Positions 1 through 64,000 of a stretch of 64,000 nucleotides of DNA are shown here, in pieces (position 1 is the stretch's first letter; every line of letters starts with the position of its first letter). The notes beneath the pieces were generated by a model. It did no database searches and was not told where the DNA came from. It saw only the letters and a program-made list of their open reading frames with translations. This DNA is from Aliiroseovarius sp. M344. GTDB taxonomy: Bacteria > Pseudomonadota > Alphaproteobacteria > Rhodobacterales > Rhodobacteraceae. Both the position numbers and the translations under genes were made by a program. The stretch is from NCBI RefSeq assembly GCF_025140835.1, contig NZ_CP081153.1, forward strand, positions 2,666,001-2,730,000, given 5' to 3'.

Positions 1-42
1 AAGGATCGAGGGCGTGATCTTGATCGAACGGTCAAAAGGCAT
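1..42 (-). CDS. rpe: Ribulose-phosphate 3-epimerase, N-terminal fragment (cut by window edge)
   Basis: An ATG on the minus strand at 42 opens a frame that runs off the window after 14 codons (MPFDRSIKITPSIL). This is the characteristic start of Rhodobacterales ribulose-phosphate 3-epimerases, in which the first beta strand reads K-I-x-P-S-I-L. A GGAG stands about 9 nt upstream. The enzyme interconverts ribulose 5-phosphate and xylulose 5-phosphate in the pentose phosphate and Calvin pathways. Only the first strand of the TIM barrel is visible, so the call rests on the short N-terminal signature. Confidence 0.6.
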   Translation of the reverse strand, partial: MPFDRSIKITPSIL

Positions 43-121
43 GGACTGGTCTCCGGCTGGTTATTCTGACGCCCTTATACCGGGATATCCGAGATTGCGA
101 AGGGTGAATGCGACGGCTGTT

Positions 122-613
122 TTACCGTCGCGGCAGATCTGCATCGCAACGTTCGCCCCGCATGCAGGCTTCGATCTTGTTTAGCGTTTCATTTGAAGGG
201 TCGCCGTGGGCGAACCCGCCGCAGGGGTTTGTCTCCAACAGATAGGCCCTGTCTTTGCGCTTCAAAAACACCAAGGTGCGACCCGTCGACAACCCGCCGC
301 ACCACGGGCCGAAACACTGCACGTTGATGTCGATCTGACGCTGAAAGGCATTGGTGAAGCCGCTGCGCGTCAGGCTTTTGCCTGCAATACGCCCAGTCAG
401 GTAATTGTCGGGTTTGACGTCCTCTTGGCGGTTCCAGTCCACCTGCGGCAGGTGCTTCTCGTCGAAACTGAGGTTGCCCAGAACCACCACGTAATCGTCC
501 GACGACTTCGCGGCATCTTGAAAGGCCGAAATGGCGTTATAGGGCATGCAGGACAAAGCCAAGGCAGGTAGCGGCAACCCAATCATCACCGCCAAAGCAA
601 TCCAACGCATCAC
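122..613 (-). CDS. Secreted Cys-rich hypothetical protein
   Basis: This is a 163-residue protein with an N-terminal signal peptide ([19 protein letters not shown], then LSCMPY). The mature part has six or more cysteines, including a CFGPWCGG pair and a C-terminal CMRGERC. The first mature residues are Cys-Met-Pro, followed by an aliphatic VVVLGNL strand and later [20 protein letters not shown]. This layout recalls netrin/TIMP-like OB folds, but that is only an impression. The start ATG overlaps the rppH stop by 4 bp (ATGA), so the two are translationally coupled. A 7-bp inverted repeat (GCGACGG at 110-116, CCGTCGC at 125-131) spans the stop codon. I do not recognise a specific function. Confidence 0.75.
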
Positions 614-1104
614 AAGTTACCCTTAAAGGCGTCCAGCACCTTTGCATAAATATCGCGCTTAAATGGCACGATATTGGCGACCACATCAGCCGGATCCATC
701 CATGCCCATTGGCTGAACTCTGGGTGTTCGGTTTCGATGTTCACCGCGCTGTCATCGCCATGGAACCGCACGAGGAACCAACGCTGTTTCTGACCACGGA
801 ACCGCCCTTTCCAGACGCGCGGGACCACGTCATGGGGCAGATCATAAGGCAACCAGTCCGGCATCTCTGCCTCGACCTGCACCAAATCCTGCGTCACGCC
901 GGTTTCCTCCCAAAGCTCTCGCAGTACCGCATCCCGGGGGTCTTCGCCGTCATCCACACCACCTTGCGGCATTTGCCAAGCGGTCTTGGTGCCCAGTTTC
1001 GGTGCATCCAATCGCTGGCCAACGAACACCTTGCCTTCGCGATTGGCAAGCATGATACCAACGCAGGGGCGATAGGGTAATTTTGCGATGTCTTCCGGGT
1101 TCAT
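610..1104 (-). CDS. rppH: RNA pyrophosphohydrolase (Nudix family)
   Basis: RppH removes pyrophosphate from 5'-triphosphate RNA, which starts 5'-end-dependent mRNA decay in the cytoplasm. The 164-residue product has a complete Nudix box at about residues 48-70 (GGVDDGEDP, then [10 protein letters not shown]) with the G-x5-E-x7-R-E-x2-E-E-x-G spacing intact. The flanking RppH signatures YRPCVGIML near the N-terminus, WQMPQGG before the box and WLPYDLP after it separate it from other Nudix hydrolases. The length matches alphaproteobacterial RppH. It lies downstream of ctpA, separated by a terminator-like hairpin at 1172-1200, and overlaps the next gene by 4 bp. Confidence 0.93.
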
Positions 1105-1171
1105 GTTGAACTCTTTTCTTAGGGTCAGTACCTGAACATCAATCTTACTGGGTCATAACAGGCAAGAACGC

Positions 1172-1200
1172 AAAAGGGCCACCCGTTTGAGCAGCCCTTT
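1172..1200 (-). terminator. Intrinsic terminator of the gpmI-envC-ctpA unit
   Basis: AAAGGGC (1173-1179) and GCCCTTT (1194-1200) form a perfect 7-bp stem. Read on the minus strand the stem is followed by a short T run. It sits 18 nt past the ctpA stop, between ctpA and rppH. Confidence 0.6.
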
Positions 1201-1218
1201 CACAAATTTCGGACCCGG

Positions 1219-2553
1219 TTATTGCGCCATGGCGATGGTGGACAAGCCCTTGATCAGGTCAACCGCATAAGACAGTTGGAAATCATCATCGCGCAGCTTG
1301 GCGGCCTCTTCGGCCTCTTCACGCTCTTCCTCGATTTGACGCTTTTCGTCGTCGGTCAGGCTGTCGTTGTTCAAGCTGCCCCGCAGGTCAGCCTCGGTAC
1401 GCTGGCGACCGGTTTCTCCGTCTTCGTTCTCAGCCTCTGGAATACGCGGAGGCTGCTTCACAACGATGTCCGGTGATACGCCCAGCGCTTGGATCGAGCG
1501 CCCCGACGGCGTGTAATACCGTGCAGTCGTCAGGCGCATTGCGCCGTCAGAAGCCAGCGGCATGACCGTTTGCACCGACCCTTTACCAAAGCTTTTGGTT
1601 CCCACAACGATGGCGCGATGGTGGTCCTGAAGGGCGCCAGCCACAATTTCGGACGCCGAGGCCGAACCGCCGTTGATCAGGACGACCATCGGTTTACCTT
1701 CTGCCAAATCGCCGGCTTCAGCATTCACACGTTCGCTTTCGCCGGGGGTGCGGCCACGGGTCGAAACGATCTCTCCGTTTTCAAGGAAAGCATCTGACAC
1801 TTCGATCGCCTGGTTCAGAAGACCGCCCGGGTTATTGCGCAGGTCCAGCACAATGCCTTCGACGTTCTCCATCCCGCCCAGCGCTTCAACTTCGCGCGCC
1901 AGTCCATCGGACATGTTCGCATAGGTCTGGTCGTTGAACGTGGTCACGCGCAGCACCACCGTATTGCCAACAGAGCGCGCAGTCGCGGCGGTCAACTTGA
2001 TCGTATCGCGAATGATCGAGACATCGAAAGGTTCGTCAACGCCTTCGCGCACAACCGTGATGATGATCTCGGACCCGACCGGGCCACGCAACATGTTCAC
2101 AGCAGAGTCCAGCGTCAGACCCATCAAGGCTTCGCCATCCACATGGGTGATATAATCCCCGGATTCCACACCGGCATCTGCCGCGGGCGTCCCGTCCATT
2201 GGCGATACAACGCGCACGAACCCTTCCTCTTGGGTCACTTCGATACCCAAACCACCGAACGAACCGCGTGTCTGCACCCGCATATCGGCTGCATCCTTAG
2301 GGGAAAGATAGCTGGAATGCGGATCCAGCGAGGTGAGCATGCCATCAATCGCTGCCTCGATCAGATCAGCGGCGTCCACCTCTTCCACATATTGGGCGCG
2401 GATTCGTTCGAATATGTCGCCAAACAGGTCCAACTGCTCGTAGACAGTTGTGTTACTAGTGGCATCTTGGGCGAGAAGCGGCCCTGCAACCTGCGTGGTC
2501 ATAACCGCGCCTGCCAGAGTGCCTCCTAAGGCGGCCATCACGAATTTCTTCAT
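1219..2553 (-). CDS. ctpA: Carboxy-terminal processing protease (S41 family, exported)
   Basis: This is a 444-residue periplasmic S41 peptidase that trims or degrades envelope proteins from their C-termini. The order is: signal peptide (MKKFVMAALGGTLAGAV, cleavage after the LLA region near residue 28), helical N-terminal domain, PDZ domain (about 95-180, with the RGSFGGLGIEV substrate-binding loop), then the protease core. The catalytic Ser299 lies in NGGSASASEI and the general base Lys324 in SFGKGSVQ. The C-terminus is a charged Glu/Arg-rich segment. I start at 2553 because AAGGA lies just upstream; the longer frame would run into envC. The neighbour is the murein hydrolase activator EnvC, and the pairing suggests cell-wall hydrolase control. 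Confidence 0.93.
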   Translation of the reverse strand: MKKFVMAALGGTLAGAVMTTQVAGPLLAQDATSNTTVYEQLDLFGDIFERIRAQYVEEVDAADLIEAAIDGMLTSLDPHSSYLSPKDAADMRVQTRGSFGGLGIEVTQEEGFVRVVSPMDGTPAADAGVESGDYITHVDGEALMGLTLDSAVNMLRGPVGSEIIITVVREGVDEPFDVSIIRDTIKLTAATARSVGNTVVLRVTTFNDQTYANMSDGLAREVEALGGMENVEGIVLDLRNNPGGLLNQAIEVSDAFLENGEIVSTRGRTPGESERVNAEAGDLAEGKPMVVLINGGSASASEIVAGALQDHHRAIVVGTKSFGKGSVQTVMPLASDGAMRLTTARYYTPSGRSIQALGVSPDIVVKQPPRIPEAENEDGETGRQRTEADLRGSLNNDSLTDDEKRQIEEEREEAEEAAKLRDDDFQLSYAVDLIKGLSTIAMAQ

Positions 2554-2558
2554 CAATT

Positions 2559-3719
2559 TCAATCCTTGCCTGCCGCGAACCACTCTGCTGGGTTCACGGG
2601 CGTTCCATTCTTTCTCAGCTCTATATAGAGCGTTTCCGACCAGTCTGCGCCAGTTCCTTCCTCCGCAGCGATCAAAAACGCTTGATCATTGCTCAAATCT
2701 GCTCCGCCCATCAGGCCAATTGGCGCGCCTTTCGGCAGGACTTCGCCAACTTCGCCGTAAAGTTGGCCAAGCCCAGCCAGCACCAACAGATAGCCTTCGT
2801 CGGGCTCAATAATCGCAACGTTACCATAATCTAGCAAAGGCCCAAGATAGCGGATGGTTGCGTGCCAAGGCGTGGTGACAAGGGCCAGAGGCCGGGTCGC
2901 AACCACATATCCAGGGCGCCGCACACCAGCCGCATCAACCTCGTCAAAGCGGCGAATGATCTGGCCCAGAACCGGCATCGCCAAACGGCCTTGGATGCTA
3001 TCGAAACGTTGCGATGCCGCCGCGCCACTAGCCGGCACGGGTTCCGACATCAAACCGTCTGCAAAACTTGCCAGCGTGTCCGAACTGTCGACCAAAGACT
3101 TCATGCGCGCGTCGTCGATGATGAACCGGCGCGGTAATTCCGTGCGTCGTGCGATTGCAAGGCTCAGTTCGAAGCGCGCATCCTGCGCGCCCTCAAGGCC
3201 GGTTTTCAACGTCTCGACGGCATTTTCCTGCAAACCTCGCAGGATCTGCAGTTCCTCCAGCCCGCTGCGCAGGGTTTCAGCCTGGGCCTGCAGGGCGGGG
3301 GCGACTTCGGACAAAATCATGCCAGATCGGGCAGTGCCGATGGGACCAGCAGGATGGATCAGCAGGGCGGGTTCGGGGGCACGTTCGATGGTTTGAAGCA
3401 CGCCCAAAAGCTTGGACAACCGCCTGCTTTCCGCCGTCAACGCGCCTTGGATTGTGGCCTCGCGCAGGCTGGCGCGCCGCAACCCGTCGCGCAGGGCGGA
3501 CAGACCTTCTTCGTAGGCTTGAACAGCTTGTGTTAGCGCTGCGATACGGTCATTGGATTTTTCGGCCTCAGCCAGTGCAAGCGTCGCCTTATCAAGCGCC
3601 AACATCGCGGCCCGTGCCGCGTCTGTCGGTTCTGATTGCGCACGCGCCGGATCCGTCGACACCCATGCCAGACAAACTGCCCCCGCAAGCAGAGGAAAAA
3701 GGCGCGCCGCCCCCATCAC
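2559..3719 (-). CDS. envC: EnvC-like murein hydrolase activator (degenerate M23 domain)
   Basis: The 386-residue periplasmic protein has a signal peptide (ends ...STDPARAQS), a long coiled-coil region (about 30-230, rich in Ala, Leu, Glu, Arg) and a C-terminal LytM/M23-like domain (about 255-380). In that domain the usual zinc ligands HxxxD and HxH are not seen: the segments read TPWHATIRYLGPLLDYGN and TLYIELRKNG. Such loss is typical of EnvC and NlpD, which activate amidases instead of cutting murein. YIELRKNGTPVNPAEW at the C-terminus is a family hallmark. The start overlaps the gpmI stop by 4 bp, and ctpA follows directly. It probably acts in septal peptidoglycan splitting. Confidence 0.85.
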   Translation of the reverse strand: MMGAARLFPLLAGAVCLAWVSTDPARAQSEPTDAARAAMLALDKATLALAEAEKSNDRIAALTQAVQAYEEGLSALRDGLRRASLREATIQGALTAESRRLSKLLGVLQTIERAPEPALLIHPAGPIGTARSGMILSEVAPALQAQAETLRSGLEELQILRGLQENAVETLKTGLEGAQDARFELSLAIARRTELPRRFIIDDARMKSLVDSSDTLASFADGLMSEPVPASGAAASQRFDSIQGRLAMPVLGQIIRRFDEVDAAGVRRPGYVVATRPLALVTTPWHATIRYLGPLLDYGNVAIIEPDEGYLLVLAGLGQLYGEVGEVLPKGAPIGLMGGADLSNDQAFLIAAEEGTGADWSETLYIELRKNGTPVNPAEWFAAGKD

Positions 3720-5236
3720 CGGCGGATCAGGCTTTCGCCTGTCATTTCAACCGGCTTGTCTATTTGCATCAGCTCCAACAGTGTCGGGGCCAGATCAGCC
3801 AAACGACCATGCGCAAGCGTTGCGCCTTCGGGTCCGCCAAACAGGATCACGGGAACAGGGTTGGTTGTGTGTGCCGTATGCGGGCCATTGGTCGTCTCGT
3901 CCCACATGGTTTCGCAATTGCCGTGATCGGCGGTCACGATCATCGCGCCGCCGACATCTGTCAGCGCTTCTATTACCTTGCCCAGACCTTCGTCGACAGC
4001 TTCGCAGGCGGCGATGGCAGCGGCCAGATCACCGGTGTGGCCCACCATGTCGGGGTTGGCATAGTTGGTGACAATCAGGTCAAACCTATCGCGAATGGCA
4101 CCAACGAAATGCTCGGTCACCTCGGGCGCCGACATCTCGGGCTGCAAGTCATAGGTCGCAACCTTGGGACTGGCGGCCATATAGCGGACTTCGCCGTCCA
4201 CCGGCGCTTCTTTTCCACCGTTCAGAAAGAAAGTGACATGAGGGTATTTCTCGGTCTCGGCGGTGTGAAATTGTGTTTTGCTATGCTGCGCCACCCATTC
4301 AGCCAGCGTGTTCACAATGTTCCGCTTGGGAAAACAGGTTGTCATATAGGCGTTGTGAGCGTCGGAATATTCGACCATCCCCAGCATTGCAGACAGTTTC
4401 GGCCGGCGCCCTGTGTCGAACTCTGCAAAATTGGGCTCGCCAACGGCGCGCAAAATCTCGCGCGCACGATCCGCCCGGAAGTTTACGAAAAACAGCCCGT
4501 CGCCGTCTTTCATCCCACCGTAACCCGTCACTACCGCCGGGGCGACAAACTCGTCCGTTTCGCCTTTGGCATAAGACGCCGCAAGGGCTGCATCCGCATC
4601 TGCTGCGCCATTCCCCTGCCCGGTTACCATGGCCTCATAGGCACGGCCCACCCGCTCCCACCGATTGTCCCGATCCATCGCGAAATAGCGGCCCACAACG
4701 GTGCCGATGCGTGCGCCCTCGGGTAGATCGGCTTCAAAGGCGGCGACTTGTTCGCGCGCCGATTGCGGCGGCACATCGCGCCCATCAGTGATCACATGCA
4801 CGACAACCGGCAGACCGGCATCGATCAGTGCCTTGGCCGCAGCGACCAGATGGTCCTGGTGACTATGCACCCCACCGCGGCTGACCAAACCGGCAATATG
4901 GGCGGTGCCGCCAGCGGTCTTGACCTTCTGTGCGAAGTCACTCAGGTCTTTATTTGCAAAGAACGAGCCATCCTCGATCGCCAGATCAATCTGCCCCAAA
5001 TCCATCGACACGACACGACCCGCGCCAATGTTCGTATGCCCAACTTCCGAGTTTCCCATCTGCCCGGTTGGCAGGCCGACATCGGGTCCATGGGTGATCA
5101 AAGTGTTGTTTGGGCAGGTCGCCATCAACCGATCAAAATTTGGTGTATTTGCCAGCACAGGCGCATTGTAGTCGCGACCTTCGCGCAATCCCCAACCATC
5201 GAGAATACACAGAACGACAGGCTTGGGCGTGGTCAT
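3716..5236 (-). CDS. gpmI: 2,3-bisphosphoglycerate-independent phosphoglycerate mutase
   Basis: GpmI interconverts 3- and 2-phosphoglycerate with two Mn ions and a phosphoserine intermediate, in the cytoplasm. The 506-residue length is normal. Visible motifs are VVLCILDGWG (first metal Asp), GLPTGQMGNSEVGH with the catalytic Ser, ITDGRDVPP, NFRADRAREI, and the C-terminal metal sites ADHGNCE and HTAHTTNPVP. The start at 5236 gives MTTPKPVVLCILDGWG, the usual family N-terminus, with AGGA about 9 nt upstream; the 23 extra upstream codons are unsupported. The gene leads a coupled gpmI-envC-ctpA unit. Confidence 0.95.
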   Translation of the reverse strand: MTTPKPVVLCILDGWGLREGRDYNAPVLANTPNFDRLMATCPNNTLITHGPDVGLPTGQMGNSEVGHTNIGAGRVVSMDLGQIDLAIEDGSFFANKDLSDFAQKVKTAGGTAHIAGLVSRGGVHSHQDHLVAAAKALIDAGLPVVVHVITDGRDVPPQSAREQVAAFEADLPEGARIGTVVGRYFAMDRDNRWERVGRAYEAMVTGQGNGAADADAALAASYAKGETDEFVAPAVVTGYGGMKDGDGLFFVNFRADRAREILRAVGEPNFAEFDTGRRPKLSAMLGMVEYSDAHNAYMTTCFPKRNIVNTLAEWVAQHSKTQFHTAETEKYPHVTFFLNGGKEAPVDGEVRYMAASPKVATYDLQPEMSAPEVTEHFVGAIRDRFDLIVTNYANPDMVGHTGDLAAAIAACEAVDEGLGKVIEALTDVGGAMIVTADHGNCETMWDETTNGPHTAHTTNPVPVILFGGPEGATLAHGRLADLAPTLLELMQIDKPVEMTGESLIRR

Positions 5237-5320
5237 TTTCAGGGATCCTCTGGCTGCTCTGATCCTATTTATGGCGCGCAAGGCACAGACGCAAGGCAGC
5301 CGCATCAGCGCGTGTTTTGG

Positions 5321-5791
5321 TCAGGCCCGGTGATAGGGGCTTCCGGCAAGGATCGACGCCGCCCGGTAAAGCTGTTCAGACAGCATCACACGCACCAACA
5401 TATGCGGCCAAACCATCTTACCAAAGGACAGGCTTGCATCGGCTTTGGCGCGCAAACCGGGGTCGATCCCGTCGGCGCCGCCGATCACAAAGGCGACGTC
5501 GCCGCGACCATCATCGCGCCAGCGCCCCAGAAGATTTGCGAAACTGGGCGAGGTCATGACTTTGCCCCGCTCATCCAGCGTGCAGATCAACGCGCCTTTG
5601 GGCAGGGCGCGTTCCAACAGGGCAGCCTCAGCCGCCATACCGCCACCCTTCTTGTCTTCAACTTCATGAAGGTCAACCGGACCCAGACCCAACGCGCGAC
5701 CAGTGCGGTCAAAGCGGGTCACATAGTCGTCGATCAGGTCGCGCTCAGGGCCACCGCGCAGGCGGCCCACAGCGCAAATGTGTACTTTCAT
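5321..5791 (-). CDS. rlmH: 23S rRNA (pseudouridine1915-N3)-methyltransferase RlmH
   Basis: RlmH is a SPOUT-class methyltransferase that modifies pseudouridine 1915 in helix 69 of 23S rRNA. The 156 residues start MKVHICAVGRLRGGPE and contain the SAM-binding knot FVIGGADG and the C-terminal PHMLVRVMLSEQLYRA and SPYHR motifs. The length matches the family norm of about 155. I start at 5791; the longer frame would overlap rsfS, which ends 19 nt upstream. The rsfS-rlmH pairing is conserved and couples two late ribosome-maturation functions. Confidence 0.95.
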   Translation of the reverse strand: MKVHICAVGRLRGGPERDLIDDYVTRFDRTGRALGLGPVDLHEVEDKKGGGMAAEAALLERALPKGALICTLDERGKVMTSPSFANLLGRWRDDGRGDVAFVIGGADGIDPGLRAKADASLSFGKMVWPHMLVRVMLSEQLYRAASILAGSPYHRA

Positions 5792-5810
5792 GTCAGGCCA
5801 ATCCTGACAC

Positions 5811-6179
5811 TCAGCTTGGCGCGCCCGTCGTTGCGCCCGGCTCCAGCCACATCTTTTCAAGCTGATAGAACTCGCGCACTTCCGGACGGAACACGTGGAT
5901 GATCACATCACCCGCGTCGATCAGCACCCAGTCGCCCTGATCTTTGCCTTCAATTTTACAGAAGACATCCATTTCCTGCTTGAGCTTCTCGGTCAGCTTT
6001 TCCGAGATCGCAGCAACCTGACGGGTCGACCGACCGGAACAAACGACCATATGATCGGCCATCTCTGATTTGCCACGCAAATCAATGATCACCACATCTT
6101 CGGCTTTGTCATCATCAAGTGAGCTAAGAACGCGCGACAAGATGTTGTCGCTGACGCTTGTTTGAGGGGCCACCTTCAT
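5811..6179 (-). CDS. rsfS: Ribosomal silencing factor RsfS
   Basis: RsfS binds ribosomal protein uL14 and blocks 30S-50S joining when nutrients run short. The 122-residue protein has the full RsfS/Iojap domain: VVIIDLRGKSEMADHMVVCSG, then ISEKLTEKLK, GDWVLIDAGDVIIHVF and REFYQLEKMW. The N-terminal 15 residues and a short Pro/Thr tail lie outside the domain. It is the first gene of a tight rsfS-rlmH pair. The 176 bp upstream, before the convergent end of the MscS gene, should hold its promoter, but I could not pick one out. Confidence 0.95.
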   Translation of the reverse strand: MKVAPQTSVSDNILSRVLSSLDDDKAEDVVIIDLRGKSEMADHMVVCSGRSTRQVAAISEKLTEKLKQEMDVFCKIEGKDQGDWVLIDAGDVIIHVFRPEVREFYQLEKMWLEPGATTGAPS

Positions 6180-6355
6180 TGCGGGTTTCCCTGCGGTCGC
6201 ATCTTCAGCGACCTCTGTTTGCGGAGACAGAACATTGTCCTCCTATCGATGCGCGCCAATCCGCCCCGGCGCTGGGCACATAAGAATCGTAGCATCACAT
6301 GGGGGCTATCTCAACGTTGGTCAAGCAACTGGTCAGGATCGGGGGTGCAAATGGG

Positions 6356-7759
6356 TCACGCTTGCGGTTTTTCGCCAATTTCCACCTCCTCCAGCAACCG
6401 AACTTCGCGTTGCGGGAACGGGAACGAGATGTCGTGTTCCCGAAACGCATCCCAAAGCGCCAGATAAACGTTGCCGCGAATATTGGTCAGGCCGCCCGTC
6501 GGATCATCAATCCAGAACCGCAGGATGTAATCGACCGTGCTGTCACCAAAGCCAACAATGTGGCAAACCGGGGGGCGAAAACTCAGCACCCGCGAGACAC
6601 TGGTTGCCGCCTCGATCGCAACTTTTCGCACCTTATGTGGATCATCCGCATAGGCAGTGCCAAAGAAGATATCCAATCGCACGAACGAATTGGTGTGAGA
6701 CCAGTTCACCACCTGCCCAGTGATCAGATCCTCGTTCGGGATCAGGTATTCGCGCCCGTCCCGTGTGACAACCGACACATAACGCGCGCCCAACTGTTGG
6801 ATCCAGCCGAAGGTTTCACCCAGACTGATCACGTCGCCGGGTTTGATGGATTTATCCAGCAGAATGATGACACCTGAGACGAGGTTCGACACGACTTTCT
6901 GAAGGCCGAAACCCAAACCAAGACCAATGGCACCAGACAGGAACGCAAGCCCCGTCAGATCAACGCCAATCACTTTCAAACCAAGGAAGAACGCCGCGCC
7001 ATAGGCCAACAACTGAATGAACTTAACCGTCAGCACCTGCATCGACGGCGAAATGTCGTCGTTGTTGCGCACCCTTTCAGACGACGCGCGGCTGAACATG
7101 CGCGCGAGGGCGAACAACGCCGCCGTCACCACCACCGCGCTGATCACATCTAAAAGCGAGATGCGGAAATCGCCAACAGAAATGGCAAGGTTATCAAGCA
7201 CATCGCCAATTTCGTCCGTCACGCCAAGGTAGTAAATCGTAACGTAGATCCACAGGCCCCACTTGGTGGTTCGGCGCAGCATGCGGTTTTCGACCACCAC
7301 CGAAGCATAGCCGACCAATATCCATGCCAATGCCAACGTGCCGATTGCGGCGATCAGATATGACCGCGACGGCCAAGTCACTTCGCGCATTACTGCCACG
7401 ATCAGCCACGAGGCGATGACAAACAGGATCATCGGAATTCGGCGGCGGGTGTGGATGGCCAATCGCAATCGGCGCTTAGACCAGCCCTCGCGTGATCGCA
7501 ACCAGTGGTCGACTTTCGGGTTCAGGAACTTGCCTGCACCCCAGCTCGCAATCGCAAGCAAAATAATGGCTGCCACTTGATACAGCCGCCAAGTCTGCCC
7601 AAGGCTTAAAACAAAGGCCGCACCGTCGTTCCACAAAGGCATCAGCTGATCGCGCAACGAAACGATTGTCTCGTTGGCGAGGTCTGGCAGGTTTTCAGGG
7701 CCAGAGCTGGTATTAGGTGTGGTGCTGGCGCCGGACGGCGTCGATTGTTCGCTCTCCAT
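6356..7759 (-). CDS. MscS-family mechanosensitive ion channel
   Basis: This 467-residue inner-membrane protein has a polar, low-complexity N-terminus (Ser/Thr/Pro), about five membrane spans, then the MscS core. The pore helix with its Gly/Ala packing face reads LSGAIGLGLGFGLQKVVSN, followed by SGVIILLDKSIKPGD and the beta domain (ARYVSVVTRDGREYLIPNE). A C-terminal alpha/beta domain includes the ISFPFPQREVRLL end strand seen in many MscS proteins. It presumably opens under osmotic downshock. The extra N-terminal helices place it nearer the medium-length YbdG/YnaI-like group than the three-span E. coli MscS. Confidence 0.9.
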   Translation of the reverse strand: MESEQSTPSGASTTPNTSSGPENLPDLANETIVSLRDQLMPLWNDGAAFVLSLGQTWRLYQVAAIILLAIASWGAGKFLNPKVDHWLRSREGWSKRRLRLAIHTRRRIPMILFVIASWLIVAVMREVTWPSRSYLIAAIGTLALAWILVGYASVVVENRMLRRTTKWGLWIYVTIYYLGVTDEIGDVLDNLAISVGDFRISLLDVISAVVVTAALFALARMFSRASSERVRNNDDISPSMQVLTVKFIQLLAYGAAFFLGLKVIGVDLTGLAFLSGAIGLGLGFGLQKVVSNLVSGVIILLDKSIKPGDVISLGETFGWIQQLGARYVSVVTRDGREYLIPNEDLITGQVVNWSHTNSFVRLDIFFGTAYADDPHKVRKVAIEAATSVSRVLSFRPPVCHIVGFGDSTVDYILRFWIDDPTGGLTNIRGNVYLALWDAFREHDISFPFPQREVRLLEEVEIGEKPQA

Positions 7760-8008
7760 CCGCTGACTTTTGCACGCAGGTTACGGCGCGTCCAGAGGTC
7801 GAATTCAACACCAACCCCATGCGCCCTTGCCCCTTATGCTGCAAAGGAGTATCTCGATGTCATGACTCGGGTTTTCGATATGGATGAACGTGCGCGCCTG
7901 CCTTGGCGTTTTTTTGGTGCGACACGAAATGTGCGCGCCCACCTATAAGGTGGTGCCCCAAACCTATCACAACCTGACAGACATCCACGCCTATCCACGG
8001 AGAGCGAA
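7760..8008. other. leuC upstream region, no assigned gene
   Basis: This 249-bp region separates the MscS gene (minus) from leuC (plus). It contains an AAAGGAG at 7843-7849, a 28-codon frame at 7862-7948 and a small perfect hairpin CCACCT-ATA-AGGTGG at 7939-7953 over the end of that frame. The frame is not leucine-rich, so it does not look like a classical leucine attenuator peptide. I see no convincing promoter. Confidence 0.4.
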
Positions 8009-9415
8009 ATGACCGCCCCGAAGACACTCTATGATAAAATCTGGGATGCCCATGTGGCCCACGAAGCCGATGATGGCACTTGCTTACTGTATATCGACCG
8101 CCATCTGGTTCACGAAGTCACCAGTCCGCAAGCCTTTGAAGGGCTGCGTCTAGCGGGCCGTCAAGTGCATGCACCTGACAAAACGATCGCCGTCCCGGAT
8201 CACAACGTGCCGACAACTCTTGATCGCGCCAAGGGCATCGAGAACGAGGAAAGCCGCATCCAAGTCGAGGCGCTGGACAAGAACGCCAAGGATTTCGGTA
8301 TTCACTATTACCCTGTCGACGACGTGCGTCAGGGGATCGTGCACATCGTCGGACCCGAGCAAGGTTGGACCCTGCCCGGCATGACCGTCGTTTGCGGCGA
8401 CAGCCACACCGCGACCCACGGCGCGTTTGGTGCCTTGGCGCATGGCATCGGCACATCTGAGGTCGAACATGTATTGGCCACGCAAACGCTGATCCAGAAA
8501 AAATCTAAGAATATGAAGGTTGAGATCACCGGAAAGCTGACGCCCGGTGTGACCGCCAAGGACATCACGCTTGCGGTGATCGGCAAGACCGGCACCGCTG
8601 GCGGCACCGGCTATGTCATCGAATATTGCGGCGAAGCGATCCGCGACCTGTCGATGGAAGGGCGTATGACCGTCTGCAATATGGCCATCGAAGGCGGCGC
8701 CCGCGCCGGTTTGATCGCGCCTGACGAAACCACCTTCGAGTATGTCAAAGGCCGCCCCCATGCGCCGAAAGCGGGTCAATGGGAGCAAGCGCTGGCATAC
8801 TGGAAGACGCTTTATACCGACGAAGGCGCACATTTCGACAAGGTCATCACCCTGAAAGGGGAAGAGATCGAGCCGGTTGTGACCTGGGGCACGTCGCCCG
8901 AAGATGTTTTGCCGATTTCAGCCATTGTGCCCAGCCCCGAAGACTTTACCGGTGGCAAGGTCGAAGCTGCCAAACGCGCCATCGAGTATATGGGCCTGAC
9001 ACCCGGCCAAAAGCTGACAGATATCGAGATTGACACCGTCTTTATTGGATCATGCACGAACGGGCGTATCGAAGACCTGCGCGCCGTCGCGGAGGTGGTC
9101 AAAGGCAAGAAAATCAAGAACGGCTTGCGCGCGATGATCGTGCCAGGGTCCGGCCTTGTGCGCGCTCAGGCGGAAGAAGAAGGACTGGCTGAAATCTTTC
9201 AGGAGGCTGGTTTCGAATGGCGTTTGGCCGGGTGCTCGATGTGCCTTGCAATGAACCCGGATCAGTTGGCCGAAAAAGAGCGCTGCGCTTCGACATCGAA
9301 CCGGAACTTCGAAGGCCGTCAGGGCTATAAAGGCCGCACGCATCTTGTCAGCCCGGCAATGGCCGCAGCCGCAGCTTTGACGGGTCGCCTGACGGACGTC
9401 CGCGAGTTGATGTGA
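8009..9415 (+). CDS. leuC: 3-isopropylmalate dehydratase large subunit
   Basis: LeuC with LeuD isomerises 2-isopropylmalate to 3-isopropylmalate in leucine biosynthesis, using a [4Fe-4S] cluster. The 468-residue product has the aconitase-superfamily motifs: [17 protein letters not shown] at the N-terminus, [18 protein letters not shown], the cluster cysteine in [12 protein letters not shown] and the paired cysteines in [12 protein letters not shown], followed by [12 protein letters not shown]. The start ATG follows a GGAGAG. A hairpin terminator lies 47 bp past the stop, so leuC is probably transcribed separately from leuD, which is over 1.2 kb away. Confidence 0.97.
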
Positions 9416-9461
9416 TTCGCGCTAAGCGAAACGTTACGAAAACAGCTAACTAATTGGCTAT

Positions 9462-9495
9462 TGTGCGCAACTTGGAAACAGTTGCGCACACTTTC
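9462..9495 (+). terminator. Terminator-like hairpin after leuC
   Basis: TGTGCGCAAC (9462-9471) and GTTGCGCACA (9481-9490) form a perfect 10-bp stem with a 9-nt loop, followed by CTTTCCTT. The T tract is poor, so it may act as a weak terminator or as an mRNA-end stabiliser. Confidence 0.5.
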
Positions 9496-9661
9496 CTTCT
9501 GCGCCTATGCCCTTGCCACTACTTTGAATTGTTATTGCCACATTTCTGACGAATTCCTTTGAGCCCGGCTGGCGGCACTATTATTATCATAGTCATTCCA
9601 CTACCGCGCTGGGGAAGCGGTGTATGCATTTAACTGGGTTACAGGATTTGAAGGGGTAATA

Positions 9662-10360
9662 ATGAGAAAGCTATTAACAGCTGCGATTGTCGCAGCAGGT
9701 TTCGCGACCGCATCGGATGCAGCCGTCCTGAGGCTGGATGGTTATACATCCACAGTTCAGTCGGTTTCAATCGGCTCTTCCCCGGTGGCAAACACGCCGG
9801 GTACAGTTGGAGCCACGGGTTTCAACCTGACCGACACCACCGGTAACATGGGCAGTTTCGTCGGCTGGTGCCTTGATATTGCGCATTATCTGATGGGCAC
9901 AGGATCCAGTCAGAATTACACACCAACCAATGATCCGTTTTCAAACAGCTTTGGCCTGACAGATACTGCCCGCGATCGCGTGCAGTCAGTATTTGACGCC
10001 AACTATGCGGGTTTGGACGCGACAAATGGCGACCACGCCGCCGCGTTCCAAATGGCATTGTGGGAGGCCGCCTATGAAGACGACAATACCGCATTAAGCG
10101 TTTCGTCTGGTCTGTTTCAGGCAAGCAGCACCGGCAGTACATCGCTTGCAAACCAGTATTTGTTTGCTGCTATGAACTATGCAGGTGGCAGCCAATGGAA
10201 CTTGTCTTTCCTTCAGGTTGACGGTGACGAAAATCGCGGGCGTTACACGGGTCAAAACCTTGTGACGGTATCGCCGGTCCCAATCCCGGCTGCTGGTCTG
10301 CTGTTGGTGACTGGCTTATTCGGTTTAGGGGCCATCACACGCCGCCGCCGCAAAGCGTAA
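9662..10360 (+). CDS. VPLPA-CTERM sorted surface protein with possible Cys-Gln thioester domain
   Basis: The 232-residue protein has a signal peptide (MRKLLTAAIVAAGFATASDA), a Gly/Ser/Thr-rich body and a C-terminal sorting tail: VSPVPIPAAG, a hydrophobic span (LLLVTGLFGLGAI) and RRRRKA. That tripartite tail matches the VPLPA-CTERM variant of PEP-CTERM signals, processed by an exosortase found in Rhodobacterales. The only cysteine, Cys70 in GWCLDIAHYL, is followed 60 residues later by AAFQMALWEAAYE (Gln130). This Cys ... Q-x-A-x-W pattern recalls thioester domains. I start at 9662 because GAAGGGG lies 6-7 nt upstream; 14 further in-frame codons exist. It is bracketed by hairpins on both sides and splits leuC from leuD. 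Confidence 0.8.
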   Translation: MRKLLTAAIVAAGFATASDAAVLRLDGYTSTVQSVSIGSSPVANTPGTVGATGFNLTDTTGNMGSFVGWCLDIAHYLMGTGSSQNYTPTNDPFSNSFGLTDTARDRVQSVFDANYAGLDATNGDHAAAFQMALWEAAYEDDNTALSVSSGLFQASSTGSTSLANQYLFAAMNYAGGSQWNLSFLQVDGDENRGRYTGQNLVTVSPVPIPAAGLLLVTGLFGLGAITRRRRKA

Positions 10361-10361
10361 A

Positions 10362-10404
10362 GCGTTTCGAGAAAAACCTGCGACACCGGTTTTTGGCGAA
10401 ACGC
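10362..10404. repeat. Long palindromic element 1
   Basis: GCGTTTCG (10362-10369) pairs with CGAAACGC (10397-10404), and inside it AAAAACC (10372-10378) pairs with GGTTTTT (10388-10394). It begins 2 nt after the stop codon of the VPLPA-CTERM gene. It shares the GCGTTTCG arm with element 2. Confidence 0.6.
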
Positions 10405-10426
10405 GCGATACGTTGAAGTATTGAAC

Positions 10427-10469
10427 AGCGTTTCGAATGATCCCTGTCTCAGGTTTAGTTCGAAACGCT
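10427..10469. repeat. Long palindromic element 2
   Basis: AGCGTTTCGAA (10427-10437) pairs perfectly with TTCGAAACGCT (10459-10469) across a 21-nt loop. Two adjacent palindromes built on the same GCGTTTCG word suggest a REP-like dispersed repeat rather than two independent terminators. Confidence 0.6.
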
Positions 10470-10495
10470 TTAAACAACACCCTTTTCACCACCTG

Positions 10496-10527
10496 AACCC
10501 GGCTCTTACAATCAGAGCCGGGTTTTT
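10496..10527 (+). terminator. Strong intrinsic terminator
   Basis: AACCCGGCTCT (10496-10506) and AGAGCCGGGTT (10514-10524) make an 11-bp perfect stem with a 7-nt loop, running into TTTTT. It ends the VPLPA-CTERM transcript and isolates leuD. Confidence 0.9.
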
Positions 10528-10634
10528 CGTGCGCATTGGCTTGGATTCGCCTGCAAAACCTGCATAAAGCAGGGGAATGAATGACGCAGCCATGACGATT
10601 TTCCAGGCGTGGCCGATGCAGAAAGGTGCGTGCT

Positions 10635-11240
10635 ATGGAAAAGTTCCAAAAACTTCATGGGATCGCGGCGCCAATGCCGCTGGTGAACATAGACACCGAC
10701 ATGATCATTCCGAAGGTTTTTCTGAAGACCATCAAGCGTTCCGGTCTTGGTGTGAATCTTTTTGACGAGATGCGGTTTGACCGAAGCGGCAACGAAATCC
10801 CGGACTTCGTTTTGAACAAACCACAATACCGCGATGCCCAGATTTTGGTGGCCGGTGATAACTTTGGTTGCGGTTCGTCGCGCGAACATGCCCCGTGGGC
10901 CATTGCTGACTTCGGGATCAAATGCGTGATCTCAACCAGCTTCGCCGACATCTTCTTCAGCAACTGCTTCAAGAACGGTATCCTTCCGATCGTTTTGCCG
11001 CAGGAGCAGGTCGACATTTTGATGGCCGACGCCGAGAAAGGTGCCAACGCCCTGATGACCATCGACCTCGAATCGCAAGAGATCACAACGTCGGATGGGG
11101 CGGTGATTCCCTTTTCAGTTGACGAGTTTAAGAAGCATTGCCTGCTGAATGGGCTGGATGACATCGGTCTTACCATGGAAAAACAGGGGTCAATCGAAGC
11201 GTTTGAGGCAAAGGCTGCCACACAACGTCCTTGGGTCTAA
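10635..11240 (+). CDS. leuD: 3-isopropylmalate dehydratase small subunit
   Basis: This is the swivelling small subunit that completes the LeuCD isomerase. The 201-residue protein begins [20 protein letters not shown] and has [33 protein letters not shown] and [16 protein letters not shown], all standard for LeuD. I start at ATG 10635 because AAAGG at 10622-10626 is correctly placed for it; the GTG at 10626 overlaps that Shine-Dalgarno sequence. It is followed by a clear terminator, so it appears to be monocistronic. Confidence 0.97.
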
Positions 11241-11263
11241 CCACCTGAAAATTAAATTGAATC

Positions 11264-11295
11264 ATGGGGTCATTCGCAGGGATGGCCCCATTTTT
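11264..11295 (+). terminator. Intrinsic terminator after leuD
   Basis: ATGGGGTCAT (11264-11273) pairs with ATGGCCCCAT (11282-11291) with a single G-T wobble across an 8-nt loop, followed by TTTT. Confidence 0.85.
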
Positions 11296-11498
11296 ACCTT
11301 ATTTTGGTGCAAAGTCGCACCAGTTTCCCCTTAAATCGAACACATTTTTCAACTCATTTTAGGCACAACTTGAAGTGGGAGTAATATGCGACGCAGTATG
11401 TCGTAATAAGAAGCAGTGACCCGCTGAATGAGGAAACGCTGACAGGGATCAAAGGTGCGGCAGGAAACAGCACCCATCCCGGTGGAAGGAATAAGGTA

Positions 11499-12341
11499 GT
11501 GGTTAGCCGAATGATTGGCGCGATAGCGCGAGCATTCCTGATGGTAATTTTGATTGCAACCCCGTCAATTCTTGTGCCGGGTGTCAGTCAGGAATCCGGA
11601 CAGATCGTAACGATTGTTGCTCTGTTTGCAGCTGCCTTGACCATCTTTGAATATGCGTCGACCTATCCCGGATTGGTCGAGTTTCGCGACGCCCCACCCT
11701 TCAACCGTATTCGTTTTGCCGCACTTTTTGCGACGGTGTTTTGCCTGTCGGTGATCGTGCGCGGTCAGACCGACCATTCGACGGCGACCCAATTCATGAC
11801 TTCGGTCGGTATGTTGATCGGTCAGGCCATCGATTTCCCTTATAGCCCCGTGCGCTTTGTTGTCTCTATGTTGCCGGAATCTGCGACGTTCAACGACATG
11901 GTGCTTCTGCGGGCTGCCGCCGGGATGAGCTATCTGATTTCCCTTCTTTCCATGGCAGTGTTCCTGATGTCGCTGCGCTTCACAGAATGGCCTTCCAGAT
12001 CGAATGGTGCCTTTAACGTGTGGGTAAATTTGCCAACGTTTGACCCCACCACTGGTGGCGATGTGGTTCGCCGTTTGGTCCGCGACGCGCGCTTTAACAT
12101 CGCGCTTGGTTTCCTATTGCCCTTCGCAACCCCCCTCATCATTACAGCAGCGGTTTCACTTTTCGGATCGGTTTCGGTCGAAAACCATCAAACCATGATA
12201 TGGACAGTCGCCGCATGGGCCTTTCTTCCCGCAAGCCTTTTCATGCGCGGTATTGCAATGCTGCGTGTCGCCCTGATGATCAGCAGCGAGCGCAAGCGCA
12301 ACAAACGCGAAGCAACTGCCAGCGGGATGGCACACGCCTGA
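11499..12341 (+). CDS. Conserved multi-span membrane protein
   Basis: The 280-residue protein has about six hydrophobic segments: near residues 8-30, 34-50, 68-85, 132-160, 203-225 and 235-262. The C-terminus is basic (RKRNKREAT). There are no catalytic motifs I recognise. I start at GTG 11499 because GGAAGGA lies 8 nt upstream; ATG 11511 lacks a well-placed site. The next gene begins inside the last codons, which suggests coupled translation. The same pairing with an exported EEP-fold protein hints at a shared envelope role, but that is inference only. Confidence 0.75.
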   Translation: MVSRMIGAIARAFLMVILIATPSILVPGVSQESGQIVTIVALFAAALTIFEYASTYPGLVEFRDAPPFNRIRFAALFATVFCLSVIVRGQTDHSTATQFMTSVGMLIGQAIDFPYSPVRFVVSMLPESATFNDMVLLRAAAGMSYLISLLSMAVFLMSLRFTEWPSRSNGAFNVWVNLPTFDPTTGGDVVRRLVRDARFNIALGFLLPFATPLIITAAVSLFGSVSVENHQTMIWTVAAWAFLPASLFMRGIAMLRVALMISSERKRNKREATASGMAHA

Positions 12342-13459
12342 AGCGCACATGCTTCGACATAGCGCGGCACTTCAGTTGGATCGCAAAGGCTGCGCTGGTT
12401 TTTTCCGCTTTGACCGCTCCGTTGGCCGCGAATGCGTTGGACCTTCGGATAGCGACCTATAACACCGAGTTAAGCCGCAAAGGCCCTGGACTTCTATTGC
12501 GGGATATTCTGTCCGGCAAAGACGAGCAAATCGCAGCGGTGCTGACGGTAATTGTGACAGCTCAACCAGATATTCTGGCGCTGCAAGGATTTGACAACGA
12601 TCTTGAACTCCACGCCCTGAACGCATTTCAAAATGCGTTGGCCGACCGTGGCCATGCAATGCCATATGCCTTTTCAACCGTACCCAACGCAGGTCTTGCG
12701 ACTGGATTGGATATGGATGGCAATGGCCGCACGAACGAGGCACGCGATGCCCAAGGCTATGGGCGCTTTACTGGGCAAGGCGGTATGGCGGTCCTGTCAC
12801 GGTATCCGATTGGCGAGGTGCATGATTTCACGGGCTTTCTGTGGAAAGACCTCCCGGGCGCTATACCCCCTAGTGAAAACGGTGCGCCCTTCCCTTCCCC
12901 TCAAGCCTTTGCAGCTCAACGGCTCAGCAGCGTGGCGCATTGGGACGTGGCTGTGAAACTGCCCGACAATAAAGTGCTGCACCTACTTACGTTCCATGCC
13001 ACCACCCCCGTTTTTGACGGCGAGGAAGACCGAAACGGTCGTCGCAACCACGACGAAATCGCGTTTTGGCAGCGGTATCTGGACAACGCATTGCCCGTCA
13101 CCGCCCCCAATGGGCCAGTTGTGATCGCCGGGGATGCCAACCTGGATCCAGAGGATGGCGACGGCCGCCAAGCCGCCATACGCCGACTGCTGCGCGACCC
13201 ACGACTGCAGGATCCGATGCCTCGGCGGTTGGTCGCGGAAGAGGCGGTCGACGCAACCCACTCTGGTGACCCCGCATTGGACACGGTCGACTGGCCTGAT
13301 CCTTTGCCTGGTGATTTACGTGTCAGCTATGTCCTGCCGGCCGCCGAGCTTGAGATGACCGATGCTGGGGTTCTCTGGCCCGCAAACGGCGAACCACTTC
13401 ACACGGTGGTTACAACCGCCTCACGCCACCGACTTGTCTGGGTCGATCTGCGCTTCTAA
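12338..13459 (+). CDS. Exported endonuclease/exonuclease/phosphatase-family protein
   Basis: This is a member of the DNase I-like EEP superfamily. From CTG 12338 the product is 373 residues and starts with a plausible signal peptide ([19 protein letters not shown], then ...LTAPLAANA) before the fold begins at [12 protein letters not shown]. Other motifs are [35 protein letters not shown] and the final [10 protein letters not shown]. In the strand that normally ends in LQE, it reads [10 protein letters not shown], so the usual metal-binding Glu is missing or displaced. No ATG, GTG or TTG exists in frame between 12215 and the fold. CTG 12338 overlaps the previous TGA as CTGA. The true start remains uncertain. 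Confidence 0.75.
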
Positions 13460-13533
13460 GCCTTCGTTTCTTGACGCTACGCCGCCGACAGGCTAGGCCA
13501 ATCTGCGACGCATTTCAGAGCAAGGACAAGCCC

Positions 13534-14637
13534 ATGACGAACCCCTCCCTCCTTATCCTGCCCGGTGACGGCATTGGCCCCGAAGTGATGGCCGAAGTGC
13601 GCAAGATCATCGATTGGATCGGCGACAAACGCGGCGTGACTTTTGATGTGAGCGAGGACCTTGTTGGCGGGGCCGCCTATGACAAGCACGGTGTTCCCTT
13701 GGCGGACGAGACCATGGCGCATGCGCAAAAGGTCGACGCCGTCCTGCTGGGTGCCGTGGGTGGTCCGAAATACGACGATCTGGATTTCTCGGTGAAACCC
13801 GAACGTGGCCTTCTGCGCCTGCGCAAGGAGATGGACTTGTTCTCAAACCTGCGTCCGGCACAGTGCTTTGATGCGCTGGCTGATTTCTCGTCTCTGAAAA
13901 AGGACATCGTCTCGGGCCTCGACATCATGATCGTGCGAGAGCTGACGTCGGGCGTTTATTTCGGCGAGCCGCGCGGCATCTTCGAAGAGAACGGCGAGCG
14001 GGTTGGCATCAACACCCAGCGCTATACCGAAAGCGAGATTGAACGCGGGGCGCGGTCAGCGTTCGAACTGGCCATGAAGCGCGACAAGCGTCTGTGCTCG
14101 ATGGAAAAAGCCAACGTGATGGAATCAGGCATCCTGTGGCGCGAAGTCGTGACGCGGGTGGGCAAGGAATACCCCGAGGTCGAACTGTCCCACATGTATG
14201 CAGACAACGGCGCCATGCAGCTGGTGCGCGCGCCCAAGCAATTCGACGTGATTTATACCGACAACCTGTTTGGCGACATCCTGTCGGATTGTGCCGCCAT
14301 GTTAACGGGTTCGCTGGGCATGTTGCCTTCCGCGTCATTGGGAGCCCCAATGGCCAATGGTCGCCCGAAAGCGCTTTATGAACCCGTGCATGGGTCTGCC
14401 CCGGACATTTCTGGTCAGGGCAAAGCCAACCCCTGCGCCTGTATCCTTAGCTTTGCCATGGCCCTGCGGTATAGCTTCGACATGGGGGCAGAAGCGGACC
14501 GCGTGGAAGCTGCGGTTGAAAAGGTATTGGCTGACGGCACCCGCACTGGCGACCTTTTGAACGAGCCGGGCGCAACACCTGCAACGACCTCGGAAATGGG
14601 TGATGCGGTTGTCGCGGCTCTGAACGCGAGCCTTTAA
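13534..14637 (+). CDS. leuB: 3-isopropylmalate dehydrogenase
   Basis: LeuB oxidatively decarboxylates 3-isopropylmalate with NAD in the third leucine-specific step. The 367-residue protein shows [46 protein letters not shown], the catalytic Tyr/Lys region, [20 protein letters not shown] and [19 protein letters not shown] start at 13534 because AAGGA precedes it and [13 protein letters not shown] fits the family; the longer frame has no such site. It ends in a terminator at 14659-14694. Confidence 0.97.
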
Positions 14638-14658
14638 GCTGTTCTTAAATGTTATTGT

Positions 14659-14694
14659 AAACCGGCTCGCCTTGGTGTGGGCCGGTTTTCTTTT
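14659..14694 (+). terminator. Intrinsic terminator after leuB
   Basis: AAACCGGC (14659-14666) pairs with GCCGGTTT (14681-14688), followed by TCTTTT. Confidence 0.85.
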
Positions 14695-14720
14695 GGCCGA
14701 CCGGTCCCCATATACCGGGC

Positions 14721-15305
14721 ATGTCATCAATAACCTTGCACACCGGCCTTCCCGATGGTTTGGAAACCGAAGCCGCCACCCTTTACTGGGAGACCTTTGG
14801 CGCAAAACTTGGAAAGCTACTTGGGCCGGGTGACAAGGGACGCCGCTTTTTTACCGAAACCATCAATCCAGATGCCGTGGTTGCCGCGACGAATGAGGCT
14901 GGCAACCTTCTGGGGATCGCGGCACATAAATCGGGGACCAATGGATTTTCCACAGCATCGACCCGCGACCTATTCAAGCATTACGGGATTGGCGCGCTTT
15001 GGCGATTGGTGCCCTTGGCGATTCTGGAACGTGACGCGCCGACGGATACGCTTCAAATGGATGGGGTATGTGTGTCTAAAGAAGCGCGCGGCAAGGGTGT
15101 TGGCTCGGCCTTGTTTGACGCGCTGTTTACCTTTGCCCGCAAGCAGGAATTCAAACACGTTACATTGGACGTCATCGACACCAATCCTCGCGCCAGGGCC
15201 TTGTACGAACGTCTTGGCTTCGTGGCGACCGGCGAAGAAACAACTGGACCTTTGAAGCCCCTTCTTGGTTTCAGCAGCGCCACCAAAATGGTGCTGGCCC
15301 TTTAA
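14721..15305 (+). CDS. GNAT-family N-acetyltransferase
   Basis: The 194-residue cytoplasmic protein contains the GNAT acetyl-CoA-binding motif A (VCVSKEARGKGVGSALFDAL, about residues 114-133) and motif B (VTLDVIDTNPRARALYERLG, about 153-172). The substrate cannot be read from the sequence. The Cys-free N-terminal half carries LPDGLETEAATLYWETFG, an entry sequence common in alphaproteobacterial GNAT proteins. It stands alone between the leuB terminator and tRNA-Pro. Confidence 0.85.
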   Translation: MSSITLHTGLPDGLETEAATLYWETFGAKLGKLLGPGDKGRRFFTETINPDAVVAATNEAGNLLGIAAHKSGTNGFSTASTRDLFKHYGIGALWRLVPLAILERDAPTDTLQMDGVCVSKEARGKGVGSALFDALFTFARKQEFKHVTLDVIDTNPRARALYERLGFVATGEETTGPLKPLLGFSSATKMVLAL

Positions 15306-15362
15306 CGCGGCATTTAGGGTCTTGCCTCTTACCCTGCTTGCAGCTATCCCGCGCGTCACGGT

Positions 15363-15439
15363 CGGGCTGTAGCGCAGCCTGGTAGCGCACCTGCTTCGGG
15401 AGCAGGGGGTCGGAGGTTCGAATCCTCTCAGCCCGACCA
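15363..15439 (+). tRNA. tRNA-Pro (anticodon CGG)
   Basis: The 77-nt gene folds as a complete cloverleaf. The acceptor arms are CGGGCTG and CAGCCCG with discriminator A and an encoded CCA. The anticodon stem CCTGC/GCAGG holds the loop TTCGGGA, giving anticodon CGG. The T arm is GGAGGTTCGAATCCTC. It decodes proline CCG, a frequent codon in this GC-rich genome. Confidence 0.97.
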
Positions 15440-15553
15440 ATTTCCTAGATTTCCAAAGGCTTCAGGTAGAGATACGATCTTTGCTCCGAAATTGCAGTTG
15501 CTCAGCGGAAGGACTGCGGCGGACGTTGGGCCCAAACAGCCGGCAACCTGCCG

Positions 15554-15739
15554 TTAATTGATAAACGGAAACGTCAGGAAATAGTACAGGCGATATAGCC
15601 AGTTGGTATCCTGCATACGCCGCTGATCGGTTTCACATTCTGCTTCTACGCAGGTCGTGGCGTCTGAAAACGGCGGTTTGTCCATGCTGCAAGAAGCAAG
15701 TGCGATACAAAAACTGATTAAAATTACGGATTGGCGCAA
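15554..15739 (-). CDS. Small lipoprotein (third gene of lipoprotein operon)
   Basis: The 61-residue protein starts at TTG 15739, one base after the stop of the upstream lipoprotein gene, with GGAG 7 nt upstream. The N-terminus (MRQSVILISFCIALASC) is a lipoprotein signal peptide with the lipobox L-A-S-C. The mature part contains a second Cys pair (TTCVEAEC) and an aromatic C-terminus (WLYRLYYFLTFPFIN). No database family is evident to me. A longer ATG-initiated frame in the same phase would overlap the upstream gene and lacks the lipobox at its N-terminus. Confidence 0.6.
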   Translation of the reverse strand: MRQSVILISFCIALASCSMDKPPFSDATTCVEAECETDQRRMQDTNWLYRLYYFLTFPFIN

Positions 15740-15740
15740 T

Positions 15741-15962
15741 TCACTTCTCCAACGCGCTTGCAGCTTGATCACGAACGACCGCAAGGCAGGCTTCATAACT
15801 ATCGGTGATGCTGTTTTCCAAAAGGTATCGCAATTCAATCGGACGGTCTGCGGCGGCGCAGGGGTCCTGAGGTTGAACCTTCGGGGCGCAGGCAGTCATT
15901 GCAACGACGGCGCAGCCCAAGGCGACGCATTTGGAAACCTGTGCGGGTGCAAACATCGTCAT
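15741..15962 (-). CDS. Small lipoprotein (second gene of lipoprotein operon)
   Basis: The 73-residue protein has a signal peptide and lipobox (VALGCAVVAMTAC, cleavage before Cys25), then a Pro/Gln-rich linker and a helical tail with two cysteines (DPCAAAD and YEACLAVV). The start overlaps the upstream gene by 4 bp (ATGA). The function is unknown; the layout suggests a subunit or chaperone of the larger lipoprotein encoded just upstream. Confidence 0.65.
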   Translation of the reverse strand: MTMFAPAQVSKCVALGCAVVAMTACAPKVQPQDPCAAADRPIELRYLLENSITDSYEACLAVVRDQAASALEK

Positions 15963-16711
15963 GCCAGTGCCTCCAATGTTTTGATATTTCGTTGGAAATC
16001 AGAGATCATCGCCATCTGAGTTTTCAGTTCGGCCTCCAATCGGCGGGTCGCAGCAGGGTTGTCCGAATACAGCGGCAGCACCTCTCGTAATGCCAACGCC
16101 CGGGACACTGCATGTGATTTAAACGTCGATAGATCTGCAATTGCGGCTTTGGAAACAGCAGCTGCTGGCTGGGCTTGTTTGGTCTTCACCAGATTTGATG
16201 ACAGGATCAAATCGAAGCGGGTGTTCCGGCTGTCGGTTTTGACTGACTCAAGAACTTTCTCAAGCGACCAACGCCGAATAAGATAATTCTTGTGCTCTTG
16301 GATCAATTGCGAGGCCACACGTTCCCCGGCACTTGCGCCAACGATACCACCAAGGACTGCACCGCCCGCGATCGTAGCTGGGCCAGCGTCAATGATCAGC
16401 CCCAGCAGCGCGCCGCGCAAGGCCCCGCCCATCATACCTTGCTGGCGAGCTTCCACGGTCAGCTTGTCATATTCTGCACTTCTGGCTCGGATCAGATCTT
16501 GTACGTCAGTGACCCCGGCGAATTCAATTGATCCGGTCGGAGCACCTACATCAGTCGTCATGCTGCTTGATGGTGACGAATTTGCGACGTCGGTGGCAGC
16601 CGATGTCTTTGGTGCCTCTTGCGAAGCGCTCTTTGGTTTTTGGTCTACACAACCCGTCAATACGGTTGCTAGGATCGCAATAGCTAAACCTTGTGTGTGA
16701 ATGTGTCTCAT
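15959..16711 (-). CDS. Lipoprotein with glycine-zipper segment (first gene of lipoprotein operon)
   Basis: The product is 250 residues from ATG 16711. The signal peptide ends in a lipobox (AILATVLTGC), followed by a Ser/Pro-rich linker (SASQEAPKTSAATDVANSS). A Gly/Ala-rich hydrophobic segment (GGALRGALLGLIIDAG, then AGGAVLGGIVGASAGERVA) looks like a glycine zipper of the kind that inserts into or oligomerises at the outer membrane. The C-terminal 120 residues are predicted helical. It heads a three-lipoprotein operon with 4-bp and 1-bp junctions and faces the 17081 gene across a 369-bp AT-rich gap. I do not recognise a named family. Confidence 0.7.
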   Translation of the reverse strand: MRHIHTQGLAIAILATVLTGCVDQKPKSASQEAPKTSAATDVANSSPSSSMTTDVGAPTGSIEFAGVTDVQDLIRARSAEYDKLTVEARQQGMMGGALRGALLGLIIDAGPATIAGGAVLGGIVGASAGERVASQLIQEHKNYLIRRWSLEKVLESVKTDSRNTRFDLILSSNLVKTKQAQPAAAVSKAAIADLSTFKSHAVSRALALREVLPLYSDNPAATRRLEAELKTQMAMISDFQRNIKTLEALA

Positions 16712-17080
16712 CCCCAAAGGCACCCCCAAAATAAAATACTGACAAAACAGCCTTTGCTGTTGCGCCAGTCATAGCCATTTGGCGCAATCTGACAAGGCTT
16801 TCGCGGGAAATTAAGTAAACTACAACCATTGATGTGTTAGGTCGGTCACGGGAAATAGGCCAGCGGCCACGTCGTCCTATAGCCCATTCTAAGTGGTTGG
16901 AATAATACAACTTAAGATCGCACAGAATTCGCCTTATTCGGGCGTCTTCTTGTTTTGACGCAACAGTGGGAAACAACAACATCATGTTATCGCTGCCATC
17001 AAACCGCCTCTATTGACAAATAAATGCTGTCTAGGATTCAAAAGTAGTAATGATTTTTTGTTAATTAGTAGGTTGGATAA
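16712..17080. other. AT-rich divergent intergenic region
   Basis: This 369-bp stretch has no convincing gene. It lies between the lipoprotein operon (minus) and the gene at 17081 (plus), so it should carry both promoters. It contains a large imperfect palindrome at 16749-16799 and a TTGACA at 17013-17018, with no matching -10 that I trust. Its base composition is clearly more AT-rich than the surrounding genes. Confidence 0.6.
16749..16799. promoter_or_regulatory. Large imperfect palindrome, candidate operator or 5' UTR hairpin
   Basis: TTGCGCCA (16760-16767) pairs perfectly with TGGCGCAA (16780-16787). Outside it, AGCCTT (16749-16754) pairs with AAGGCT (16794-16799). The hairpin lies about 40-90 bp upstream of the lipoprotein operon start, so it may be a dyad operator or part of its leader RNA. 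Confidence 0.4.
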
Positions 17081-18856
17081 ATGAAAGGCTCGCGGTCAAA
17101 TCGGCTGACTTTGTCTGTTTTTTCGGTCATGTTCGTAGCGGCCGGTTTCTTTGTCTCGTTGTCGGTCTATGCGTCAAAGTTTATCTGGCCCGACGCCTCA
17201 GAATTAACAGAGCAGTATGCCAGCTACGACGCGCTTGCCAATGGCACAGCCGTTGAAGCGCCGATTTTGGAAGCAATTGTCCCTGAAGTTGTCGCAACCG
17301 TCGCTCAGCCGAAATCGCCCGTCACAGGATCTGAAGTTGCCATTTTAACCAACCTGCCTGATCCCTCCATCAAACCAGCAGATCGAAGCCTCTTACCGCT
17401 GGAAACCCTGCCATTCGGTTCTCCACTGCGCCGTGAAAACGATACTGCCGATATGGCGCCTGCGCCAACGGCACCAAAAGCGCCGTCGAACAGTGCTGCG
17501 GCACGCGATGACAGCCAGATATTCGCGGCCTACTCTTTGGGGACAGCCGAAGTTGGTGCGCCCACCGCGACCACACCCGTATTTGATATGGGCCGGGCGA
17601 CGGAAGCCTCAACACTGGCTGCAAAGGATCAGCATGATGCTGACTACGACCTCGATATGCGGGTCGCTGCCTTGGCGCAAACCGTCACAGTCCCAATAGC
17701 CAAACCAACCCCTGCCGATTTATTCGTGCTTGCCGACGAAGCGCCTGCGCCATTGACCGAAGCCGTTTTTGCCATGGCCGAGACGATCCCGGCCATTGTT
17801 TCAATCTGGCCGCAGAAGGTTGATCACGATGCCGTTCTTGCCGTTTCGCGTGCGATGGACACTCCTGACACAGACCTTGCACCAACAATAAACGCCGCTA
17901 TCGCGCAGCCGCAGCTTCAGAAATCACCTGACACCATGGCCACACCTGACCTGCAACTGGCGGCGATGACAGGCGATCTGCAAAGCCCGCCACTGAACCG
18001 CAGCCTGCTGAAGGTTGATGAAGACCTCGCCCGGGACATCGCAAACATACTCGCGGAAACGCCAACTCCGTTGCCGAGCACACAGGACTTGCTGGAAACC
18101 TCTGGCGCCGCGCCCGAAGCATCGCCGCGCCCGATGCGCAGGGGGCAATTACAGCAAGTTGTTTCGGTCTGGCCGCAGAACGTCGATCACAAGTCCGTTC
18201 TTGCCGTTTCGCTTGCGATAGACACACCTGACACAGACGCTGCCCCAGCTATCAACACCGCCATCGCGGAGCCTCAGCTTCAGAAATCACCTGACACCAT
18301 GGCAGCACCCGACCTTCAGCTGGTCGCGATGACGACCGATCTGCAAGTGCCGCCAACGATCGCCAGCGTGCTGAAAGTTGATGAGGGCTTGGCGCGCGAC
18401 CTCACCGAAGCACTGGCAGAGGTGCCGACGCTCTTACCCAGCGCACCGGCCCTGCCAGAAACCGCAGCCACATACGCCGCACCCAAGGCTTCTCCGCGCC
18501 CGATGCGAAGGATTCAAAGGGCGCGAAAACCAACGCCGCCTGCCACGCAGGCTGTCGCACCACGCCCGTCTGTATCCCAGCAAGACGTCGCCGATGTCAT
18601 TCCAGCATCCGCACCGGCTCCTGCCCCTATTCTGCCAGTTGATGGACGCAGCCGGATCTCGGTTGTTGGAGTATTCCAGACCGACACGGCCGCCTGGGCA
18701 TTGTTGGAGTTGAGTGACGGGCGCATCATCAAAGCGACCAAGGGTACTCAACTCGACGGTATGTCTGTCTCGCGCATTCGCGGTAACAAGATCTGGATCC
18801 GAAACGGCGGTTCTGAGAAGGGGCTGACAACCGGGCAGGTCATAGCACTGGATTAG
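17081..18856 (+). CDS. Membrane-anchored protein with internal duplication and C-terminal PilP/GspC-like domain
   Basis: The 591-residue protein has one N-terminal membrane anchor (LSVFSVMFVAAGFFVSLSVY). A long Pro/Ala/Thr-rich, probably disordered periplasmic region follows. Two tandem units of about 121 residues (beginning VSIWPQKVDHDAVLAV and VSVWPQNVDHKSVLAV) share near-identical DNA. The C-terminal 75 residues form a compact domain (ISVVGVFQTDTAAWALLELS, then GMSVSRIRGNKIWI) that resembles the PilP or GspC HR domains of pilus and type II secretion systems. The resemblance is by pattern only. No pilus genes adjoin it. It faces the lipoprotein operon across a shared upstream region, which suggests a joint envelope assembly. 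Confidence 0.75.
   Translation: MKGSRSNRLTLSVFSVMFVAAGFFVSLSVYASKFIWPDASELTEQYASYDALANGTAVEAPILEAIVPEVVATVAQPKSPVTGSEVAILTNLPDPSIKPADRSLLPLETLPFGSPLRRENDTADMAPAPTAPKAPSNSAAARDDSQIFAAYSLGTAEVGAPTATTPVFDMGRATEASTLAAKDQHDADYDLDMRVAALAQTVTVPIAKPTPADLFVLADEAPAPLTEAVFAMAETIPAIVSIWPQKVDHDAVLAVSRAMDTPDTDLAPTINAAIAQPQLQKSPDTMATPDLQLAAMTGDLQSPPLNRSLLKVDEDLARDIANILAETPTPLPSTQDLLETSGAAPEASPRPMRRGQLQQVVSVWPQNVDHKSVLAVSLAIDTPDTDAAPAINTAIAEPQLQKSPDTMAAPDLQLVAMTTDLQVPPTIASVLKVDEGLARDLTEALAEVPTLLPSAPALPETAATYAAPKASPRPMRRIQRARKPTPPATQAVAPRPSVSQQDVADVIPASAPAPAPILPVDGRSRISVVGVFQTDTAAWALLELSDGRIIKATKGTQLDGMSVSRIRGNKIWIRNGGSEKGLTTGQVIALD
17798..18160 (+). repeat. Tandem repeat unit 1 inside the 17081 gene
   Basis: This is the first copy of a unit of about 363 nt. 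Residues run from VSIWPQKVDHDAV to ASPRPMRRG. A 29-nt stretch at 17912-17940 is identical to 18275-18303, exactly 363 nt away. Confidence 0.85.
18161..18523 (+). repeat. Tandem repeat unit 2 inside the 17081 gene
   Basis: This is the second copy, from VSVWPQNVDHKSV to ASPRPMRR. Near its end it has gained two codons relative to unit 1: the MRR codons lie 369 nt apart instead of 363. The phase is kept, so the duplication is in frame. Confidence 0.85.
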
Positions 18857-18900
18857 CTTTTTGTGCGCCGACTAGATTGGCGACGCATCAGGTGACCTCA

Positions 18901-20742
18901 TTAACCCCTGTTCAGAAGATAGTAGTCCATCCGCTCGGTCTTATGCACAAGTGTGTAGTTTTTCATCAGTTCGTCAAACCGTGGGTCGCCTTTCATGAAG
19001 GTCATCCAAGTAAACGGATTGTCGGAAGGAGGCATGACAGCACGGTCCGAGACGATCAGGTCAGGCATATATCTGATGATGTCTTCAAAGTTATCATTGC
19101 GATTGCGATCTGCGATAGCTTGCAGTTGTGCACAAAGGTCAATCTGGGCGTTGCAATCTGTAGCCTCAAGTTGTTGCACCGCACCTGGATACAGCCAATT
19201 CGCAGGGTAGCGGCTAACCCAGTCCACGCCCAACCGCAGTGCTACGGGAGCCCCTGGATCGAGTTGGAACGATCCTGTCATAATGCTGGAAATCGGTCCG
19301 ACTTCTTGCGCAACTTGGATCACTTCTTCGGTGATTGTGCTCGTGTATTTGCCGCGGTCGTAGAGACCCATCAAAAGTAAAGCGCTTGCCAAACTCGACA
19401 GGACTGCCCCAAGTGAGACAGGGGTGCTGTTAACCAGAAACCACGCACCAGCCAACAAAGAGTACGTGACGAAGGGGATCAGTTGATAACTGAAGCCGGT
19501 GCTTTGAACGACGAAGCTTGCCAGTGCGGCCAGTGCGGCCAAGGCAAATGTCATTCCACCGTCTGTCCTGCTCCTAACAACTGGCAGCAAGATGATCAGG
19601 CCCAGCGCCAGAGGCTGAATTGACCCGGTTAAAGAAAGGATGACGGTGTTCTTGTAAGCCCCGTAAACTAGACTTGCGATTGGAATGATTTCATTCAGGT
19701 ATTCTGGGTGCCTGAGGGCCACAAAGGCCAAATAGCAAACGCCAACTGCCAACATCACCATGTAGCGCGCATAGAGAATTGGTTTCAAGGATCGGTTGCG
19801 CCACATATCCCGCAACAGGAAGGCAACTGGGAACACAAGGAAGAAGGGCTTTATGCAGATGCCTATGGCAGCAAAAACACTGCTGGTCAGGGACGGTGAT
19901 CTTGCGGATGGTGAAAGATTCCAAATCAGCCACGGCGACAGAAAAAGCACCAACAGATGTTCTCGCTGAACCGTTTGGTCTGCTGCCGCCAGAAGGTATA
20001 CAACTGCCATGGCGAAAAAGAACACGTTGCGGCGAAACGGCGACAAATCCGTCGTGCTGCGCAGAATTGCTCCGGACCAAAGCAAGCTGGTATAATACAG
20101 CAAAGTAAAAAAGATGTACTGTCCGTTTGAATCACTAATGCTCAGAAAATCGGCGATCCAAATTGCCGGGATCGTCAGATAGAATGTCAGGGGTGGATTG
20201 ACCTCGATAATGTCGACATAAAGCTTTGCGCCATCGAGCATTTTCCGTGTCGCTACCAGATACCAAGCAGTGTCGTGGTTAACCGGCCAGTTCCAAAACA
20301 CCCACATAAACAGCACTATCGCGCCCGTTGCGATAACAACCATGGGCCAAGAGGGCAGCAAAGGCTTATCGCCATGCGAAAAGACCCAAAACCGCAGCGC
20401 CAGAAACGTAGCCAATGGCACAATCAATGCCACGAGCCCCATCGCCAGATAAAAGCTACCACCGGCCAACGTGCTGACCACCCAGACAATTGAACTGCTG
20501 GCCGCCAGCCCGGTCAAAGACACAAAAAGAAATTTCGGGAAGTGCTGTTTATGGTTTGCTTCAGCCGCAAAGGTGAAACTGGAATGGCCCGAATATGAAA
20601 TCAGCACTGACCCGCAAAAGCCGATGAAATTGGACCACATTTCAGGCGTGACAAAGAACTTGTGCGCAATGGTCGCAAGCAAAACATGCGTGATCGTGGC
20701 CAGGCCACCAACACCTATGAAACGGAACAGTTGTGCGAGCAA
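18901..20742 (-). CDS. GtrA-like flippase domain fused to a GT-C glycosyltransferase
   Basis: The 613-residue integral membrane protein has two parts. Residues 1-125 are a complete four-span GtrA-like domain (FRFIGVGGLATITHVLLATI, GFCGSVLISYSGHSSFTF, ALRFWVFS), a family thought to flip polyprenyl-phosphate sugars. Residues from about 130 onward are a GT-C enzyme of the ArnT/PMT type. It has the periplasmic loop NHDTAWYLVATRKMLDGAKL, VDIIEVNPPLTFYL and about ten membrane spans, with a soluble tail rich in conserved aromatic residues. It is the last gene of a cassette with a GtrB-like GT2 and a methyltransferase. The fused protein could both flip a lipid-linked sugar and transfer it in the periplasm. 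Confidence 0.82.
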   Translation of the reverse strand: MLAQLFRFIGVGGLATITHVLLATIAHKFFVTPEMWSNFIGFCGSVLISYSGHSSFTFAAEANHKQHFPKFLFVSLTGLAASSSIVWVVSTLAGGSFYLAMGLVALIVPLATFLALRFWVFSHGDKPLLPSWPMVVIATGAIVLFMWVFWNWPVNHDTAWYLVATRKMLDGAKLYVDIIEVNPPLTFYLTIPAIWIADFLSISDSNGQYIFFTLLYYTSLLWSGAILRSTTDLSPFRRNVFFFAMAVVYLLAAADQTVQREHLLVLFLSPWLIWNLSPSARSPSLTSSVFAAIGICIKPFFLVFPVAFLLRDMWRNRSLKPILYARYMVMLAVGVCYLAFVALRHPEYLNEIIPIASLVYGAYKNTVILSLTGSIQPLALGLIILLPVVRSRTDGGMTFALAALAALASFVVQSTGFSYQLIPFVTYSLLAGAWFLVNSTPVSLGAVLSSLASALLLMGLYDRGKYTSTITEEVIQVAQEVGPISSIMTGSFQLDPGAPVALRLGVDWVSRYPANWLYPGAVQQLEATDCNAQIDLCAQLQAIADRNRNDNFEDIIRYMPDLIVSDRAVMPPSDNPFTWMTFMKGDPRFDELMKNYTLVHKTERMDYYLLNRG

Positions 20743-20745
20743 CGG

Positions 20746-21474
20746 TCAAGCTTTCTCTAGTACTGCGCCAAGGGACAAACCAACAGGCAACCTGATCCGA
20801 CCCAGAACAAATCGCTCGGCACCAAAGATATGACGCATCAGGCTATTTAACCATGCAGGAGGCATACTGTCGTCCGGCGCCTCGCTTCCCGTCAGTTTTT
20901 TGACCGCTCGGGCGGCGATCGCCAAAGGGAACAGCAGCGTATTGAAATAACTGCTGTACGTCACCTTCAACCCAGCTTGCGCTGCGACAGCTGCCAAGTT
21001 TGTGCGGGTATAACGGCGAAAATGGTGATGGGCTTCATCGTGGTTTGACCAAAGGAAAGGAAAGGCCGGAACCGTCACCAGAAGTTTGCCACCCGGCTTC
21101 AGACGCGACGCCAGTGATTGCAGCGAGGCGACATCAGGTTCGACATGTTCCAGTACATCAAAGAGGCCGATCAGGTCATATTCTTTTCCATCAAATGGCA
21201 CTTCATCGGGCAATGCGCCAAACTTGATGTCCAGCCCGGATTTCTTGGTCGCGTCATCCCGGGCCGTTTCGTCATACTCAAAACCGTCGACTGTACCGAA
21301 CTGTCGAAGCAACTCCAAATTGCCACCACTGCCACACCCGGCCTCCAGAATTTGTGCCTCTGCGGGCAAGTTTGCGCGCCGCCGTATCAAGGTCTCGATC
21401 ATATCCCTGCGGGCGACAAACCACCAATGGTGCGCTTCCAGCTCTTTCATCCGTTCGTATACATCACGATCCAT
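20746..21474 (-). CDS. Class I SAM-dependent methyltransferase
   Basis: This 242-residue protein begins MDRDVYERMKELEAHHWWFV, an N-terminus common to methyltransferases in glycan clusters. The SAM motif I is ILEAGCGSGGNLELL, motif II-like DGFEYDE, and LIGLFDVLEHVE is the post-I acidic/aromatic loop. LKPGGKLLVTVPAFPFLWSN follows. The C-terminal part is hydrophobic (YFNTLLFPLAIAARAVK), which suggests membrane association. I start at 21474 because GAGGAAG precedes it; it overlaps the GT2 gene by 11 bp. In context it may methylate a sugar or a lipid-linked intermediate. Confidence 0.85.
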   Translation of the reverse strand: MDRDVYERMKELEAHHWWFVARRDMIETLIRRRANLPAEAQILEAGCGSGGNLELLRQFGTVDGFEYDETARDDATKKSGLDIKFGALPDEVPFDGKEYDLIGLFDVLEHVEPDVASLQSLASRLKPGGKLLVTVPAFPFLWSNHDEAHHHFRRYTRTNLAAVAAQAGLKVTYSSYFNTLLFPLAIAARAVKKLTGSEAPDDSMPPAWLNSLMRHIFGAERFVLGRIRLPVGLSLGAVLEKA

Positions 21475-22483
21475 GCGCGGCTTCCTCATCGATATCCTGT
21501 TTGTAATACGAGCGCACGATATAGAGCGGGCGCTGCCGCACCTCGGTATAAATGCGCCCGACATATTCGCCAATGATACCCAGTGCGAACATATTCATAC
21601 CCCCGAAGGTCAGGATCAAAATCGCGGTCGAAGCATAACCAGGTGTATCGACGCCGAATACCAATGTGCGGACAAACAAAAACAACGAGTACATAAGCGA
21701 TCCGAAAGCCATGGTGAGACCCACATAGGTCCAGATCCGCAATGGCGTGGTTGAGGCCGCGAAGATGCCGTCCAGCGCCAGTTTCCACAGCTTCCAATAA
21801 GACCACTGAGTCTCACCTTCTGCGCGCGCTGGTCGCTCATATTCAACCTCGGTCGTCTCAAATCCAACCCAGCTGAAAATGGCTTTGTTAAACCTCGACC
21901 TCTCACCCATCGCGCAAATGGCATCCACCACTTCGCGGTCCAGAAGGCGGAAGTCGCCAACACCGCTTGGAATGGGGTACTCGGCCAGCGTGTTGAATAG
22001 GCGGTAAAACAGACCAGCGCTGGTGCGCTTGGCCCATGTGTCAGTATCTCGTCGTGCACGACGCGCATTCACCACTTTCGCGCCGTCGCGCCAGCTGGCG
22101 ACCATTTCGACGATCACTGACGGCGGGTCCTGCAAATCGACGTCAATCGGTATGGCGGCCTCACCACGAGCATGGTTCAAACCGGCCGATAATGCGGCTT
22201 CTTTTCCAAAGTTGCGGGAGAGATTAACCAACGCGACTTCCGGCCATTCATCGCGGCAGGACAAGATCGTGCGTTCGGTCGCGTCGCGGCTTCCGTCATT
22301 GACGAACAGGTATTCGACATCCAGATCGTCGCGCAAAGGCTCCAACGCCTTGGCAGCTTGTTCAAGAAAAATGCGGATACTTTTTTCTTCGTTGAAGACC
22401 GGTATTATCAACGAGATGAGTGACCGGTCTTGATGGACCGGACTGCTGTTATCCAGCAGGGTGTCACGGCTTGATCCTGCCAT
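21464..22483 (-). CDS. Polyprenyl-phosphate glycosyltransferase (GtrB/DPM1-like GT2)
   Basis: The 339-residue protein has an N-terminal GT-A domain (SLISLIIPVFNEEKSI, VEYLFVNDGSRDATE) with the catalytic acidic motif PIDVDLQDPPSVI and the family signature SRNFGKEAALSAGL. Two C-terminal membrane spans (WTYVGLTMAFGSLMYSLFL, ILTFGGMNMFALGIIGEYVG) end in the typical YTEVRQRPLYIVR tail. Such enzymes load a sugar from a nucleotide donor onto undecaprenyl phosphate at the cytoplasmic face. I start at ATG 22483 because it gives the usual distance to the GT fold; the Shine-Dalgarno is weak. It is the first gene of the GT2-methyltransferase-GtrA::GT-C cassette. Confidence 0.9.
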   Translation of the reverse strand: MAGSSRDTLLDNSSPVHQDRSLISLIIPVFNEEKSIRIFLEQAAKALEPLRDDLDVEYLFVNDGSRDATERTILSCRDEWPEVALVNLSRNFGKEAALSAGLNHARGEAAIPIDVDLQDPPSVIVEMVASWRDGAKVVNARRARRDTDTWAKRTSAGLFYRLFNTLAEYPIPSGVGDFRLLDREVVDAICAMGERSRFNKAIFSWVGFETTEVEYERPARAEGETQWSYWKLWKLALDGIFAASTTPLRIWTYVGLTMAFGSLMYSLFLFVRTLVFGVDTPGYASTAILILTFGGMNMFALGIIGEYVGRIYTEVRQRPLYIVRSYYKQDIDEEAAHGS

Positions 22484-22625
22484 AAAATTTCGGCCCCAAA
22501 TATGCGCCCGCTGCCATGTGGGCCGCGGGCTTTCTCTATTAGGTGCAGAATATGATAACCCGGAGTCGCGTGGCAAGCCACGCAGCCGTTTTTATTGGAG
22601 TCCGCAACAATGCGCGGCCCGGACG

Positions 22626-25028
22626 CTACGCCAGTGGGACGTGGACAGGTTTTCCAGCCGTCAACCCGCGCACCTTTTCGACTATCGCGTCAGCATCAAT
22701 TCCGTGATGCTTATAAAGATCACCAATGGTCCCTGTCTGGCCAAAGTGTTCGACCCCCAAGGGTATGGTCTGATGGCCAATCACACTGCCCAGCCACGCC
22801 AACGTCGCGGGATGACCATCGATCGCCGTTACCAGTTTGCAGTGATACGGCAAGCCTTGCATGAGTTGCTCGATGTGAGACATCGCGCTGGCATTGCCAC
22901 GCGCCCGCGCGCGCAGTGCGGCGGTCCATCCTGCGTTCAGGCGATCTGCCGACGTCACGGCCAAAACGCCAACGTCACGGCGGCCTTCGCCGATCATGCC
23001 AGCTGCCTTGATCGCTTCGGGTGCGACCGAGCCCTGATAGGCGATCACAACCTCGCAATTCGGTCCGGGTTTGCGCAACCAATAGGCACCGTCGATAGCG
23101 CCTTGACGGAAAGCTTCATCATGACGTTTGCCGGGTTGTTCAATCGGGTTGGTGGTCAGGCGCAAATAGACCGACCCGCCGGTTTCATCGCGCAGCCATG
23201 TGCGTTCGTCCGGATCCCCTTCGCCATCACGTTGCAGATAGGCAAATGCCCATTCCATGATCACAGCAAGTTCGTCCGCAAAGGCGGGCTCAAACGCGGC
23301 CAACCCGTCCTGAGACATGCCGATCAGAGGCGTGCCGATGGACTGGTGCGCTCCACCTTCAGGCGCCAGCGTGACACCTGACGGGGTACCAACCAGCAGG
23401 AACCGCGCATCCTGATAACAGGCATAGTTGAGCGCATCGAGACCACGACACACGAACGGGTCATACACTGTTCCGATCGGGATCAACCGCTTGCCAAACA
23501 AGCTGTGCGACAGACCCGCCGCGCCCAGCAGCAACATCAGGTTCATTTCGGCGATGCCCAGCTCGATATGCTGGCCCTCTGGTGTAAATTCCCATTTTGC
23601 GGTCGACGGAATACGGTGTTCGATGAAGGCATCCGCCTGCGCTGTTCGGGCGAACAGTTTGCGCCGGTTGACCCACGGGCCAAGGTTGGTGGTGCCCGTT
23701 ACATCCGGCGACGTGGTGACGATCCGCGCGGCCAGATCGCTGTCGCCCTTCGACAGATCGTCCAGCACCTTGCCAAACGCCATCTGGGTCGAGATCTCGC
23801 GGTCCGAACTCAGCTCAATCGCAGGGACGTCCAATTTGGCATCCGCAAACCGCCGTGTGCCCTTAGCAAAAAACGGTACTTGGCCCAAAAATTTTTGCAG
23901 CGCTGACGCATCATCAACAGTTGCGAACGGTTCCCACTCCTGCCCTTCTGCAACACCCATATCGGCTTGCCATTCGGTGAACTGCGCCTTGTTCATCAGC
24001 CCGCCATGGTTGTCCTTGTGGCCCGCAATGGGTGTGCCCCAGCCCTTGATCGTATAGGCCAGAAAGCAGGTCGGACGGTCATGGTCGATTGCGGCGAAAG
24101 TGTCGGCCATTGTCTCGACGCAGTTGCCCCCAAGGTTCTCCATCAGGTCCGCCAGTTCATCATCCGAGCGACGCTCGATCAGCGCGCTGACATCCCCCTG
24201 ATCGCCCAGATCATCCATCAGACGTTTGCGCCAGACCGCGCCGCCCATATAGGTCAGCGCCGAGTATTGCTGGTTGGGACAGGCGTCGATCCAGTCGCGC
24301 AGTGCAGCGCCGCCCGGCTCTTCAAATGCCGCACGTTGCAAGACTCCGTGCTTCACCCGCACCACGTCCCAGCCAAACGCGTCAAAAATCTTTTCAACCC
24401 GTTCAAACAACCCTTCGCGCACGATCCCGTCCAGCGATTGCCGGTTGTAGTCGATGATCCACCACGTGTTGCGCAGGTCATTTTTCCAACCCTCCTGAAG
24501 GCATTCGTAAATGTTGCCCTCGTCCAGTTCGGCGTCGCCGACCAGCGCCACCATCCGGCCCATGGGCGCGTCTTTCCCCCACGGTTTCGCCGTGATGTAG
24601 TCCTGAACCATCGACGCGAACGAGGTGATCGCAACGCCCAGCCCAACCGACCCGGTCGAGAAATCAACATCGTCGATATCCTTGGTGCGCGACGGATAGC
24701 TCTGCACACCGCCATAGCCGCGAAAGTTCTCCATTTTCTCGCGCGTCTGATGACCCATCAGGTACTGCATCGCGTGGAAGATCGGGCTGGCGTGCGGCTT
24801 TACCGCGACCCGATCCTCGGGCTTCAGCGTGTTGAAATACAGCGCGGTCATGATCGACACCATCGACGCGGAGGAGGCCTGATGCCCGCCAATCTTGATC
24901 CCGTCTGCCTTTGGACGGACGTGGTTGGCGTGGTGGATCATCCAATGCGACAGCCACAACAGCCGTTGCTCGATGGTCTTGAGGTGCTGGATGTCAGCGG
25001 TCTTTTTGGCGGCGTCCTGTGCGGTCAT
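22626..25028 (-). CDS. Homodimeric E1-type 2-oxoacid dehydrogenase (probable 2-oxobutyrate dehydrogenase, MdeB-like)
   Basis: The 800-residue thiamine-diphosphate enzyme is of the AceE/transketolase fold. The N-terminal half has GGHQASSASMVSIMTALYFN and the ThDP site GDAELDEGN followed by IIDYNRQSLDGIV. The middle half has GIAEMNLMLLLGAAGLSHSL, and the C-terminal domain ends in IDADAIVEKVRGL. It is about 85 residues shorter than E. coli AceE. It lies 137 bp downstream of a methionine gamma-lyase gene, whose product is 2-oxobutyrate. In Pseudomonas putida the mdeB product beside mdeA has the same role, so 2-oxobutyrate (or pyruvate) is the likely substrate. AAGGA precedes the start. Confidence 0.82.
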   Translation of the reverse strand: MTAQDAAKKTADIQHLKTIEQRLLWLSHWMIHHANHVRPKADGIKIGGHQASSASMVSIMTALYFNTLKPEDRVAVKPHASPIFHAMQYLMGHQTREKMENFRGYGGVQSYPSRTKDIDDVDFSTGSVGLGVAITSFASMVQDYITAKPWGKDAPMGRMVALVGDAELDEGNIYECLQEGWKNDLRNTWWIIDYNRQSLDGIVREGLFERVEKIFDAFGWDVVRVKHGVLQRAAFEEPGGAALRDWIDACPNQQYSALTYMGGAVWRKRLMDDLGDQGDVSALIERRSDDELADLMENLGGNCVETMADTFAAIDHDRPTCFLAYTIKGWGTPIAGHKDNHGGLMNKAQFTEWQADMGVAEGQEWEPFATVDDASALQKFLGQVPFFAKGTRRFADAKLDVPAIELSSDREISTQMAFGKVLDDLSKGDSDLAARIVTTSPDVTGTTNLGPWVNRRKLFARTAQADAFIEHRIPSTAKWEFTPEGQHIELGIAEMNLMLLLGAAGLSHSLFGKRLIPIGTVYDPFVCRGLDALNYACYQDARFLLVGTPSGVTLAPEGGAHQSIGTPLIGMSQDGLAAFEPAFADELAVIMEWAFAYLQRDGEGDPDERTWLRDETGGSVYLRLTTNPIEQPGKRHDEAFRQGAIDGAYWLRKPGPNCEVVIAYQGSVAPEAIKAAGMIGEGRRDVGVLAVTSADRLNAGWTAALRARARGNASAMSHIEQLMQGLPYHCKLVTAIDGHPATLAWLGSVIGHQTIPLGVEHFGQTGTIGDLYKHHGIDADAIVEKVRGLTAGKPVHVPLA

Positions 25029-25165
25029 GGGGTATTCCTTCGGTCCAAGTGCCCGCCACGCGCGCAGCAGCGCGGTGGCATGGCAAGTCCCTCTTGCTGC
25101 ATATCTGCAATTTGGGTCGATGTCACAGATGGTGTCCGGTCGGTTATACCACCCGGACAGGCTGT

Positions 25166-26374
25166 CTACTCGGCTGCGTGCTGCATAACCGGTGGAAGCG
25201 ATTTGCCCAGATCGGCCAGAATATCCTCGACCTCTTCCAGTCCAACCGAGAGACGGATCAACCCGTCTGAGATGCCATGCTCGGCGCGTTCTTCCGGCGT
25301 ATAGGTCGAATGGGTCATCGACGCCGGGTGCTGGATCAATGTCTCGGCATCCCCCAACGACACGGCGCGCTTGATCATCGTCAGGCGGTTCATCATCGCG
25401 ATACCTCCGGCAATGCCGCCGTCAACTTCGAAGGCAATCATTGCACCGGGTTGGTCCATCTGACCTTCGGCAACGGCGTGTTGCGCGAAGCTCTCAAGAC
25501 CGGGAAAATGTACCACGTTGACGGCGGGATGGGCTTCCAGCCAACGGGCAACAACCCGAGCAGACGCACAGTGACGGTCCATCCGCAGTGCCAGCGTTTT
25601 CAACCCGCGCAGGATCAGCATCGCGTTAAACGGCGCCATAACAGCACCGGTCATGTCCTTCATACCGACAAGGCGGATTTCTGTTACCTGCTCCAACGAG
25701 CCGACCACAAGCCCGGCCACTACGTCTCCGTGACCGCCCAGATATTTGGTGGCGGAATGCACCACGATGTCTGCGCCATGTTCGATCGGGCGGGTCAGGT
25801 ATGGCGTGGCATAGGTATTGTCGACAACAACCGTCGCCCCAGAGGCATGCGCTATATCCGACACGGCCGCGATATCTACCAACCGCATGTTCGGGTTGGC
25901 GGGTGTTTCAAAATACACCACGCGGGTCTTGTCGCTGATGATTGCGCGCAGGTTTTCAGGGTCGGTCATGTCGGCATGCGTGATGGTGACACCCCATTTT
26001 GCCAACCCGTGCTGCATGAAGGCAAACGTGCAGCCATACAGCGTCTTGTCCACGATCACTTCGTCACCCGGCGACAGCAGCGTCCACAGCGTCGCGGTGA
26101 TTGCACCCATACCAGAGGACAGGGCCAGACCGGCCTCGGCGCCTTCCAGCGTCGCGATGCGCTGCTCAAGCAGATCGCAGGTCGGGTTCGAGATGCGCGA
26201 ATAGATATGGCCCGGACGTTCGCCTGCGAACATCTCGCCCCCGGCCTCGGCGGTTTCAAACGCGAAGGTGGACGTCAGATGAAGCGGCGGGGTCAGCGCG
26301 CCCTCATGGCCCTGTGGATCATAGGCGTGGTGAATGGCACGTGTGGCGAAACCGTTTGAGGCGGACGAGGTCAT
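25166..26374 (-). CDS. mdeA: L-methionine gamma-lyase
   Basis: This 402-residue PLP enzyme of the Cys/Met-metabolism family splits methionine into methanethiol, ammonia and 2-oxobutyrate. The diagnostic active-site residues are present: IYSRISNPT (Tyr and Arg phosphate ligands), DKTLYGCTFAF with the cysteine that is characteristic of true methionine gamma-lyases, VVVDNTYATPYLTRPIEHGA, the PLP lysine in HSATKYLGGHGD, and GMKDMTGAV. This set separates it from cystathionine enzymes. I start at 26374 because GGGAG precedes it and the family N-terminus follows. It is divergent from an Lrp-type regulator, 114 bp away. Confidence 0.9.
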   Translation of the reverse strand: MTSSASNGFATRAIHHAYDPQGHEGALTPPLHLTSTFAFETAEAGGEMFAGERPGHIYSRISNPTCDLLEQRIATLEGAEAGLALSSGMGAITATLWTLLSPGDEVIVDKTLYGCTFAFMQHGLAKWGVTITHADMTDPENLRAIISDKTRVVYFETPANPNMRLVDIAAVSDIAHASGATVVVDNTYATPYLTRPIEHGADIVVHSATKYLGGHGDVVAGLVVGSLEQVTEIRLVGMKDMTGAVMAPFNAMLILRGLKTLALRMDRHCASARVVARWLEAHPAVNVVHFPGLESFAQHAVAEGQMDQPGAMIAFEVDGGIAGGIAMMNRLTMIKRAVSLGDAETLIQHPASMTHSTYTPEERAEHGISDGLIRLSVGLEEVEDILADLGKSLPPVMQHAAE

Positions 26375-26488
26375 GGCAAGCTCCCTTAAAACTCTTGCTA
26401 CCATTTTGTCGGATTCGGGCTTTGCAGAGATTGCGAATTATGCCAGTTTATGGGTCAATAATAGCATTTCCTGCCAATGAGGCCCCTA

Positions 26489-26947
26489 TTGGACCGAAAA
26501 GATCGCCAGATTATCCGTGCATTGCAGCAGAACGGCCGTATGACAAATCAGGATTTGGCCGAGGCTGTGAACCTGTCGCCGTCGCCTTGCCTGCGTCGGC
26601 TGCGCAACCTTGAAACATCCGGTGCGATCCGTGGGTTTGCCGTCGACGCCGACGCGGCGGCCTATGGCCTGCCCATCACGGTTTTCGTGCGCATTCGGCT
26701 GGAACGTCACAACGAAGATGACGTGAAGCGGTTCGAACGACGCGTTCTTTCGATCGAAGAAGTGCTTGAATGTCACGTGCTGACTGGGGCGACTGATTAC
26801 CAACTGCGCGTGGTCGTGTCCGATCTGGATGCGTATGAGGACTTTATCCGCAACCGCATCCACCCAATCGGCGGCATTGCCTCGATCGACACCAGCTTTG
26901 TCTATGGGACGGTCAAGAAGACCGCTGTTTTCCCATTGCCCGATTAA
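26489..26947 (+). CDS. Lrp/AsnC-family regulator of the methionine gamma-lyase operon (MdeR-like)
   Basis: The protein is 152 residues from TTG 26489. The N-terminal winged helix reads DRKDRQIIRALQQNGRMTNQ, then DLAEAVNLSPSPCLRRLRNL, and the C-terminal RAM domain ends with TGATDYQLRVVVSDLDAYED and SFVYGTVKKT. I chose TTG 26489 because TGAGG stands 6 nt upstream; ATG 26477 has no Shine-Dalgarno. It is divergent from the methionine gamma-lyase gene, the arrangement known for mdeR in pseudomonads, where the regulator senses methionine and activates the lyase operon. Its stop overlaps the convergent neighbour by 4 bp. Confidence 0.85.
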   Translation: MDRKDRQIIRALQQNGRMTNQDLAEAVNLSPSPCLRRLRNLETSGAIRGFAVDADAAAYGLPITVFVRIRLERHNEDDVKRFERRVLSIEEVLECHVLTGATDYQLRVVVSDLDAYEDFIRNRIHPIGGIASIDTSFVYGTVKKTAVFPLPD

Positions 26948-27924
26948 CCCAGCGCTGCGCGATCATGCGGGGCTTCAAAGTCGATATTCGGGCCCTTCGG
27001 CACCACTCGGCTGGGATTGATGGTCTCGTGACTGGCAAAGTAATGGTTCTTGATATGCTCCATGTTCACAGTCGCCGCGACGCCGGGCTGCTGGTAAAGA
27101 TCGCGCACGTAACCCCACAGGTTCGGATAATCGACAATCCGGCGAAGGTTACACTTGAAGTGGCCGACATAAACCGGGTCAAACCGAACCAACGTTGTGA
27201 ACAGTCGCCAATCGGCCTCGGTTATGGATGATCCAGTCAGGTATCTTTGCGTCGCCAGTCGCTGTTCCAGATCATCGAGGGTGTCAAAAAGCGGCACAAC
27301 CGCTTCTTCATAAGCCTCTTGCGACGTTGCAAAGCCCGCTTTGTAGACGCCGTTGTTGACAGTGTCATAGATGCGGTCGTTCAGGGCGTCGATATCGGCA
27401 CGCAACGGCGCGGGATAGAAATCACCATCCTTTGCCCCGACGCCATCAAAGGCCACGTTGAACATGCGAATGATCTCGGAGCTTTCATTGGACACGATGG
27501 TCTTGTTTTTCTTATCCCACAGAACCGGCACCGTCACCCGCCCGGAATAGTCAGGTTTCGCAGCCGTATAAACCTGATGCATAAACTCAGCGCTGTTGAC
27601 GGCATCGGGCACAACACCATCCCCGGCATCGAAGGTCCACCCATCCTCTGCCATGTACCAATGCACGACCGAAACAGGGATCATCTCCTCCAGCCCCTTC
27701 AACGCGCGAAAAATCAGCGTGCGGTGCGCCCAGGGGCAGGCCAGCGAGACATAGAGGTGATAGCGATCAGGCTCCGCTTTAAAACCTGCGTCCCCGCTCG
27801 GGCCTGCTGATCCATCGGCCGTGATCCAGTTGCGAAACTGCGCGTCTTTGCGCTTGAACCGCCCGCCACTCGATTTCGTATCGTACCATTGATCAACCCA
27901 CTTGCCGTCCTGCAGCAATCCCAT
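26944..27924 (-). CDS. Glutathionyl-hydroquinone reductase (Xi-class GST)
   Basis: The 326-residue protein reduces glutathionyl-hydroquinones with glutathione. It has the thioredoxin-fold N-terminal domain with SLACPWAHRTLIFRALKG, where Cys63 is the Xi-class catalytic cysteine, and VPVLWDKKNKTIVSNESSEI, the glutathione-binding segment. The all-helical C-terminal domain has RFDPVYVGHFKCNLRRI and ends NPSRVVPKGP, which is typical of PcpF and YqjG. I start at 27924 because AAAGGAG lies 6 nt upstream. It is a single gene between the MdeR-like and indolepyruvate oxidoreductase genes. Confidence 0.92.
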   Translation of the reverse strand: MGLLQDGKWVDQWYDTKSSGGRFKRKDAQFRNWITADGSAGPSGDAGFKAEPDRYHLYVSLACPWAHRTLIFRALKGLEEMIPVSVVHWYMAEDGWTFDAGDGVVPDAVNSAEFMHQVYTAAKPDYSGRVTVPVLWDKKNKTIVSNESSEIIRMFNVAFDGVGAKDGDFYPAPLRADIDALNDRIYDTVNNGVYKAGFATSQEAYEEAVVPLFDTLDDLEQRLATQRYLTGSSITEADWRLFTTLVRFDPVYVGHFKCNLRRIVDYPNLWGYVRDLYQQPGVAATVNMEHIKNHYFASHETINPSRVVPKGPNIDFEAPHDRAALG

Positions 27925-28025
27925 GCCATGCTCCTTTGTGTTTGGGGACACTTGGTCAGTATTACGTAAACGGTAAGCGGATTGGATCAAAAACTGCACG
28001 ACACCGCAACACAAGGCCGTGTGGC

Positions 28026-31000
28026 TTAACCTGCCAAGGCGCGGCGAAGCGCGTCATCAGCCTTTGGCCTTTGCTTGGCCACGGCGTCCCGCTTGACGGG
28101 CCCATACCCACGCATTTCAAGTGGAGCCGTCAGAAATGCCAACGCATCTTCCTGATTGTCCGTGGTGATTTTTCCCGTCAACTTCTTCAGACCGTTTTCA
28201 TACCAATTGACCAGCGCCACCTCTTCGCGACGCTCAGTTGTGTAACCAAACGGATCGAACATCGTGCCACGCAATCCCTTGAGGCGCGCCAGCCGGTTCA
28301 GCACCGGGGTCATCCACGGGCCAAACGCGCGCTTGTGCGGCCGTCCCCGTGCGTCTTTGCCCAGTGGCAAAAGAGGCGGCGCGAAGTGATATTTAACCGA
28401 GAAGCCGGGTTCGAATTCTTGTTCCAGCTGCGTGTCAAACCCCATTTGGGTGTGCAGACGCGCAACTTCGTATTCATCCTTGTATGCCATCAGCTTGAAC
28501 AGGCTTTTCGCGGCGACAGGCAGGACATCTGCTTCCAATGCCTGCGGCAACGACGCGGAAAAATCTGCCAACGCCCTGCGGTAGCGGTCCGCATAGGCGG
28601 CATTCTGATAATCGACCAGAAAGACTGCCCGGGCCTCAATCAGATCCGCAGGCGTCGGTGCCTCGGTCGGCTTTGGATCGGCCACGGCCACGCGGTCAGG
28701 TGCGGCGGCCAGCACGCGGCCCAGATCAAACGCGCGGCTGTTTTCGGCTATCTTCACCCCGTTCAACTGGATGGCCTGCTTCAATGCGGTTTCCGACACC
28801 GGCACCAGCCCCATTTGCCACGCATAACCCAGCATGATGACATTTGCATAAACAGCATCACCCAGCAGCGCCTCGGCGGTCTGATTGGCATCAAGACCCG
28901 ATACATTGACCGATCCAACCGCTGCCCTAACGGCCGCCTCGCGCGCATCAATCCGCAAACTGGCATCGCGCGACAGGACAAGATCACCGGTCGGCATTTC
29001 CGCCCGGTTCAGAACCACCTTGCTGCCGGAACGATAATGCACCGACGCTTTGGGCGAAGATGACACGACCATATCGCAACCAATCACCGCATCCGCTGAC
29101 CCGATGTCGATCCGAACCTGATGCACCGCGTCGGGCGACGCACCCAGCCGGAGATAGCTCAGCACCGTGCCAAACTTCTGCGCGAACCCGGTGAAATCCA
29201 GCACGCTGGAGCCTTTGCCTTCAAGATGCGCGGCCATGGTGATCAAGGCACCAACGGTCACGACACCGGTCCCGCCTACGCCTGTCACCAAAAGGTCAAA
29301 CGGCTCGGTGAGGTCCGGCAACACCGGGTGTGCCACATCGCCCAGCATCGCGGCTACATCCAGCTGTGATGTATCCCGCTTGCGCCGTGTCGCGCCTTCG
29401 ATGGTCACAAAACTGGGGCAAAACCCGTTCAGACAGGACAGGTCTTTATTGCAACTGGATTGGTTGATCTTCCGCTTGCGTCCAAACTCTGTTTCCAGCG
29501 GCTCGACACTCAGACAATTGCTTTCGACTGAGCAGTCGCCGCACCCCTCGCAAACCAATGGATTGATATAGGGCACCGTTTTCGGGTCTTCCATCGTGCC
29601 GCGTTTGCGGCGTCGACGTTTTTCCGTGGCGCAGGTTTGTTCATAGACCAACACCGTGACACCCGAAATGTCGCGCAACTCGCGCTGCACCTGATCCATT
29701 TCTGAACGGTCATGAAAAGTGACCCCGGCGGGGAAATCTGCATGTGATAACTTTCCAATGTCATCGGAGACAAGCGCGATCCGGCTGACCCCTTCGGCAC
29801 GACAGGTATGCACAATGCCAGCCACGCTGATCGGGCCATCCACGGGTTGCCCGCCGGTCATCGCAACTGCATCATTGTAAAGGATCTTGTAGGTGATGTT
29901 GGTGCCTGCCGCGATCGCCTGACGGATCGCCAACGAACCGGAATGATACCACGTGCCTTCGCCAAGGTTCTGGAAGATATGCTTGCCGCCATTGAACTTC
30001 GAGGTCGCGACCCAAGGCACGCCCTCGCCGCCCATCTGGGCATAGCCAACCGTGTTGCGGTTCATCCAGCTGGCCATCACATGACACCCGATACCGGACG
30101 CCGCGACACTGCCATCAGGCAGCTTGGTCGATGTGTTATGCGGACAACCCGAACAGAAATACGGAGTGCGCGACGCGCCTTCGGTCTTCAGCACACACGG
30201 CGGTTGCTCTACCAGCGCGTCGGCCTTTGCTTTGAAATCTTCGCTTGGGAAAACTTGATCCAACCGTGCGGCCACGATGGGCACAAGCATCAATGGGCTA
30301 AGCTCGCCCGTCCACGGGATCAGCGGCTCGCCCTGACTGTCATATTTTCCCACCATGCGGTTGGGTTTATCGCCGGGCCAGTCATAGAAATATTCCTTGA
30401 ACTGGCTTTCAATGATCCCGCGTTTTTCTTCGACCACAAGCACCTCGGCCTTGCCACGTACGAACCGCAAGGCGTCGCGGCGCGCCAGCGGCCAGACCAT
30501 GCCGACCTTGTAGATGTCGATACCCAGCGCCCGGCATCTGGCTTCGTCCAACCCCAAAAGACGCAACGCTTCCAGCAGATCCAGATGCGCCTTGCCGGTG
30601 GTGACAAATCCAAAGGTGGCGTCATCAATATCGTAAACCGCCCTGTCAATCGGATTGGCTTCGACGAAGGCGCGCACGGCTTTCAGCTTGTGGCCGATGC
30701 GGGTCTCGATCTCGGGGCTGGGCAGGTCGGCGTGGCGCACATGCAACCCGCCCGGCGGGATCTCGATCTTTGGCAGGGTGAACTGACGGTCTGGCCGCAG
30801 GTCCACGGATTGGCCAGATTCTACCGTTTCAGAAATTGCTTTGAACCCGACCCAAGTGCCACTGAACCGTGACAGCGCCAAACCATATTCGCCAAACGCC
30901 AGATACTCGCCAACTGAAGCTGGATTCAGTGTGGGCATGAACCACGCCATGAAGGCGACATCCGATTGGTGCGGCATCGAGGATGAGACACACCCGTGAT

Positions 31001-31454
31001 CGTCACCCGCAACCACAAGCACCCCGCCCTTCGGAGCTGAGCCATAGGCGTTGCCGTGCTTCAGCGCATCGCCCGAACGGTCCACCCCCGGGCCCTTGCC
31101 ATACCACATGGAAAATACGCCCTCGACCTCGCAATCGGGGTCAAGACTGGCTTGCTGCGCACCAAGAACTGCGGTCGCGCCAAGGTCTTCGTTGACGGCG
31201 GGCAGAAAGGTGATCTTGTGTTCCGCCGCGCGCTTGTTCTCTCGCCACAGCTCAAGGTCTAATGCACCCAGCGGCGACCCGCGATAGCCCGAGATGAAAC
31301 CGGCGGTGTTCAACCCCGCAGCGCGATCCCTGCGCGCCTGATCCAGCATAATGCGTACTAGTGCCTGTGTGCCAGTCAGAAAAACCCGTCCCGTGTCACG
31401 CGCATAGCGATCAGCAAGTTGATAGGTTGAGAAGTCAGAATCTTGGCGTGTCAT
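28026..31454 (-). CDS. Fused indolepyruvate ferredoxin oxidoreductase
   Basis: This is a 1142-residue single-chain enzyme. It oxidatively decarboxylates arylpyruvates (from Trp, Phe or Tyr) to aryl-acyl-CoA. The N-terminal half has the 2-oxoacid oxidoreductase pyrimidine-binding domain (GTQALVRIMLDQARRDRAAG, GFISGYRGSPLG) and the ThDP domain with CSGCPHNTSTKLPDG and ILYNDAVAMTGGQPVDG. In the middle lies a Cys-rich segment (CEGCGDCSVESNC, then CNKDLSCLNGFCPSF), probably Fe-S. The C-terminal third is the gamma domain, with VTGVGGTGVVTVG. It is divergent from an Lrp regulator, with two dyads between them. GGAG precedes the start. Confidence 0.92.
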   Translation of the reverse strand: MTRQDSDFSTYQLADRYARDTGRVFLTGTQALVRIMLDQARRDRAAGLNTAGFISGYRGSPLGALDLELWRENKRAAEHKITFLPAVNEDLGATAVLGAQQASLDPDCEVEGVFSMWYGKGPGVDRSGDALKHGNAYGSAPKGGVLVVAGDDHGCVSSSMPHQSDVAFMAWFMPTLNPASVGEYLAFGEYGLALSRFSGTWVGFKAISETVESGQSVDLRPDRQFTLPKIEIPPGGLHVRHADLPSPEIETRIGHKLKAVRAFVEANPIDRAVYDIDDATFGFVTTGKAHLDLLEALRLLGLDEARCRALGIDIYKVGMVWPLARRDALRFVRGKAEVLVVEEKRGIIESQFKEYFYDWPGDKPNRMVGKYDSQGEPLIPWTGELSPLMLVPIVAARLDQVFPSEDFKAKADALVEQPPCVLKTEGASRTPYFCSGCPHNTSTKLPDGSVAASGIGCHVMASWMNRNTVGYAQMGGEGVPWVATSKFNGGKHIFQNLGEGTWYHSGSLAIRQAIAAGTNITYKILYNDAVAMTGGQPVDGPISVAGIVHTCRAEGVSRIALVSDDIGKLSHADFPAGVTFHDRSEMDQVQRELRDISGVTVLVYEQTCATEKRRRRKRGTMEDPKTVPYINPLVCEGCGDCSVESNCLSVEPLETEFGRKRKINQSSCNKDLSCLNGFCPSFVTIEGATRRKRDTSQLDVAAMLGDVAHPVLPDLTEPFDLLVTGVGGTGVVTVGALITMAAHLEGKGSSVLDFTGFAQKFGTVLSYLRLGASPDAVHQVRIDIGSADAVIGCDMVVSSSPKASVHYRSGSKVVLNRAEMPTGDLVLSRDASLRIDAREAAVRAAVGSVNVSGLDANQTAEALLGDAVYANVIMLGYAWQMGLVPVSETALKQAIQLNGVKIAENSRAFDLGRVLAAAPDRVAVADPKPTEAPTPADLIEARAVFLVDYQNAAYADRYRRALADFSASLPQALEADVLPVAAKSLFKLMAYKDEYEVARLHTQMGFDTQLEQEFEPGFSVKYHFAPPLLPLGKDARGRPHKRAFGPWMTPVLNRLARLKGLRGTMFDPFGYTTERREEVALVNWYENGLKKLTGKITTDNQEDALAFLTAPLEMRGYGPVKRDAVAKQRPKADDALRRALAG

Positions 31455-31475
31455 GGCAGGCTCCGCTGTTGCTCA

Positions 31476-31552
31476 ACCAAGATATTTCATCGATCTTGGT
31501 GATTCATACCTTTCAACACCGAAAGATACGCGATATTTGGTAATAAATACCA
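31476..31552. promoter_or_regulatory. Divergent operator region for the indolepyruvate oxidoreductase gene
   Basis: ACCAAGAT (31476-31483) and ATCTTGGT (31493-31500) form a perfect 8-bp dyad with a 9-nt spacer. TGGTA (31538-31542) and TACCA (31548-31552) form a second dyad across ATAAA. Both are in the 128 bp between the enzyme gene and its Lrp-type neighbour, the expected place for the regulator's sites. The dyad sequences do not match an Lrp consensus that I could name. Confidence 0.5.
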
Positions 31553-31582
31553 CTTTCAGCGACCAAAAGGGATATTTTCACC

Positions 31583-32041
31583 ATGGACCTTGACGACAAG
31601 GATCGGCGTATTCTGGAACTGCTGCAGAAAGACAGCACGATCTCGAACGCTGATCTGGCCAATGCGGTGGGCATGTCGACGTCGGCCTGCTGGCGTAAAG
31701 TACGGATGCTGGAAGAGGCGAAGATCATTGAACGCTACGGCGCTTATCTGAACGCTGCCAAGGCCGGGCTAAAATTTCAGGCCATTGTGCATGTTCAATT
31801 AACCCGCCACGATCCGGACAAGGTCGACGACTTCATCAAGGCCGTAAACCGGCGGCCGGACGTGGTGGAATGCTTCGCCACCACCGGGCAAGCGGATTAT
31901 CACTTGCGGGTGCTGTGCCGCGACCTGCCCGCGTTCAACGCGTTTCTGGAAGGCTTCCTGTTCAAACTGAAGGCGGTTGAAAGCGCGCAAACCAACGTGG
32001 TGCTGCGCGACATCAAGAAGCACTCGCCCATCCCTGTGTGA
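31583..32041 (+). CDS. Lrp/AsnC-family regulator divergent from indolepyruvate oxidoreductase
   Basis: The 152-residue protein begins MDLDDKDRRILELLQKDSTI with the winged helix DLANAVGMSTSACWRKVRML and ends with an RAM ligand domain (TTGQADYHLRVLCRDLPAFN, TNVVLRDIKKH). The ATG at 31583 is 128 bp from the start of the divergent enzyme gene. The likely effector is an aromatic amino acid or its 2-oxoacid. It resembles the MdeR-like protein at 26489 in size and layout but has a different recognition helix. Confidence 0.9.
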   Translation: MDLDDKDRRILELLQKDSTISNADLANAVGMSTSACWRKVRMLEEAKIIERYGAYLNAAKAGLKFQAIVHVQLTRHDPDKVDDFIKAVNRRPDVVECFATTGQADYHLRVLCRDLPAFNAFLEGFLFKLKAVESAQTNVVLRDIKKHSPIPV

Positions 32042-32049
32042 CAGAGGGG

Positions 32050-32766
32050 TTAAGACGCGCGCAGACCGGATGCCATGCGCCAACCCAGCAAAACGATACC
32101 AATGACCGCTAAGCCGATCACTGGCCAGTTTTGCGACGGGATGTTGGCCGCAATAACCCCGGTCAGGGCCCAGATCAAGGCAGCGGGGTATGACCATGCA
32201 GCGGGGCGCAAGGATTGAACGTAAAGGGCGGCAATCAGCACGATCACCAGCATCAGCAACGCGGCGGCTTGAACTGACAGTACCTCGTACCCGCCCAACA
32301 CGACACCCGTGCCAACCCCGGTCGCGGCTGTGAGCCAACCGGCATAAAGCGCCACCGGCCGTAACTGCCACCAAGCATCATCATCCCCGGCACGAAGCAT
32401 TGCGACAATTGCTGCCACCGCCATAGCCAATATCATCACTGTTGCAAGGAAGGGTGAAGCGTTGGCCGCCGCAATCCAGAAACATCCCAACAGCAAACTG
32501 ATCGCAAGAGGGCGACGCATCCTCTGCCAATCCGCATCATCGGGCGCTTTGAAAAGCCCCCAGACGGCGCCTGCGATCAGCCAAAGATAAATCAGACCCC
32601 AGATACTGAACGTCCAACCCGCTGGCTGCACTGGCCAGAAGGTCTCTTTGTTGGGGAACTGGTCGGGCGAATATCCGGCAAAGCTGCTGCTGAACAAAGG
32701 CGACAGCATGAAGATGATCGACAGTACAAGGACCGCAATGGCCAGAAAGGGTGCAGAACGTGGCAT
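32050..32766 (-). CDS. TspO/MBR-like tryptophan-rich membrane protein
   Basis: This 238-residue membrane protein has about seven hydrophobic segments and many tryptophans. The second span opens with FWPVQPAGWTFSIWGLIYLW, which matches the TspO/MBR superfamily pattern (aromatic, Pro-Pro, Trp-x-Phe-x-x-x-Trp-x-x-x-Tyr). It is longer than classical 160-residue TspO, so it is a divergent member. TspO proteins of Rhodobacter bind tetrapyrroles and modulate photosynthesis genes, but that role is not shown here. It lies 54 bp after DUF3833 and may be the last gene of the lipid island. The start at 32766 gives a normal first span. Confidence 0.7.
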   Translation of the reverse strand: MPRSAPFLAIAVLVLSIIFMLSPLFSSSFAGYSPDQFPNKETFWPVQPAGWTFSIWGLIYLWLIAGAVWGLFKAPDDADWQRMRRPLAISLLLGCFWIAAANASPFLATVMILAMAVAAIVAMLRAGDDDAWWQLRPVALYAGWLTAATGVGTGVVLGGYEVLSVQAAALLMLVIVLIAALYVQSLRPAAWSYPAALIWALTGVIAANIPSQNWPVIGLAVIGIVLLGWRMASGLRAS

Positions 32767-32820
32767 TGTGTTTTCTCGTGTGTTGGGTCTTTGATCAGGT
32801 GGCAAGGGTGTGGTCTTGGA

Positions 32821-33381
32821 TCAGGGTTGGCCTCCGGAAACCGGGCGCATTGTTGCGATCAATTCGGCCACCTTAAGGCCAAACTTGCGCATCTCGGATT
32901 TGTTCATGATGACTCCGTCCTGTGTCAGGTAAAGCCAATCGGTTGCGGTCAGGGTGTGACCACCTGCTTCTGGCGGCAAAACAATCTGGTACTGCATCGA
33001 AACCGTCGACCCGGAAACGACGCCTTTCGCCTCGCCCACAATGTCCTCGGCCGTGGCTGTGAATGTGTTGCCTTCGCCCAGTTTCAGAAACCATTTGCGG
33101 TTTTGTTCGCGCCCGTTGGAATAGGTGAATTTTTCGGTCAACGTGCCGGTGTCACCGTCCCAGGTGCCGACCATTTCTGCCACAAAACTGTTCGTCACCC
33201 TGCCTTTCGGACCATAGATCAGCCCTTCGGATGCAAACGAGCCGGAAAGATGTTCTTTCAACGAAAAGGCTGGGCTGGTCCCGGCATAGTCCTCGGGGCT
33301 TTGGGCACGGAAGCTCATAAGCAGTGTCTTGGCAAGTGTTGCCGCCAAAATCAGCAATAACAGCGCTGTCAGGATTTTCAT
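32821..33381 (-). CDS. DUF3833-family protein
   Basis: The 186-residue protein has an N-terminal membrane anchor (ILTALLLLILAATLAKTLLM) and a single lipocalin-like beta-rich domain: FSLKEHLSGSFASEGLIYGP, GRVTNSFVAEMVGTWDGDTG, TLTEKFTYSNG, and DWLYLTQDGVIMNKSEMRKF. This is DUF3833. Its start overlaps the MFS gene stop by 4 bp. DUF3833 genes commonly accompany CFA-synthase and amine-oxidase-like genes of the singlet-oxygen regulon, which fits its place here. Its biochemical role is unknown; a lipid-binding beta-barrel is plausible. Confidence 0.85.
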   Translation of the reverse strand: MKILTALLLLILAATLAKTLLMSFRAQSPEDYAGTSPAFSLKEHLSGSFASEGLIYGPKGRVTNSFVAEMVGTWDGDTGTLTEKFTYSNGREQNRKWFLKLGEGNTFTATAEDIVGEAKGVVSGSTVSMQYQIVLPPEAGGHTLTATDWLYLTQDGVIMNKSEMRKFGLKVAELIATMRPVSGGQP

Positions 33382-34604
33382 TGGGTTCGGTCCTCTGTCG
33401 GAAGCGCCAGCACAAGGCCAAAAGCGCAGAGTTTTAAGATACAGGGTACGACGGCATAAGCCATGTTCAGCGTGTTCAGCGCATCGGCGCTGTTCACCTG
33501 GCCGGGTTGGAAACCACTGCGGTCAAGCAGTGGCAAGACAGCGAAAGCCGCAAGTGCCAGCCCCAACTTGCCCGCAAATGACCATATGCCAAATGCCGCG
33601 GACGCACTTAACCCTGCCTTTGTCAGCACAACGGAAAACATGGCGGGCAGAACAACCATGTCAGCCCCCAGCGCCGCACCCGACGCCACGCAAATAATGG
33701 CAAAACCAACCAAGTTGCCGGGGGCAAGAAACGCAGCGCCCACAAAGCCAAGGATGGCCAGCGGCATCGAGATCACAAGCGTCATTCTGGTCCCAACGCG
33801 ACGGCTTAAACGGGTCCAAAGTGGAACACTCAGCCCGGCGCACAGGAAGAACAGGATCAGCAGCGGCCCAGCCTTTCCGGGCAACTGCAGCCGATCTTCC
33901 ACAAAAAACAGAAACAGGGTGGAAGTCACCGCGACCGGCAAACTGTTGACCAGAGCCAGAACAAGAAGTCGCACCGCCCCTGCCCCGGCCAGTCCGGCGA
34001 ATGTCAGGCCGTCGCCCAACACAGGCGGGCGCCGCCAGATCGGAAAGCTGAGAACTGCGACCACGACTGCGGCTACGCCCAGAAAAACCCCAAAGGCGGG
34101 ATAGCCTTGCCCACGCGCGCCCAGCCCCATGAACAGGGCCGGTGCTATGGCCGCGATCACCACCCCGACCAACATGCCAATTTCGCGAAAGGCCGCCAGG
34201 GTCATCAGGTCATGTTCGCTCGTGGATTTCGCAAGCGTTGCGCTGCGCCCGTACAAAAGGATCATACCAAGGCTATAGGCTGAAAACAAAAGCACCAGAA
34301 CGGCAATCAATTGAAGGATAACACCTTCGCCGGGTTGCAAAGCAAACAGGATGGGAAACCCCACAGCCAAGCCAGCGGCAGCCAGCATCGCAAAAAGCGT
34401 TTGCGCTTTGGGCCAACGGTCTATCGCCCAGCCCAGCAAGGGATCCTGCACAAGATCAACCAGCCGAATGACCACCAAGATCACCCCAATCACGCCCAGC
34501 CCGACACCAAGATTCACCGACGCGAAACGCGGTAAATGGATGTAGAGCGGAATGCCAGCCGCGGCCAGCATCAGCGCATAGAGGCTGACGCGCGGGTAAA
34601 CCAT
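33378..34604 (-). CDS. MFS transporter (GPH-like) of the lipid island
   Basis: The 408-residue transporter has twelve membrane spans, with LVDLVQDPLLGWAIDRWPKA (the cytoplasmic loop 2-3 motif of GPH-type sugar and lipid MFS carriers) and RVGTRMTLVISMPLAILGFV later. The start is one base after the stop of the chalcone-isomerase-like gene, and the stop overlaps DUF3833, so it is translated in a coupled operon. By homology with the corresponding Rhodobacter gene next to rpoE-chrR targets, it may move a lipid precursor or cyclised product, but no substrate is readable. Confidence 0.85.
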   Translation of the reverse strand: MVYPRVSLYALMLAAAGIPLYIHLPRFASVNLGVGLGVIGVILVVIRLVDLVQDPLLGWAIDRWPKAQTLFAMLAAAGLAVGFPILFALQPGEGVILQLIAVLVLLFSAYSLGMILLYGRSATLAKSTSEHDLMTLAAFREIGMLVGVVIAAIAPALFMGLGARGQGYPAFGVFLGVAAVVVAVLSFPIWRRPPVLGDGLTFAGLAGAGAVRLLVLALVNSLPVAVTSTLFLFFVEDRLQLPGKAGPLLILFFLCAGLSVPLWTRLSRRVGTRMTLVISMPLAILGFVGAAFLAPGNLVGFAIICVASGAALGADMVVLPAMFSVVLTKAGLSASAAFGIWSFAGKLGLALAAFAVLPLLDRSGFQPGQVNSADALNTLNMAYAVVPCILKLCAFGLVLALPTEDRTQ

Positions 34605-34605
34605 G

Positions 34606-35118
34606 TTAGGTTCCGGTCAGTTTCTGTGTAAAGGATTTCGATCGGGTATTGTCGCCCACGAAAATACCCATGAAGCGGCTCTTGATCTGCGGATAGGACA
34701 GCGTGCAGGTGCGTTTTCCGTTACGCCAGAACCCGATTGCGTCCGCACCGTTTGACACGGCAAGATAGCGATCACCCTTTTTCACAGCATCAAAACAGCT
34801 ATTCAGATGCGCTTCCAAAGGAAGCGCACCACCGGTTCGCTTGAATTCGCGCATCGTAGCCTCGACAAGGTCGTATTGGGACAGGTTGCGCAGATAGGTC
34901 AGTTCGATCCCGAAATCCTTGCCCCAATCCAGCGCCGCACCCTTCACAGTGAAAAGTCTTGCTTGATACAGCGGCAGGCCCAGAAACCGCAACGTTGCGG
35001 TGCCGCGCACCTGAGCCCCGGGAAGTGCAGCAGCTGCGATGTTGCTTTGTGCCAAAGCGGGAGCCGCGGGTGCCCCTGCCAATGCAATAAGTACCGCCAG
35101 TTTTCTAAGTATGTGCAT
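34606..35118 (-). CDS. Chalcone-isomerase-like exported protein
   Basis: This 170-residue protein has a signal peptide (MHILRKLAVLIALAGAPAAP ending ALA) and a chalcone-isomerase-like domain: RGTATLRFLGLPLYQARLFT, DFGIELTYLRNLSQYDLVEA and KTCTLSYP-like end strands. In plants the non-enzymatic members of this fold bind fatty acids, and a CFA-synthase-like gene is the immediate neighbour, which supports a lipid-binding or lipid-modifying role. I start at 35118 because GGAG precedes it; the frame's first 77 codons overlap the CFA gene and are not plausible. It overlaps the CFA gene's end by 14 bp. Confidence 0.78.
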   Translation of the reverse strand: MHILRKLAVLIALAGAPAAPALAQSNIAAAALPGAQVRGTATLRFLGLPLYQARLFTVKGAALDWGKDFGIELTYLRNLSQYDLVEATMREFKRTGGALPLEAHLNSCFDAVKKGDRYLAVSNGADAIGFWRNGKRTCTLSYPQIKSRFMGIFVGDNTRSKSFTQKLTGT

Positions 35119-36268
35119 GAGCCAACTCCACTTGAACGACATTGGTGTGCCCGACGGCGAACGACGCCGCACAAATTTCGAGATAATATTGCCAATTGCG
35201 CTGAAACGCCTCGCCATAGCCCATCTCGGCCACCTTGCGTTTCTGCGCGGTGAAGCGTTCGGCCCAGAAGCGGCACGTCTTGGCATAGTCCTGCCCGAAA
35301 TGAAAATTGTCTTGGACCTGCAAGCCCGCATTGCGCGCTTGTTCGTCAATCACGCTGTCCGACAGCAACATGCCCCCCGGGAAGACATACTGCCGTATAT
35401 AGTCAGACGAGGTTTTGTAGGTTTCAAAGAAACTGTCTTTCACCGTGATCGCCTGCAACAGAACACGACCGCCTTCCGCAAGGTTGTTTTTCAGAACCGA
35501 GAAATAGTCAGGCCAATAGCGCGCGCCCACAGCCTCGATCATCTCGATCGAGACGATGTTGTCGAACTTTCCGTTAATGTCCCGATAGTCGCGCAGCTGA
35601 ATATCGGCGCGTCCATCCAGACGGCACTCGGCATAGCTGTGTTGGTTGCGCGAGATCGTCACACCGGTCACGTCGCGGCCATCTTGCGTGGCGTGTTCAG
35701 CAAATCCGCCCCAGCCACAACCGATTTCCAAAATCTGCTGACCCGCCCCAAGACGGGACAACGCGCGGGCGTTTTTCCGGTTTTGAGCGTCAGCCAGATC
35801 ATCGCTTCCATCGGCAAAAAGTCCGGAGGAATAGGTCATGCCCTCATCCAGCCACAACTGGTAGAATTCGTTCCCCACGTCGTAATGTGACCGAATATTC
35901 TTACGCGACCCGCGGCGAGAATTGGCCCGCAACATCGTGTCGACCACGCGAAACTTTGCCCGGTTCAACACACTTGCCTGATCGTAGGACCCAAGATGAT
36001 CGCGGTTGCGCATGGCGATCGACATCAGCGCTTCAATCGACGGGGTGTCCCACATGCCCTGCACATAGGTTTCGCCCAGCCCGACTTGGCCGTGCGCGGC
36101 CATGGCAGACACAGCCGCCCAATCGCGGATCACCATCTCGGCTTCGGGGCCGGATGTGCCGAACCGATAAAGCTCACCTTCCGGCGTGCGCAGTGTCAAT
36201 TGACCTTCGCGCAGACGCTCACAAGTTGACAGAAATTCCGACTTCAGGGCTTTGTTCGTCAAACGCAA
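35105..36268 (-). CDS. Cyclopropane-fatty-acyl-phospholipid synthase-like methyltransferase
   Basis: The 387-residue protein has an N-terminal lipid-binding region and a SAM domain: VGNEFYQLWLDEGMTYSSGL, ILEIGCGWGGFAEHATQD, VTGVTISRNQHSYAECRL, VSIEMIEAVGARYWPDYF and VFPGGMLLS. These are standard CFA-synthase motifs. I take TTG 36268 as the start because AAAGGA lies 7 nt upstream. It overlaps the FAD oxidoreductase gene by 50 bp. In Rhodobacter the homologue beside rpoE-chrR is part of the sigmaE regulon and, with its FAD partner, is linked to methylated furan-type fatty acids. Function here is inferred from that pairing. Confidence 0.85.
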   Translation of the reverse strand: MRLTNKALKSEFLSTCERLREGQLTLRTPEGELYRFGTSGPEAEMVIRDWAAVSAMAAHGQVGLGETYVQGMWDTPSIEALMSIAMRNRDHLGSYDQASVLNRAKFRVVDTMLRANSRRGSRKNIRSHYDVGNEFYQLWLDEGMTYSSGLFADGSDDLADAQNRKNARALSRLGAGQQILEIGCGWGGFAEHATQDGRDVTGVTISRNQHSYAECRLDGRADIQLRDYRDINGKFDNIVSIEMIEAVGARYWPDYFSVLKNNLAEGGRVLLQAITVKDSFFETYKTSSDYIRQYVFPGGMLLSDSVIDEQARNAGLQVQDNFHFGQDYAKTCRFWAERFTAQKRKVAEMGYGEAFQRNWQYYLEICAASFAVGHTNVVQVELAHAHT

Positions 36269-37550
36269 TTTCGCATCCTTTCAAAGGGTCGTCTTTGTTG
36301 ATCATCCGCACGATACGCATTGCGCTGGCAATGCCGTCTTCGTGGAAGCCATGGCGATGATAAGCCCCGGCAAACCACGTCCGGTTCAGACCCTGCATGG
36401 CACGCAGTTCATGTTGCGCCTGAAGCGCGGGCTTGTCGAAAACAGGGTGAGAGAACTCAACCTCGTCATAAATTTTCTCTGCAGGGATCGGGGCCGAGGG
36501 ATTCAACGTCACGAAAAGCGGATCGGTTTCGGGGATATTCTGCAGTTTGTTCATCCAATAGGTGACACCAATGTCCCCATCTTGCGACCGGTAGGCCCAG
36601 CTGGACCACGCCGCCTTGCGCTTGGGCATCTGACCGCTGTCGCAGTGCAAAACGGCTTTGTTCACTTGATAGCGGATGCGGCCCAAAGCTTTCGCCTCGA
36701 TCTCTGTTGCATTGTCGCCCAACATGGCCAACGCCTGATCGGAATGGCAGGCGAGGATGATGTCATCATAGCCTTTGTCTTCTGCCTTTGCCGTCTGGAC
36801 TGTGACGCCGTATAACATGCGTTCGACCCGCGACACCGGCGCATCCACACGAATGTCGACGCCGCGCGTGCGCAGCGCAGCTTCAAGCCGTGTCACGTAT
36901 TCGACGCTGCCACCTTTGACCGTCCACCACTGGTGCTCTCCCAACCCAGCCAAAAGCGCATGGTTGCGGAAGAACTGAACAAGGGACTTGGCCGGGAACT
37001 GATCAACATCATCCACTGGCGTGGACCAGATCGCGCCACACATCGGCATCAGATAGTTGTTGCGAAACCACTGACCAAGGCCAAGCTCGTCAACCAGCTC
37101 TCCGATTGTTTTGTCGTCATCCTTTGCAGCGTCTTCTGCCCGTTTACCGAAACGAATGATGTCTGCGATCATTTTGTAAAACTGCGGCCGCAACAGATTG
37201 CGCTTCTGCGCGGTGATGCATTTCAGGTTGTTCAGCCCATATTCCAGCCAACCGTCATTGATGCTGGCGCCGAAGCTCATTTCGCTTTTGGTGACAGGCA
37301 CGTCCAGTTCACGAAACAGCCGCGTCAAATAGGGATATGTCACATAGTTGAAGACGATGAACCCGGTATCAACGGGCTGATCGCCATTCTTGCCGGCCAT
37401 GACGGTCCGCGCGTGACCACCCAATCGCGGCGCAGCTTCGTAAATCGTGACGTCATGATTGGGCGACAGATAATACGCTGCCGACAATCCCGAAATCCCG
37501 CCGCCGACGATCGCTATTTTTCTTCGCGGACCTTGCTGTTGGTCGAGCAT
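36219..37550 (-). CDS. FAD-dependent oxidoreductase (amine-oxidase superfamily, lipid-island partner)
   Basis: The 443-residue protein starts with a Rossmann FAD-binding motif (KIAIVGGGISGLSAAYYL, then YEAAPRLGGHARTV). It has FIVFNYVTYPYLTRLFREL, SWAYRSQDGDIGVTYWMNKL and the C-terminal FAD site NRTWFAGAYHRHGFHEDGIA, the layout of the amine-oxidase/desaturase superfamily. It is the first gene of the minus-strand lipid operon and carries a sigmaE-type promoter at 37579-37607, with AGAGG upstream of ATG 37550. In Rhodobacter its homologue works with the CFA-like methyltransferase on unsaturated fatty acids and is needed for the full singlet-oxygen response. Confidence 0.85.
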   Translation of the reverse strand: MLDQQQGPRRKIAIVGGGISGLSAAYYLSPNHDVTIYEAAPRLGGHARTVMAGKNGDQPVDTGFIVFNYVTYPYLTRLFRELDVPVTKSEMSFGASINDGWLEYGLNNLKCITAQKRNLLRPQFYKMIADIIRFGKRAEDAAKDDDKTIGELVDELGLGQWFRNNYLMPMCGAIWSTPVDDVDQFPAKSLVQFFRNHALLAGLGEHQWWTVKGGSVEYVTRLEAALRTRGVDIRVDAPVSRVERMLYGVTVQTAKAEDKGYDDIILACHSDQALAMLGDNATEIEAKALGRIRYQVNKAVLHCDSGQMPKRKAAWSSWAYRSQDGDIGVTYWMNKLQNIPETDPLFVTLNPSAPIPAEKIYDEVEFSHPVFDKPALQAQHELRAMQGLNRTWFAGAYHRHGFHEDGIASAMRIVRMINKDDPLKGCEIAFDEQSPEVGISVNL

Positions 37551-37578
37551 TGATGCCTCTTTCTTTTAATTCAAAGCT

Positions 37579-37607
37579 TATTACGGTTGCAGGTCCGGCT
37601 TGGATCA
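37579..37607 (-). promoter_or_regulatory. SigmaE (RpoE-ChrR) promoter of the minus-strand lipid operon
   Basis: On the minus strand TGATCC (37607-37602) is followed after exactly 18 nt by TAATA (37583-37579). This matches the -35/-10 pattern I know for Rhodobacter sigmaE promoters. Transcription would start near 37572, leaving a leader of about 22 nt before ATG 37550. Confidence 0.8.
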
Positions 37608-37682
37608 GAAAAGACCAACAAAAATATCTGCTAAAGCCAGTTGGACAAAGTAGCGCTGTCGGTCAGCTAAACCGATTATTGG

Positions 37683-37711
37683 TGATCCAAACCCCAGTTT
37701 CGTGCGTAATA
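37683..37711 (+). promoter_or_regulatory. SigmaE (RpoE-ChrR) promoter of the DUF1365-SDR operon
   Basis: TGATCC (37683-37688), 18 nt, TAATA (37707-37711). The -10 element ends 8 nt before ATG 37720, so the transcript would begin at or within one or two bases of the start codon. Confidence 0.8.
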
Positions 37712-37719
37712 CGGTCAAG

Positions 37720-38493
37720 ATGGTCGAACATATCCAAGCACACACGTTGCATGCCCGTCGTGGCAAGCTAAAAAACGCCTTCACATATGGCGTTGATTTT
37801 GTGCTGTGCGACCTGACCAGCAATACCCTGCCCGCCCTTCTGTCCCGCAACCGGTTTAACCTTTGGTCGCTTTGGGACAAACATCATGGTGGCCCACGCG
37901 GCGATGGTCGAGGCCTCGACTGGTTTCGTGACGAATTGGAGCAACGCGGCTTCCCAGCCAACGACCACGACCTGTCGCTGTTAGCACAGCCAAGTTTTCT
38001 TGGGTTTCACTTTAACCCGGTCAGCTTCTGGATTGCATCGAAAGACGGTACACCCCGCGCCTTCATTGCCGAAGTGAACAACACGTTCGGGCACCGGCAT
38101 TGCTATTTCTGCGCCCATGATGATTTCAGGCCGATTGAAAAACACGATGCAATTATTGCCGTGAAGATGATGCATGTCTCGCCCTTCCAAAAGGTTGAGG
38201 GCCAATACCAATTCAACTTCGGTATGACTGCCGATCGGTTCGACATCCGCATCCGATATGAGAATGGGGAAGAGGGGCTGCTTGCCACGTTGGTTGGGGA
38301 TCGCAGGCCGGCCACAAACGCTTCGCTTGCCTGGGCCGCGCTTCGCCGCCCGCTTGGTGCGTTGCGTGTTGTGTTCTTGATCTATTGGCAGGCGCTGATC
38401 CTATACATCAAACGCGCGCCCTTCATGCGAAAACCCGCACCACCCGAGCCATTGATTTCGGACAGTAAAACATATCGGGGAACCGAAAATTGA
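37720..38493 (+). CDS. DUF1365-family protein
   Basis: The protein is 257 residues from ATG 37720. The DUF1365 signatures are TLHARRGKLKNAFTYGVDFV near the start, QPSFLGFHFNPVSFWIASKD, AEVNNTFGHRHCYFCAHDDF and HVSPFQKVEGQYQFNFG. The function is unknown, but the gene pairs with SDR and CFA-type genes in many alphaproteobacteria. The longer GTG frame (37702) must be wrong because the sigmaE -10 element lies inside it. There is no Shine-Dalgarno before ATG 37720, consistent with a leaderless mRNA. Its stop overlaps the SDR start. Confidence 0.87.
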   Translation: MVEHIQAHTLHARRGKLKNAFTYGVDFVLCDLTSNTLPALLSRNRFNLWSLWDKHHGGPRGDGRGLDWFRDELEQRGFPANDHDLSLLAQPSFLGFHFNPVSFWIASKDGTPRAFIAEVNNTFGHRHCYFCAHDDFRPIEKHDAIIAVKMMHVSPFQKVEGQYQFNFGMTADRFDIRIRYENGEEGLLATLVGDRRPATNASLAWAALRRPLGALRVVFLIYWQALILYIKRAPFMRKPAPPEPLISDSKTYRGTEN

Positions 38494-39215
38494 TTGATTT
38501 CAAAGGCAAAACATATTGGCTGGTCGGGGCCAGCGAAGGGTTGGGCCGCGCCTTGGCGCAAGATCTTGACAAAGAAGGCGCATGTCTGGTCCTGTCTGCC
38601 CGGAGCGCAGATCGCCTGCAAAGCCTTGCAGACCAACTGACCAATGCACGCGTTGTTCCCATCGATGTGACCGATCCGGATCAGGTGAGTCAGGCCGTTG
38701 AAAAGGTCGGTAAAATCGACGGTATCGTCTATAATGCTGGTGCCTATGAGCCCATGCGCGCCGCCGACTGGGACAGCAAATCCGCCATCATGATGTGTAA
38801 CGTCAATTTTATGGGCGCCATGCATGTTCTGGGCGAAGTCGTACCGGCATTCGCCAAAGACGGTCGTGGTGATATCACCCTTATTGGATCACTGGCGGGC
38901 TATCGCGGCTTGCCGGCCTCTATTGGTTATAGCGCCAGCAAGGCAGCCATTGTCAGCCTGGCCGAAACCATGCGCTTTGATCTGAAGGACACTGGCGTTG
39001 TGGTGCGCATCGTTAATCCGGGATTCATCAAAACCCGGCTAACCCAGAAGAACTCGTTCAAAATGCCGATGCTGATGTCGCCCGAAGACGCAGCCAAGTG
39101 CGTGTTGAAGGCCATGCGGAAGACGCGGTTTCGCACCGACTTCCCTGCACCGTTCTCATGGGTAATACGCCTGTTGGAATACCTGCCCGACCTGATCGTC
39201 TATCGCGGCAAATAA
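38490..39215 (+). CDS. Short-chain dehydrogenase/reductase
   Basis: This 241-residue classical SDR has the NAD(P) motif LVGASEGLGRALAQDL, the NNAG-like IVYNAGAY, the catalytic Ser in ITLIGSLAGY and Tyr/Lys in IGYSASKAA. It starts at TTG 38490, overlapping the DUF1365 stop, with GGGGAA upstream, so it is translated by coupling. The C-terminal part is hydrophobic (FSWVIRLLEYLPDLIVYRG), which suggests membrane association and a lipid substrate. In Rhodobacter the homologue is a direct sigmaE target. Confidence 0.88.
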   Translation: MIDFKGKTYWLVGASEGLGRALAQDLDKEGACLVLSARSADRLQSLADQLTNARVVPIDVTDPDQVSQAVEKVGKIDGIVYNAGAYEPMRAADWDSKSAIMMCNVNFMGAMHVLGEVVPAFAKDGRGDITLIGSLAGYRGLPASIGYSASKAAIVSLAETMRFDLKDTGVVVRIVNPGFIKTRLTQKNSFKMPMLMSPEDAAKCVLKAMRKTRFRTDFPAPFSWVIRLLEYLPDLIVYRGK

Positions 39216-39258
39216 TCGGGCATCTGCCCTGCGCTACGTCAGAAGATTTATCGTAAAC

Positions 39259-39298
39259 AAAAAAGAATGCCGCCCAAATATTGAGCGGCATTCTTCTG
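39259..39298. terminator. Bidirectional terminator between SDR and fasciclin genes
   Basis: AAGAATGCCGC (39263-39273) and GCGGCATTCTT (39285-39295) form an 11-bp perfect stem with an 11-nt loop. An A run on the left gives a T run for the minus strand, so it mainly ends the fasciclin gene and may also stop the SDR operon. Confidence 0.85.
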
Positions 39299-39326
39299 CG
39301 TTTGGCATACGCCCTTTTTCTTAGCC

Positions 39327-39842
39327 TTAGTGGCAGGCAGGGCGCGCGCCCGGCAGAAGCACCTTGTCGATCACGTGAATAACACCGTTGTCGGCCATGA
39401 TATCCGCGATGATTACATTGGCCATGTCACCTGTGCTGTCAGCGATCTTCACACCATCAGCGCCTGCCGAGATGCATAGACGCGCACTGGTCAGGGCTGG
39501 TTTGAAATAATTCGAGCCCATCGGGATCATCCCGGCGGTCAGTTTGCGGTCATCGACGTGATACAGAAGAATATCGGTCAATTGACCCTTGTTTTCGGGC
39601 TTCAGAAGCGTCTCGACGGTGCCTTCAGGAAGCGCGGCGAAAGCGTCGTTCACTGGTGCATAGACGGTGAAGGGGCCGGGGCCCGACAATGTGTCGGCCA
39701 GACCAGCCGCCCCGACAGCTGCAACGAGGGTCGAGAAACGCTCGTCTGCGGCAGCAATCTCGACGATATTGTCAGCTTGGGCGGCATTCGCAGCGACGGT
39801 CAAAGCAAGCGCAGCAGCAGCGGTTTTAAAAACATTCTTCAT
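39327..39842 (-). CDS. Secreted fasciclin (FAS1) domain protein
   Basis: The 171-residue protein has a signal peptide (MKNVFKTAAAALALTVAANA, cleavage after the second AQA region) and a single FAS1 domain: FSTLVAAVGAAGLADTLSGP, PFTVYAPVNDAFAALPEGTV, ILLYHVDDRKLTAG and ADNGVIHVIDKVLLP. The H1 (TVYAPVNDAF) and H2 (VIHVIDKVLLP) motifs are intact. Such small secreted FAS1 proteins mediate adhesion or carotenoid binding; in Rhodobacter one is induced by singlet oxygen. Here it is a monocistron between chrR and the SDR operon, with terminators on both sides. Confidence 0.92.
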   Translation of the reverse strand: MKNVFKTAAAALALTVAANAAQADNIVEIAAADERFSTLVAAVGAAGLADTLSGPGPFTVYAPVNDAFAALPEGTVETLLKPENKGQLTDILLYHVDDRKLTAGMIPMGSNYFKPALTSARLCISAGADGVKIADSTGDMANVIIADIMADNGVIHVIDKVLLPGARPACH

Positions 39843-39983
39843 AAGTTGATCTCCTAGTTGGAAGGCAAAGTGCCCATGGTTAACTCTTACTTATGTTAGG
39901 AATACGGCTGGCTTTGGCTGGTGGTTCACTGTGTTTCAAAGACTCACACAAACGTGAGGGCGTGCCTTCTAAACATTTGATAA

Positions 39984-40013
39984 CAAAAAAGAACCAGCGC
40001 CGAAGCGCTGGTT
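39984..40013 (-). terminator. Terminator of the rpoE-chrR operon
   Basis: On the minus strand AACCAGCGC (40013-40005) and GCGCTGGTT (40000-39992) form a 9-bp stem with a UUCG-like 4-nt loop, followed by a run of seven T with one C. It lies 49 nt past the chrR stop. Confidence 0.9.
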
Positions 40014-40062
40014 TTACCGTAGGTGTAAGGGGTGCCGTGAGTGGTGCGTGGCAAACCGTTAT

Positions 40063-40698
40063 CTAGATACGAAAGAAAGGTTGCAGCAACCGCGGCATAA
40101 GCTCGTTAAACCGCAACGGGGCGTCTGTTGCGGCCAGACAAATGCAGGCCTCTCCCGGATCGGCAACCGGCGTGTGATCAAGATCTTCATCTGCAATCTC
40201 GATGTCACCTACGCCAAAACGCCCTGTTTCATCACTGAAGCTGCCCTGAAGCACCAAGGTCATCTCCATCCCGTTGTGCCCATGATCAGGAACGGCCTGA
40301 CCTGAGGGGATATAAAGCAGACGAACCGAGCCTTGCTTGTCCGCTGAGAGGATGGACTGACGCACCCCCATACCGACAGATCGCCATTTAGGCTCCTGAC
40401 CTTTCAAAGCCTGAACGACAGGGCTTGGGTAAATCCCCTGACGGGAATAAACCGGCTCTGCTTTCACAGGGGCATCCAACTGGGCCAGCAAGTCAGCTTT
40501 CATATTGCCCGACACCGCGACATGATCGACGGCCTCCAGCAGCGCCCCCCCCATGTTGTGATGCGCTTCCAAAGATGCGCGACATTCCGTGCACAAAGAC
40601 ACATGGCTGGCGACCGCCACCGCATAATGATGCGGAAGATTGCCCGAGGCATAGGCTGCCAGAATTGCGTCTGGTATATGATGGGTTATAGCGCGCAT
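40063..40698 (-). CDS. chrR: Zinc-dependent anti-sigma factor ChrR
   Basis: The 211-residue protein has the N-terminal anti-sigma domain with zinc ligands His6, His32, Cys36 and Cys39 (SHVSLCTEC) and the C-terminal cupin with DHGHNGMEMT (His139, His141, Glu145) and a late His in DLDHTPV, the full set known for ChrR. ChrR holds sigmaE inactive and releases it when singlet oxygen damages the cupin side. The start overlaps the rpoE stop by 1 base (TAATG), as in Rhodobacter. The terminator at 39984-40013 follows. The identification is firm. Confidence 0.95.
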   Translation of the reverse strand: MRAITHHIPDAILAAYASGNLPHHYAVAVASHVSLCTECRASLEAHHNMGGALLEAVDHVAVSGNMKADLLAQLDAPVKAEPVYSRQGIYPSPVVQALKGQEPKWRSVGMGVRQSILSADKQGSVRLLYIPSGQAVPDHGHNGMEMTLVLQGSFSDETGRFGVGDIEIADEDLDHTPVADPGEACICLAATDAPLRFNELMPRLLQPFFRI

Positions 40699-41255
40699 TA
40701 TCGCATTCCGTTCAGTTCATGTCTCAACCGCTCCAGACCAAGCCTGATACGGGATTTTATTGTTCCAAGTGGCAGACCGGTCTGGTCGCTGATTTCCTGA
40801 TGGGTCAGCTCGCCCAGATAGGCCTTTTCGATCATCTCGCGTTGCTCAGGTTTGAGCGATGACAACGCTTTTCTGAGCTCGCCAGCTTCCTGCTGAACCG
40901 CAAGGATCTGGCTGGCATCAGGTTCCGATCCCGGATCTTCAGCCAGCTCTTCTGGCACCGGGCGACTGTCTTTGCGCACAATGTCGATGTGCCGGTTGCG
41001 TGCGATCTGATAGATCCACGCTGACACCTGTGCGCGGTGCGGGTCAAACATCGCGGCCTTGCGCCACACGGTTAACATAACGTCTTGCACAATCTCTTCC
41101 GCCTGCGGCGCAGAGCAGCCCGTCCGCATGATGAAACCTTTCAGACGCGGTGCAAAGTGGTCAAACAATGCACCAAACGCATCCCGATCGCGGTTGTCAC
41201 GAACGGCGAGCATCCAAGTGGTCTGCTCTGAAATCTCGATCTTCTTCTGCGGCAC
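40698..41255 (-). CDS. rpoE: ECF sigma factor RpoE (singlet-oxygen response)
   Basis: The protein is 185 residues from GTG 41255. Sigma region 2 reads RDAFGALFDHFAPRLKGFIM, AEEIVQDVMLTVWRKAAMFD and YQIARNRHIDIVRK; region 4 reads LKPEQREMIEKAYLGELTHQ with the helix DQTGLPLGTIKSRIRLGLER. The pairing with chrR identifies it as the singlet-oxygen sigmaE. I start at GTG 41255 because AAGGA lies 6 nt upstream, and the longer frames begin at or before the proposed transcription start at about 41332. A sigmaE-type promoter upstream indicates autoregulation. Confidence 0.93.
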   Translation of the reverse strand: MPQKKIEISEQTTWMLAVRDNRDRDAFGALFDHFAPRLKGFIMRTGCSAPQAEEIVQDVMLTVWRKAAMFDPHRAQVSAWIYQIARNRHIDIVRKDSRPVPEELAEDPGSEPDASQILAVQQEAGELRKALSSLKPEQREMIEKAYLGELTHQEISDQTGLPLGTIKSRIRLGLERLRHELNGMR

Positions 41256-41338
41256 CGGTTTTCCTTCACGACGGCACACAGGCGGCATCGGAGGCCGGGT
41301 GGTGCGCGGGGGATCAAGGGTCAGTGTCAACATAACCT

Positions 41339-41367
41339 CAATACGCGGCACTATGAAAGTCGGATCA
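41339..41367 (-). promoter_or_regulatory. SigmaE-type promoter of rpoE-chrR (autoregulation)
   Basis: On the minus strand TGATCC (41367-41362) is followed after exactly 18 nt by TATTG (41343-41339). It shares the -35 and spacing of the two promoters at 37.6 kb. Transcription would start near 41332, giving a leader of about 75 nt to GTG 41255. Confidence 0.75.
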
Positions 41368-41430
41368 CTTTGAGCGAAATTTTTTTCGCGGCCTGATCAC
41401 GTTCTGAAGCAATAACAGGTTTTTACTATC

Positions 41431-42120
41431 CTACCGGTGCGAAACGCGGTGGAACAAATGCGTAAATGTTGCAGCACCCAGAATGGGGATCAGCAGGTTC
41501 ACCAGCGGGATCGACAGCGGAATGGCCATCAACGTGCCTGCCAGCCAGATTTGCATGTTGTGTTGCGACCTCAGGCGGTTGGCTTCGGCGCGGCCAACGC
41601 GGCGCATGGCAGCCATCTGAAAGTATTCACGTCCCAGAAGATAGCCATTCACCACCCAAAACAGGATCGGCGCCAGCGGGCCGACAAAGAAAAACAGGAT
41701 CAACGCGATCAGGTTGACCCCGACAATCACGCCAAAGAAGCCCAGGCTGTCGCGGATCGTTTCGGTCATCGGAACATCAGGTGCAGGGGCCAGTTCGGGA
41801 TAATGCCGCGCCTCTACCGCGTCGGCAACGTCATCCAGAAAAATGCCCGTGAAAGCGCCTGCAACCGGCACCATCAGCACAACAGACAGAATAAGCATCA
41901 ACAGAAGCGACGCCCACCATGCAATGCCGTCCACCCATGAGACATCGCCAATCAGCGGCAATGACACCGTATCCGGCACCAGAAAGCCCACCAACCACGT
42001 CATTGCGAGTGTCACCGCAATCAGAAGGCCGACCGTCAGAGCCACACCCTTCATCAGGACGTTGCGAAACCGGGGATCAGTCATCTGACCGACCGAGCGG
42101 AAGAAATCTTCAAACATCAT
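41431..42120 (-). CDS. EI24-domain (CysZ-like) membrane protein
   Basis: The 229-residue inner-membrane protein has four to five spans and the EI24/CysZ signatures FEDFFRSVGQMTDPRFRNVL at the start, FFVGPLAPILFWVVNGYLLG, REYFQMAAMRRV and a C-terminal PILGAATFTHLFHR. CysZ is a sulfate transporter of cysteine synthesis; many EI24 proteins have no proven substrate, so only the family is claimed. I start at 42120 because it makes an ATGA overlap with the nitroreductase gene. Confidence 0.85.
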   Translation of the reverse strand: MMFEDFFRSVGQMTDPRFRNVLMKGVALTVGLLIAVTLAMTWLVGFLVPDTVSLPLIGDVSWVDGIAWWASLLLMLILSVVLMVPVAGAFTGIFLDDVADAVEARHYPELAPAPDVPMTETIRDSLGFFGVIVGVNLIALILFFFVGPLAPILFWVVNGYLLGREYFQMAAMRRVGRAEANRLRSQHNMQIWLAGTLMAIPLSIPLVNLLIPILGAATFTHLFHRVSHR

Positions 42121-42695
42121 ATTGCTACCCAAGTTGTGATGGCGCTTACGTCCGGGCGGGGCCGTTCAGGCGGCGCGCTGGTCTCTGTGCCGATATGAAT
42201 GATACCGGCAACGGTTTCGTGACCTTTCAATCCCAATCCCTCGGTCAGGAACTGGCGATCATGGCTTGGCCAACCGGACAGCCAGTTTGCCCCCCAGCCC
42301 GACGCCAAGGCGGCGTTCAAAAGCGCCAGACAGACCGCCCCCGCAGAATACCGCTGCTCGATCTCGGGCACTTTGGGAGACGCCACGGGCGCCGACACAA
42401 CAACCACCGCCAGCGGACTGTCGGAAAAGGCCGATTGCGCCTTTGCGATCTGTTCGGGCTGTTCCTTCAAAGCCGCGCCGCGCGTGCCGACAAGTTGGGC
42501 CAGTCGCGCCATCGCCCCTTGCTCCAACACAATAAACCGCCACGGTTCCAGTTTGCCGTGATCCGGGCTGCGGGCCGCCGCCGTCAAGATCGGCACCAAT
42601 GCGGCGCGATCCGGCGCGGGTCCGGTCAGGGTTTTGGCAGGGCGTGAACGACGGGTAAGCAGGAAATCCAGCGCAGATTGATTGCGGTCAGGCAT
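42117..42695 (-). CDS. Nitroreductase family protein (YdjA-like)
   Basis: The 192-residue flavoenzyme begins ALDFLLTRRSRPAKTLTGPA, the nitroreductase FMN site, and has ARSPDHGKLEPWRFIVLE and QRYSAGAVCLALLNAALAS, then WPSHDRQFLTEGLGLKGHE. This short form, lacking the internal helix of larger nitroreductases, fits the YdjA group. It likely reduces small nitro or quinone substrates with NAD(P)H. The start 42695 has AAGGA upstream; 21 earlier codons are unsupported. It overlaps the EI24 gene by 4 bp. Confidence 0.88.
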   Translation of the reverse strand: MPDRNQSALDFLLTRRSRPAKTLTGPAPDRAALVPILTAAARSPDHGKLEPWRFIVLEQGAMARLAQLVGTRGAALKEQPEQIAKAQSAFSDSPLAVVVVSAPVASPKVPEIEQRYSAGAVCLALLNAALASGWGANWLSGWPSHDRQFLTEGLGLKGHETVAGIIHIGTETSAPPERPRPDVSAITTWVAI

Positions 42696-42793
42696 GGTTT
42701 TGTCCTTGGTTTGGCAAAATGCAGGCTTGGCCGCTGTTGCGGCTGGCTTATGGCACATGTCGTGTGTCAGGCGGCCTGCGTCAAGATGTTACA

Positions 42794-43906
42794 TCACTTA
42801 ACATCGAAAAATTCCTGCAACTCTGTGATCAGATCCGAATAGACCGCCTGCATTCTTGGGTTGGGTTGGCGCGCGGCGAACGTCTCGGCCAGGGGATCAA
42901 GGGCGTGAATGGCCGCACCAGACATTTCCTCGAGCACTGCATGACCGCAAAAGGGCACATAAACCTCGGAATAGCCGCCTTCATGCGCCATCATCAGACG
43001 CCCGCCACAATGATCGTGGGCCAGTTCCATCACCATGCGTGTCATTTGCCGGAACGTGTCGGCGGTTGCAAGCATGCAGGACAGCGGATCAATCAGCGCC
43101 GCGTCATAGCCACAAGCGATGATGATCACCTCTGGTTCATGCGCACGGATTGCCGGTGCAACCAGTCGTTCCATCACTTCCAGATAGGTGGCGTGGCCTG
43201 CACCCGGTGGCAGCGGGATATTCATATTAGCACCCTGCCCGGCACCCTCGCCGCGCACATCTGCGTCCCCAGTATCGGTCGGGTAGTTTCGTTCCTGATG
43301 GATCGAAATCGTCAAGACATCAGGATCGTCAATAAACACCGCTTCTGTCCCATTGCCGTGATGCACATCCCAGTCCAGCACCACAAACCGCTTCGCCAAC
43401 CCGGTCGCCTGCGCGTAGCGAACGGCAATCGCAAGGTTGGCCAACAAGCAAAACCCATTTGGAAACTCGGGCAGGCAGTGGTGGCCGGGCGGGCGCGACA
43501 GCGCATAGGCATTTTGCACGTCACCCTTCAGAACCGCCGCAAGCGCCGCAACAGACAGACCGGCCGACAGGGTGGCGATTTCGTACCCGCCCTGCCCGAA
43601 TGGCGTGCGCAGACCCAGTTCACCCCCGCCTGCGTCCGAGACACGCTTGAATTCATCCAGAAACGCCGTCGGATGCACTCGAGATAACATCTCGCGATCA
43701 GCCATCGGCGCGGTTTGTGCGTGAAGCGCGCTGGTCAAACCGGTCACGTCCATCAGGTTTTTCAAGCGCCGCTTGGTTTCGGGGTTTTCAGGCAGGCCAC
43801 CTGCGGCCAGCGGTTGCACCAGCCCGCCCACCGGAAGGTTTCCGGCGTAGTTCCCGCCAGAATGCCAGAAACATTTCTCGTCCCAGAAAAAGCCGGTCTT
43901 GGCCAT
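42794..43906 (-). CDS. Histone-deacetylase-family hydrolase
   Basis: The 370-residue zinc hydrolase shares the arginase/HDAC fold. Visible are the His-His motif SRPPGHHCLPEFPNGFCLLA, the zinc-binding VVLDWDVHHGNGTEAVF, ISIHQERNYPTDTG, IIIACGYDAALIDPL and MMAHEGGYSE, all in family order. In bacteria such proteins deacetylate polyamines or proteins, including acetyl-CoA synthetase. I start at 43906 because GGAG lies 8 nt upstream; the 75 codons before it are low-complexity and unsupported. It is divergent from a DUF167 gene. Confidence 0.9.
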   Translation of the reverse strand: MAKTGFFWDEKCFWHSGGNYAGNLPVGGLVQPLAAGGLPENPETKRRLKNLMDVTGLTSALHAQTAPMADREMLSRVHPTAFLDEFKRVSDAGGGELGLRTPFGQGGYEIATLSAGLSVAALAAVLKGDVQNAYALSRPPGHHCLPEFPNGFCLLANLAIAVRYAQATGLAKRFVVLDWDVHHGNGTEAVFIDDPDVLTISIHQERNYPTDTGDADVRGEGAGQGANMNIPLPPGAGHATYLEVMERLVAPAIRAHEPEVIIIACGYDAALIDPLSCMLATADTFRQMTRMVMELAHDHCGGRLMMAHEGGYSEVYVPFCGHAVLEEMSGAAIHALDPLAETFAARQPNPRMQAVYSDLITELQEFFDVK

Positions 43907-43980
43907 CACGCACACTCCATTTTCAAGCAGATTGACCCAGCGCGCTTGCATCGTCCAGCCCTGCCCCACAGGATGGCGGA

Positions 43981-44235
43981 ATGAAGAAAGGCGATCTCTC
44001 CCATCTTGCGACGCCCGGCACGTTGTTGTCGGTGCGGGTGACGCCAAAAGCCGCACGCAATCAAGTCGACGAACGGGGTGATCAACTGCGCGTTTCGGTG
44101 ACCACCGTGCCCGAAGACGGCAAAGCGACAAAAGCCGTTATCAAACTGTTGGCGAACGCCCTTGGCATCGCAAAATCGCGCCTTGTTCTGACACAAGGCG
44201 CGACATCGCGAGATAAAGTCTTTCGGATCGATTAG
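43981..44235 (+). CDS. DUF167 (YggU-like) protein
   Basis: This 84-residue small protein has the DUF167 signatures LLSVRVTPKAARNQVDE, GDQLRVSVTTVPEDGKATKA and VIKLLANALGIAKSRLVLTQ, ending GATSRDKVFRI. The fold is known but not the function. It is plus-strand, converging with the DUF805 gene with a 4-bp overlap of the two ends. Confidence 0.92.
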   Translation: MKKGDLSHLATPGTLLSVRVTPKAARNQVDERGDQLRVSVTTVPEDGKATKAVIKLLANALGIAKSRLVLTQGATSRDKVFRID

Positions 44236-44699
44236 CCCTGATCGCCTGCGCGCGGAATGGATGACGCGGAATAGGTGCCTTCATTCGGATCGTCATATCC
44301 ACTGCCCCCCAGCGGATCGGAACCATATTTGTTTGGCCCATTGGTGCCCTTGCTGGCAAACCACACGATCAGGATGATGGTGCCGATCAATGGGATCAAT
44401 GCCAACCAATACCACCAACCACTGCGGTCGGTGTCGTGAAGACGGCGCACCGCAACCGAAATCATTGGCAGCAGCGTCGCCAGTCCAAACAGTCCAGATA
44501 GGATTGGAGTGGAGGTCTGCGCTTGGAACCCGCCTTCCATCGTTGTCACAGTTCCAAAAAGGAAGCTGTCAAAGATACCGAGAATGATCTGCCCGGCAAA
44601 AACAAAGAGTGCAAAGAACCAGAATTCCGACCTCTGGGCACGCCCACTGAATGTCACGTATTTCGAAAAACACGTCCGAATTGAGTCCATAAAGCTCAT
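44232..44699 (-). CDS. DUF805-family membrane protein
   Basis: The 155-residue inner-membrane protein shows the DUF805 layout: RTCFSKYVTFSGRAQRSEFW, a first span FFALFVFAGQIILGIFDSFL, then SVAVRRLHDTDRSGWWYWLA, two more spans and the C-terminal GTNGPNKYGSDP. The function is unknown. It lies 19 bp after plsY and may be the last gene of the pyrB-plsY unit. Confidence 0.93.
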   Translation of the reverse strand: MSFMDSIRTCFSKYVTFSGRAQRSEFWFFALFVFAGQIILGIFDSFLFGTVTTMEGGFQAQTSTPILSGLFGLATLLPMISVAVRRLHDTDRSGWWYWLALIPLIGTIILIVWFASKGTNGPNKYGSDPLGGSGYDDPNEGTYSASSIPRAGDQG

Positions 44700-44718
44700 G
44701 ATCTGTCCCCTGTTCAGG

Positions 44719-45327
44719 TTACTTTTTTGCTCCGATGCGAGGTTCGTCCCCGGCGATCAGTCGCTCAATGTTTGCGCGATGGCGGGCGAAAATCAACAAC
44801 GCAAGCGCGATCGACAGGGCCACGAAGCCGGGAAACCCCAGCAAAGCCGCCATGATGGGGGACAAAGCTGCCGCCGCAAGGGCCGCAAGCGATGAGATGC
44901 GGAACCCAAGTGCGAAAACAAGCCACGCCGCACAGGCCGCCAACCCGACGGGCCACGCTAAGGCCAGCATCGTACCCAGCCATGTGGCGACCCCTTTACC
45001 CCCTTTGAAGCCCAGAAATACCGGGAAGCAATGGCCTAGAAAGGCAGCGAAACCAGCGAGCTGTGCCGCATCTTCGCCAACCAGAGCACGTGCCAGAAGC
45101 ACGGCGGCCCCGCCCTTGCCCGCGTCCCCCAGAAGCGTCAGCAGGGCTGCGGGTTTGTTTCCTGTGCGCAGAACATTGGTGGCACCAATATTGCCAGATC
45201 CGATCTGGCGCAGGTCACCTAGCCCGAACAGCCGCGCCATGACGATGCCAAAGGGGATCGAGCCGAGAAGATAGCCCAAAAGGGCGACCAACAGGAGGAC
45301 GGGAAGCGACGTAACCAGCTCAGGCAT
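44719..45327 (-). CDS. plsY: Glycerol-3-phosphate acyltransferase PlsY
   Basis: PlsY transfers an acyl group from acyl-phosphate to glycerol 3-phosphate, the first step of phospholipid synthesis. The 202-residue membrane enzyme carries the three catalytic motifs: GSIPFG with GSGNIGATNVLRT, GHCFPVFLGFKGGKGVAT and the C-terminal FARHRANIERLIAG. I start at 45327 because GGAGG lies 6 nt upstream and five spans follow. It overlaps the pyrC-like gene by 8 bp, so it is coupled to pyrimidine genes. Confidence 0.95.
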   Translation of the reverse strand: MPELVTSLPVLLLVALLGYLLGSIPFGIVMARLFGLGDLRQIGSGNIGATNVLRTGNKPAALLTLLGDAGKGGAAVLLARALVGEDAAQLAGFAAFLGHCFPVFLGFKGGKGVATWLGTMLALAWPVGLAACAAWLVFALGFRISSLAALAAAALSPIMAALLGFPGFVALSIALALLIFARHRANIERLIAGDEPRIGAKK

Positions 45328-46591
45328 CGTAGCCTCCAAACACGCGATCACCGCCAACCCATGTGCCCAACACGCGACCCTCCATCCGCGCGCCGTCAAA
45401 CGGCGTGTTTTTGGATTTCGAGTTCAGTTCGAACCGGTCCAGCACGAAGGGCGCATTTGGATCGAACAGAACCAGATCGGCGGGTGCGCCTTGCGACAGC
45501 TCGCCACCGGGCAAACCGAAACGACGCGCCGGGTTCAGCGACAGCGCGCGCCAAAGCGTCGGTAAATCGATCAGCTCCGCATGGACCAACCGCATGGCAG
45601 CAGGCAAAAGTGTTTCAAGGGCAACTGCGCCTGATGCGGCCTCTTCAAACGGCAGGCGCTTGCTTTCTTCATCCTGCGGGGTGTGCATGGACGAGATGAT
45701 GTCGATCAGCCCGGTCGCCACAGCCTCGACCATGGCCAGCCGGTCATCTTCGCTGCGCAACGGCGGTTTGACCTTGAAGAAGGTGCGATAGTCGCCCACG
45801 TCTAATTCGTTCAGCGTCAGATGGTGAATGTTAACCCCGGCGGACACATTCAGCCCCGCGGTCTTGGCGCGCTGCAACGCAGGCAGCGCATGGGCGGTCG
45901 ACAGATTGTCCGCGTGATAGGCGACGCCCGTCATCTCGACCAGCGCCAAATCGCGTTCCAATGCCATCCGCTCGGCCATCGGACTGACCGCTGGCAAGCC
46001 GCGCAGACTGGCAAACTTGCCCGAGGTTACAGCAGCCCCCTTCGACATATTGGGATCTTGCGGATGGCCGATGATCAGCGCGCCAAGGCTGCGCGCATAG
46101 GTCATCGCGCGGGAATAGACCTTGTTGTCGGTGACCACATGATCACAATCGGTGAACGCGACGGCGCCTGCATCCAGCATGAACCCCATCTCGACCATCT
46201 CGCGACCTTCGCGGCCTTTGGTCAGCGCGGCCATGGAATGCACATTGACAGGTGCGGCCTGCGAGGCGCGGCGCGCGACGAAGGCCAGGGTTTCTGGTGT
46301 GTCCACGGCCGGCAGTGTGTCCGGGCGGATGACCATCGTGGTGACCCCGCCGGCTGCCGCCGCAAGGCCCGCGCTGCGAAAACTTTCCTTGTGCCGTTCG
46401 CCCGGCTCGCCGATCTTCACGCCGATATCCACAATGCCGGGGGCCAGACATTTGCCGCCACAGTCGATCACGGTTCCGGTTTCACCGCCGTTCACGCTGG
46501 CAATAACACCGTCCTCGATGGTCAGGCTGCTGATCTCATCGGTGCCGGCTTCGGGGTCAATCAGGCGGGCGTTTGTGAAAGTTGTGGTCAT
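45320..46591 (-). CDS. pyrC: Dihydroorotase homologue lacking metal ligands (pseudo-dihydroorotase, PyrC-like)
   Basis: The 423-residue protein has the amidohydrolase fold of type I dihydroorotase and lies directly beside pyrB. The metal-site motifs are lost. The HxH of strand 1 reads PGIVDIGVKIGEPG instead of VDxHxHxxxPG. The later His-bearing segment reads ADNLSTAHAL instead of xCHVST. The Asp-bearing DHAPH reads SMHTPQ. Only the histidine in IIGHPQDP could remain. In Pseudomonas a similar inactive protein (PyrC') is a structural partner of aspartate carbamoyltransferase, and this is the likely role here. True dihydroorotase should then be encoded elsewhere. The start overlaps the PH-like gene by 4 bp. 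Confidence 0.85.
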   Translation of the reverse strand: MTTTFTNARLIDPEAGTDEISSLTIEDGVIASVNGGETGTVIDCGGKCLAPGIVDIGVKIGEPGERHKESFRSAGLAAAAGGVTTMVIRPDTLPAVDTPETLAFVARRASQAAPVNVHSMAALTKGREGREMVEMGFMLDAGAVAFTDCDHVVTDNKVYSRAMTYARSLGALIIGHPQDPNMSKGAAVTSGKFASLRGLPAVSPMAERMALERDLALVEMTGVAYHADNLSTAHALPALQRAKTAGLNVSAGVNIHHLTLNELDVGDYRTFFKVKPPLRSEDDRLAMVEAVATGLIDIISSMHTPQDEESKRLPFEEAASGAVALETLLPAAMRLVHAELIDLPTLWRALSLNPARRFGLPGGELSQGAPADLVLFDPNAPFVLDRFELNSKSKNTPFDGARMEGRVLGTWVGGDRVFGGYDA

Positions 46592-47055
46592 GCCGTGGCT
46601 CCCGCTACGCCCCGAGCTCGGTCAATCGCGGCTTGGGTGGCCTTGGTGTCGGCCTGATATTTCATCATGTATTTGTCGCCCGTAGTCGTCACGACCTGTG
46701 CGGCCGAGAAGATGGTGTTCACCTTGGCAATATTGCCCAACAGTATAGAGCGTTCGCCCGGGCCAATCAGTCGCCGGTTGGTCAGGTACCACGTGAACCC
46801 GAGTTGTTCGCGCGCCACATAAAAGCCCCGCACAGCGATGGCAGCAATGGACCCTACAATGCCGGTCCACGCATGCGGGTTACCCATATACATGAGGACG
46901 CCTGACATGATGACTGCGCCCAGCGCGGCAAGCAGAACATGCTCTTTCACATAGGTCTTCAGGTTGCCTGAAAAACTCTCGATCAGCCGCTCGCCGGGCT
47001 CAAGGTCCGGGCCGGTCTGGTCTTCCAGACGAGGCTCCAGCTGCATCTCAGACAT
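46588..47055 (-). CDS. PH-domain-like membrane protein in the pyr operon
   Basis: The 155-residue protein from ATG 47055 has two adjacent hydrophobic spans ([34 protein letters not shown]) followed by a small beta domain with [20 protein letters not shown], the pattern of bacterial PH-domain membrane proteins. GGAGG precedes the start. It is inserted between pyrB and the pyrC-like gene with 8-bp and 4-bp overlaps, so its expression is tied to pyrimidine synthesis, though no direct role is apparent. Confidence 0.8.
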
Positions 47056-48010
47056 ACACACCCTCCGGTTGGGCAGCGCGTTCTGCACGCAGATTTCGCG
47101 CCAGAAGGTCCATCGCAGCCATTCGCACCGCGACGCCCATTTCGACCTGTTCCTGAATAACGGATCGGTTGATGTCGTCGGCGATGGTGCCGTCAATCTC
47201 GACCCCGCGGTTCATTGGGCCGGGGTGCATGACGATAGCGTCATCTTTGGCATGCGCCAGCTTTTCGGCGTCCAGCCCATAACGGTGATAGTATTCGCGC
47301 TCCGAGGGGATAAAGCCGCCATCCATACGTTCCCGCTGAAGACGCAGCATCATGACCACATCGGCATCTTTCAGACCTTCTTCCATGTCGTCATAGACCT
47401 CAACCCCGAATTGGTCGATCTGCGACGGCATCAAAGTTGGCGGCCCGACAAGGCGCACGCGGTTTTCCATCTTGCCCAGAAGGATCAGGTTCGACCGCGC
47501 CACGCGGCTGTGGGCAATATCGCCGCAGATCGCGATGGTCAGACGATGCAACCGGCCTTTCTCGCGCCGGATCGTCAGCGCATCGAGCAACGCCTGCGTC
47601 GGATGTTCGTGCTTGCCGTCGCCCGCGTTCAGAACCGCGCAGTTCACCTTTTCGGCCAGCAAGTTCACCGCGCCGGAATGGGGATGACGCACCACCAGCA
47701 AGTCCGGGTGCATCGCATTCAGGGTCAGCGCGGTGTCAATCAGCGTTTCGCCCTTTTTGATCGAGGACGCCTGCATCGCCATGTTCATCACATCCGCGCC
47801 CAGTCGCTTGCCCGCGATCTCGAACGAGGCCTGCGTGCGGGTCGAATTTTCGAAAAACATGTTGATCTGCGTCAGACCCGCCAACACATCAGACCGCTTC
47901 TGCGCCGACCGGTTCAAGTCCACGTAACTGTCTGCAAGATCAAGAACGGATTTGATCTCTTCAGGGTGAAGCGGTTCGATCCCCAGAAGATGTCGCTGGC
48001 GGAATGTCAT
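47048..48010 (-). CDS. pyrB: Aspartate carbamoyltransferase catalytic chain
   Basis: PyrB condenses aspartate and carbamoyl phosphate. The 320-residue protein has the carbamoyl phosphate site [43 protein letters not shown], the [16 protein letters not shown] loop, and [12 protein letters not shown] and [12 protein letters not shown] for aspartate. No pyrI regulatory chain is present; instead a pseudo-dihydroorotase gene follows, the arrangement of non-PyrI ATCases that form complexes with PyrC. It is the first gene of the pyrB operon. Confidence 0.97.
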
Positions 48011-48127
48011 ACGGGCCTCCGTCCTGTTTCCAAGCGCTTATAAGATCGGGCGAAGGCTTCGTCCATCCCCGAGATCAAGCTGCGACAGGCGTTTACCTTC
48101 GCGTCGGCCACGAATAGGCTTATGCAC

Positions 48128-48928
48128 ATGGAATCGGCACAAGACTGGCACAGCGCGAAGGCGCTTCTGGAATGGCATATCGAGCTGGGCGCGGTGGACG
48201 CGATCGGCGATGCGCCTGTTGACCGCTATGCGCTTGACCCAACGCCGCCGAAACCGGCAAAAGCCGCCCCGGAAGGGCCCAGCCCGGTACACGCCGCAAA
48301 GCCACCCGCCGCCCCCCGTCGTGACCATGTTGCAGTGGCAAAACAGATCGCCGCTGCAGCGCGCGATCTGGATGCGTTGAAGGCCGCCATCACGGATTTT
48401 GACGGGTGTGAATTGAAACGCGGTGCTCGCAACACGGTGATCGCTGACGGCAACCCAGCCGCCCGCGTGATGATCATCGGCGAAGCCCCGGGCCGTGACG
48501 AGGATATCGAGGGTAAGCCCTTTGTTGGTCGGGCGGGGCAGCTTCTTGACAAGATGTTTGCCGCCATCGGAATGGGGCGTGATGCGCCCTTGTCGAAAGA
48601 CGCGATCTATATCACCAATGTGATGCCGTGGCGCCCGCCCAGCAACCGCGACCCGACCCCTGACGAAATCGCGATGATGATCCCGTTTCTTGAGCGACAC
48701 GTGCAGTTGGTTGCCCCTGAACTGTTGGTTCTGATGGGAAATACGCCCTGTCAGGCCGTGCTGGGCCGCAAGGGTATCTTGCGCATGCGTGGTAACTGGG
48801 ATCAGGGCTGGGGGAAACCGGTCATGCCGATGACCCACCCGGCTTATTTGCTCAGAAACCCAGCGGCCAAGCGCGAGGCTTGGGCCGACCTGTTAGAAAT
48901 ACAGGCAAAGCTGCGAGAGCAGGCATGA
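48128..48928 (+). CDS. Uracil-DNA glycosylase (family 4/5-like)
   Basis: The 266-residue protein has an acidic-proline linker after the N-terminal helix and a UDG superfamily core: VMIIGEAPGRDEDIEGKPFV with GRAGQLLDKMF, IYITNVMPWRPPSNRDPTPD, LVLMGNTPCQAVLG and MPMTHPAYLLRNPAAKREAW. These are the substrate-pocket and catalytic motifs. Classical family-4 enzymes hold a [4Fe-4S] cluster by four cysteines, but here only GCELKRGARN and NTPCQAV carry cysteine. I start at 48128 because AGG lies 9 nt upstream; ATG 48122 has a spacing of only 3. The following gene overlaps by 4 bp. Confidence 0.9.
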   Translation: MESAQDWHSAKALLEWHIELGAVDAIGDAPVDRYALDPTPPKPAKAAPEGPSPVHAAKPPAAPRRDHVAVAKQIAAAARDLDALKAAITDFDGCELKRGARNTVIADGNPAARVMIIGEAPGRDEDIEGKPFVGRAGQLLDKMFAAIGMGRDAPLSKDAIYITNVMPWRPPSNRDPTPDEIAMMIPFLERHVQLVAPELLVLMGNTPCQAVLGRKGILRMRGNWDQGWGKPVMPMTHPAYLLRNPAAKREAWADLLEIQAKLREQA

Positions 48929-49527
48929 AGATTCTGGCTTTTTCAGATCTGCATCTGGATCAGCGCGCAGCAGACCTACTTCTTGAAGCCGCAACAGATG
49001 CCGACTTGGTGTTAGGTGTCGGAGATTTTGCGCAACGCCGTGTTGGCTTGGCAGATTATGTCGCGCAGTTTGCCCAGTGGGGCGAGAAGGCGGTTTTTGT
49101 TCCCGGCAACAATGAAACTGACGCAGAATTGCGCGCAGCACTGCGCGACACAGGTATCCACATCCTGCATGGCGATACCGTAACGGTTGCTGATGTGAAA
49201 ATCGCTGGCATCGGTGCCGCAATCCCGCCATTGCCCCCATTGGCATGGGTCTCCTTCGATCTGAGGGAAGAGGACGCCGAAACCTTGCTCGACCCCATTG
49301 CCGATGCCGATGTCTTGTTATCACATTCGCCGCCTAAAGGCGTTGCGGATGTTCATCAGGACCTTGGTTCATTGGGATCAGTAGCTGTTCGGGATGCGAC
49401 TTTACGCCTGTCGCCAAACTGGCTTCTGTGTGGGCATATTCACGACGCTTGGGGCGAGCAAGGTCGGCTGGGAACAACGAAGGTTCTTAACCTTGGACCA
49501 ACACCAAACTGGATTTCACTAGACTAG
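48925..49527 (+). CDS. Calcineurin-like metallophosphoesterase
   Basis: The 200-residue protein has the full metal-site set of the superfamily: FSDLHLD near the start, VLGVGDFAQ, PGNNETD, SHSPPKGVAD and GHIHDAWGEQ at the C-terminal metal site. It starts at ATG 48925, forming an ATGA overlap with the uracil-DNA glycosylase. The substrate is unknown; the size fits YfcE/ICC-type phosphodiesterases. GAGCAGG precedes the start. Confidence 0.88.
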   Translation: MKILAFSDLHLDQRAADLLLEAATDADLVLGVGDFAQRRVGLADYVAQFAQWGEKAVFVPGNNETDAELRAALRDTGIHILHGDTVTVADVKIAGIGAAIPPLPPLAWVSFDLREEDAETLLDPIADADVLLSHSPPKGVADVHQDLGSLGSVAVRDATLRLSPNWLLCGHIHDAWGEQGRLGTTKVLNLGPTPNWISLD

Positions 49528-49536
49528 GATCAAACG

Positions 49537-50091
49537 ATGTCGCACATCACACCACAAGCTGCCGCCGCGCGTGACTTCATCCCGGTCCGTATCGCCGTGC
49601 TGACAATTTCGGACACGCGCGAAATGGATCAGGACCGCTCTGGTGACACGCTGGTGGAGCGGCTGGAACAAGCCGGTCACATTCTGGCTGACCGCATGAT
49701 CTGCCCCGATGAACGTGGCGAGATCGCAGACCACCTGCGCGCGTGGTCGCTGGACCCCGAAATCGACGTGGTGATCTCTACTGGTGGCACTGGTTTGACC
49801 GGACGCGATGTTTCGGTCGAGGCGCATCGCGATGTCTATGAAAAAGAGATTGAAGCTTTTGGCACCGTGTTCACCATTATCTCGATGAACAAGATCGGCA
49901 CCTCGGCCGTGCAAAGCCGCGCCACCGGCGGTGTCGCCAATGGAACCTATCTGTTTGCCCTCCCCGGAAGCCCCGGCGCGTGCAAAGACGCGTGGGACGA
50001 TATTCTGGTCCACCAGCTCGATTATCGCCACATGCCGTGCAATTTTGTCGAGATTTTTCCGCGTCTGGACGAACACAAGCGACGGAAATGA
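49537..50091 (+). CDS. moaB: Molybdenum cofactor biosynthesis protein B
   Basis: The 184-residue protein shows the MoaB/MogA fold: IAVLTISDTREMDQDRSGDT, LAQAGHIL-type helix, VVISTGGTGLTGRDVSVEAH and the C-terminal FALPGSPGACKDAWDDIL. It adenylylates molybdopterin before metal insertion, or assists that step. The length of 184 is normal for alphaproteobacterial MoaB. It is nine bases past the metallophosphoesterase stop, so probably co-transcribed. A perfect dyad at 50110-50124 follows. Confidence 0.93.
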   Translation: MSHITPQAAAARDFIPVRIAVLTISDTREMDQDRSGDTLVERLEQAGHILADRMICPDERGEIADHLRAWSLDPEIDVVISTGGTGLTGRDVSVEAHRDVYEKEIEAFGTVFTIISMNKIGTSAVQSRATGGVANGTYLFALPGSPGACKDAWDDILVHQLDYRHMPCNFVEIFPRLDEHKRRK

Positions 50092-50109
50092 TCCACTTAT
50101 CCGTATTAA

Positions 50110-50124
50110 GCGTATTGAATACGC
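50110..50124. promoter_or_regulatory. Palindrome upstream of the RND efflux operon
   Basis: GCGTATT (50110-50116) and AATACGC (50118-50124) form a perfect dyad with one central G, 96-110 bp before the adaptor ATG. A third GTATT precedes it. This is a plausible TetR- or MarR-type operator for the pump genes, but no regulator is encoded nearby. Confidence 0.4.
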
Positions 50125-50219
50125 ACACCTTCGACGTGCCGAAACTGTGACCACACGCCGCTTGCTTGCAAAGGCATAGCAAGACAGGATGTTGTGGCGT
50201 TAAGTGGTGGAGTAGCAAC

Positions 50220-51680
50220 ATGCGTTTTCTGGGCCGTAGCCTGATCGGGCTGTTCCTTCTGGCCGCAACTCTTGGGTTGCTGGCCATGGCGGCGGGCATG
50301 GTGAACTCGGCGTTCAAAGCCCGCGCAGAACGCGACAATGCTGAACCCACGGCCCGCGAACGGGTGTTTTCTGCCAATGTCATCACCATCCAAGCGCAAA
50401 CCCTGACGCCAGTGCTCACGGCCTATGGCGAACTTGCTGCGCGCCGCGCGCTTGACGTGCGGGCCTTAACAGGTGGCACCATTACCGAGATTGCACCGAA
50501 CTTCGAAACCGGCGGTGCAGTGCGCGAAGGCGATCAACTCCTGCGCATCGACCCAACAGATTTTGAGTTTGCAAGGGAACTGGCCGAAACAGATGTCACA
50601 CAGGCAGAAGCGGAATTGCGCGACGCCCGCGCGGCTTTGGAACTGGCTGGCGATGATCTGACCAATGCAACCCGGCAGGCCGATTTGCGCGAAGCAGCCC
50701 TGACACGGCAACGCGACCTTGTGCAGCGCGGCGTTGGCACCGAAGCGGCTGTGGAAACCGCTGCCCTTGCTGCGTCGGCCGCGCAGCAGGCTGTGTTGGC
50801 AAAACGGCAATCCGCCATCACCGCCCAAGCCCGCGTCTCGACCGCAGACGCGGCATTACGGCGGAGCAAAATCCAGTTGGACGAGGCCCAGCGCCGCCTT
50901 GAGGAAACACAGATTTCTGCCGAAATCAGCGGGATTCTAACCGACGTGACTGTTCTTCGCGGTGGCGTCGTCACCGCCAATGAAAAAATTGGACGGATCA
51001 TTGACCCGACGGCGCTCGAGGTGCGGTTTCGCGTCTCTGCCGCGCAATATGCCCGACTTCTGGGATCTGACGGCACGCTGACCAACACCGATGTCACCAT
51101 CCAACTTGACGCTACCGGCGTGAACCTGACCACGACCGGGCGCATCGACCGCGAAAGCGCCGATGTGGGAGAAGGTCAGACCGGGCGCCAGATCTTTGCC
51201 ACGCTCGAACCGGCCCCGGGCATGCGCCCCGGTGATTTCGTCACCGTGATCGTGGCAGAGCCGCCGTTGGAAGGCACTGTTCTGTTACCCGCCTCGGCGC
51301 TGAGCGCGCAAAACGAAGTCCTGGTGCTTGGCCCCGAAGACCGCCTGACCAGCGCCAAGGTCGAACTGTTGCGCCGCCAGGGCAACGACGTGATCATACG
51401 CGCGACGGCACTTGAAGGGCGCGAGGTGGTATCCGAACGCACCCCGGCCCTTGGCGCTGGCATTCGCATCCGCGCGGTGCGCGACGGCGAGGGCATCGCC
51501 CCCGAACCAAAAGCCGAGATGGTCACACTTGACGCCGACCGCGTCGCGCTTTTGCGTACATTCGTGGAAAGCAACAAACGCATGCCTGAGGAAGCCCGCA
51601 ATCGCATCCTTGCTCAGTTGGACACCGGATCCTTGCCAGCCGAAACGCTCGCGCGGCTGGAACAGCGGATGGGGAACTAG
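50220..51680 (+). CDS. RND efflux periplasmic adaptor (MFP family)
   Basis: The 486-residue HlyD/AcrA-type protein has an N-terminal membrane anchor (FLGRSLIGLFLLAATLGLLA), then RALTGGTITEIAPNFETGGA (lipoyl/barrel-sandwich half-motif), a long coiled coil (about 135-215, rich in Ala, Glu and Arg) and the second half ISAEISGILTDVTVLRGGVV. The beta-barrel and membrane-proximal domains follow. The C-terminal 40 residues (RMPEEARNRILAQLDTGSLP) form a helical tail. I start at 50220 because GGAG lies 8 nt upstream. The pump gene starts three bases past the stop. Confidence 0.9.
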   Translation: MRFLGRSLIGLFLLAATLGLLAMAAGMVNSAFKARAERDNAEPTARERVFSANVITIQAQTLTPVLTAYGELAARRALDVRALTGGTITEIAPNFETGGAVREGDQLLRIDPTDFEFARELAETDVTQAEAELRDARAALELAGDDLTNATRQADLREAALTRQRDLVQRGVGTEAAVETAALAASAAQQAVLAKRQSAITAQARVSTADAALRRSKIQLDEAQRRLEETQISAEISGILTDVTVLRGGVVTANEKIGRIIDPTALEVRFRVSAAQYARLLGSDGTLTNTDVTIQLDATGVNLTTTGRIDRESADVGEGQTGRQIFATLEPAPGMRPGDFVTVIVAEPPLEGTVLLPASALSAQNEVLVLGPEDRLTSAKVELLRRQGNDVIIRATALEGREVVSERTPALGAGIRIRAVRDGEGIAPEPKAEMVTLDADRVALLRTFVESNKRMPEEARNRILAQLDTGSLPAETLARLEQRMGN

Positions 51681-51683
51681 CGC

Positions 51684-54600
51684 ATGGGACGTGGTCTGTA
51701 CCTTCTGTCCTATTTTACGCGCCATGCCACGGTCGCGAACCTTCTGTTGGTGGTCCTGATCGCGCTTGGCTTGTTTGCCTATCCCCGGATGCGGGCACAG
51801 TTCTTCCCTGATGTGGTGATCGAAAGTGTTTCGGTCCAGACCTCTTGGCAAGGGGCCGGGGCGGAAGACGTTGACGAAGCAATCGTTCGGATCATGGAAC
51901 CCGCGCTGCTGGCGGTCGACGGTGTGGAAAGCGTCAGTTCGCGATCCTTCGAAGGCAGCGCCAGCATCACGCTGGAGTTCGAACCGGGCTGGGATGTTGC
52001 CCGCGCAGCCGACGACGTTCAGACAGCAGTTGACGAGCTTTCAGATCTACCGGAAGACGCAGACACCCCGCAGGTTCGGCGTGGCGCGTGGCGCGACAGC
52101 GTAACCGATGTTGTGATCTCTGGTCCGGTCGGGATCGAGCAACTTGGGCGGTTCGCCGACGAGATGATCATTCGGCTGTTCGAACAGGGCGTGACGCGCA
52201 CGGGCATTCGCGGTTTTGTCGCCCCCCGAACGATCATCGAGGTCACATCGCTCTCCCTGATCGAGCATGACGTAACGATGGCCCAGATTGCCGAAGCGAT
52301 CGCCGGTGAGGTTGCCGCCGACCCGGCGGGCGACGTGGCCTCGGGCGCTGCGCGCGTACGCACAGGCATTGCCAAACGCAGCGCTGACCAGATCGAGGCG
52401 ATTGTTCTGAGGTCAAACCCTGATGGCTCAAAACTGACCATCGGCACGGTCGCGCAAGTGAAAGTCGAAGGCGTGGACCGCGACAGGTCTTACTTCGTGG
52501 GCAACGATGCAGCGATTGCGCTGAACGTATCGCGATCGGCCCAAGGCGACGCGATCCGCATGCAGGAAATCGTCGAAGAGGTGCGCGCCGAACTTCTGAC
52601 AACACTGCCTGAGGGCGTTAAAATCTCGCTTGTACGCACGCGCTCTGACCTGATCACCGCCCGAATTAACATGCTGATGGAGAACGGTCTACAAGGGCTG
52701 ACACTCGTGCTGCTGTTGCTATTTTTGTTCCTGAATGCCCGCACCGCGCTTTGGGTGGCGGCTGGCATTCCGGTCGCCATGACGACCGCGATATTTCTGA
52801 TGTATATGTCGGGGCTGACGCTCAACATGATCTCGCTATTCGCTTTGATCATCACGCTGGGGATTGTCGTCGATGACGCAATCGTCGTTGGCGAACATGC
52901 GGATTTTCGAGCACGCCGCCTGGGCGAAGGCCCGGTTGAGGCCGCTGAAAACGCCGCGAAACGGATGTTTCCCCCGGTTTTCTCGGCCACCCTGACAACC
53001 GTGATCGCGTTTTTCGGCCTGACCGCGATCGGGGGGCGGTTTGGCGACATGATTGCCGACATTCCTTTTACAGTGATTGTCGTTTTGGCGGCGTCGCTGA
53101 TCGAATGCTTCCTGATCCTGCCTCACCACATGGCCCATGCGTTGACCCACACCGCAAAGGAACATTGGTACGACTGGCCATCACGACAAGTGAACAAAGG
53201 GTTTCGGATCTTCCGCGACAAAGCTTTCCGCCCTTTGATGGGCTTGGTCATCAAAGCCCGCTATCCGGTCATCGCATTGACCCTTCTGATCCTCGCCAGC
53301 CAGGCGTCCATCTTTATCCGGGGCGACTTGACGTTCCGGTTTTTCAACGCACCCGAACGGTCGTCTGTCACAGGCAATTTCGCCATGGTGTCGGGCGCAA
53401 GCAAAGACGACACGCTTGATATGATGAGGCTGGTGCAAGAGGCCGTGGAACAAACAGCCGCCGTTTTTGAAGAAAAGCACGGTCGCAATCCGGTGGTTCA
53501 TGCCTTGGCCCAGATTGGTGGCAACGCCGGGCGGGGCTTGTCCGGCGTGGACAGCAAAGACAACGACCTGCTTGGTTCAGTTTCAGTCGAATTGATAGAT
53601 GCCGACCTACGACCCTACAGCGCGTTTGCATTCGTCGGTGCGTTGCAGGATGCCGTCGAAAACCATCCGCTGCTTGAGGTGCTGTCGTTCCGCGGCAACC
53701 GCTATGGTCCGGGCGGCGACAGTCTGGATGTCGAGCTTTATGGCGCAACGTCCGAGCAGCTGAAGGCGGCGTCGGAAACCTTCAGAACACGTCTGTCGGC
53801 CTTTCCAGAAGTCTCGGCACTGGAAGACAGCCTGTCTTATGACAAAGAAGAGCTCATCCTTGATCTTACGGCACAAGGTCAAGCGCTTGGCTTCACAATT
53901 GACGGGCTGGGTCGCGTGCTGCGCAACCGCCTGAACGGAATTGAAGCCGCGAGCTATCCCGATGGCACGCGGTCGGCAGAAATCCGTGTTCAACTTCCAG
54001 AAACAGAGCTGACATCAGACTTTTTGGAACGTACGCAATTGCGCACCGAAAGTGGTGCATATGTGAACCTCGCTGACCTTGTGTCTGTTCGCGCGCGCAC
54101 CGGGTTTGCAAGTGTTCAGCGCGAAAATGGCATCCGCTTGGTGAATGTCACCGGCGACATCGACGAAAACGATGCCGCGCGCGCCGAGGAAATCCAGCGC
54201 ACCATTGGAACCGAGATCCTGCCAGAACTGGCCGAGGAATTTGGCATCGCCTTCCAACTGGGCGGGCTCGCGGAACAACAGCAGGAGTTTCTGGCCGACG
54301 CAAAGACCGGATTGATCCTTGTGCTGCTCGGTATCTTCCTGACGTTGGCTTGGATATTCTCAAGCTGGACTCGCCCGCTTGTCGTTATGGCAATCATTCC
54401 GTTCGGGTTGGTGGGCGCCATTTTTGGGCACGTCCAGTGGGATGTGCCGCTGTCTATGTTTTCGGTTGTTGGGTTGATCGGAATGACAGGGATCATCATC
54501 AACGATTCAATCGTGCTGGTCACCACCATCGACGAATACGCACGCGAGCGCGGATTGGTGCCGGCCATCATCGACGGGGCCGCAGACCGGCTGCGGCCGG

Positions 54601-55010
54601 TGATGCTGACCACGATGACGACGGTTCTTGGGCTTGGCCCATTGCTTTATGAATCGTCCCGGCAAGCGCAGTTCTTGAAACCCACCGTCATCACACTGAC
54701 CTATGGGTTGGGCTTTGGCATGATCCTTGTCTTGCTTGTTGTGCCCTCGCTGGTGGCAATGCAGGCTGACATGAGCCGCATGGTCCACGCCCTAAAACGG
54801 GTTTGGTTGGGGCGTCGCCGCGACAGTTTGAAGCCGACAATCTGGTTGGTGGGTGGTGCCACATTGGCAATGATCGCCACCTTTGGACTCAGCGTCAGCT
54901 TTTGGGGTCTGACGGTGCAAGCGATCTCGCGGTTCATAATGATCAGCGCGGGGATTGCGGTCTTGGGATACCTGGCCGGGGCGGCGTCAATGCGCGGGCG
55001 CAGCCCCTAA
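51684..55010 (+). CDS. RND efflux permease
   Basis: The 1108-residue proton-driven pump has the AcrB-like two-half architecture. Visible are the first span (FTRHATVANLLLVVLIALGL), GIVVDDAIVVGEHADF in TM4 with the proton-relay Asp pair, VIAFFGLTAIGGRFGDMIAD, TM10-11 (GIIINDSIVLVTTIDEYARE), and porter-domain motifs. It is about 60 residues longer than AcrB because of a C-terminal extension with two extra spans (TLAMIATFGLSVSFWGLTVQ onward). The substrate is not readable; the sub-family resembles heavy-metal and drug types of alphaproteobacteria. It overlaps the convergent neighbour by 4 bp. Confidence 0.92.
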   Translation: MGRGLYLLSYFTRHATVANLLLVVLIALGLFAYPRMRAQFFPDVVIESVSVQTSWQGAGAEDVDEAIVRIMEPALLAVDGVESVSSRSFEGSASITLEFEPGWDVARAADDVQTAVDELSDLPEDADTPQVRRGAWRDSVTDVVISGPVGIEQLGRFADEMIIRLFEQGVTRTGIRGFVAPRTIIEVTSLSLIEHDVTMAQIAEAIAGEVAADPAGDVASGAARVRTGIAKRSADQIEAIVLRSNPDGSKLTIGTVAQVKVEGVDRDRSYFVGNDAAIALNVSRSAQGDAIRMQEIVEEVRAELLTTLPEGVKISLVRTRSDLITARINMLMENGLQGLTLVLLLLFLFLNARTALWVAAGIPVAMTTAIFLMYMSGLTLNMISLFALIITLGIVVDDAIVVGEHADFRARRLGEGPVEAAENAAKRMFPPVFSATLTTVIAFFGLTAIGGRFGDMIADIPFTVIVVLAASLIECFLILPHHMAHALTHTAKEHWYDWPSRQVNKGFRIFRDKAFRPLMGLVIKARYPVIALTLLILASQASIFIRGDLTFRFFNAPERSSVTGNFAMVSGASKDDTLDMMRLVQEAVEQTAAVFEEKHGRNPVVHALAQIGGNAGRGLSGVDSKDNDLLGSVSVELIDADLRPYSAFAFVGALQDAVENHPLLEVLSFRGNRYGPGGDSLDVELYGATSEQLKAASETFRTRLSAFPEVSALEDSLSYDKEELILDLTAQGQALGFTIDGLGRVLRNRLNGIEAASYPDGTRSAEIRVQLPETELTSDFLERTQLRTESGAYVNLADLVSVRARTGFASVQRENGIRLVNVTGDIDENDAARAEEIQRTIGTEILPELAEEFGIAFQLGGLAEQQQEFLADAKTGLILVLLGIFLTLAWIFSSWTRPLVVMAIIPFGLVGAIFGHVQWDVPLSMFSVVGLIGMTGIIINDSIVLVTTIDEYARERGLVPAIIDGAADRLRPVMLTTMTTVLGLGPLLYESSRQAQFLKPTVITLTYGLGFGMILVLLVVPSLVAMQADMSRMVHALKRVWLGRRRDSLKPTIWLVGGATLAMIATFGLSVSFWGLTVQAISRFIMISAGIAVLGYLAGAASMRGRSP

Positions 55011-56074
55011 TCAAACGTACCAGTCACCCGACCCAGCAGCATGAAAGCACGCGCGGTGCGGGTGTCTGCAAGTGCAGCAATATCCGCATCCGATGCGTTC
55101 TTCTCAAATCCGGCGAAGGTCTGGTCGAACCGACGCAGAAAGTGGTGTGCGGCATCCCGGAAAATCGGGTCCTGCTTCATCCGGCCAGCGGTCAGGGCCA
55201 AAGATGACCGGTCGCGCACCCCGCCCAATGCAGCCACGCTGCGCCCCCGTTCGCCGGCTGCAAATTTGCGCCAGATTTCAGGACGCGCGCGATCCGGGCG
55301 CAGATCGTCCATATAAATACCGTCTTGCGACAAAAGGGTCAGAACGTCTTGCGAGGCCTGCACCAATCCAGCCACCTGACGGTCATCAAGCGCACGCCGC
55401 AGGGCCCGGAAGCCATCCGCATCATCAGCCGTTTCCGGGAAATGCAGGGCACGAATGAAATCCTCTACCGACAGCGGCGGGTTCAGGTCCTCGACCGGTG
55501 TGCCCAGTGCAAGGCTGGTCTGATCGGCGGTAACCTCTCCGCCTGCATCCGGCAAAATTGCAGGGCTGGGGTTCGACGGCGTTGGGTTGGCCAAAGTCGG
55601 CAAACCCGGACGAATGGACGTGAACGTCGCCAATGCGGTTTCGGTTTTGCGACTGACCTGCGCGATCTCGTCCAACTTCTGCTCGACTTTCGAAGCCTGC
55701 GCAGGCGTGCCGGTAAAGCCCTGTTGCTGTTGGATATAGGCAGACCGCATGGCGTCTATGGCAGCGCTCAACCGCACACTTTCTTCGCGCATGATCCGCG
55801 CAGATCGAAGGGCCGCGACAGCCACCCAGATAACCGCGACTGGCATTATGACCGCAACAAGCGTCATCAGGAACTGCAACGGGCCGGCAAGGCCAGCATC
55901 GTCGCTTTTTCCAAAGCCCAGAACCATGAAGAACAGAATGCAGCCGGCCAGCCAAAGGCCAGACAGTAAAAGGCCAATGACTTCTCCCGCGCTCAGCGAT
56001 GGAACCTGAGCGTGAAGCGCTCTGCTGCGCCCTGTGCCCAGGCTTGCTGGTCCGTTTTTCGCCTTGTCGCTCAT
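55007..56074 (-). CDS. Conserved two-span membrane protein, Rhodobacterales type
   Basis: The product is 355 residues from ATG 56074, with GAGGA upstream. It has two N-terminal spans (GEVIGLLLSGLWLAGCILFF, FLMTLVAVIMPVAVIWVAV), a coiled-coil segment (about 95-150), a Pro-rich linker, and a helical C-terminal domain (VEDFIRALHFPETADDADGF to the end) with LGGVRDRSSLALTAGRMKQD. I do not recognise a named family. It follows greA by 29 bp and probably shares its transcript. Confidence 0.75.
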   Translation of the reverse strand: MSDKAKNGPASLGTGRSRALHAQVPSLSAGEVIGLLLSGLWLAGCILFFMVLGFGKSDDAGLAGPLQFLMTLVAVIMPVAVIWVAVAALRSARIMREESVRLSAAIDAMRSAYIQQQQGFTGTPAQASKVEQKLDEIAQVSRKTETALATFTSIRPGLPTLANPTPSNPSPAILPDAGGEVTADQTSLALGTPVEDLNPPLSVEDFIRALHFPETADDADGFRALRRALDDRQVAGLVQASQDVLTLLSQDGIYMDDLRPDRARPEIWRKFAAGERGRSVAALGGVRDRSSLALTAGRMKQDPIFRDAAHHFLRRFDQTFAGFEKNASDADIAALADTRTARAFMLLGRVTGTFD

Positions 56075-56103
56075 CCTGTTCCTCTTGTCCGACCCACGCG
56101 GCG

Positions 56104-56574
56104 TCAGATCCATTCGATCTTCAGGATCTCGTAAGCCTTTTCACCGCCGGGCGTGCGCACTTCGACGCTGTCGCCTTCTTCTTTACCGATCAGCCCACGC
56201 GCCAGCGGCGATTTGATGTTGAGCTTACCGTTCTCAATATCTGCCTCCGGCTCACCGACGATCTGATAGGTCTTCTCTTCATCCGTATCTTCGTCAACGA
56301 TGGTGACGGTTGCCGAGAACTTCACGGCGCCTTTCAGGTTTGCCGGGTCGATCACCTCGGCCAAGGACAAAACGCCTTCAAGCTCTTTGATGCGGCCTTC
56401 GATGAAGCTCTGCTTTTCACGGGCAGAATGGTATTCGGCGTTTTCAGACAGATCGCCATGCTCACGGGCTTCGGCAATTGCACGAATGATCGCCGGACGT
56501 TCCTCGGACTTGAGGATTTTCAATTCATCGTTCAGCGCAGTGTGGCCCGCGCGCGTCAGCGGTATCTTATCCAT
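56104..56574 (-). CDS. greA: Transcript cleavage factor GreA
   Basis: GreA inserts a coiled coil into the RNA polymerase secondary channel and triggers cleavage of backtracked RNA. The 156-residue protein has the N-terminal coiled coil (IPLTRAGHTALNDELKILKS, the acidic tip REHGDLSENAEYHSAREKQ) and the FKBP-like C-terminal domain (TYQIVGEPEADIENGKLNIK, SPLARGLIGKEEGDSVEVRT, PGGEKAYEILKI). The start 56574 gives MDKIPLTRAG, the family N-terminus, with an AGG upstream; longer frames are unsupported. Confidence 0.96.
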   Translation of the reverse strand: MDKIPLTRAGHTALNDELKILKSEERPAIIRAIAEAREHGDLSENAEYHSAREKQSFIEGRIKELEGVLSLAEVIDPANLKGAVKFSATVTIVDEDTDEEKTYQIVGEPEADIENGKLNIKSPLARGLIGKEEGDSVEVRTPGGEKAYEILKIEWI

Positions 56575-56888
56575 CAAACCTATTCGTTCTTCCAAGGCCA
56601 ATGCGCGTTGCCACATCGGCGTAATTTTCACAGTGTCACGATGACGCAACATCGGGCAAAGTACCCGGTTGCACCGAAAATCTAGCAAACCCGCACGATT
56701 TGCAACGGCATTATTTCCCTGAAGGCCCCCACAATGGCATGACCTCGCCGAAACGCCATGTCAGCGCAAACAACCAAAAAATGGCCGAAAAACACGCGCT
56801 TGACCGCCTTGTAACGCAGTGTCCTGATTGACCCGCGCGATATGCCAAGCTAACGATCTTGCGAAACGGACCATCCGGGGAAAAGAAA
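56575..56888. other. Divergent promoter region between greA and the ETF-QO gene
   Basis: This 314-bp gap should hold the promoters of both greA and the ETF:ubiquinone oxidoreductase gene. I see a plausible sigma70 promoter for the latter (56828-56856). For greA no clear -35/-10 pair stands out. Open frames that cross it are not plausible genes. Confidence 0.5.
56828..56856 (+). promoter_or_regulatory. Sigma70-type promoter of the ETF-QO gene
   Basis: TTGACC (56828-56833), 17-nt spacer, TAACGA (56851-56856). Transcription would start near 56863, leaving a leader of about 26 nt to ATG 56889. Confidence 0.5.
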
Positions 56889-58541
56889 ATGAGCGACATT
56901 GAACGCGAAAGCATGGAATACGATGTGGTCATCGTGGGCGCAGGCCCCGCAGGCCTGTCTGCCGCGATCCGCCTGAAGCAGCAAGATGCAGATCTGAACG
57001 TGGTCGTGCTGGAGAAAGGCTCTGAGGTCGGGGCGCATATCCTGTCCGGCGCGGTCTTGGACACAAGCGGTCTGGACAAGTTGATCCCTGATTGGAAAGA
57101 CAAAGGCGCGCCAATCAACGTGCCGGTTAAGAAAGACAACTTCCTTGTGCTTGGCCCGGCTGGCCACCTGCGTGTGCCGAATTGGCCTATGCCGCCGTTA
57201 ATGAACAACCACGGCAACTATATCGTCTCGATGGCAAATGTCTGCCGCTGGATGGCAGAGCAAGCCGAAGAACTGGGCGTCGAGATTTTCCCCGGCATGG
57301 CATGCTCTGAACTCGTCTATGGCGACAATGGCGAGGTCAAAGGTGTCGTCGCAGGCGTTTTTGGATTGGAACCCGACGGATCCTATGGCCCCAACACCGA
57401 ACCGGGGATGGAGTTGCACGGCAAATACGTCTTCATCTCGGAAGGTGTTCGCGGGTCGTTGGCGAAAGAGATCATCGCCAAATATGACCTGCAAGCAGGC
57501 CGCGATGCGCCGAAATTCGGCCTTGGCATGAAAGAGATTTGGGAGATCAACCCGGAAAAGCACCACGAGGGCACTGTGACCCACACGATGGGCTGGCCTT
57601 TGGGGAAGAACGCCGGCGGCGGATCTTTCATCTATCACCTTGAAAATAATCAGGTTTACGTGGGCTTTGTGGTGCATCTGAACTATCGCAACCCCCACGT
57701 TTACCCTTACATGGAATTCCAGCGCTTCAAGCATCACCCCGAGATCGCGAAGCTGCTTGAGGGCGGCAAACGCGTGGCTTATGGCGCGCGCGCCATTTCC
57801 GAGGGCGGGTATCAGTCGATGCCGAAAGCCTCGTTCCCCGGTGGTGCACTTTTGGGCTGTTCGGTTGGCCTCGTGAACGTGCCGCGCATCAAGGGCAACC
57901 ACAACGCCATGTTGTCAGGTATCGCGGCCGCTGATGCCGCCGTGAAAGCCATCAAGGCGGGTCGCACCGGTGACGAACTTAGCGACTACGAAGAAGAACT
58001 GCGCACCGGCATGATCGCCAAGGACCTGAAGAAAGTGCGCAACGTGAAGCCGCTCTGGTCGAAGTTTGGCCTGACCGCATCATTGATGCTGGGCGGTTTC
58101 GACATGTGGGTTCAGTCCCTGTTGGGCTTTTCGCCCTTCGGCACCGTAAAACATGGCAAGAACGATGCGCAGGCCACCGGCAAAGCCGCGGATTTCCCGG
58201 TCATCGATTATCCCAAGCCTGATGGCAAACTGTCGTTTGACCGCCTGACCAACGTGGCCTTCGCGGCGACCAACCACGAAGAAAGCCAACCATGCCACCT
58301 GAAGCTGTCCGACCCGGATCTGCCGATCAAAGTTAACCTGCCCGAATTCGACGAACCCGCGCAGCGTTACTGCCCCGCTGGCGTTTATGAGGTGGTTGAA
58401 GAAGACGGGAAAGACGCGCGCTTTGTCATCAACTTCCAAAACTGCGTGCACTGCAAAACCTGCGATATCAAAGATCCAAGCCAGAACATCAATTGGACCG
58501 TCCCGCAGGGCGGCGACGGGCCGAATTACCCGAACATGTAA
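56889..58541 (+). CDS. Electron-transfer flavoprotein:ubiquinone oxidoreductase
   Basis: The 550-residue membrane-bound enzyme passes electrons from ETF to ubiquinone, so it links fatty-acid and amino-acid oxidation to respiration. The order is FAD-binding YDVVIVGAGPAGLSAAIRLK, the membrane and ubiquinone region (MGWPLGKNAGGGSFIYHLEN, FPGGALLGCSVGLVNVPRIK) and the C-terminal ferredoxin-like [4Fe-4S] domain with YCPAGVYEVV and CVHCKTCDIKDPSQNINW. I start at 56889 because GGGGAAAAG lies upstream and MSDIERESMEYDVVIVGAG fits the family. A terminator follows 27 bp after the stop. Confidence 0.95.
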   Translation: MSDIERESMEYDVVIVGAGPAGLSAAIRLKQQDADLNVVVLEKGSEVGAHILSGAVLDTSGLDKLIPDWKDKGAPINVPVKKDNFLVLGPAGHLRVPNWPMPPLMNNHGNYIVSMANVCRWMAEQAEELGVEIFPGMACSELVYGDNGEVKGVVAGVFGLEPDGSYGPNTEPGMELHGKYVFISEGVRGSLAKEIIAKYDLQAGRDAPKFGLGMKEIWEINPEKHHEGTVTHTMGWPLGKNAGGGSFIYHLENNQVYVGFVVHLNYRNPHVYPYMEFQRFKHHPEIAKLLEGGKRVAYGARAISEGGYQSMPKASFPGGALLGCSVGLVNVPRIKGNHNAMLSGIAAADAAVKAIKAGRTGDELSDYEEELRTGMIAKDLKKVRNVKPLWSKFGLTASLMLGGFDMWVQSLLGFSPFGTVKHGKNDAQATGKAADFPVIDYPKPDGKLSFDRLTNVAFAATNHEESQPCHLKLSDPDLPIKVNLPEFDEPAQRYCPAGVYEVVEEDGKDARFVINFQNCVHCKTCDIKDPSQNINWTVPQGGDGPNYPNM

Positions 58542-58567
58542 GGTTCATTTGGTAAAAAACGTAATTG

Positions 58568-58601
58568 TGAGGGGTGGCCATGTGCTGCCCCTCATTGTTT
58601 T
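58568..58601 (+). terminator. Intrinsic terminator after the ETF-QO gene
   Basis: TGAGGGG (58568-58574) and CCCCTCA (58588-58594) form a 7-bp stem, followed by TTGTTTTC. Confidence 0.8.
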
Positions 58602-58671
58602 CAGGTAACTTGCCGATTAGGTTCCAAACCAACGCGTCTGATTGCGACGCCATCTAACAAGAGAGTTGCCC

Positions 58672-60399
58672 GTGCTGCCCCTCAGATTTCCAGCCTCCCG
58701 CCAGCTCATCGCTGCTATGATCGCGGCCTCGTGCCTTTCCGGTTTCGTCCCAGAGGTTGCGCGAGCTGATGCGGCAGCGGGGGCCTATCTTGCAGCGCGT
58801 CAGGCGGATCTGTCCGGCGATTTCGCCAAGGTCGTCGAATATGGAACGCGGGCCCTGATCGAGAACCCAGACCGCACCGACATTCTGGAAGGTTTGGTTG
58901 TCGCACATACCGCATTGGGTGAGGTCGACAAGGCCCTGCCGATTGCACAGCGCTTGGCGTCGGTCAGCCCCGACAACCAACTGGCAGGCCTTGTTCTTCT
59001 GGGCGACGCCTTGGCCAAGGAAAACTGGGACGAAGCAACCGCGCTGTTGGACAGTGGCGTCTCGATCGCGGGGATGGTTGACCAAATGATCATCGCCTGG
59101 GCCAGCTTGGGCCAAGGCCGCATGTCGCAGGCGCTTGAGGTGTTCGACGAGTTATCGAAGGACGAAAACAGCCGTGCCTTTGCGCAGTTCCAAAAGGCGC
59201 TGGCACTGGCACATGTCGGCGATTTCGAGGGTGCCGCAAACATCTTCAGCGGCGCCGAAGGTGACCTGCACCTGAACCGCGGCGGTATTTTGGCCTATGC
59301 AGAGGTGCTGAGCCAACTTGACCGCCACGATGACGCCTTAGAACTTTTGAACGCCAACGACACTGGTCGGGTCGACCCGGAAGTCAGCGACTTTGTTGCC
59401 AAGCTTGAAGCGGGCGAAGTTTTGCCCTTCACCGGCATTGTTTCGCCCAATGACGGTATTGCCGAACTTCTGTTCGCCGTCTCTGAAAGCCGAAGCGCAG
59501 ATGCGGACCCAACAATCGCGCTTATCTTCAGTCGGCTTGCCGAACATTTGAACCCCGACAACGCCGCGACAATTCTGTTGTCCGCGCGCCTGCTTGAACG
59601 GATGGAACGCCACGGCCTTGCGGTTGAAGCTTATGGGCGCGTACCGGACGACAGCCTGCTGTATCAAGAGGCCGCATTGGGGCGCACAGATGTATTGCGC
59701 CGGTCCGAAAAGTTTGAAGAGGCGATTGCAGAACTCAGCGCGCTGGCCGATGCCTTCCCGGACACACTTCGGTTTCGGGTCGCGCTTGGCGATACGTTGA
59801 TGCAGCAGAACCGCTTCGAAGACGCCCGTGCAGCTTATGACCTTGCGATCGAGGCATTTTCCGAGGACTTGCCGGGGCAATGGGCCACCTATTTCCAACG
59901 TGCCATCGCGTTGACGAAAATCGATGAATGGCCCGCCGCAGAGTCCGATTTCCGTAAAGCGCTGGAACTCAGCCCCGAAGAACCAAACGTGTTGAACTAT
60001 CTCGGCTATACCTATGTCGAACGTCGGGAAAATCTGGATGAAGCGCTGAACATGATCGAACGCGCAGTCGCGGCGCGGCCTGACAGCGGCTACATCGTCG
60101 ACAGCCTGGGGTGGGTGCAATTCCGGCTGGGGCGCTATGATGATGCGGTTCAGAACATGGAACGGGCGGTCGAACTGATGCCGGTCGATCCGATCTTAAA
60201 CGACCATCTGGGCGACACCTATTGGGCCGTTGGACGCAAGCGCGAGGCCAGGTTCCAATGGAGCCGCGCCCTGAGCTTTGTCACAGACGATACCGATCTT
60301 GAGGAATTGAAGCCGGATCGCGTTCGCCGCAAGCTTGAGGTCGGACTGGATGTCGTTCTGGAAGAGGAAGGGGCCGACCCTCTTACCAAGTCCGAATGA
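58672..60399 (+). CDS. Exported tetratricopeptide-repeat protein
   Basis: The protein is 575 residues from GTG 58672. The N-terminal signal peptide is LIAAMIAASCLSGFVPEVAR plus ADA. About fifteen TPR-like helical hairpins fill the rest; examples are AQRLASVSPDNQLAGLVLLG, YQEAALGRTDVLRRSEKFEE, NVLNYLGYTYVERRENLDEA and DDAVQNMERAVELMPVDPIL. The C-terminus is acidic. I chose GTG 58672 because AAGAGAG precedes it; TTG 58642 has no such site. It overlaps ispE by 4 bp (ATGA). The role is probably envelope-related but cannot be specified. Confidence 0.88.
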   Translation: MLPLRFPASRQLIAAMIAASCLSGFVPEVARADAAAGAYLAARQADLSGDFAKVVEYGTRALIENPDRTDILEGLVVAHTALGEVDKALPIAQRLASVSPDNQLAGLVLLGDALAKENWDEATALLDSGVSIAGMVDQMIIAWASLGQGRMSQALEVFDELSKDENSRAFAQFQKALALAHVGDFEGAANIFSGAEGDLHLNRGGILAYAEVLSQLDRHDDALELLNANDTGRVDPEVSDFVAKLEAGEVLPFTGIVSPNDGIAELLFAVSESRSADADPTIALIFSRLAEHLNPDNAATILLSARLLERMERHGLAVEAYGRVPDDSLLYQEAALGRTDVLRRSEKFEEAIAELSALADAFPDTLRFRVALGDTLMQQNRFEDARAAYDLAIEAFSEDLPGQWATYFQRAIALTKIDEWPAAESDFRKALELSPEEPNVLNYLGYTYVERRENLDEALNMIERAVAARPDSGYIVDSLGWVQFRLGRYDDAVQNMERAVELMPVDPILNDHLGDTYWAVGRKREARFQWSRALSFVTDDTDLEELKPDRVRRKLEVGLDVVLEEEGADPLTKSE

Positions 60400-61226
60400 C
60401 CATCTGTAAAGTTTTTGCGCCGGCAAAAGTGAATGTGACGTTGCATGTGACCGGTCAGCGCAAAGATGGCTATCATCTGCTCGATAGTCTGGTGATGTTT
60501 GCCGATGTGGGCGACCGCGTGACCGTAAGGCCGGCCGCAACGCCGAAATTCGAAGTCACCGGCCCGCGCGCTGAAAATGTCCCAACGGACAACACAAATC
60601 TTGTGGTTCGCGCCGCCGCTCTTTTCAATGAACCTGTGCATATTGTGCTGTCCAAGCACCTGCCCGCCTCGGCTGGGATTGGCGGGGGCAGTTCGGATGC
60701 GGCCGCCACGGTTCTGGCTTTGGCCGAAGTCACTGGCACCACCCGCTTGCCTGAGGGTGTGACCGAACTGGGCGCTGATGTGCGTGTCTGTCTGCTTCGG
60801 CAAGCTGCGCGGATGCGCGGCATTGGGGAAGATGTCATCCCCTGTCCCGGCCTGCCGCCGCTGTTTGCCGTGCTTGCGAACCCAGGCGTAGAAGTTCCAA
60901 CACCTGTCGTGTTCAAGGCGCTGCCCAACAAAACCAACCCGCCGATGCCCAAACGAGTGCCGCAAGGCCTTAAGACACGGGCCTTCATCGACTGGTTGGC
61001 TGCTCAGCGCAATGATCTGGAAGCACCGGCTATAGCGCAAGCAGCGATCATTGAAGAGGTGCTCGCTACCTTGAAAGCCCAGCCGGATGCCCGGCTTGCC
61101 CGGATGTCTGGATCAGGGGCGACGTGCTTTGCGTTGTTTGAAACAGAACAGGCCGCGCAGAACGCGGCCCGATTGTTGTCCGATCAGCAGCCTGACTGGT
61201 GGGTGGAGCCCACGCGCCTTAGCTGA
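60396..61226 (+). CDS. ispE: 4-diphosphocytidyl-2-C-methyl-D-erythritol kinase
   Basis: IspE phosphorylates the fourth intermediate of the MEP isoprenoid pathway. The 276-residue GHMP kinase begins CKVFAPAKVNVTLHVTGQRK with the Lys-rich substrate loop, has the ATP motif LPASAGIGGGSSDAAATVLA, GADVRVCLLRQAARMRGIGE and the C-terminal MSGSGATCFALFETEQAA. Its stop lies inside the convergent polyprenyl synthase gene by 8 bp, so the two isoprenoid genes face each other. Confidence 0.96.
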   Translation: MTICKVFAPAKVNVTLHVTGQRKDGYHLLDSLVMFADVGDRVTVRPAATPKFEVTGPRAENVPTDNTNLVVRAAALFNEPVHIVLSKHLPASAGIGGGSSDAAATVLALAEVTGTTRLPEGVTELGADVRVCLLRQAARMRGIGEDVIPCPGLPPLFAVLANPGVEVPTPVVFKALPNKTNPPMPKRVPQGLKTRAFIDWLAAQRNDLEAPAIAQAAIIEEVLATLKAQPDARLARMSGSGATCFALFETEQAAQNAARLLSDQQPDWWVEPTRLS

Positions 61227-62214
61227 TCCGCGCCACGACGAAGTCGGCAATATCATGCAACATGTCGCGGATCGGGTCATCGGGCAGCACCGTCAGAGCT
61301 GCTTTTGCCTTGTCCGCCCAAACCATGGCGTCCGACCGCGTGTCATCAAGCGCGCCATGTTTTTTCAACAGACCCAGCGCAAAATCAAGATCACCGTCAT
61401 GCTGGCGGCCTTTTTCAATCGTGCGCGACCAGAAAGCGCGTTCTTCATCGTCGGCTTTGGCCACGGCCTTGATCAGAGGCAGCGTCAGTTTGCGTTCACG
61501 AAAATCGTCTCCGATGTTTTTGCCAATGGCATCACCACCGGTGAAGTCCAACAGGTCGTCAACGATCTGAAATGATACGCCCAGCGCATCGCCGTACTCA
61601 AAAAGCGCCTGGACTTGTGCTTCATCAGCACCCGCAATCACGCCACCCACTTCGGTCGCAGCGGAAAACAAAGCCGCCGTCTTGCCGCGTACCACTTGCA
61701 GGTATACCGCTTCGTCAGTCGCCAAATCCTGCGCCGCGGTCAGTTGCAGCACTTCCCCCTCAGCAATCGTCGCCGAGGCATTGGCCAGAATATCAAGAAC
61801 CCGCAGATTGCCGGTTTCGACCATCAGTTGAAAGCTGCGCGAAAAAAGGTAATCGCCAACCAGAACGCTGGATTTGTTGTCCCATAAAAGGTTTGCCGTC
61901 GGACGACCGCGTCGCTGACCGCTTTCATCGACAACATCATCATGCAACAGCGTGGCGGTATGGATGAACTCAACCGTTGCCGCCAGATGGATATGGTAAG
62001 GCCCATCGTATCCGCAAAGTTTCGCGGCCGCCAAGGTCAGCATCGGGCGCAGGCGTTTGCCGCCAGCATCAACCAGATGGGCGGTGACCTCTGGGATGCG
62101 TGGTGCATTTTTTGAGGCCATACGCTGGCCAATCAGGTCGTTCACAGCCGCCATCTCGTCCGCAAGATGTGCACCCAAACGTTCGCGTGGTTTATGTGCT
62201 GCTTCGATCAGCAT
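61219..62214 (-). CDS. ispB: Long-chain polyprenyl diphosphate synthase (octaprenyl/decaprenyl type)
   Basis: The 331-residue all-helical trans-prenyltransferase makes the side chain of ubiquinone. It shows GGKRLRPMLTLAAAKLCG, the first Asp-rich motif in HTATLLHDDVVDESGQRRGR, VLVGDYLFSRSFQLMVETGN, and the second motif FQIVDDLLDFTGGDAIGKNI. The fifth residue before the first DDxxD is Ala/Thr rather than aromatic, which fits long products. I start at 62214 because AAGG lies 5-6 nt upstream. Chain length (C40 or C50) cannot be read from the sequence. Confidence 0.93.
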   Translation of the reverse strand: MLIEAAHKPRERLGAHLADEMAAVNDLIGQRMASKNAPRIPEVTAHLVDAGGKRLRPMLTLAAAKLCGYDGPYHIHLAATVEFIHTATLLHDDVVDESGQRRGRPTANLLWDNKSSVLVGDYLFSRSFQLMVETGNLRVLDILANASATIAEGEVLQLTAAQDLATDEAVYLQVVRGKTAALFSAATEVGGVIAGADEAQVQALFEYGDALGVSFQIVDDLLDFTGGDAIGKNIGDDFRERKLTLPLIKAVAKADDEERAFWSRTIEKGRQHDGDLDFALGLLKKHGALDDTRSDAMVWADKAKAALTVLPDDPIRDMLHDIADFVVARIS

Positions 62215-62285
62215 GTTCACCTTCCCGTCACTTTGCCCGTCATCCGGCTCGACAAAGCCGCGGACCTGCCATTAAGTCCGTAACT

Positions 62286-62501
62286 ATGAAAGAGCTTCTT
62301 CGGACAACAGACCCAACTTTGATCCCATTCGTCACAGCCCTTCTTGATGGCGAGGATATAAACTGCTTTGCGATGGACGTCCATATGAGCGCGCTGGAAG
62401 GTTCTATCGGAATTTTGCCCCGCCGCCTGATGGTGCTTGAGAAGGATTTGTTTCTGGCCCGCGCAATTTTGCGCGACAATGGCGTGGACTACGAAGGCTA
62501 A
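62286..62501 (+). CDS. DUF2007-family small protein
   Basis: The 71-residue protein from ATG 62286 matches DUF2007: MKELLRTTDPTLIPFVTALL, DGEDINCFAMDVHMSALEGS and IGILPRRLMVLEKDLFLARA. Upstream codons of the frame overlap the divergent ispB promoter and are not used. No good Shine-Dalgarno is visible. It is four bases before the methyltransferase gene, so probably co-transcribed. The function is unknown; a PII-like signal-protein fold has been suggested for this family. Confidence 0.85.
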   Translation: MKELLRTTDPTLIPFVTALLDGEDINCFAMDVHMSALEGSIGILPRRLMVLEKDLFLARAILRDNGVDYEG

Positions 62502-62505
62502 AACA

Positions 62506-63267
62506 ATGACACAGGCAGCCCCCGAATTGACGAAAGATGCCTTTCTGGGCGGCCAGTTAACGCTGGCGCAACCGATGAATGGCTACCGTGCGGGTGTCGA
62601 CCCGGTTATTCTGGCTGCATCGGTCAATGCCTCTCCCGGACAATCGGTTCTTGAACTGGGATGCGGGGCGGGGGCCGCGTCACTTTGCCTTGGGCAACGC
62701 ATCAAAGGTCTGCGGCTGGCTGGGCTGGAACGGCAGCCGGATTATGCGGATTTGGCCCGTCGAAATGCAGCGCATAATAAGATTCCCCTGACCGTGCACA
62801 CTGGCGATCTGGCAAGCATGCCCGCCGCCCTGCGTGACGAAGTGTTCGACCATGTCATCATGAACCCCCCCTATTTTCGACGCGACAGAGGCACCGCATC
62901 CCCAGATGCTGGGCGCGAAGGTGCCTTGGGCGAAGATACGCCGCTGGTCATCTGGCTTGATCAGGCGACGCGTCGGATTGTCCCCGGTGGGTACCTGACA
63001 CTGATCCAAAACGCCGAGCGGTTGCCGGAAGTGTTGACGGCGATGGATCACCGGTTGGGCGCAGCGGTGGTGAAGCCACTTTGCCCTCGTGTCGGACGAC
63101 CTGCATCGCTGGTTATCGTACAAGCGCGCAAGGGGGCACGAGGGGCCTTCAGACTGTCAGCTCCCCTGATCCTGCATGAAGGCATCAAGCACGAAACCGA
63201 CCGCGACCATTACACGCCCGAGGTCTCGGCGATACTGCGAACCGGCGCTGAGTTGTCGTTGGCCTAG
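62506..63267 (+). CDS. TrmN6-like tRNA1(Val) (adenine37-N6)-methyltransferase
   Basis: The 253-residue protein is a class I methyltransferase with the N6-adenine signature VIMNPPYFRRD at about residues 117-127. Other motifs are LAQPMNGYRAGVDPVILAAS, VLELGCGAGAASLCLGQRIK and LIQNAERLPEVLTAMDHR. The closest known family is YfiC/TrmN6, which methylates A37 of tRNA1(Val). AAGG precedes ATG 62506. Two other small genes flank it. Confidence 0.88.
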   Translation: MTQAAPELTKDAFLGGQLTLAQPMNGYRAGVDPVILAASVNASPGQSVLELGCGAGAASLCLGQRIKGLRLAGLERQPDYADLARRNAAHNKIPLTVHTGDLASMPAALRDEVFDHVIMNPPYFRRDRGTASPDAGREGALGEDTPLVIWLDQATRRIVPGGYLTLIQNAERLPEVLTAMDHRLGAAVVKPLCPRVGRPASLVIVQARKGARGAFRLSAPLILHEGIKHETDRDHYTPEVSAILRTGAELSLA

Positions 63268-63387
63268 CCCAAACGCACATCGCAAACTCATCGAGAAATT
63301 TCGCCATTCAGATGCAACGACCCCGTGACAAGCTGCAAAATTTGTGGTGCACTCGGGTTGTCCAGTTACATCAGAGGAGGAACGCCC

Positions 63388-63555
63388 ATGAGCATGAGTT
63401 CGCATCTTGAAGAGCTGCGGAGAAAACACGAGGTTCTCTCTGACAAGGTCGAGGCGATCCAACGGGCGCCCGGCAGCAGCGACCACGAGATTTCTGAGCT
63501 GAAGAAGCAGAAACTCCTGCTCAAGGAAGAAATTGAGCGTCTCGCAACCGCCTAA
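63388..63555 (+). CDS. DUF465 (YdcH-like) small coiled-coil protein
   Basis: The 55-residue protein begins MSMSSHLEELRRKHEVLSDK and is a coiled coil with heptads through ISELKKQKLLLKEEIERLA, the DUF465 signature. GAGGAGG lies 7 nt upstream of ATG 63388, so the 21 codons before it are not used. The function is unknown. A DMT-family transporter converges on it. Confidence 0.92.
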   Translation: MSMSSHLEELRRKHEVLSDKVEAIQRAPGSSDHEISELKKQKLLLKEEIERLATA

Positions 63556-63571
63556 GGCCTATCAGACCGGG

Positions 63572-64000
63572 TCAGTTGCCTGCGCTTTGTGCCGAACTGG
63601 CCCGCGCGGCCATCGCCGCGCCAACCGTGATCAGAACACCGGCAAGGATCAGTGACACGCGTGGCTCTGCCACACCTGCAAGGATCAAGACCAGTGTCGA
63701 CAAAAGCGGCGCGCCATAACTGGCGACGCCCAAAAGCTGGATATCGCCCCGCTTCACCCCAATGTCCCACACATAAAACGCAAGTCCGACTGGACCCAGC
63801 CCAAGACCAAGAACGGCGGCCCAGCCTATTGCACCAACCGGCCAAGCTGTTTCTTCCCATATCAGATGTGCGCAGGCAGCGAGCCCCGCTGTCAAAAGGC
63901 AAAAAACGACGACCGAGGCCGTCGGCGTATTCCCTAACTTGCGCGACAAAACCGAATACCCCGACCACGTCAGTGCGCATAGGAAAGCCAGCCCATAACC
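63572..64000 (-). CDS. DMT (EamA-like) transporter, C-terminal part (cut by window edge)
   Basis: The frame stays open to the right window edge, so the gene's start lies outside. The visible part begins GYGLAFLCALTWSGYSVLSR and holds about five membrane spans, including AAVLGLGLGPVGLAFYVWDI and GDIQLLGVASYGAPLLSTLV, ending GVLITVGAAMAARAS. The GxxxxY entry and the AAxLGLG loop are typical of the second EamA repeat. The substrate is not readable. A TTG at 63949 is not the start. Confidence 0.85.
   Translation of the reverse strand, partial: GYGLAFLCALTWSGYSVLSRKLGNTPTASVVVFCLLTAGLAACAHLIWEETAWPVGAIGWAAVLGLGLGPVGLAFYVWDIGVKRGDIQLLGVASYGAPLLSTLVLILAGVAEPRVSLILAGVLITVGAAMAARASSAQSAGN

Follow-up and report, generated by a model that had tools for sequence, protein, structure and literature searches.

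Divergent ECF11-type promoters between two lipid operons of Aliiroseovarius sp. M344 and a very probably leaderless rpoE in Rhodobacteraceae

In silico analysis of a 64,000-nucleotide stretch of the Aliiroseovarius sp. M344 genome (referred to here as the window; coordinates are positions within it) revealed two opposed sigmaE promoters of the ECF11 type between two lipid operons, and a third one in front of rpoE itself. The promoters at 37579-37711 are genuine, divergently arranged and ordinary representatives of a regulon described before. As a whole, the data are best explained (with a probability of about 0.9) by a divergent ECF11 pair from which RpoE would drive both operons, by autoregulation of rpoE, and by leaderless ufaO and rpoE mRNAs, the latter encoding an extended RpoE. 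The motif, its spacing and conservation, the placement of the ATG codons and the open frame are evident in the sequences themselves, and the dependence on RpoE in strain M344 is predicted from them. The promoter pair adds a marine-type Rhodobacteraceae genome to the range of the known regulon and illustrates how the latter has been rewired.

The leftward operon, encoded on the minus strand, starts with a gene for a ufaD-like FAD protein of the amine-oxidase fold, a homologue of RSP_1091 (36219..37550; PF01593). It is followed by a ufaM-like methyltransferase gene of the cyclopropane-synthase family (35105..36268; start tentative), placed by PF02353 only and encoding either UfaM or an ordinary cyclopropane synthase. 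The remaining genes encode a small, likely exported protein (34606..35118; start and signal peptide assigned by eye), an MFS/GPH transporter like RSP_1089 (33378..34604; PF13347), a DUF3833 protein like RSP_1088 (32821..33381; PF12915) and, after a gap of 15 nt, a protein judged hydrophobic by eye, probably the last of the operon (32050..32805; start tentative). The longer open reading frame of the small protein (34606-35349) gave no match in Pfam and NCBIfam, and the hydrophobic protein gave none in NCBIfam; in most of the ufaD loci compared (the best 80 of 273), the small protein has the MFS gene as its neighbour. The rightward operon, on the plus strand, consists of ufaO, a DUF1365 gene homologous to RSP_1090 with a predicted leaderless start (37720..38493; PF07103), and of a short-chain dehydrogenase gene, sdr, like RSP_1087 (38490..39215; PF00106). 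A search for solved relatives of DUF1365 at E up to 1 returned none. At the Pfam level, homologues of two members of the furan fatty acid set, UfaD (PF01593, amine-oxidase-like) and UfaO (PF07103, DUF1365), are present.

Further to the right, on the minus strand, lie a fasciclin-domain gene like RSP_1409 (39327..39842; PF02469), chrR for the zinc anti-sigma factor (40063..40698; TIGR02451, 211 bits at a cut-off of 124.5) and rpoE, which has 211 codons when read from the predicted leaderless ATG (40698..41333) and is matched by the R. sphaeroides crystal chain from codon 35 onwards. Alignment to 2z2s_B, inspected by eye against the published ligand list (PMC6852236), indicates that ChrR keeps all eight zinc ligands of the R. 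sphaeroides protein, in the ASD and cupin domains. A terminator-like hairpin (40013-39992) lies between chrR and the fasciclin gene, ahead of the latter's own promoter site. A 17-pair hairpin with a T-rich sequence after it (39261-39297), located where the ends of sdr and the fasciclin gene converge, is probably a terminator. A search for RNA families within 31400-42800 gave none at gathering score.

The ECF11 promoter, defined by a -35 element TGATCC, 16 nucleotides and a -10 element CGTA, is exact at ufaD, ufaO and rpoE, and is present with 9 of 10 bases at the fasciclin gene. The promoter of the ufaD operon occupies 37582..37607 on the minus strand (TGATCC 37607-37602, N16, CGTA 37585-37582), that of ufaO-sdr 37683..37708 on the plus strand (TGATCC 37683-37688, N16, CGTA 37705-37708) and that of rpoE-chrR 41342..41367 on the minus strand (TGATCC 41367-41362, N16, CGTA 41345-41342). 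An earlier note on this DNA had described TGATCC followed by 18 nt and TAATA on the minus strand (TAATA 37583-37579) and on the plus strand (TAATA 37707-37711), and TGATCC with 18 nt and TATTG in front of rpoE (TATTG 41343-41339). Read directly, all three elements are there, the opposed ones correct to the base. The 18-nt spacer is likewise present, but TAATA or TATTG taken as the -10 element is off by two bases, the conserved part being CGTA; among relatives the bases after CGTA vary and CGTA alone is kept. The base immediately after TGATCC is usually A or G in the relatives' promoters. The distance of 133 bp given for the gap holds as the span of both elements, but the start codons (37551-37719) are 169 bp apart. 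The list of three promoters was also incomplete, as it missed the sigmaE-like fasciclin site TGAACC-N16-CGTA at 39928-39903 (39903..39928, minus strand), which reaches at least 9 of 10 bases in 17 of the 21 relatives with the gene nearby.

A single RpoE-ChrR regulon covering both lipid operons and rpoE-chrR, as the earlier note predicted, is supported by the conserved motif, spacing and orientation, by a TIGR02451 ChrR with its ligands and by the work on R. sphaeroides. The note's estimate of at least eight genes would then be too low: with co-transcription, which the gene spacing suggests, the regulon would hold 6 + 2 + 2 + 1 = 11 genes in this island, the fasciclin gene included. In R. sphaeroides the RSP_1091-1087 operon beside rpoE-chrR has an RpoE-dependent, singlet-oxygen-induced promoter, and the fasciclin gene RSP_1409 belongs to the RpoE regulon (PMC3818230, PMC7074977). 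Since the homologous operons are already RpoE targets there, the regulon reading is not new. Neither is the motif, because the consensus of the window promoters is the published ECF11 one, given as TGATCCn16CGTA in Pseudomonas syringae (PMC5507510) and as TGATCC(N15)GCGTA in R. sphaeroides (PMC5036791); Shewanella rpoE2 has a promoter of the same type with mapped starts at an A (PMC4336711).

The pattern that the earlier note proposed for a genome scan, TGATCC-N18-TAWT, gave 14 matches in the whole genome against 0 for the reversed pattern, and TGATCCR-N15-CGTA gave 16 matches against 1 reversed in the 3.39-Mb genome. Judged by eye, 10 of these 16 sites precede plausible genes: rpoE, ufaD, ufaO, and those for ferrochelatase, photolyase, a second fasciclin protein, a DUF3833 paralogue, an outer-membrane beta-barrel protein, a DUF4864 protein and a small protein with no Pfam match. 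At the photolyase and beta-barrel sites a long open frame on the opposite strand also spans each site. The other six (L091, L093, L094, L095, L103 and L104) were discounted as promoters, again by eye, as they lie inside or over long open frames or have no clear downstream start. An exact TGATCCR-N15-CGTA site at 50089-50114 (plus strand) stands ahead of an RND efflux operon (HlyD_3 50166-51680, ACR_tran 51684-55010) and is also located inside the 5' end of a divergent 211-aa open reading frame with no Pfam match; it may be a promoter or a chance occurrence. The ferrochelatase gene hemH was considered as a third conserved leaderless target, given that in its own genome it has an exact sigmaE site (G000:C1:82299-82324, L089) with an ATG at +11. 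It was rejected: among the best 30 of 62 places, one of which is the own gene, 29 relatives were examined and a single one reached 9 of 10 bases, with the site 118 nt from the match.

Conservation of the pair was followed in the best 80 of 273 ufaD loci, obtained in one scan and extending to either side of ufaD by up to 7 kb. These loci are mutually related, so that the counts are not independent. The identity of ufaD (best segment) ranges from 59 to 92%, the closest relative among species-labelled records being Aliiroseovarius sp. S1339 (92%). One locus recorded as Nocardioides marinus (L023) is a typical Rhodobacteraceae ufaD-rpoE locus with 78% identity and likely reflects contamination or a misnamed assembly. 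A site with at least 9 of 10 bases is found on both sides of the gap in 78 of the 80 loci (79 on the ufaD side and 79 on the other). Opposite ufaD lie ufaO-sdr in 39 loci, which share the arrangement of the window, only sdr in 25 and rpoE-chrR in 16. In the sdr-alone genomes a single DUF1365 gene is located elsewhere, about 1.5 kb from chrR and divergent from it in 25 of 25, with rpoE in between; in these genomes rpoE (25/25) and ufaO (24/25) are preceded by a site that has no more than one mismatch. The divergent pair stays ahead of ufaD while the partner across the gap is swapped. Where rpoE faces ufaD (L072, L073 and L075-L088), the -35 boxes are very close in several loci, only 4 bp apart in L077, L078 and L083; at such a distance two polymerases may not bind simultaneously.

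These data bear on three other explanations of the gap. That the boxes are chance matches finds some ground in the hexamer, since TGATCC occurs 90 times in the 64-kb window against 37.6 expected from shuffles, and on its own it is no evidence. The complete element behaves differently: within the 180 bases before ufaD, TGATCC-Nx-CGTA occurs 141 times with x=16, once with x=15, twice with x=25 and never with any other x from 8 to 26. Both sides carry the site in nearly all loci, while only 25 of 2000 control 180-mers from the same 80 loci reach 9 of 10 bases. Chance can practically be dismissed. Divergent operons often have an operator in common, and such an operator could drive both operons with the sigma-like boxes incidental. 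However, in the 78 loci with both sites the boxes and their internal spacing are constant, but anything from 4 to 84 bp separates one -35 box from the other, which leaves no fixed shared operator and makes this explanation scarcely plausible. It is also very unlikely that the sites serve another ECF sigma factor of similar specificity, as the motif is the published ECF11 one and rpoE carries it too, or that they are dominated by a housekeeping promoter: a simple scan for sigma-70-like sites found four within 37500-41500 (2.6 expected) and none in the 37551-37719 gap. RpoE-driven divergent promoters are the preferred reading of the gap.

The two promoters of the pair differ in the position of the downstream start codon. 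Counting from the T of CGTA as 0, the window ufaD ATG (37550) is at +33 and has a Shine-Dalgarno-like AGAGG. Among relatives from the best 80 of 273 loci, 73 had a site in this count; in 47 of these ufaD has its first in-frame start at an ATG located at +34 to +36, an earlier start codon being present in 23. A Shine-Dalgarno-like 4-mer precedes ufaD in 74 of 79. The ATG of window ufaO (37720) is at +13, and in all 39 loci of the ufaO-sdr arrangement an in-frame ATG lies at +10 to +13 (one also has TTG at +7). This placement allows no room for a leader and predicts a leaderless or nearly leaderless mRNA. A Shine-Dalgarno-like 4-mer was found at ufaO in only 4/39 loci, against 74/79 at ufaD, and would fall within the promoter. 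There is little room for another start, as the PF07103 match begins at residue 6. The spacing is limited to the ufaO-sdr arrangement, for in 18 of 24 loci with ufaO opposite rpoE, ufaO has its first in-frame start at +72 to +80. The earlier statement that all promoters stand at sensible distances from starts is correct for ufaD; at ufaO (+13) and rpoE (+10) about 3 nt and 0 nt of leader would be left.

At rpoE an in-frame ATG (41333) lies exactly 10 nt past the T of CGTA. A family sample of Rhodobacteraceae, one genome per genus, contained RpoE at E up to 1e-40 in at least 154 of 198 genomes. From the matches listed, 147 rpoE upstream regions (30 loci and 117 regions) were taken, excluding the window's own gene and one second copy, and L292 was dropped as it meets a contig end. 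The sigmaE site is present in 140 of 146 regions (132 exact) and absent in six. The ATG is at exactly +10 in 127 of the 140 promoters, and in the 124 loci where it is open and in frame, the distance is fixed although the seven bases from +2 to +8 come close to random. The segment between +10 and the sigma domain has 37 different lengths, yet it is in frame in 130 of 140 loci. Stop codons make up 21 of 6070 codons in the +10 frame, compared with 283/5940 and 207/5934 in the other frames, and the loci free of stops number 128 of 140 in the +10 frame compared with 12 and 34. An open in-frame ATG lies at +10 in 124 of 140, at +11 to +13 in 8 more and at none of these positions in 8 (L155, L158, L204, L211, L213, L223, L230 and L260); in L158, L204 and L223 the +10 ATG opens a frame that stops before rpoE. 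The rpoE loci are related, and these counts are not independent.

The codon signature of the extension is weaker than its frame. In 24 loci of the same length, the window included, the codons directly following the ATG have an entropy of 1.26 at third positions against 0.91 and 0.94 at the other positions; over the 12 codons beyond them it is 1.53 against 1.45 and 1.55, with no excess. GC3 of the extension is about equal to GC1, so the codon-position signal is weak, and a family-wide codon-pair test yielded 2 usable pairs only; reading-frame and stop counts were used in place of the codon-pair and GC-by-position tests. The predicted extended proteins have 33-83 codons before the matched sigma part. 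In R. sphaeroides RpoE 2q1z, the nearest chain of solved structure, that part is preceded by 7 residues, and in the window RpoE by 34, making the latter 27 longer. In 101 of 124 cases the predicted protein has L, F, M or I as residue 2, and the base at +14 is biased; this preference may reflect an N-terminal degradation signal or protein stability, or a preference of initiation at the RNA level.

The most serious objection accepts the promoters and takes the +10 ATG for a feature of the promoter or of transcription initiation, RpoE being translated only from an internal GTG or ATG, like the crystallised R. sphaeroides chain (PDB 2q1z) with its short N-terminus. It draws support from internal start codons: 119 of 124 loci have an in-frame ATG, GTG or TTG no more than 14 codons from the sigma domain, accompanied by a Shine-Dalgarno-like 4-mer in 59 of 124. 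A similar case has been described for ecfF of Bradyrhizobium, a member of another ECF group, in which transcription was mapped to a start overlapping the ATG of the annotation and a later codon was preferred by the authors (PMC3420878). However, the other promoters of the regulon rarely carry an ATG at +10 (5/79 at ufaD, 0/25 at sdr, 1/17 at fasciclin genes), so it is not simply a part of the promoter, and an untranslated leader would not stay in frame in 130/140 loci nor free of stops in 128/140. Exclusive internal initiation is accordingly considered improbable. The +10 ATG, the in-frame lengths and the stop-free frame together indicate that translation very probably starts at the +10 ATG. 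We infer that the rpoE mRNA is very probably leaderless, from a likewise predicted transcription start, and encodes an N-terminally extended sigma factor. The internal codons near the sigma domain mean that translation could begin there as well, and two forms of RpoE are possible.

R. sphaeroides itself may lack the +10 ATG, because L155, whose RpoE scores highest against the R. sphaeroides protein in the sample (77% identity), has no in-frame ATG at that position. A search for an RpoE nearer than 77% identity found none in 394 family genomes (E up to 1e-87) or in 41 relatives of the nearest one. Counts of titles and terms in the open-licence PMC literature, outside which most subscription papers lie, showed, among the papers listed, none on a leaderless rpoE of Rhodobacteraceae, a weak negative; the leaderless, extended rpoE is apparently undescribed.

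Beyond the family, a class sample of 289 alphaproteobacterial genomes drawn evenly contained ChrR at E up to 1e-30 in 104, of which 99 were over the family cut-off. The analysis covered 104 ChrR places over the cut-off (30 loci and 74 regions) and excluded six class-level matches below it. The sigmaE site was found in 69 of 104 places, and in 38 of them rpoE is opened by an ATG at +9 to +14. Outside Rhodobacteraceae such an ATG is present in 34 of the 65 places with a site, across 24 families. Four more places in the class have GTG at +10 or +11, and 27 of 69 (27 of 65 outside Rhodobacteraceae) have neither ATG nor GTG. By these counts, a leaderless-spaced rpoE ATG is common in the class and nearly general in Rhodobacteraceae.

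The resulting model would operate as follows. Singlet oxygen or organic peroxide would lead to the destruction of ChrR and the release of RpoE, which would then transcribe the ufaD-ufaM-transporter operon leftward and ufaO-sdr rightward and, from 41367, rpoE itself with chrR. UfaM, UfaD and UfaO are known to synthesise a furan fatty acid, which singlet oxygen consumes, UfaO containing DUF1365 (PMC7380195), and the predicted homologues in the window would make such scavenging fatty acids. R. sphaeroides mutants unable to make furan fatty acid are defective in raising RpoE activity (PMC6852236); with furan fatty acids needed for full RpoE activation in that species, the loop would be self-reinforcing. 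The two divergent transcripts would be unlike each other, ufaD being preceded by a leader of about 22 nt that contains a Shine-Dalgarno sequence and ufaO starting within a few nucleotides of the 5' end. The leaderless rpoE mRNA would yield the extended RpoE. A broader hypothesis is offered tentatively, as a possibility that we consider rather doubtful at present: in Rhodobacteraceae and part of the other Alphaproteobacteria, RpoE would make its own leaderless mRNA, with the AUG at the transcription start, encoding an extended sigmaE'. If an internal start gave a shorter form as well, the two would constitute a second, independently evolved SigR'-like circuit under a zinc anti-sigma factor, in which the long form, translated with no Shine-Dalgarno sequence, would amplify the response fast and, given the preference at residue 2, would perhaps be degraded quickly, so that the response shuts itself off. 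Should the leaderless start prove real, studies of the master regulator of the singlet-oxygen response have dealt with a shorter protein, cloned RpoE may lack the N-terminal extension, and the feedback loop has leaderless translation as one of its parts.

Among known systems, the closest is RpoE-ChrR of R. sphaeroides (ECF11, group IV), with the same sigma factor, zinc anti-sigma factor, consensus and targets, namely RSP_1091-1087, phrA and fasciclin (PMC7074977, PMC3818230, PMC6852236, PMC5036791). There are differences in gene organization. In R. sphaeroides ufaD and ufaO belong to one operon beside rpoE, whereas the window has divergent ufaO-sdr and ufaD-ufaM operons with the ufaM-like gene linked; R. 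sphaeroides ufaM (RSP_2144) is located elsewhere. Compared with the described furan fatty acid pathway UfaM-UfaD-UfaO, the window holds all three predicted homologues adjoining (PMC7380195). The crystallised R. sphaeroides RpoE is without the N-terminal extension predicted for the window RpoE. The same promoter consensus, with photolyase and cfa as shared targets, is known for Pseudomonas syringae PSPTO_1043 and Shewanella RpoE2, which belong to Gammaproteobacteria (PMC5507510, PMC4336711).

Leaderless mRNA is translated in R. sphaeroides, as described for acuR-acuI-dddL, where it yields a regulator at a lower level; in contrast to rpoE, the promoter is different and, in the passages cited, neither a sigma factor nor an extension is involved (PMC3017554). 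The likeness to Streptomyces SigR is of another kind. There a SigR-dependent promoter gives rise to SigR', which is longer by 55 residues, has a half-life of about 10 min and is controlled by the anti-sigma factor RsrA (PMC4921905); RsrA and ChrR count among the founding zinc anti-sigma factors (PMC6852236). As in the window, an ECF sigma factor with a zinc anti-sigma factor has its own promoter leading to an N-terminal extension, which in the window is a predicted one. The two systems differ in that a second, constitutive promoter was not identified for rpoE, and in that SigR' is not described as leaderless in the cited portion of that account (PMC4921905). The feature characteristic of SigR, a sigma-dependent promoter with an in-frame N-terminal extension, is found in its predicted form at rpoE.
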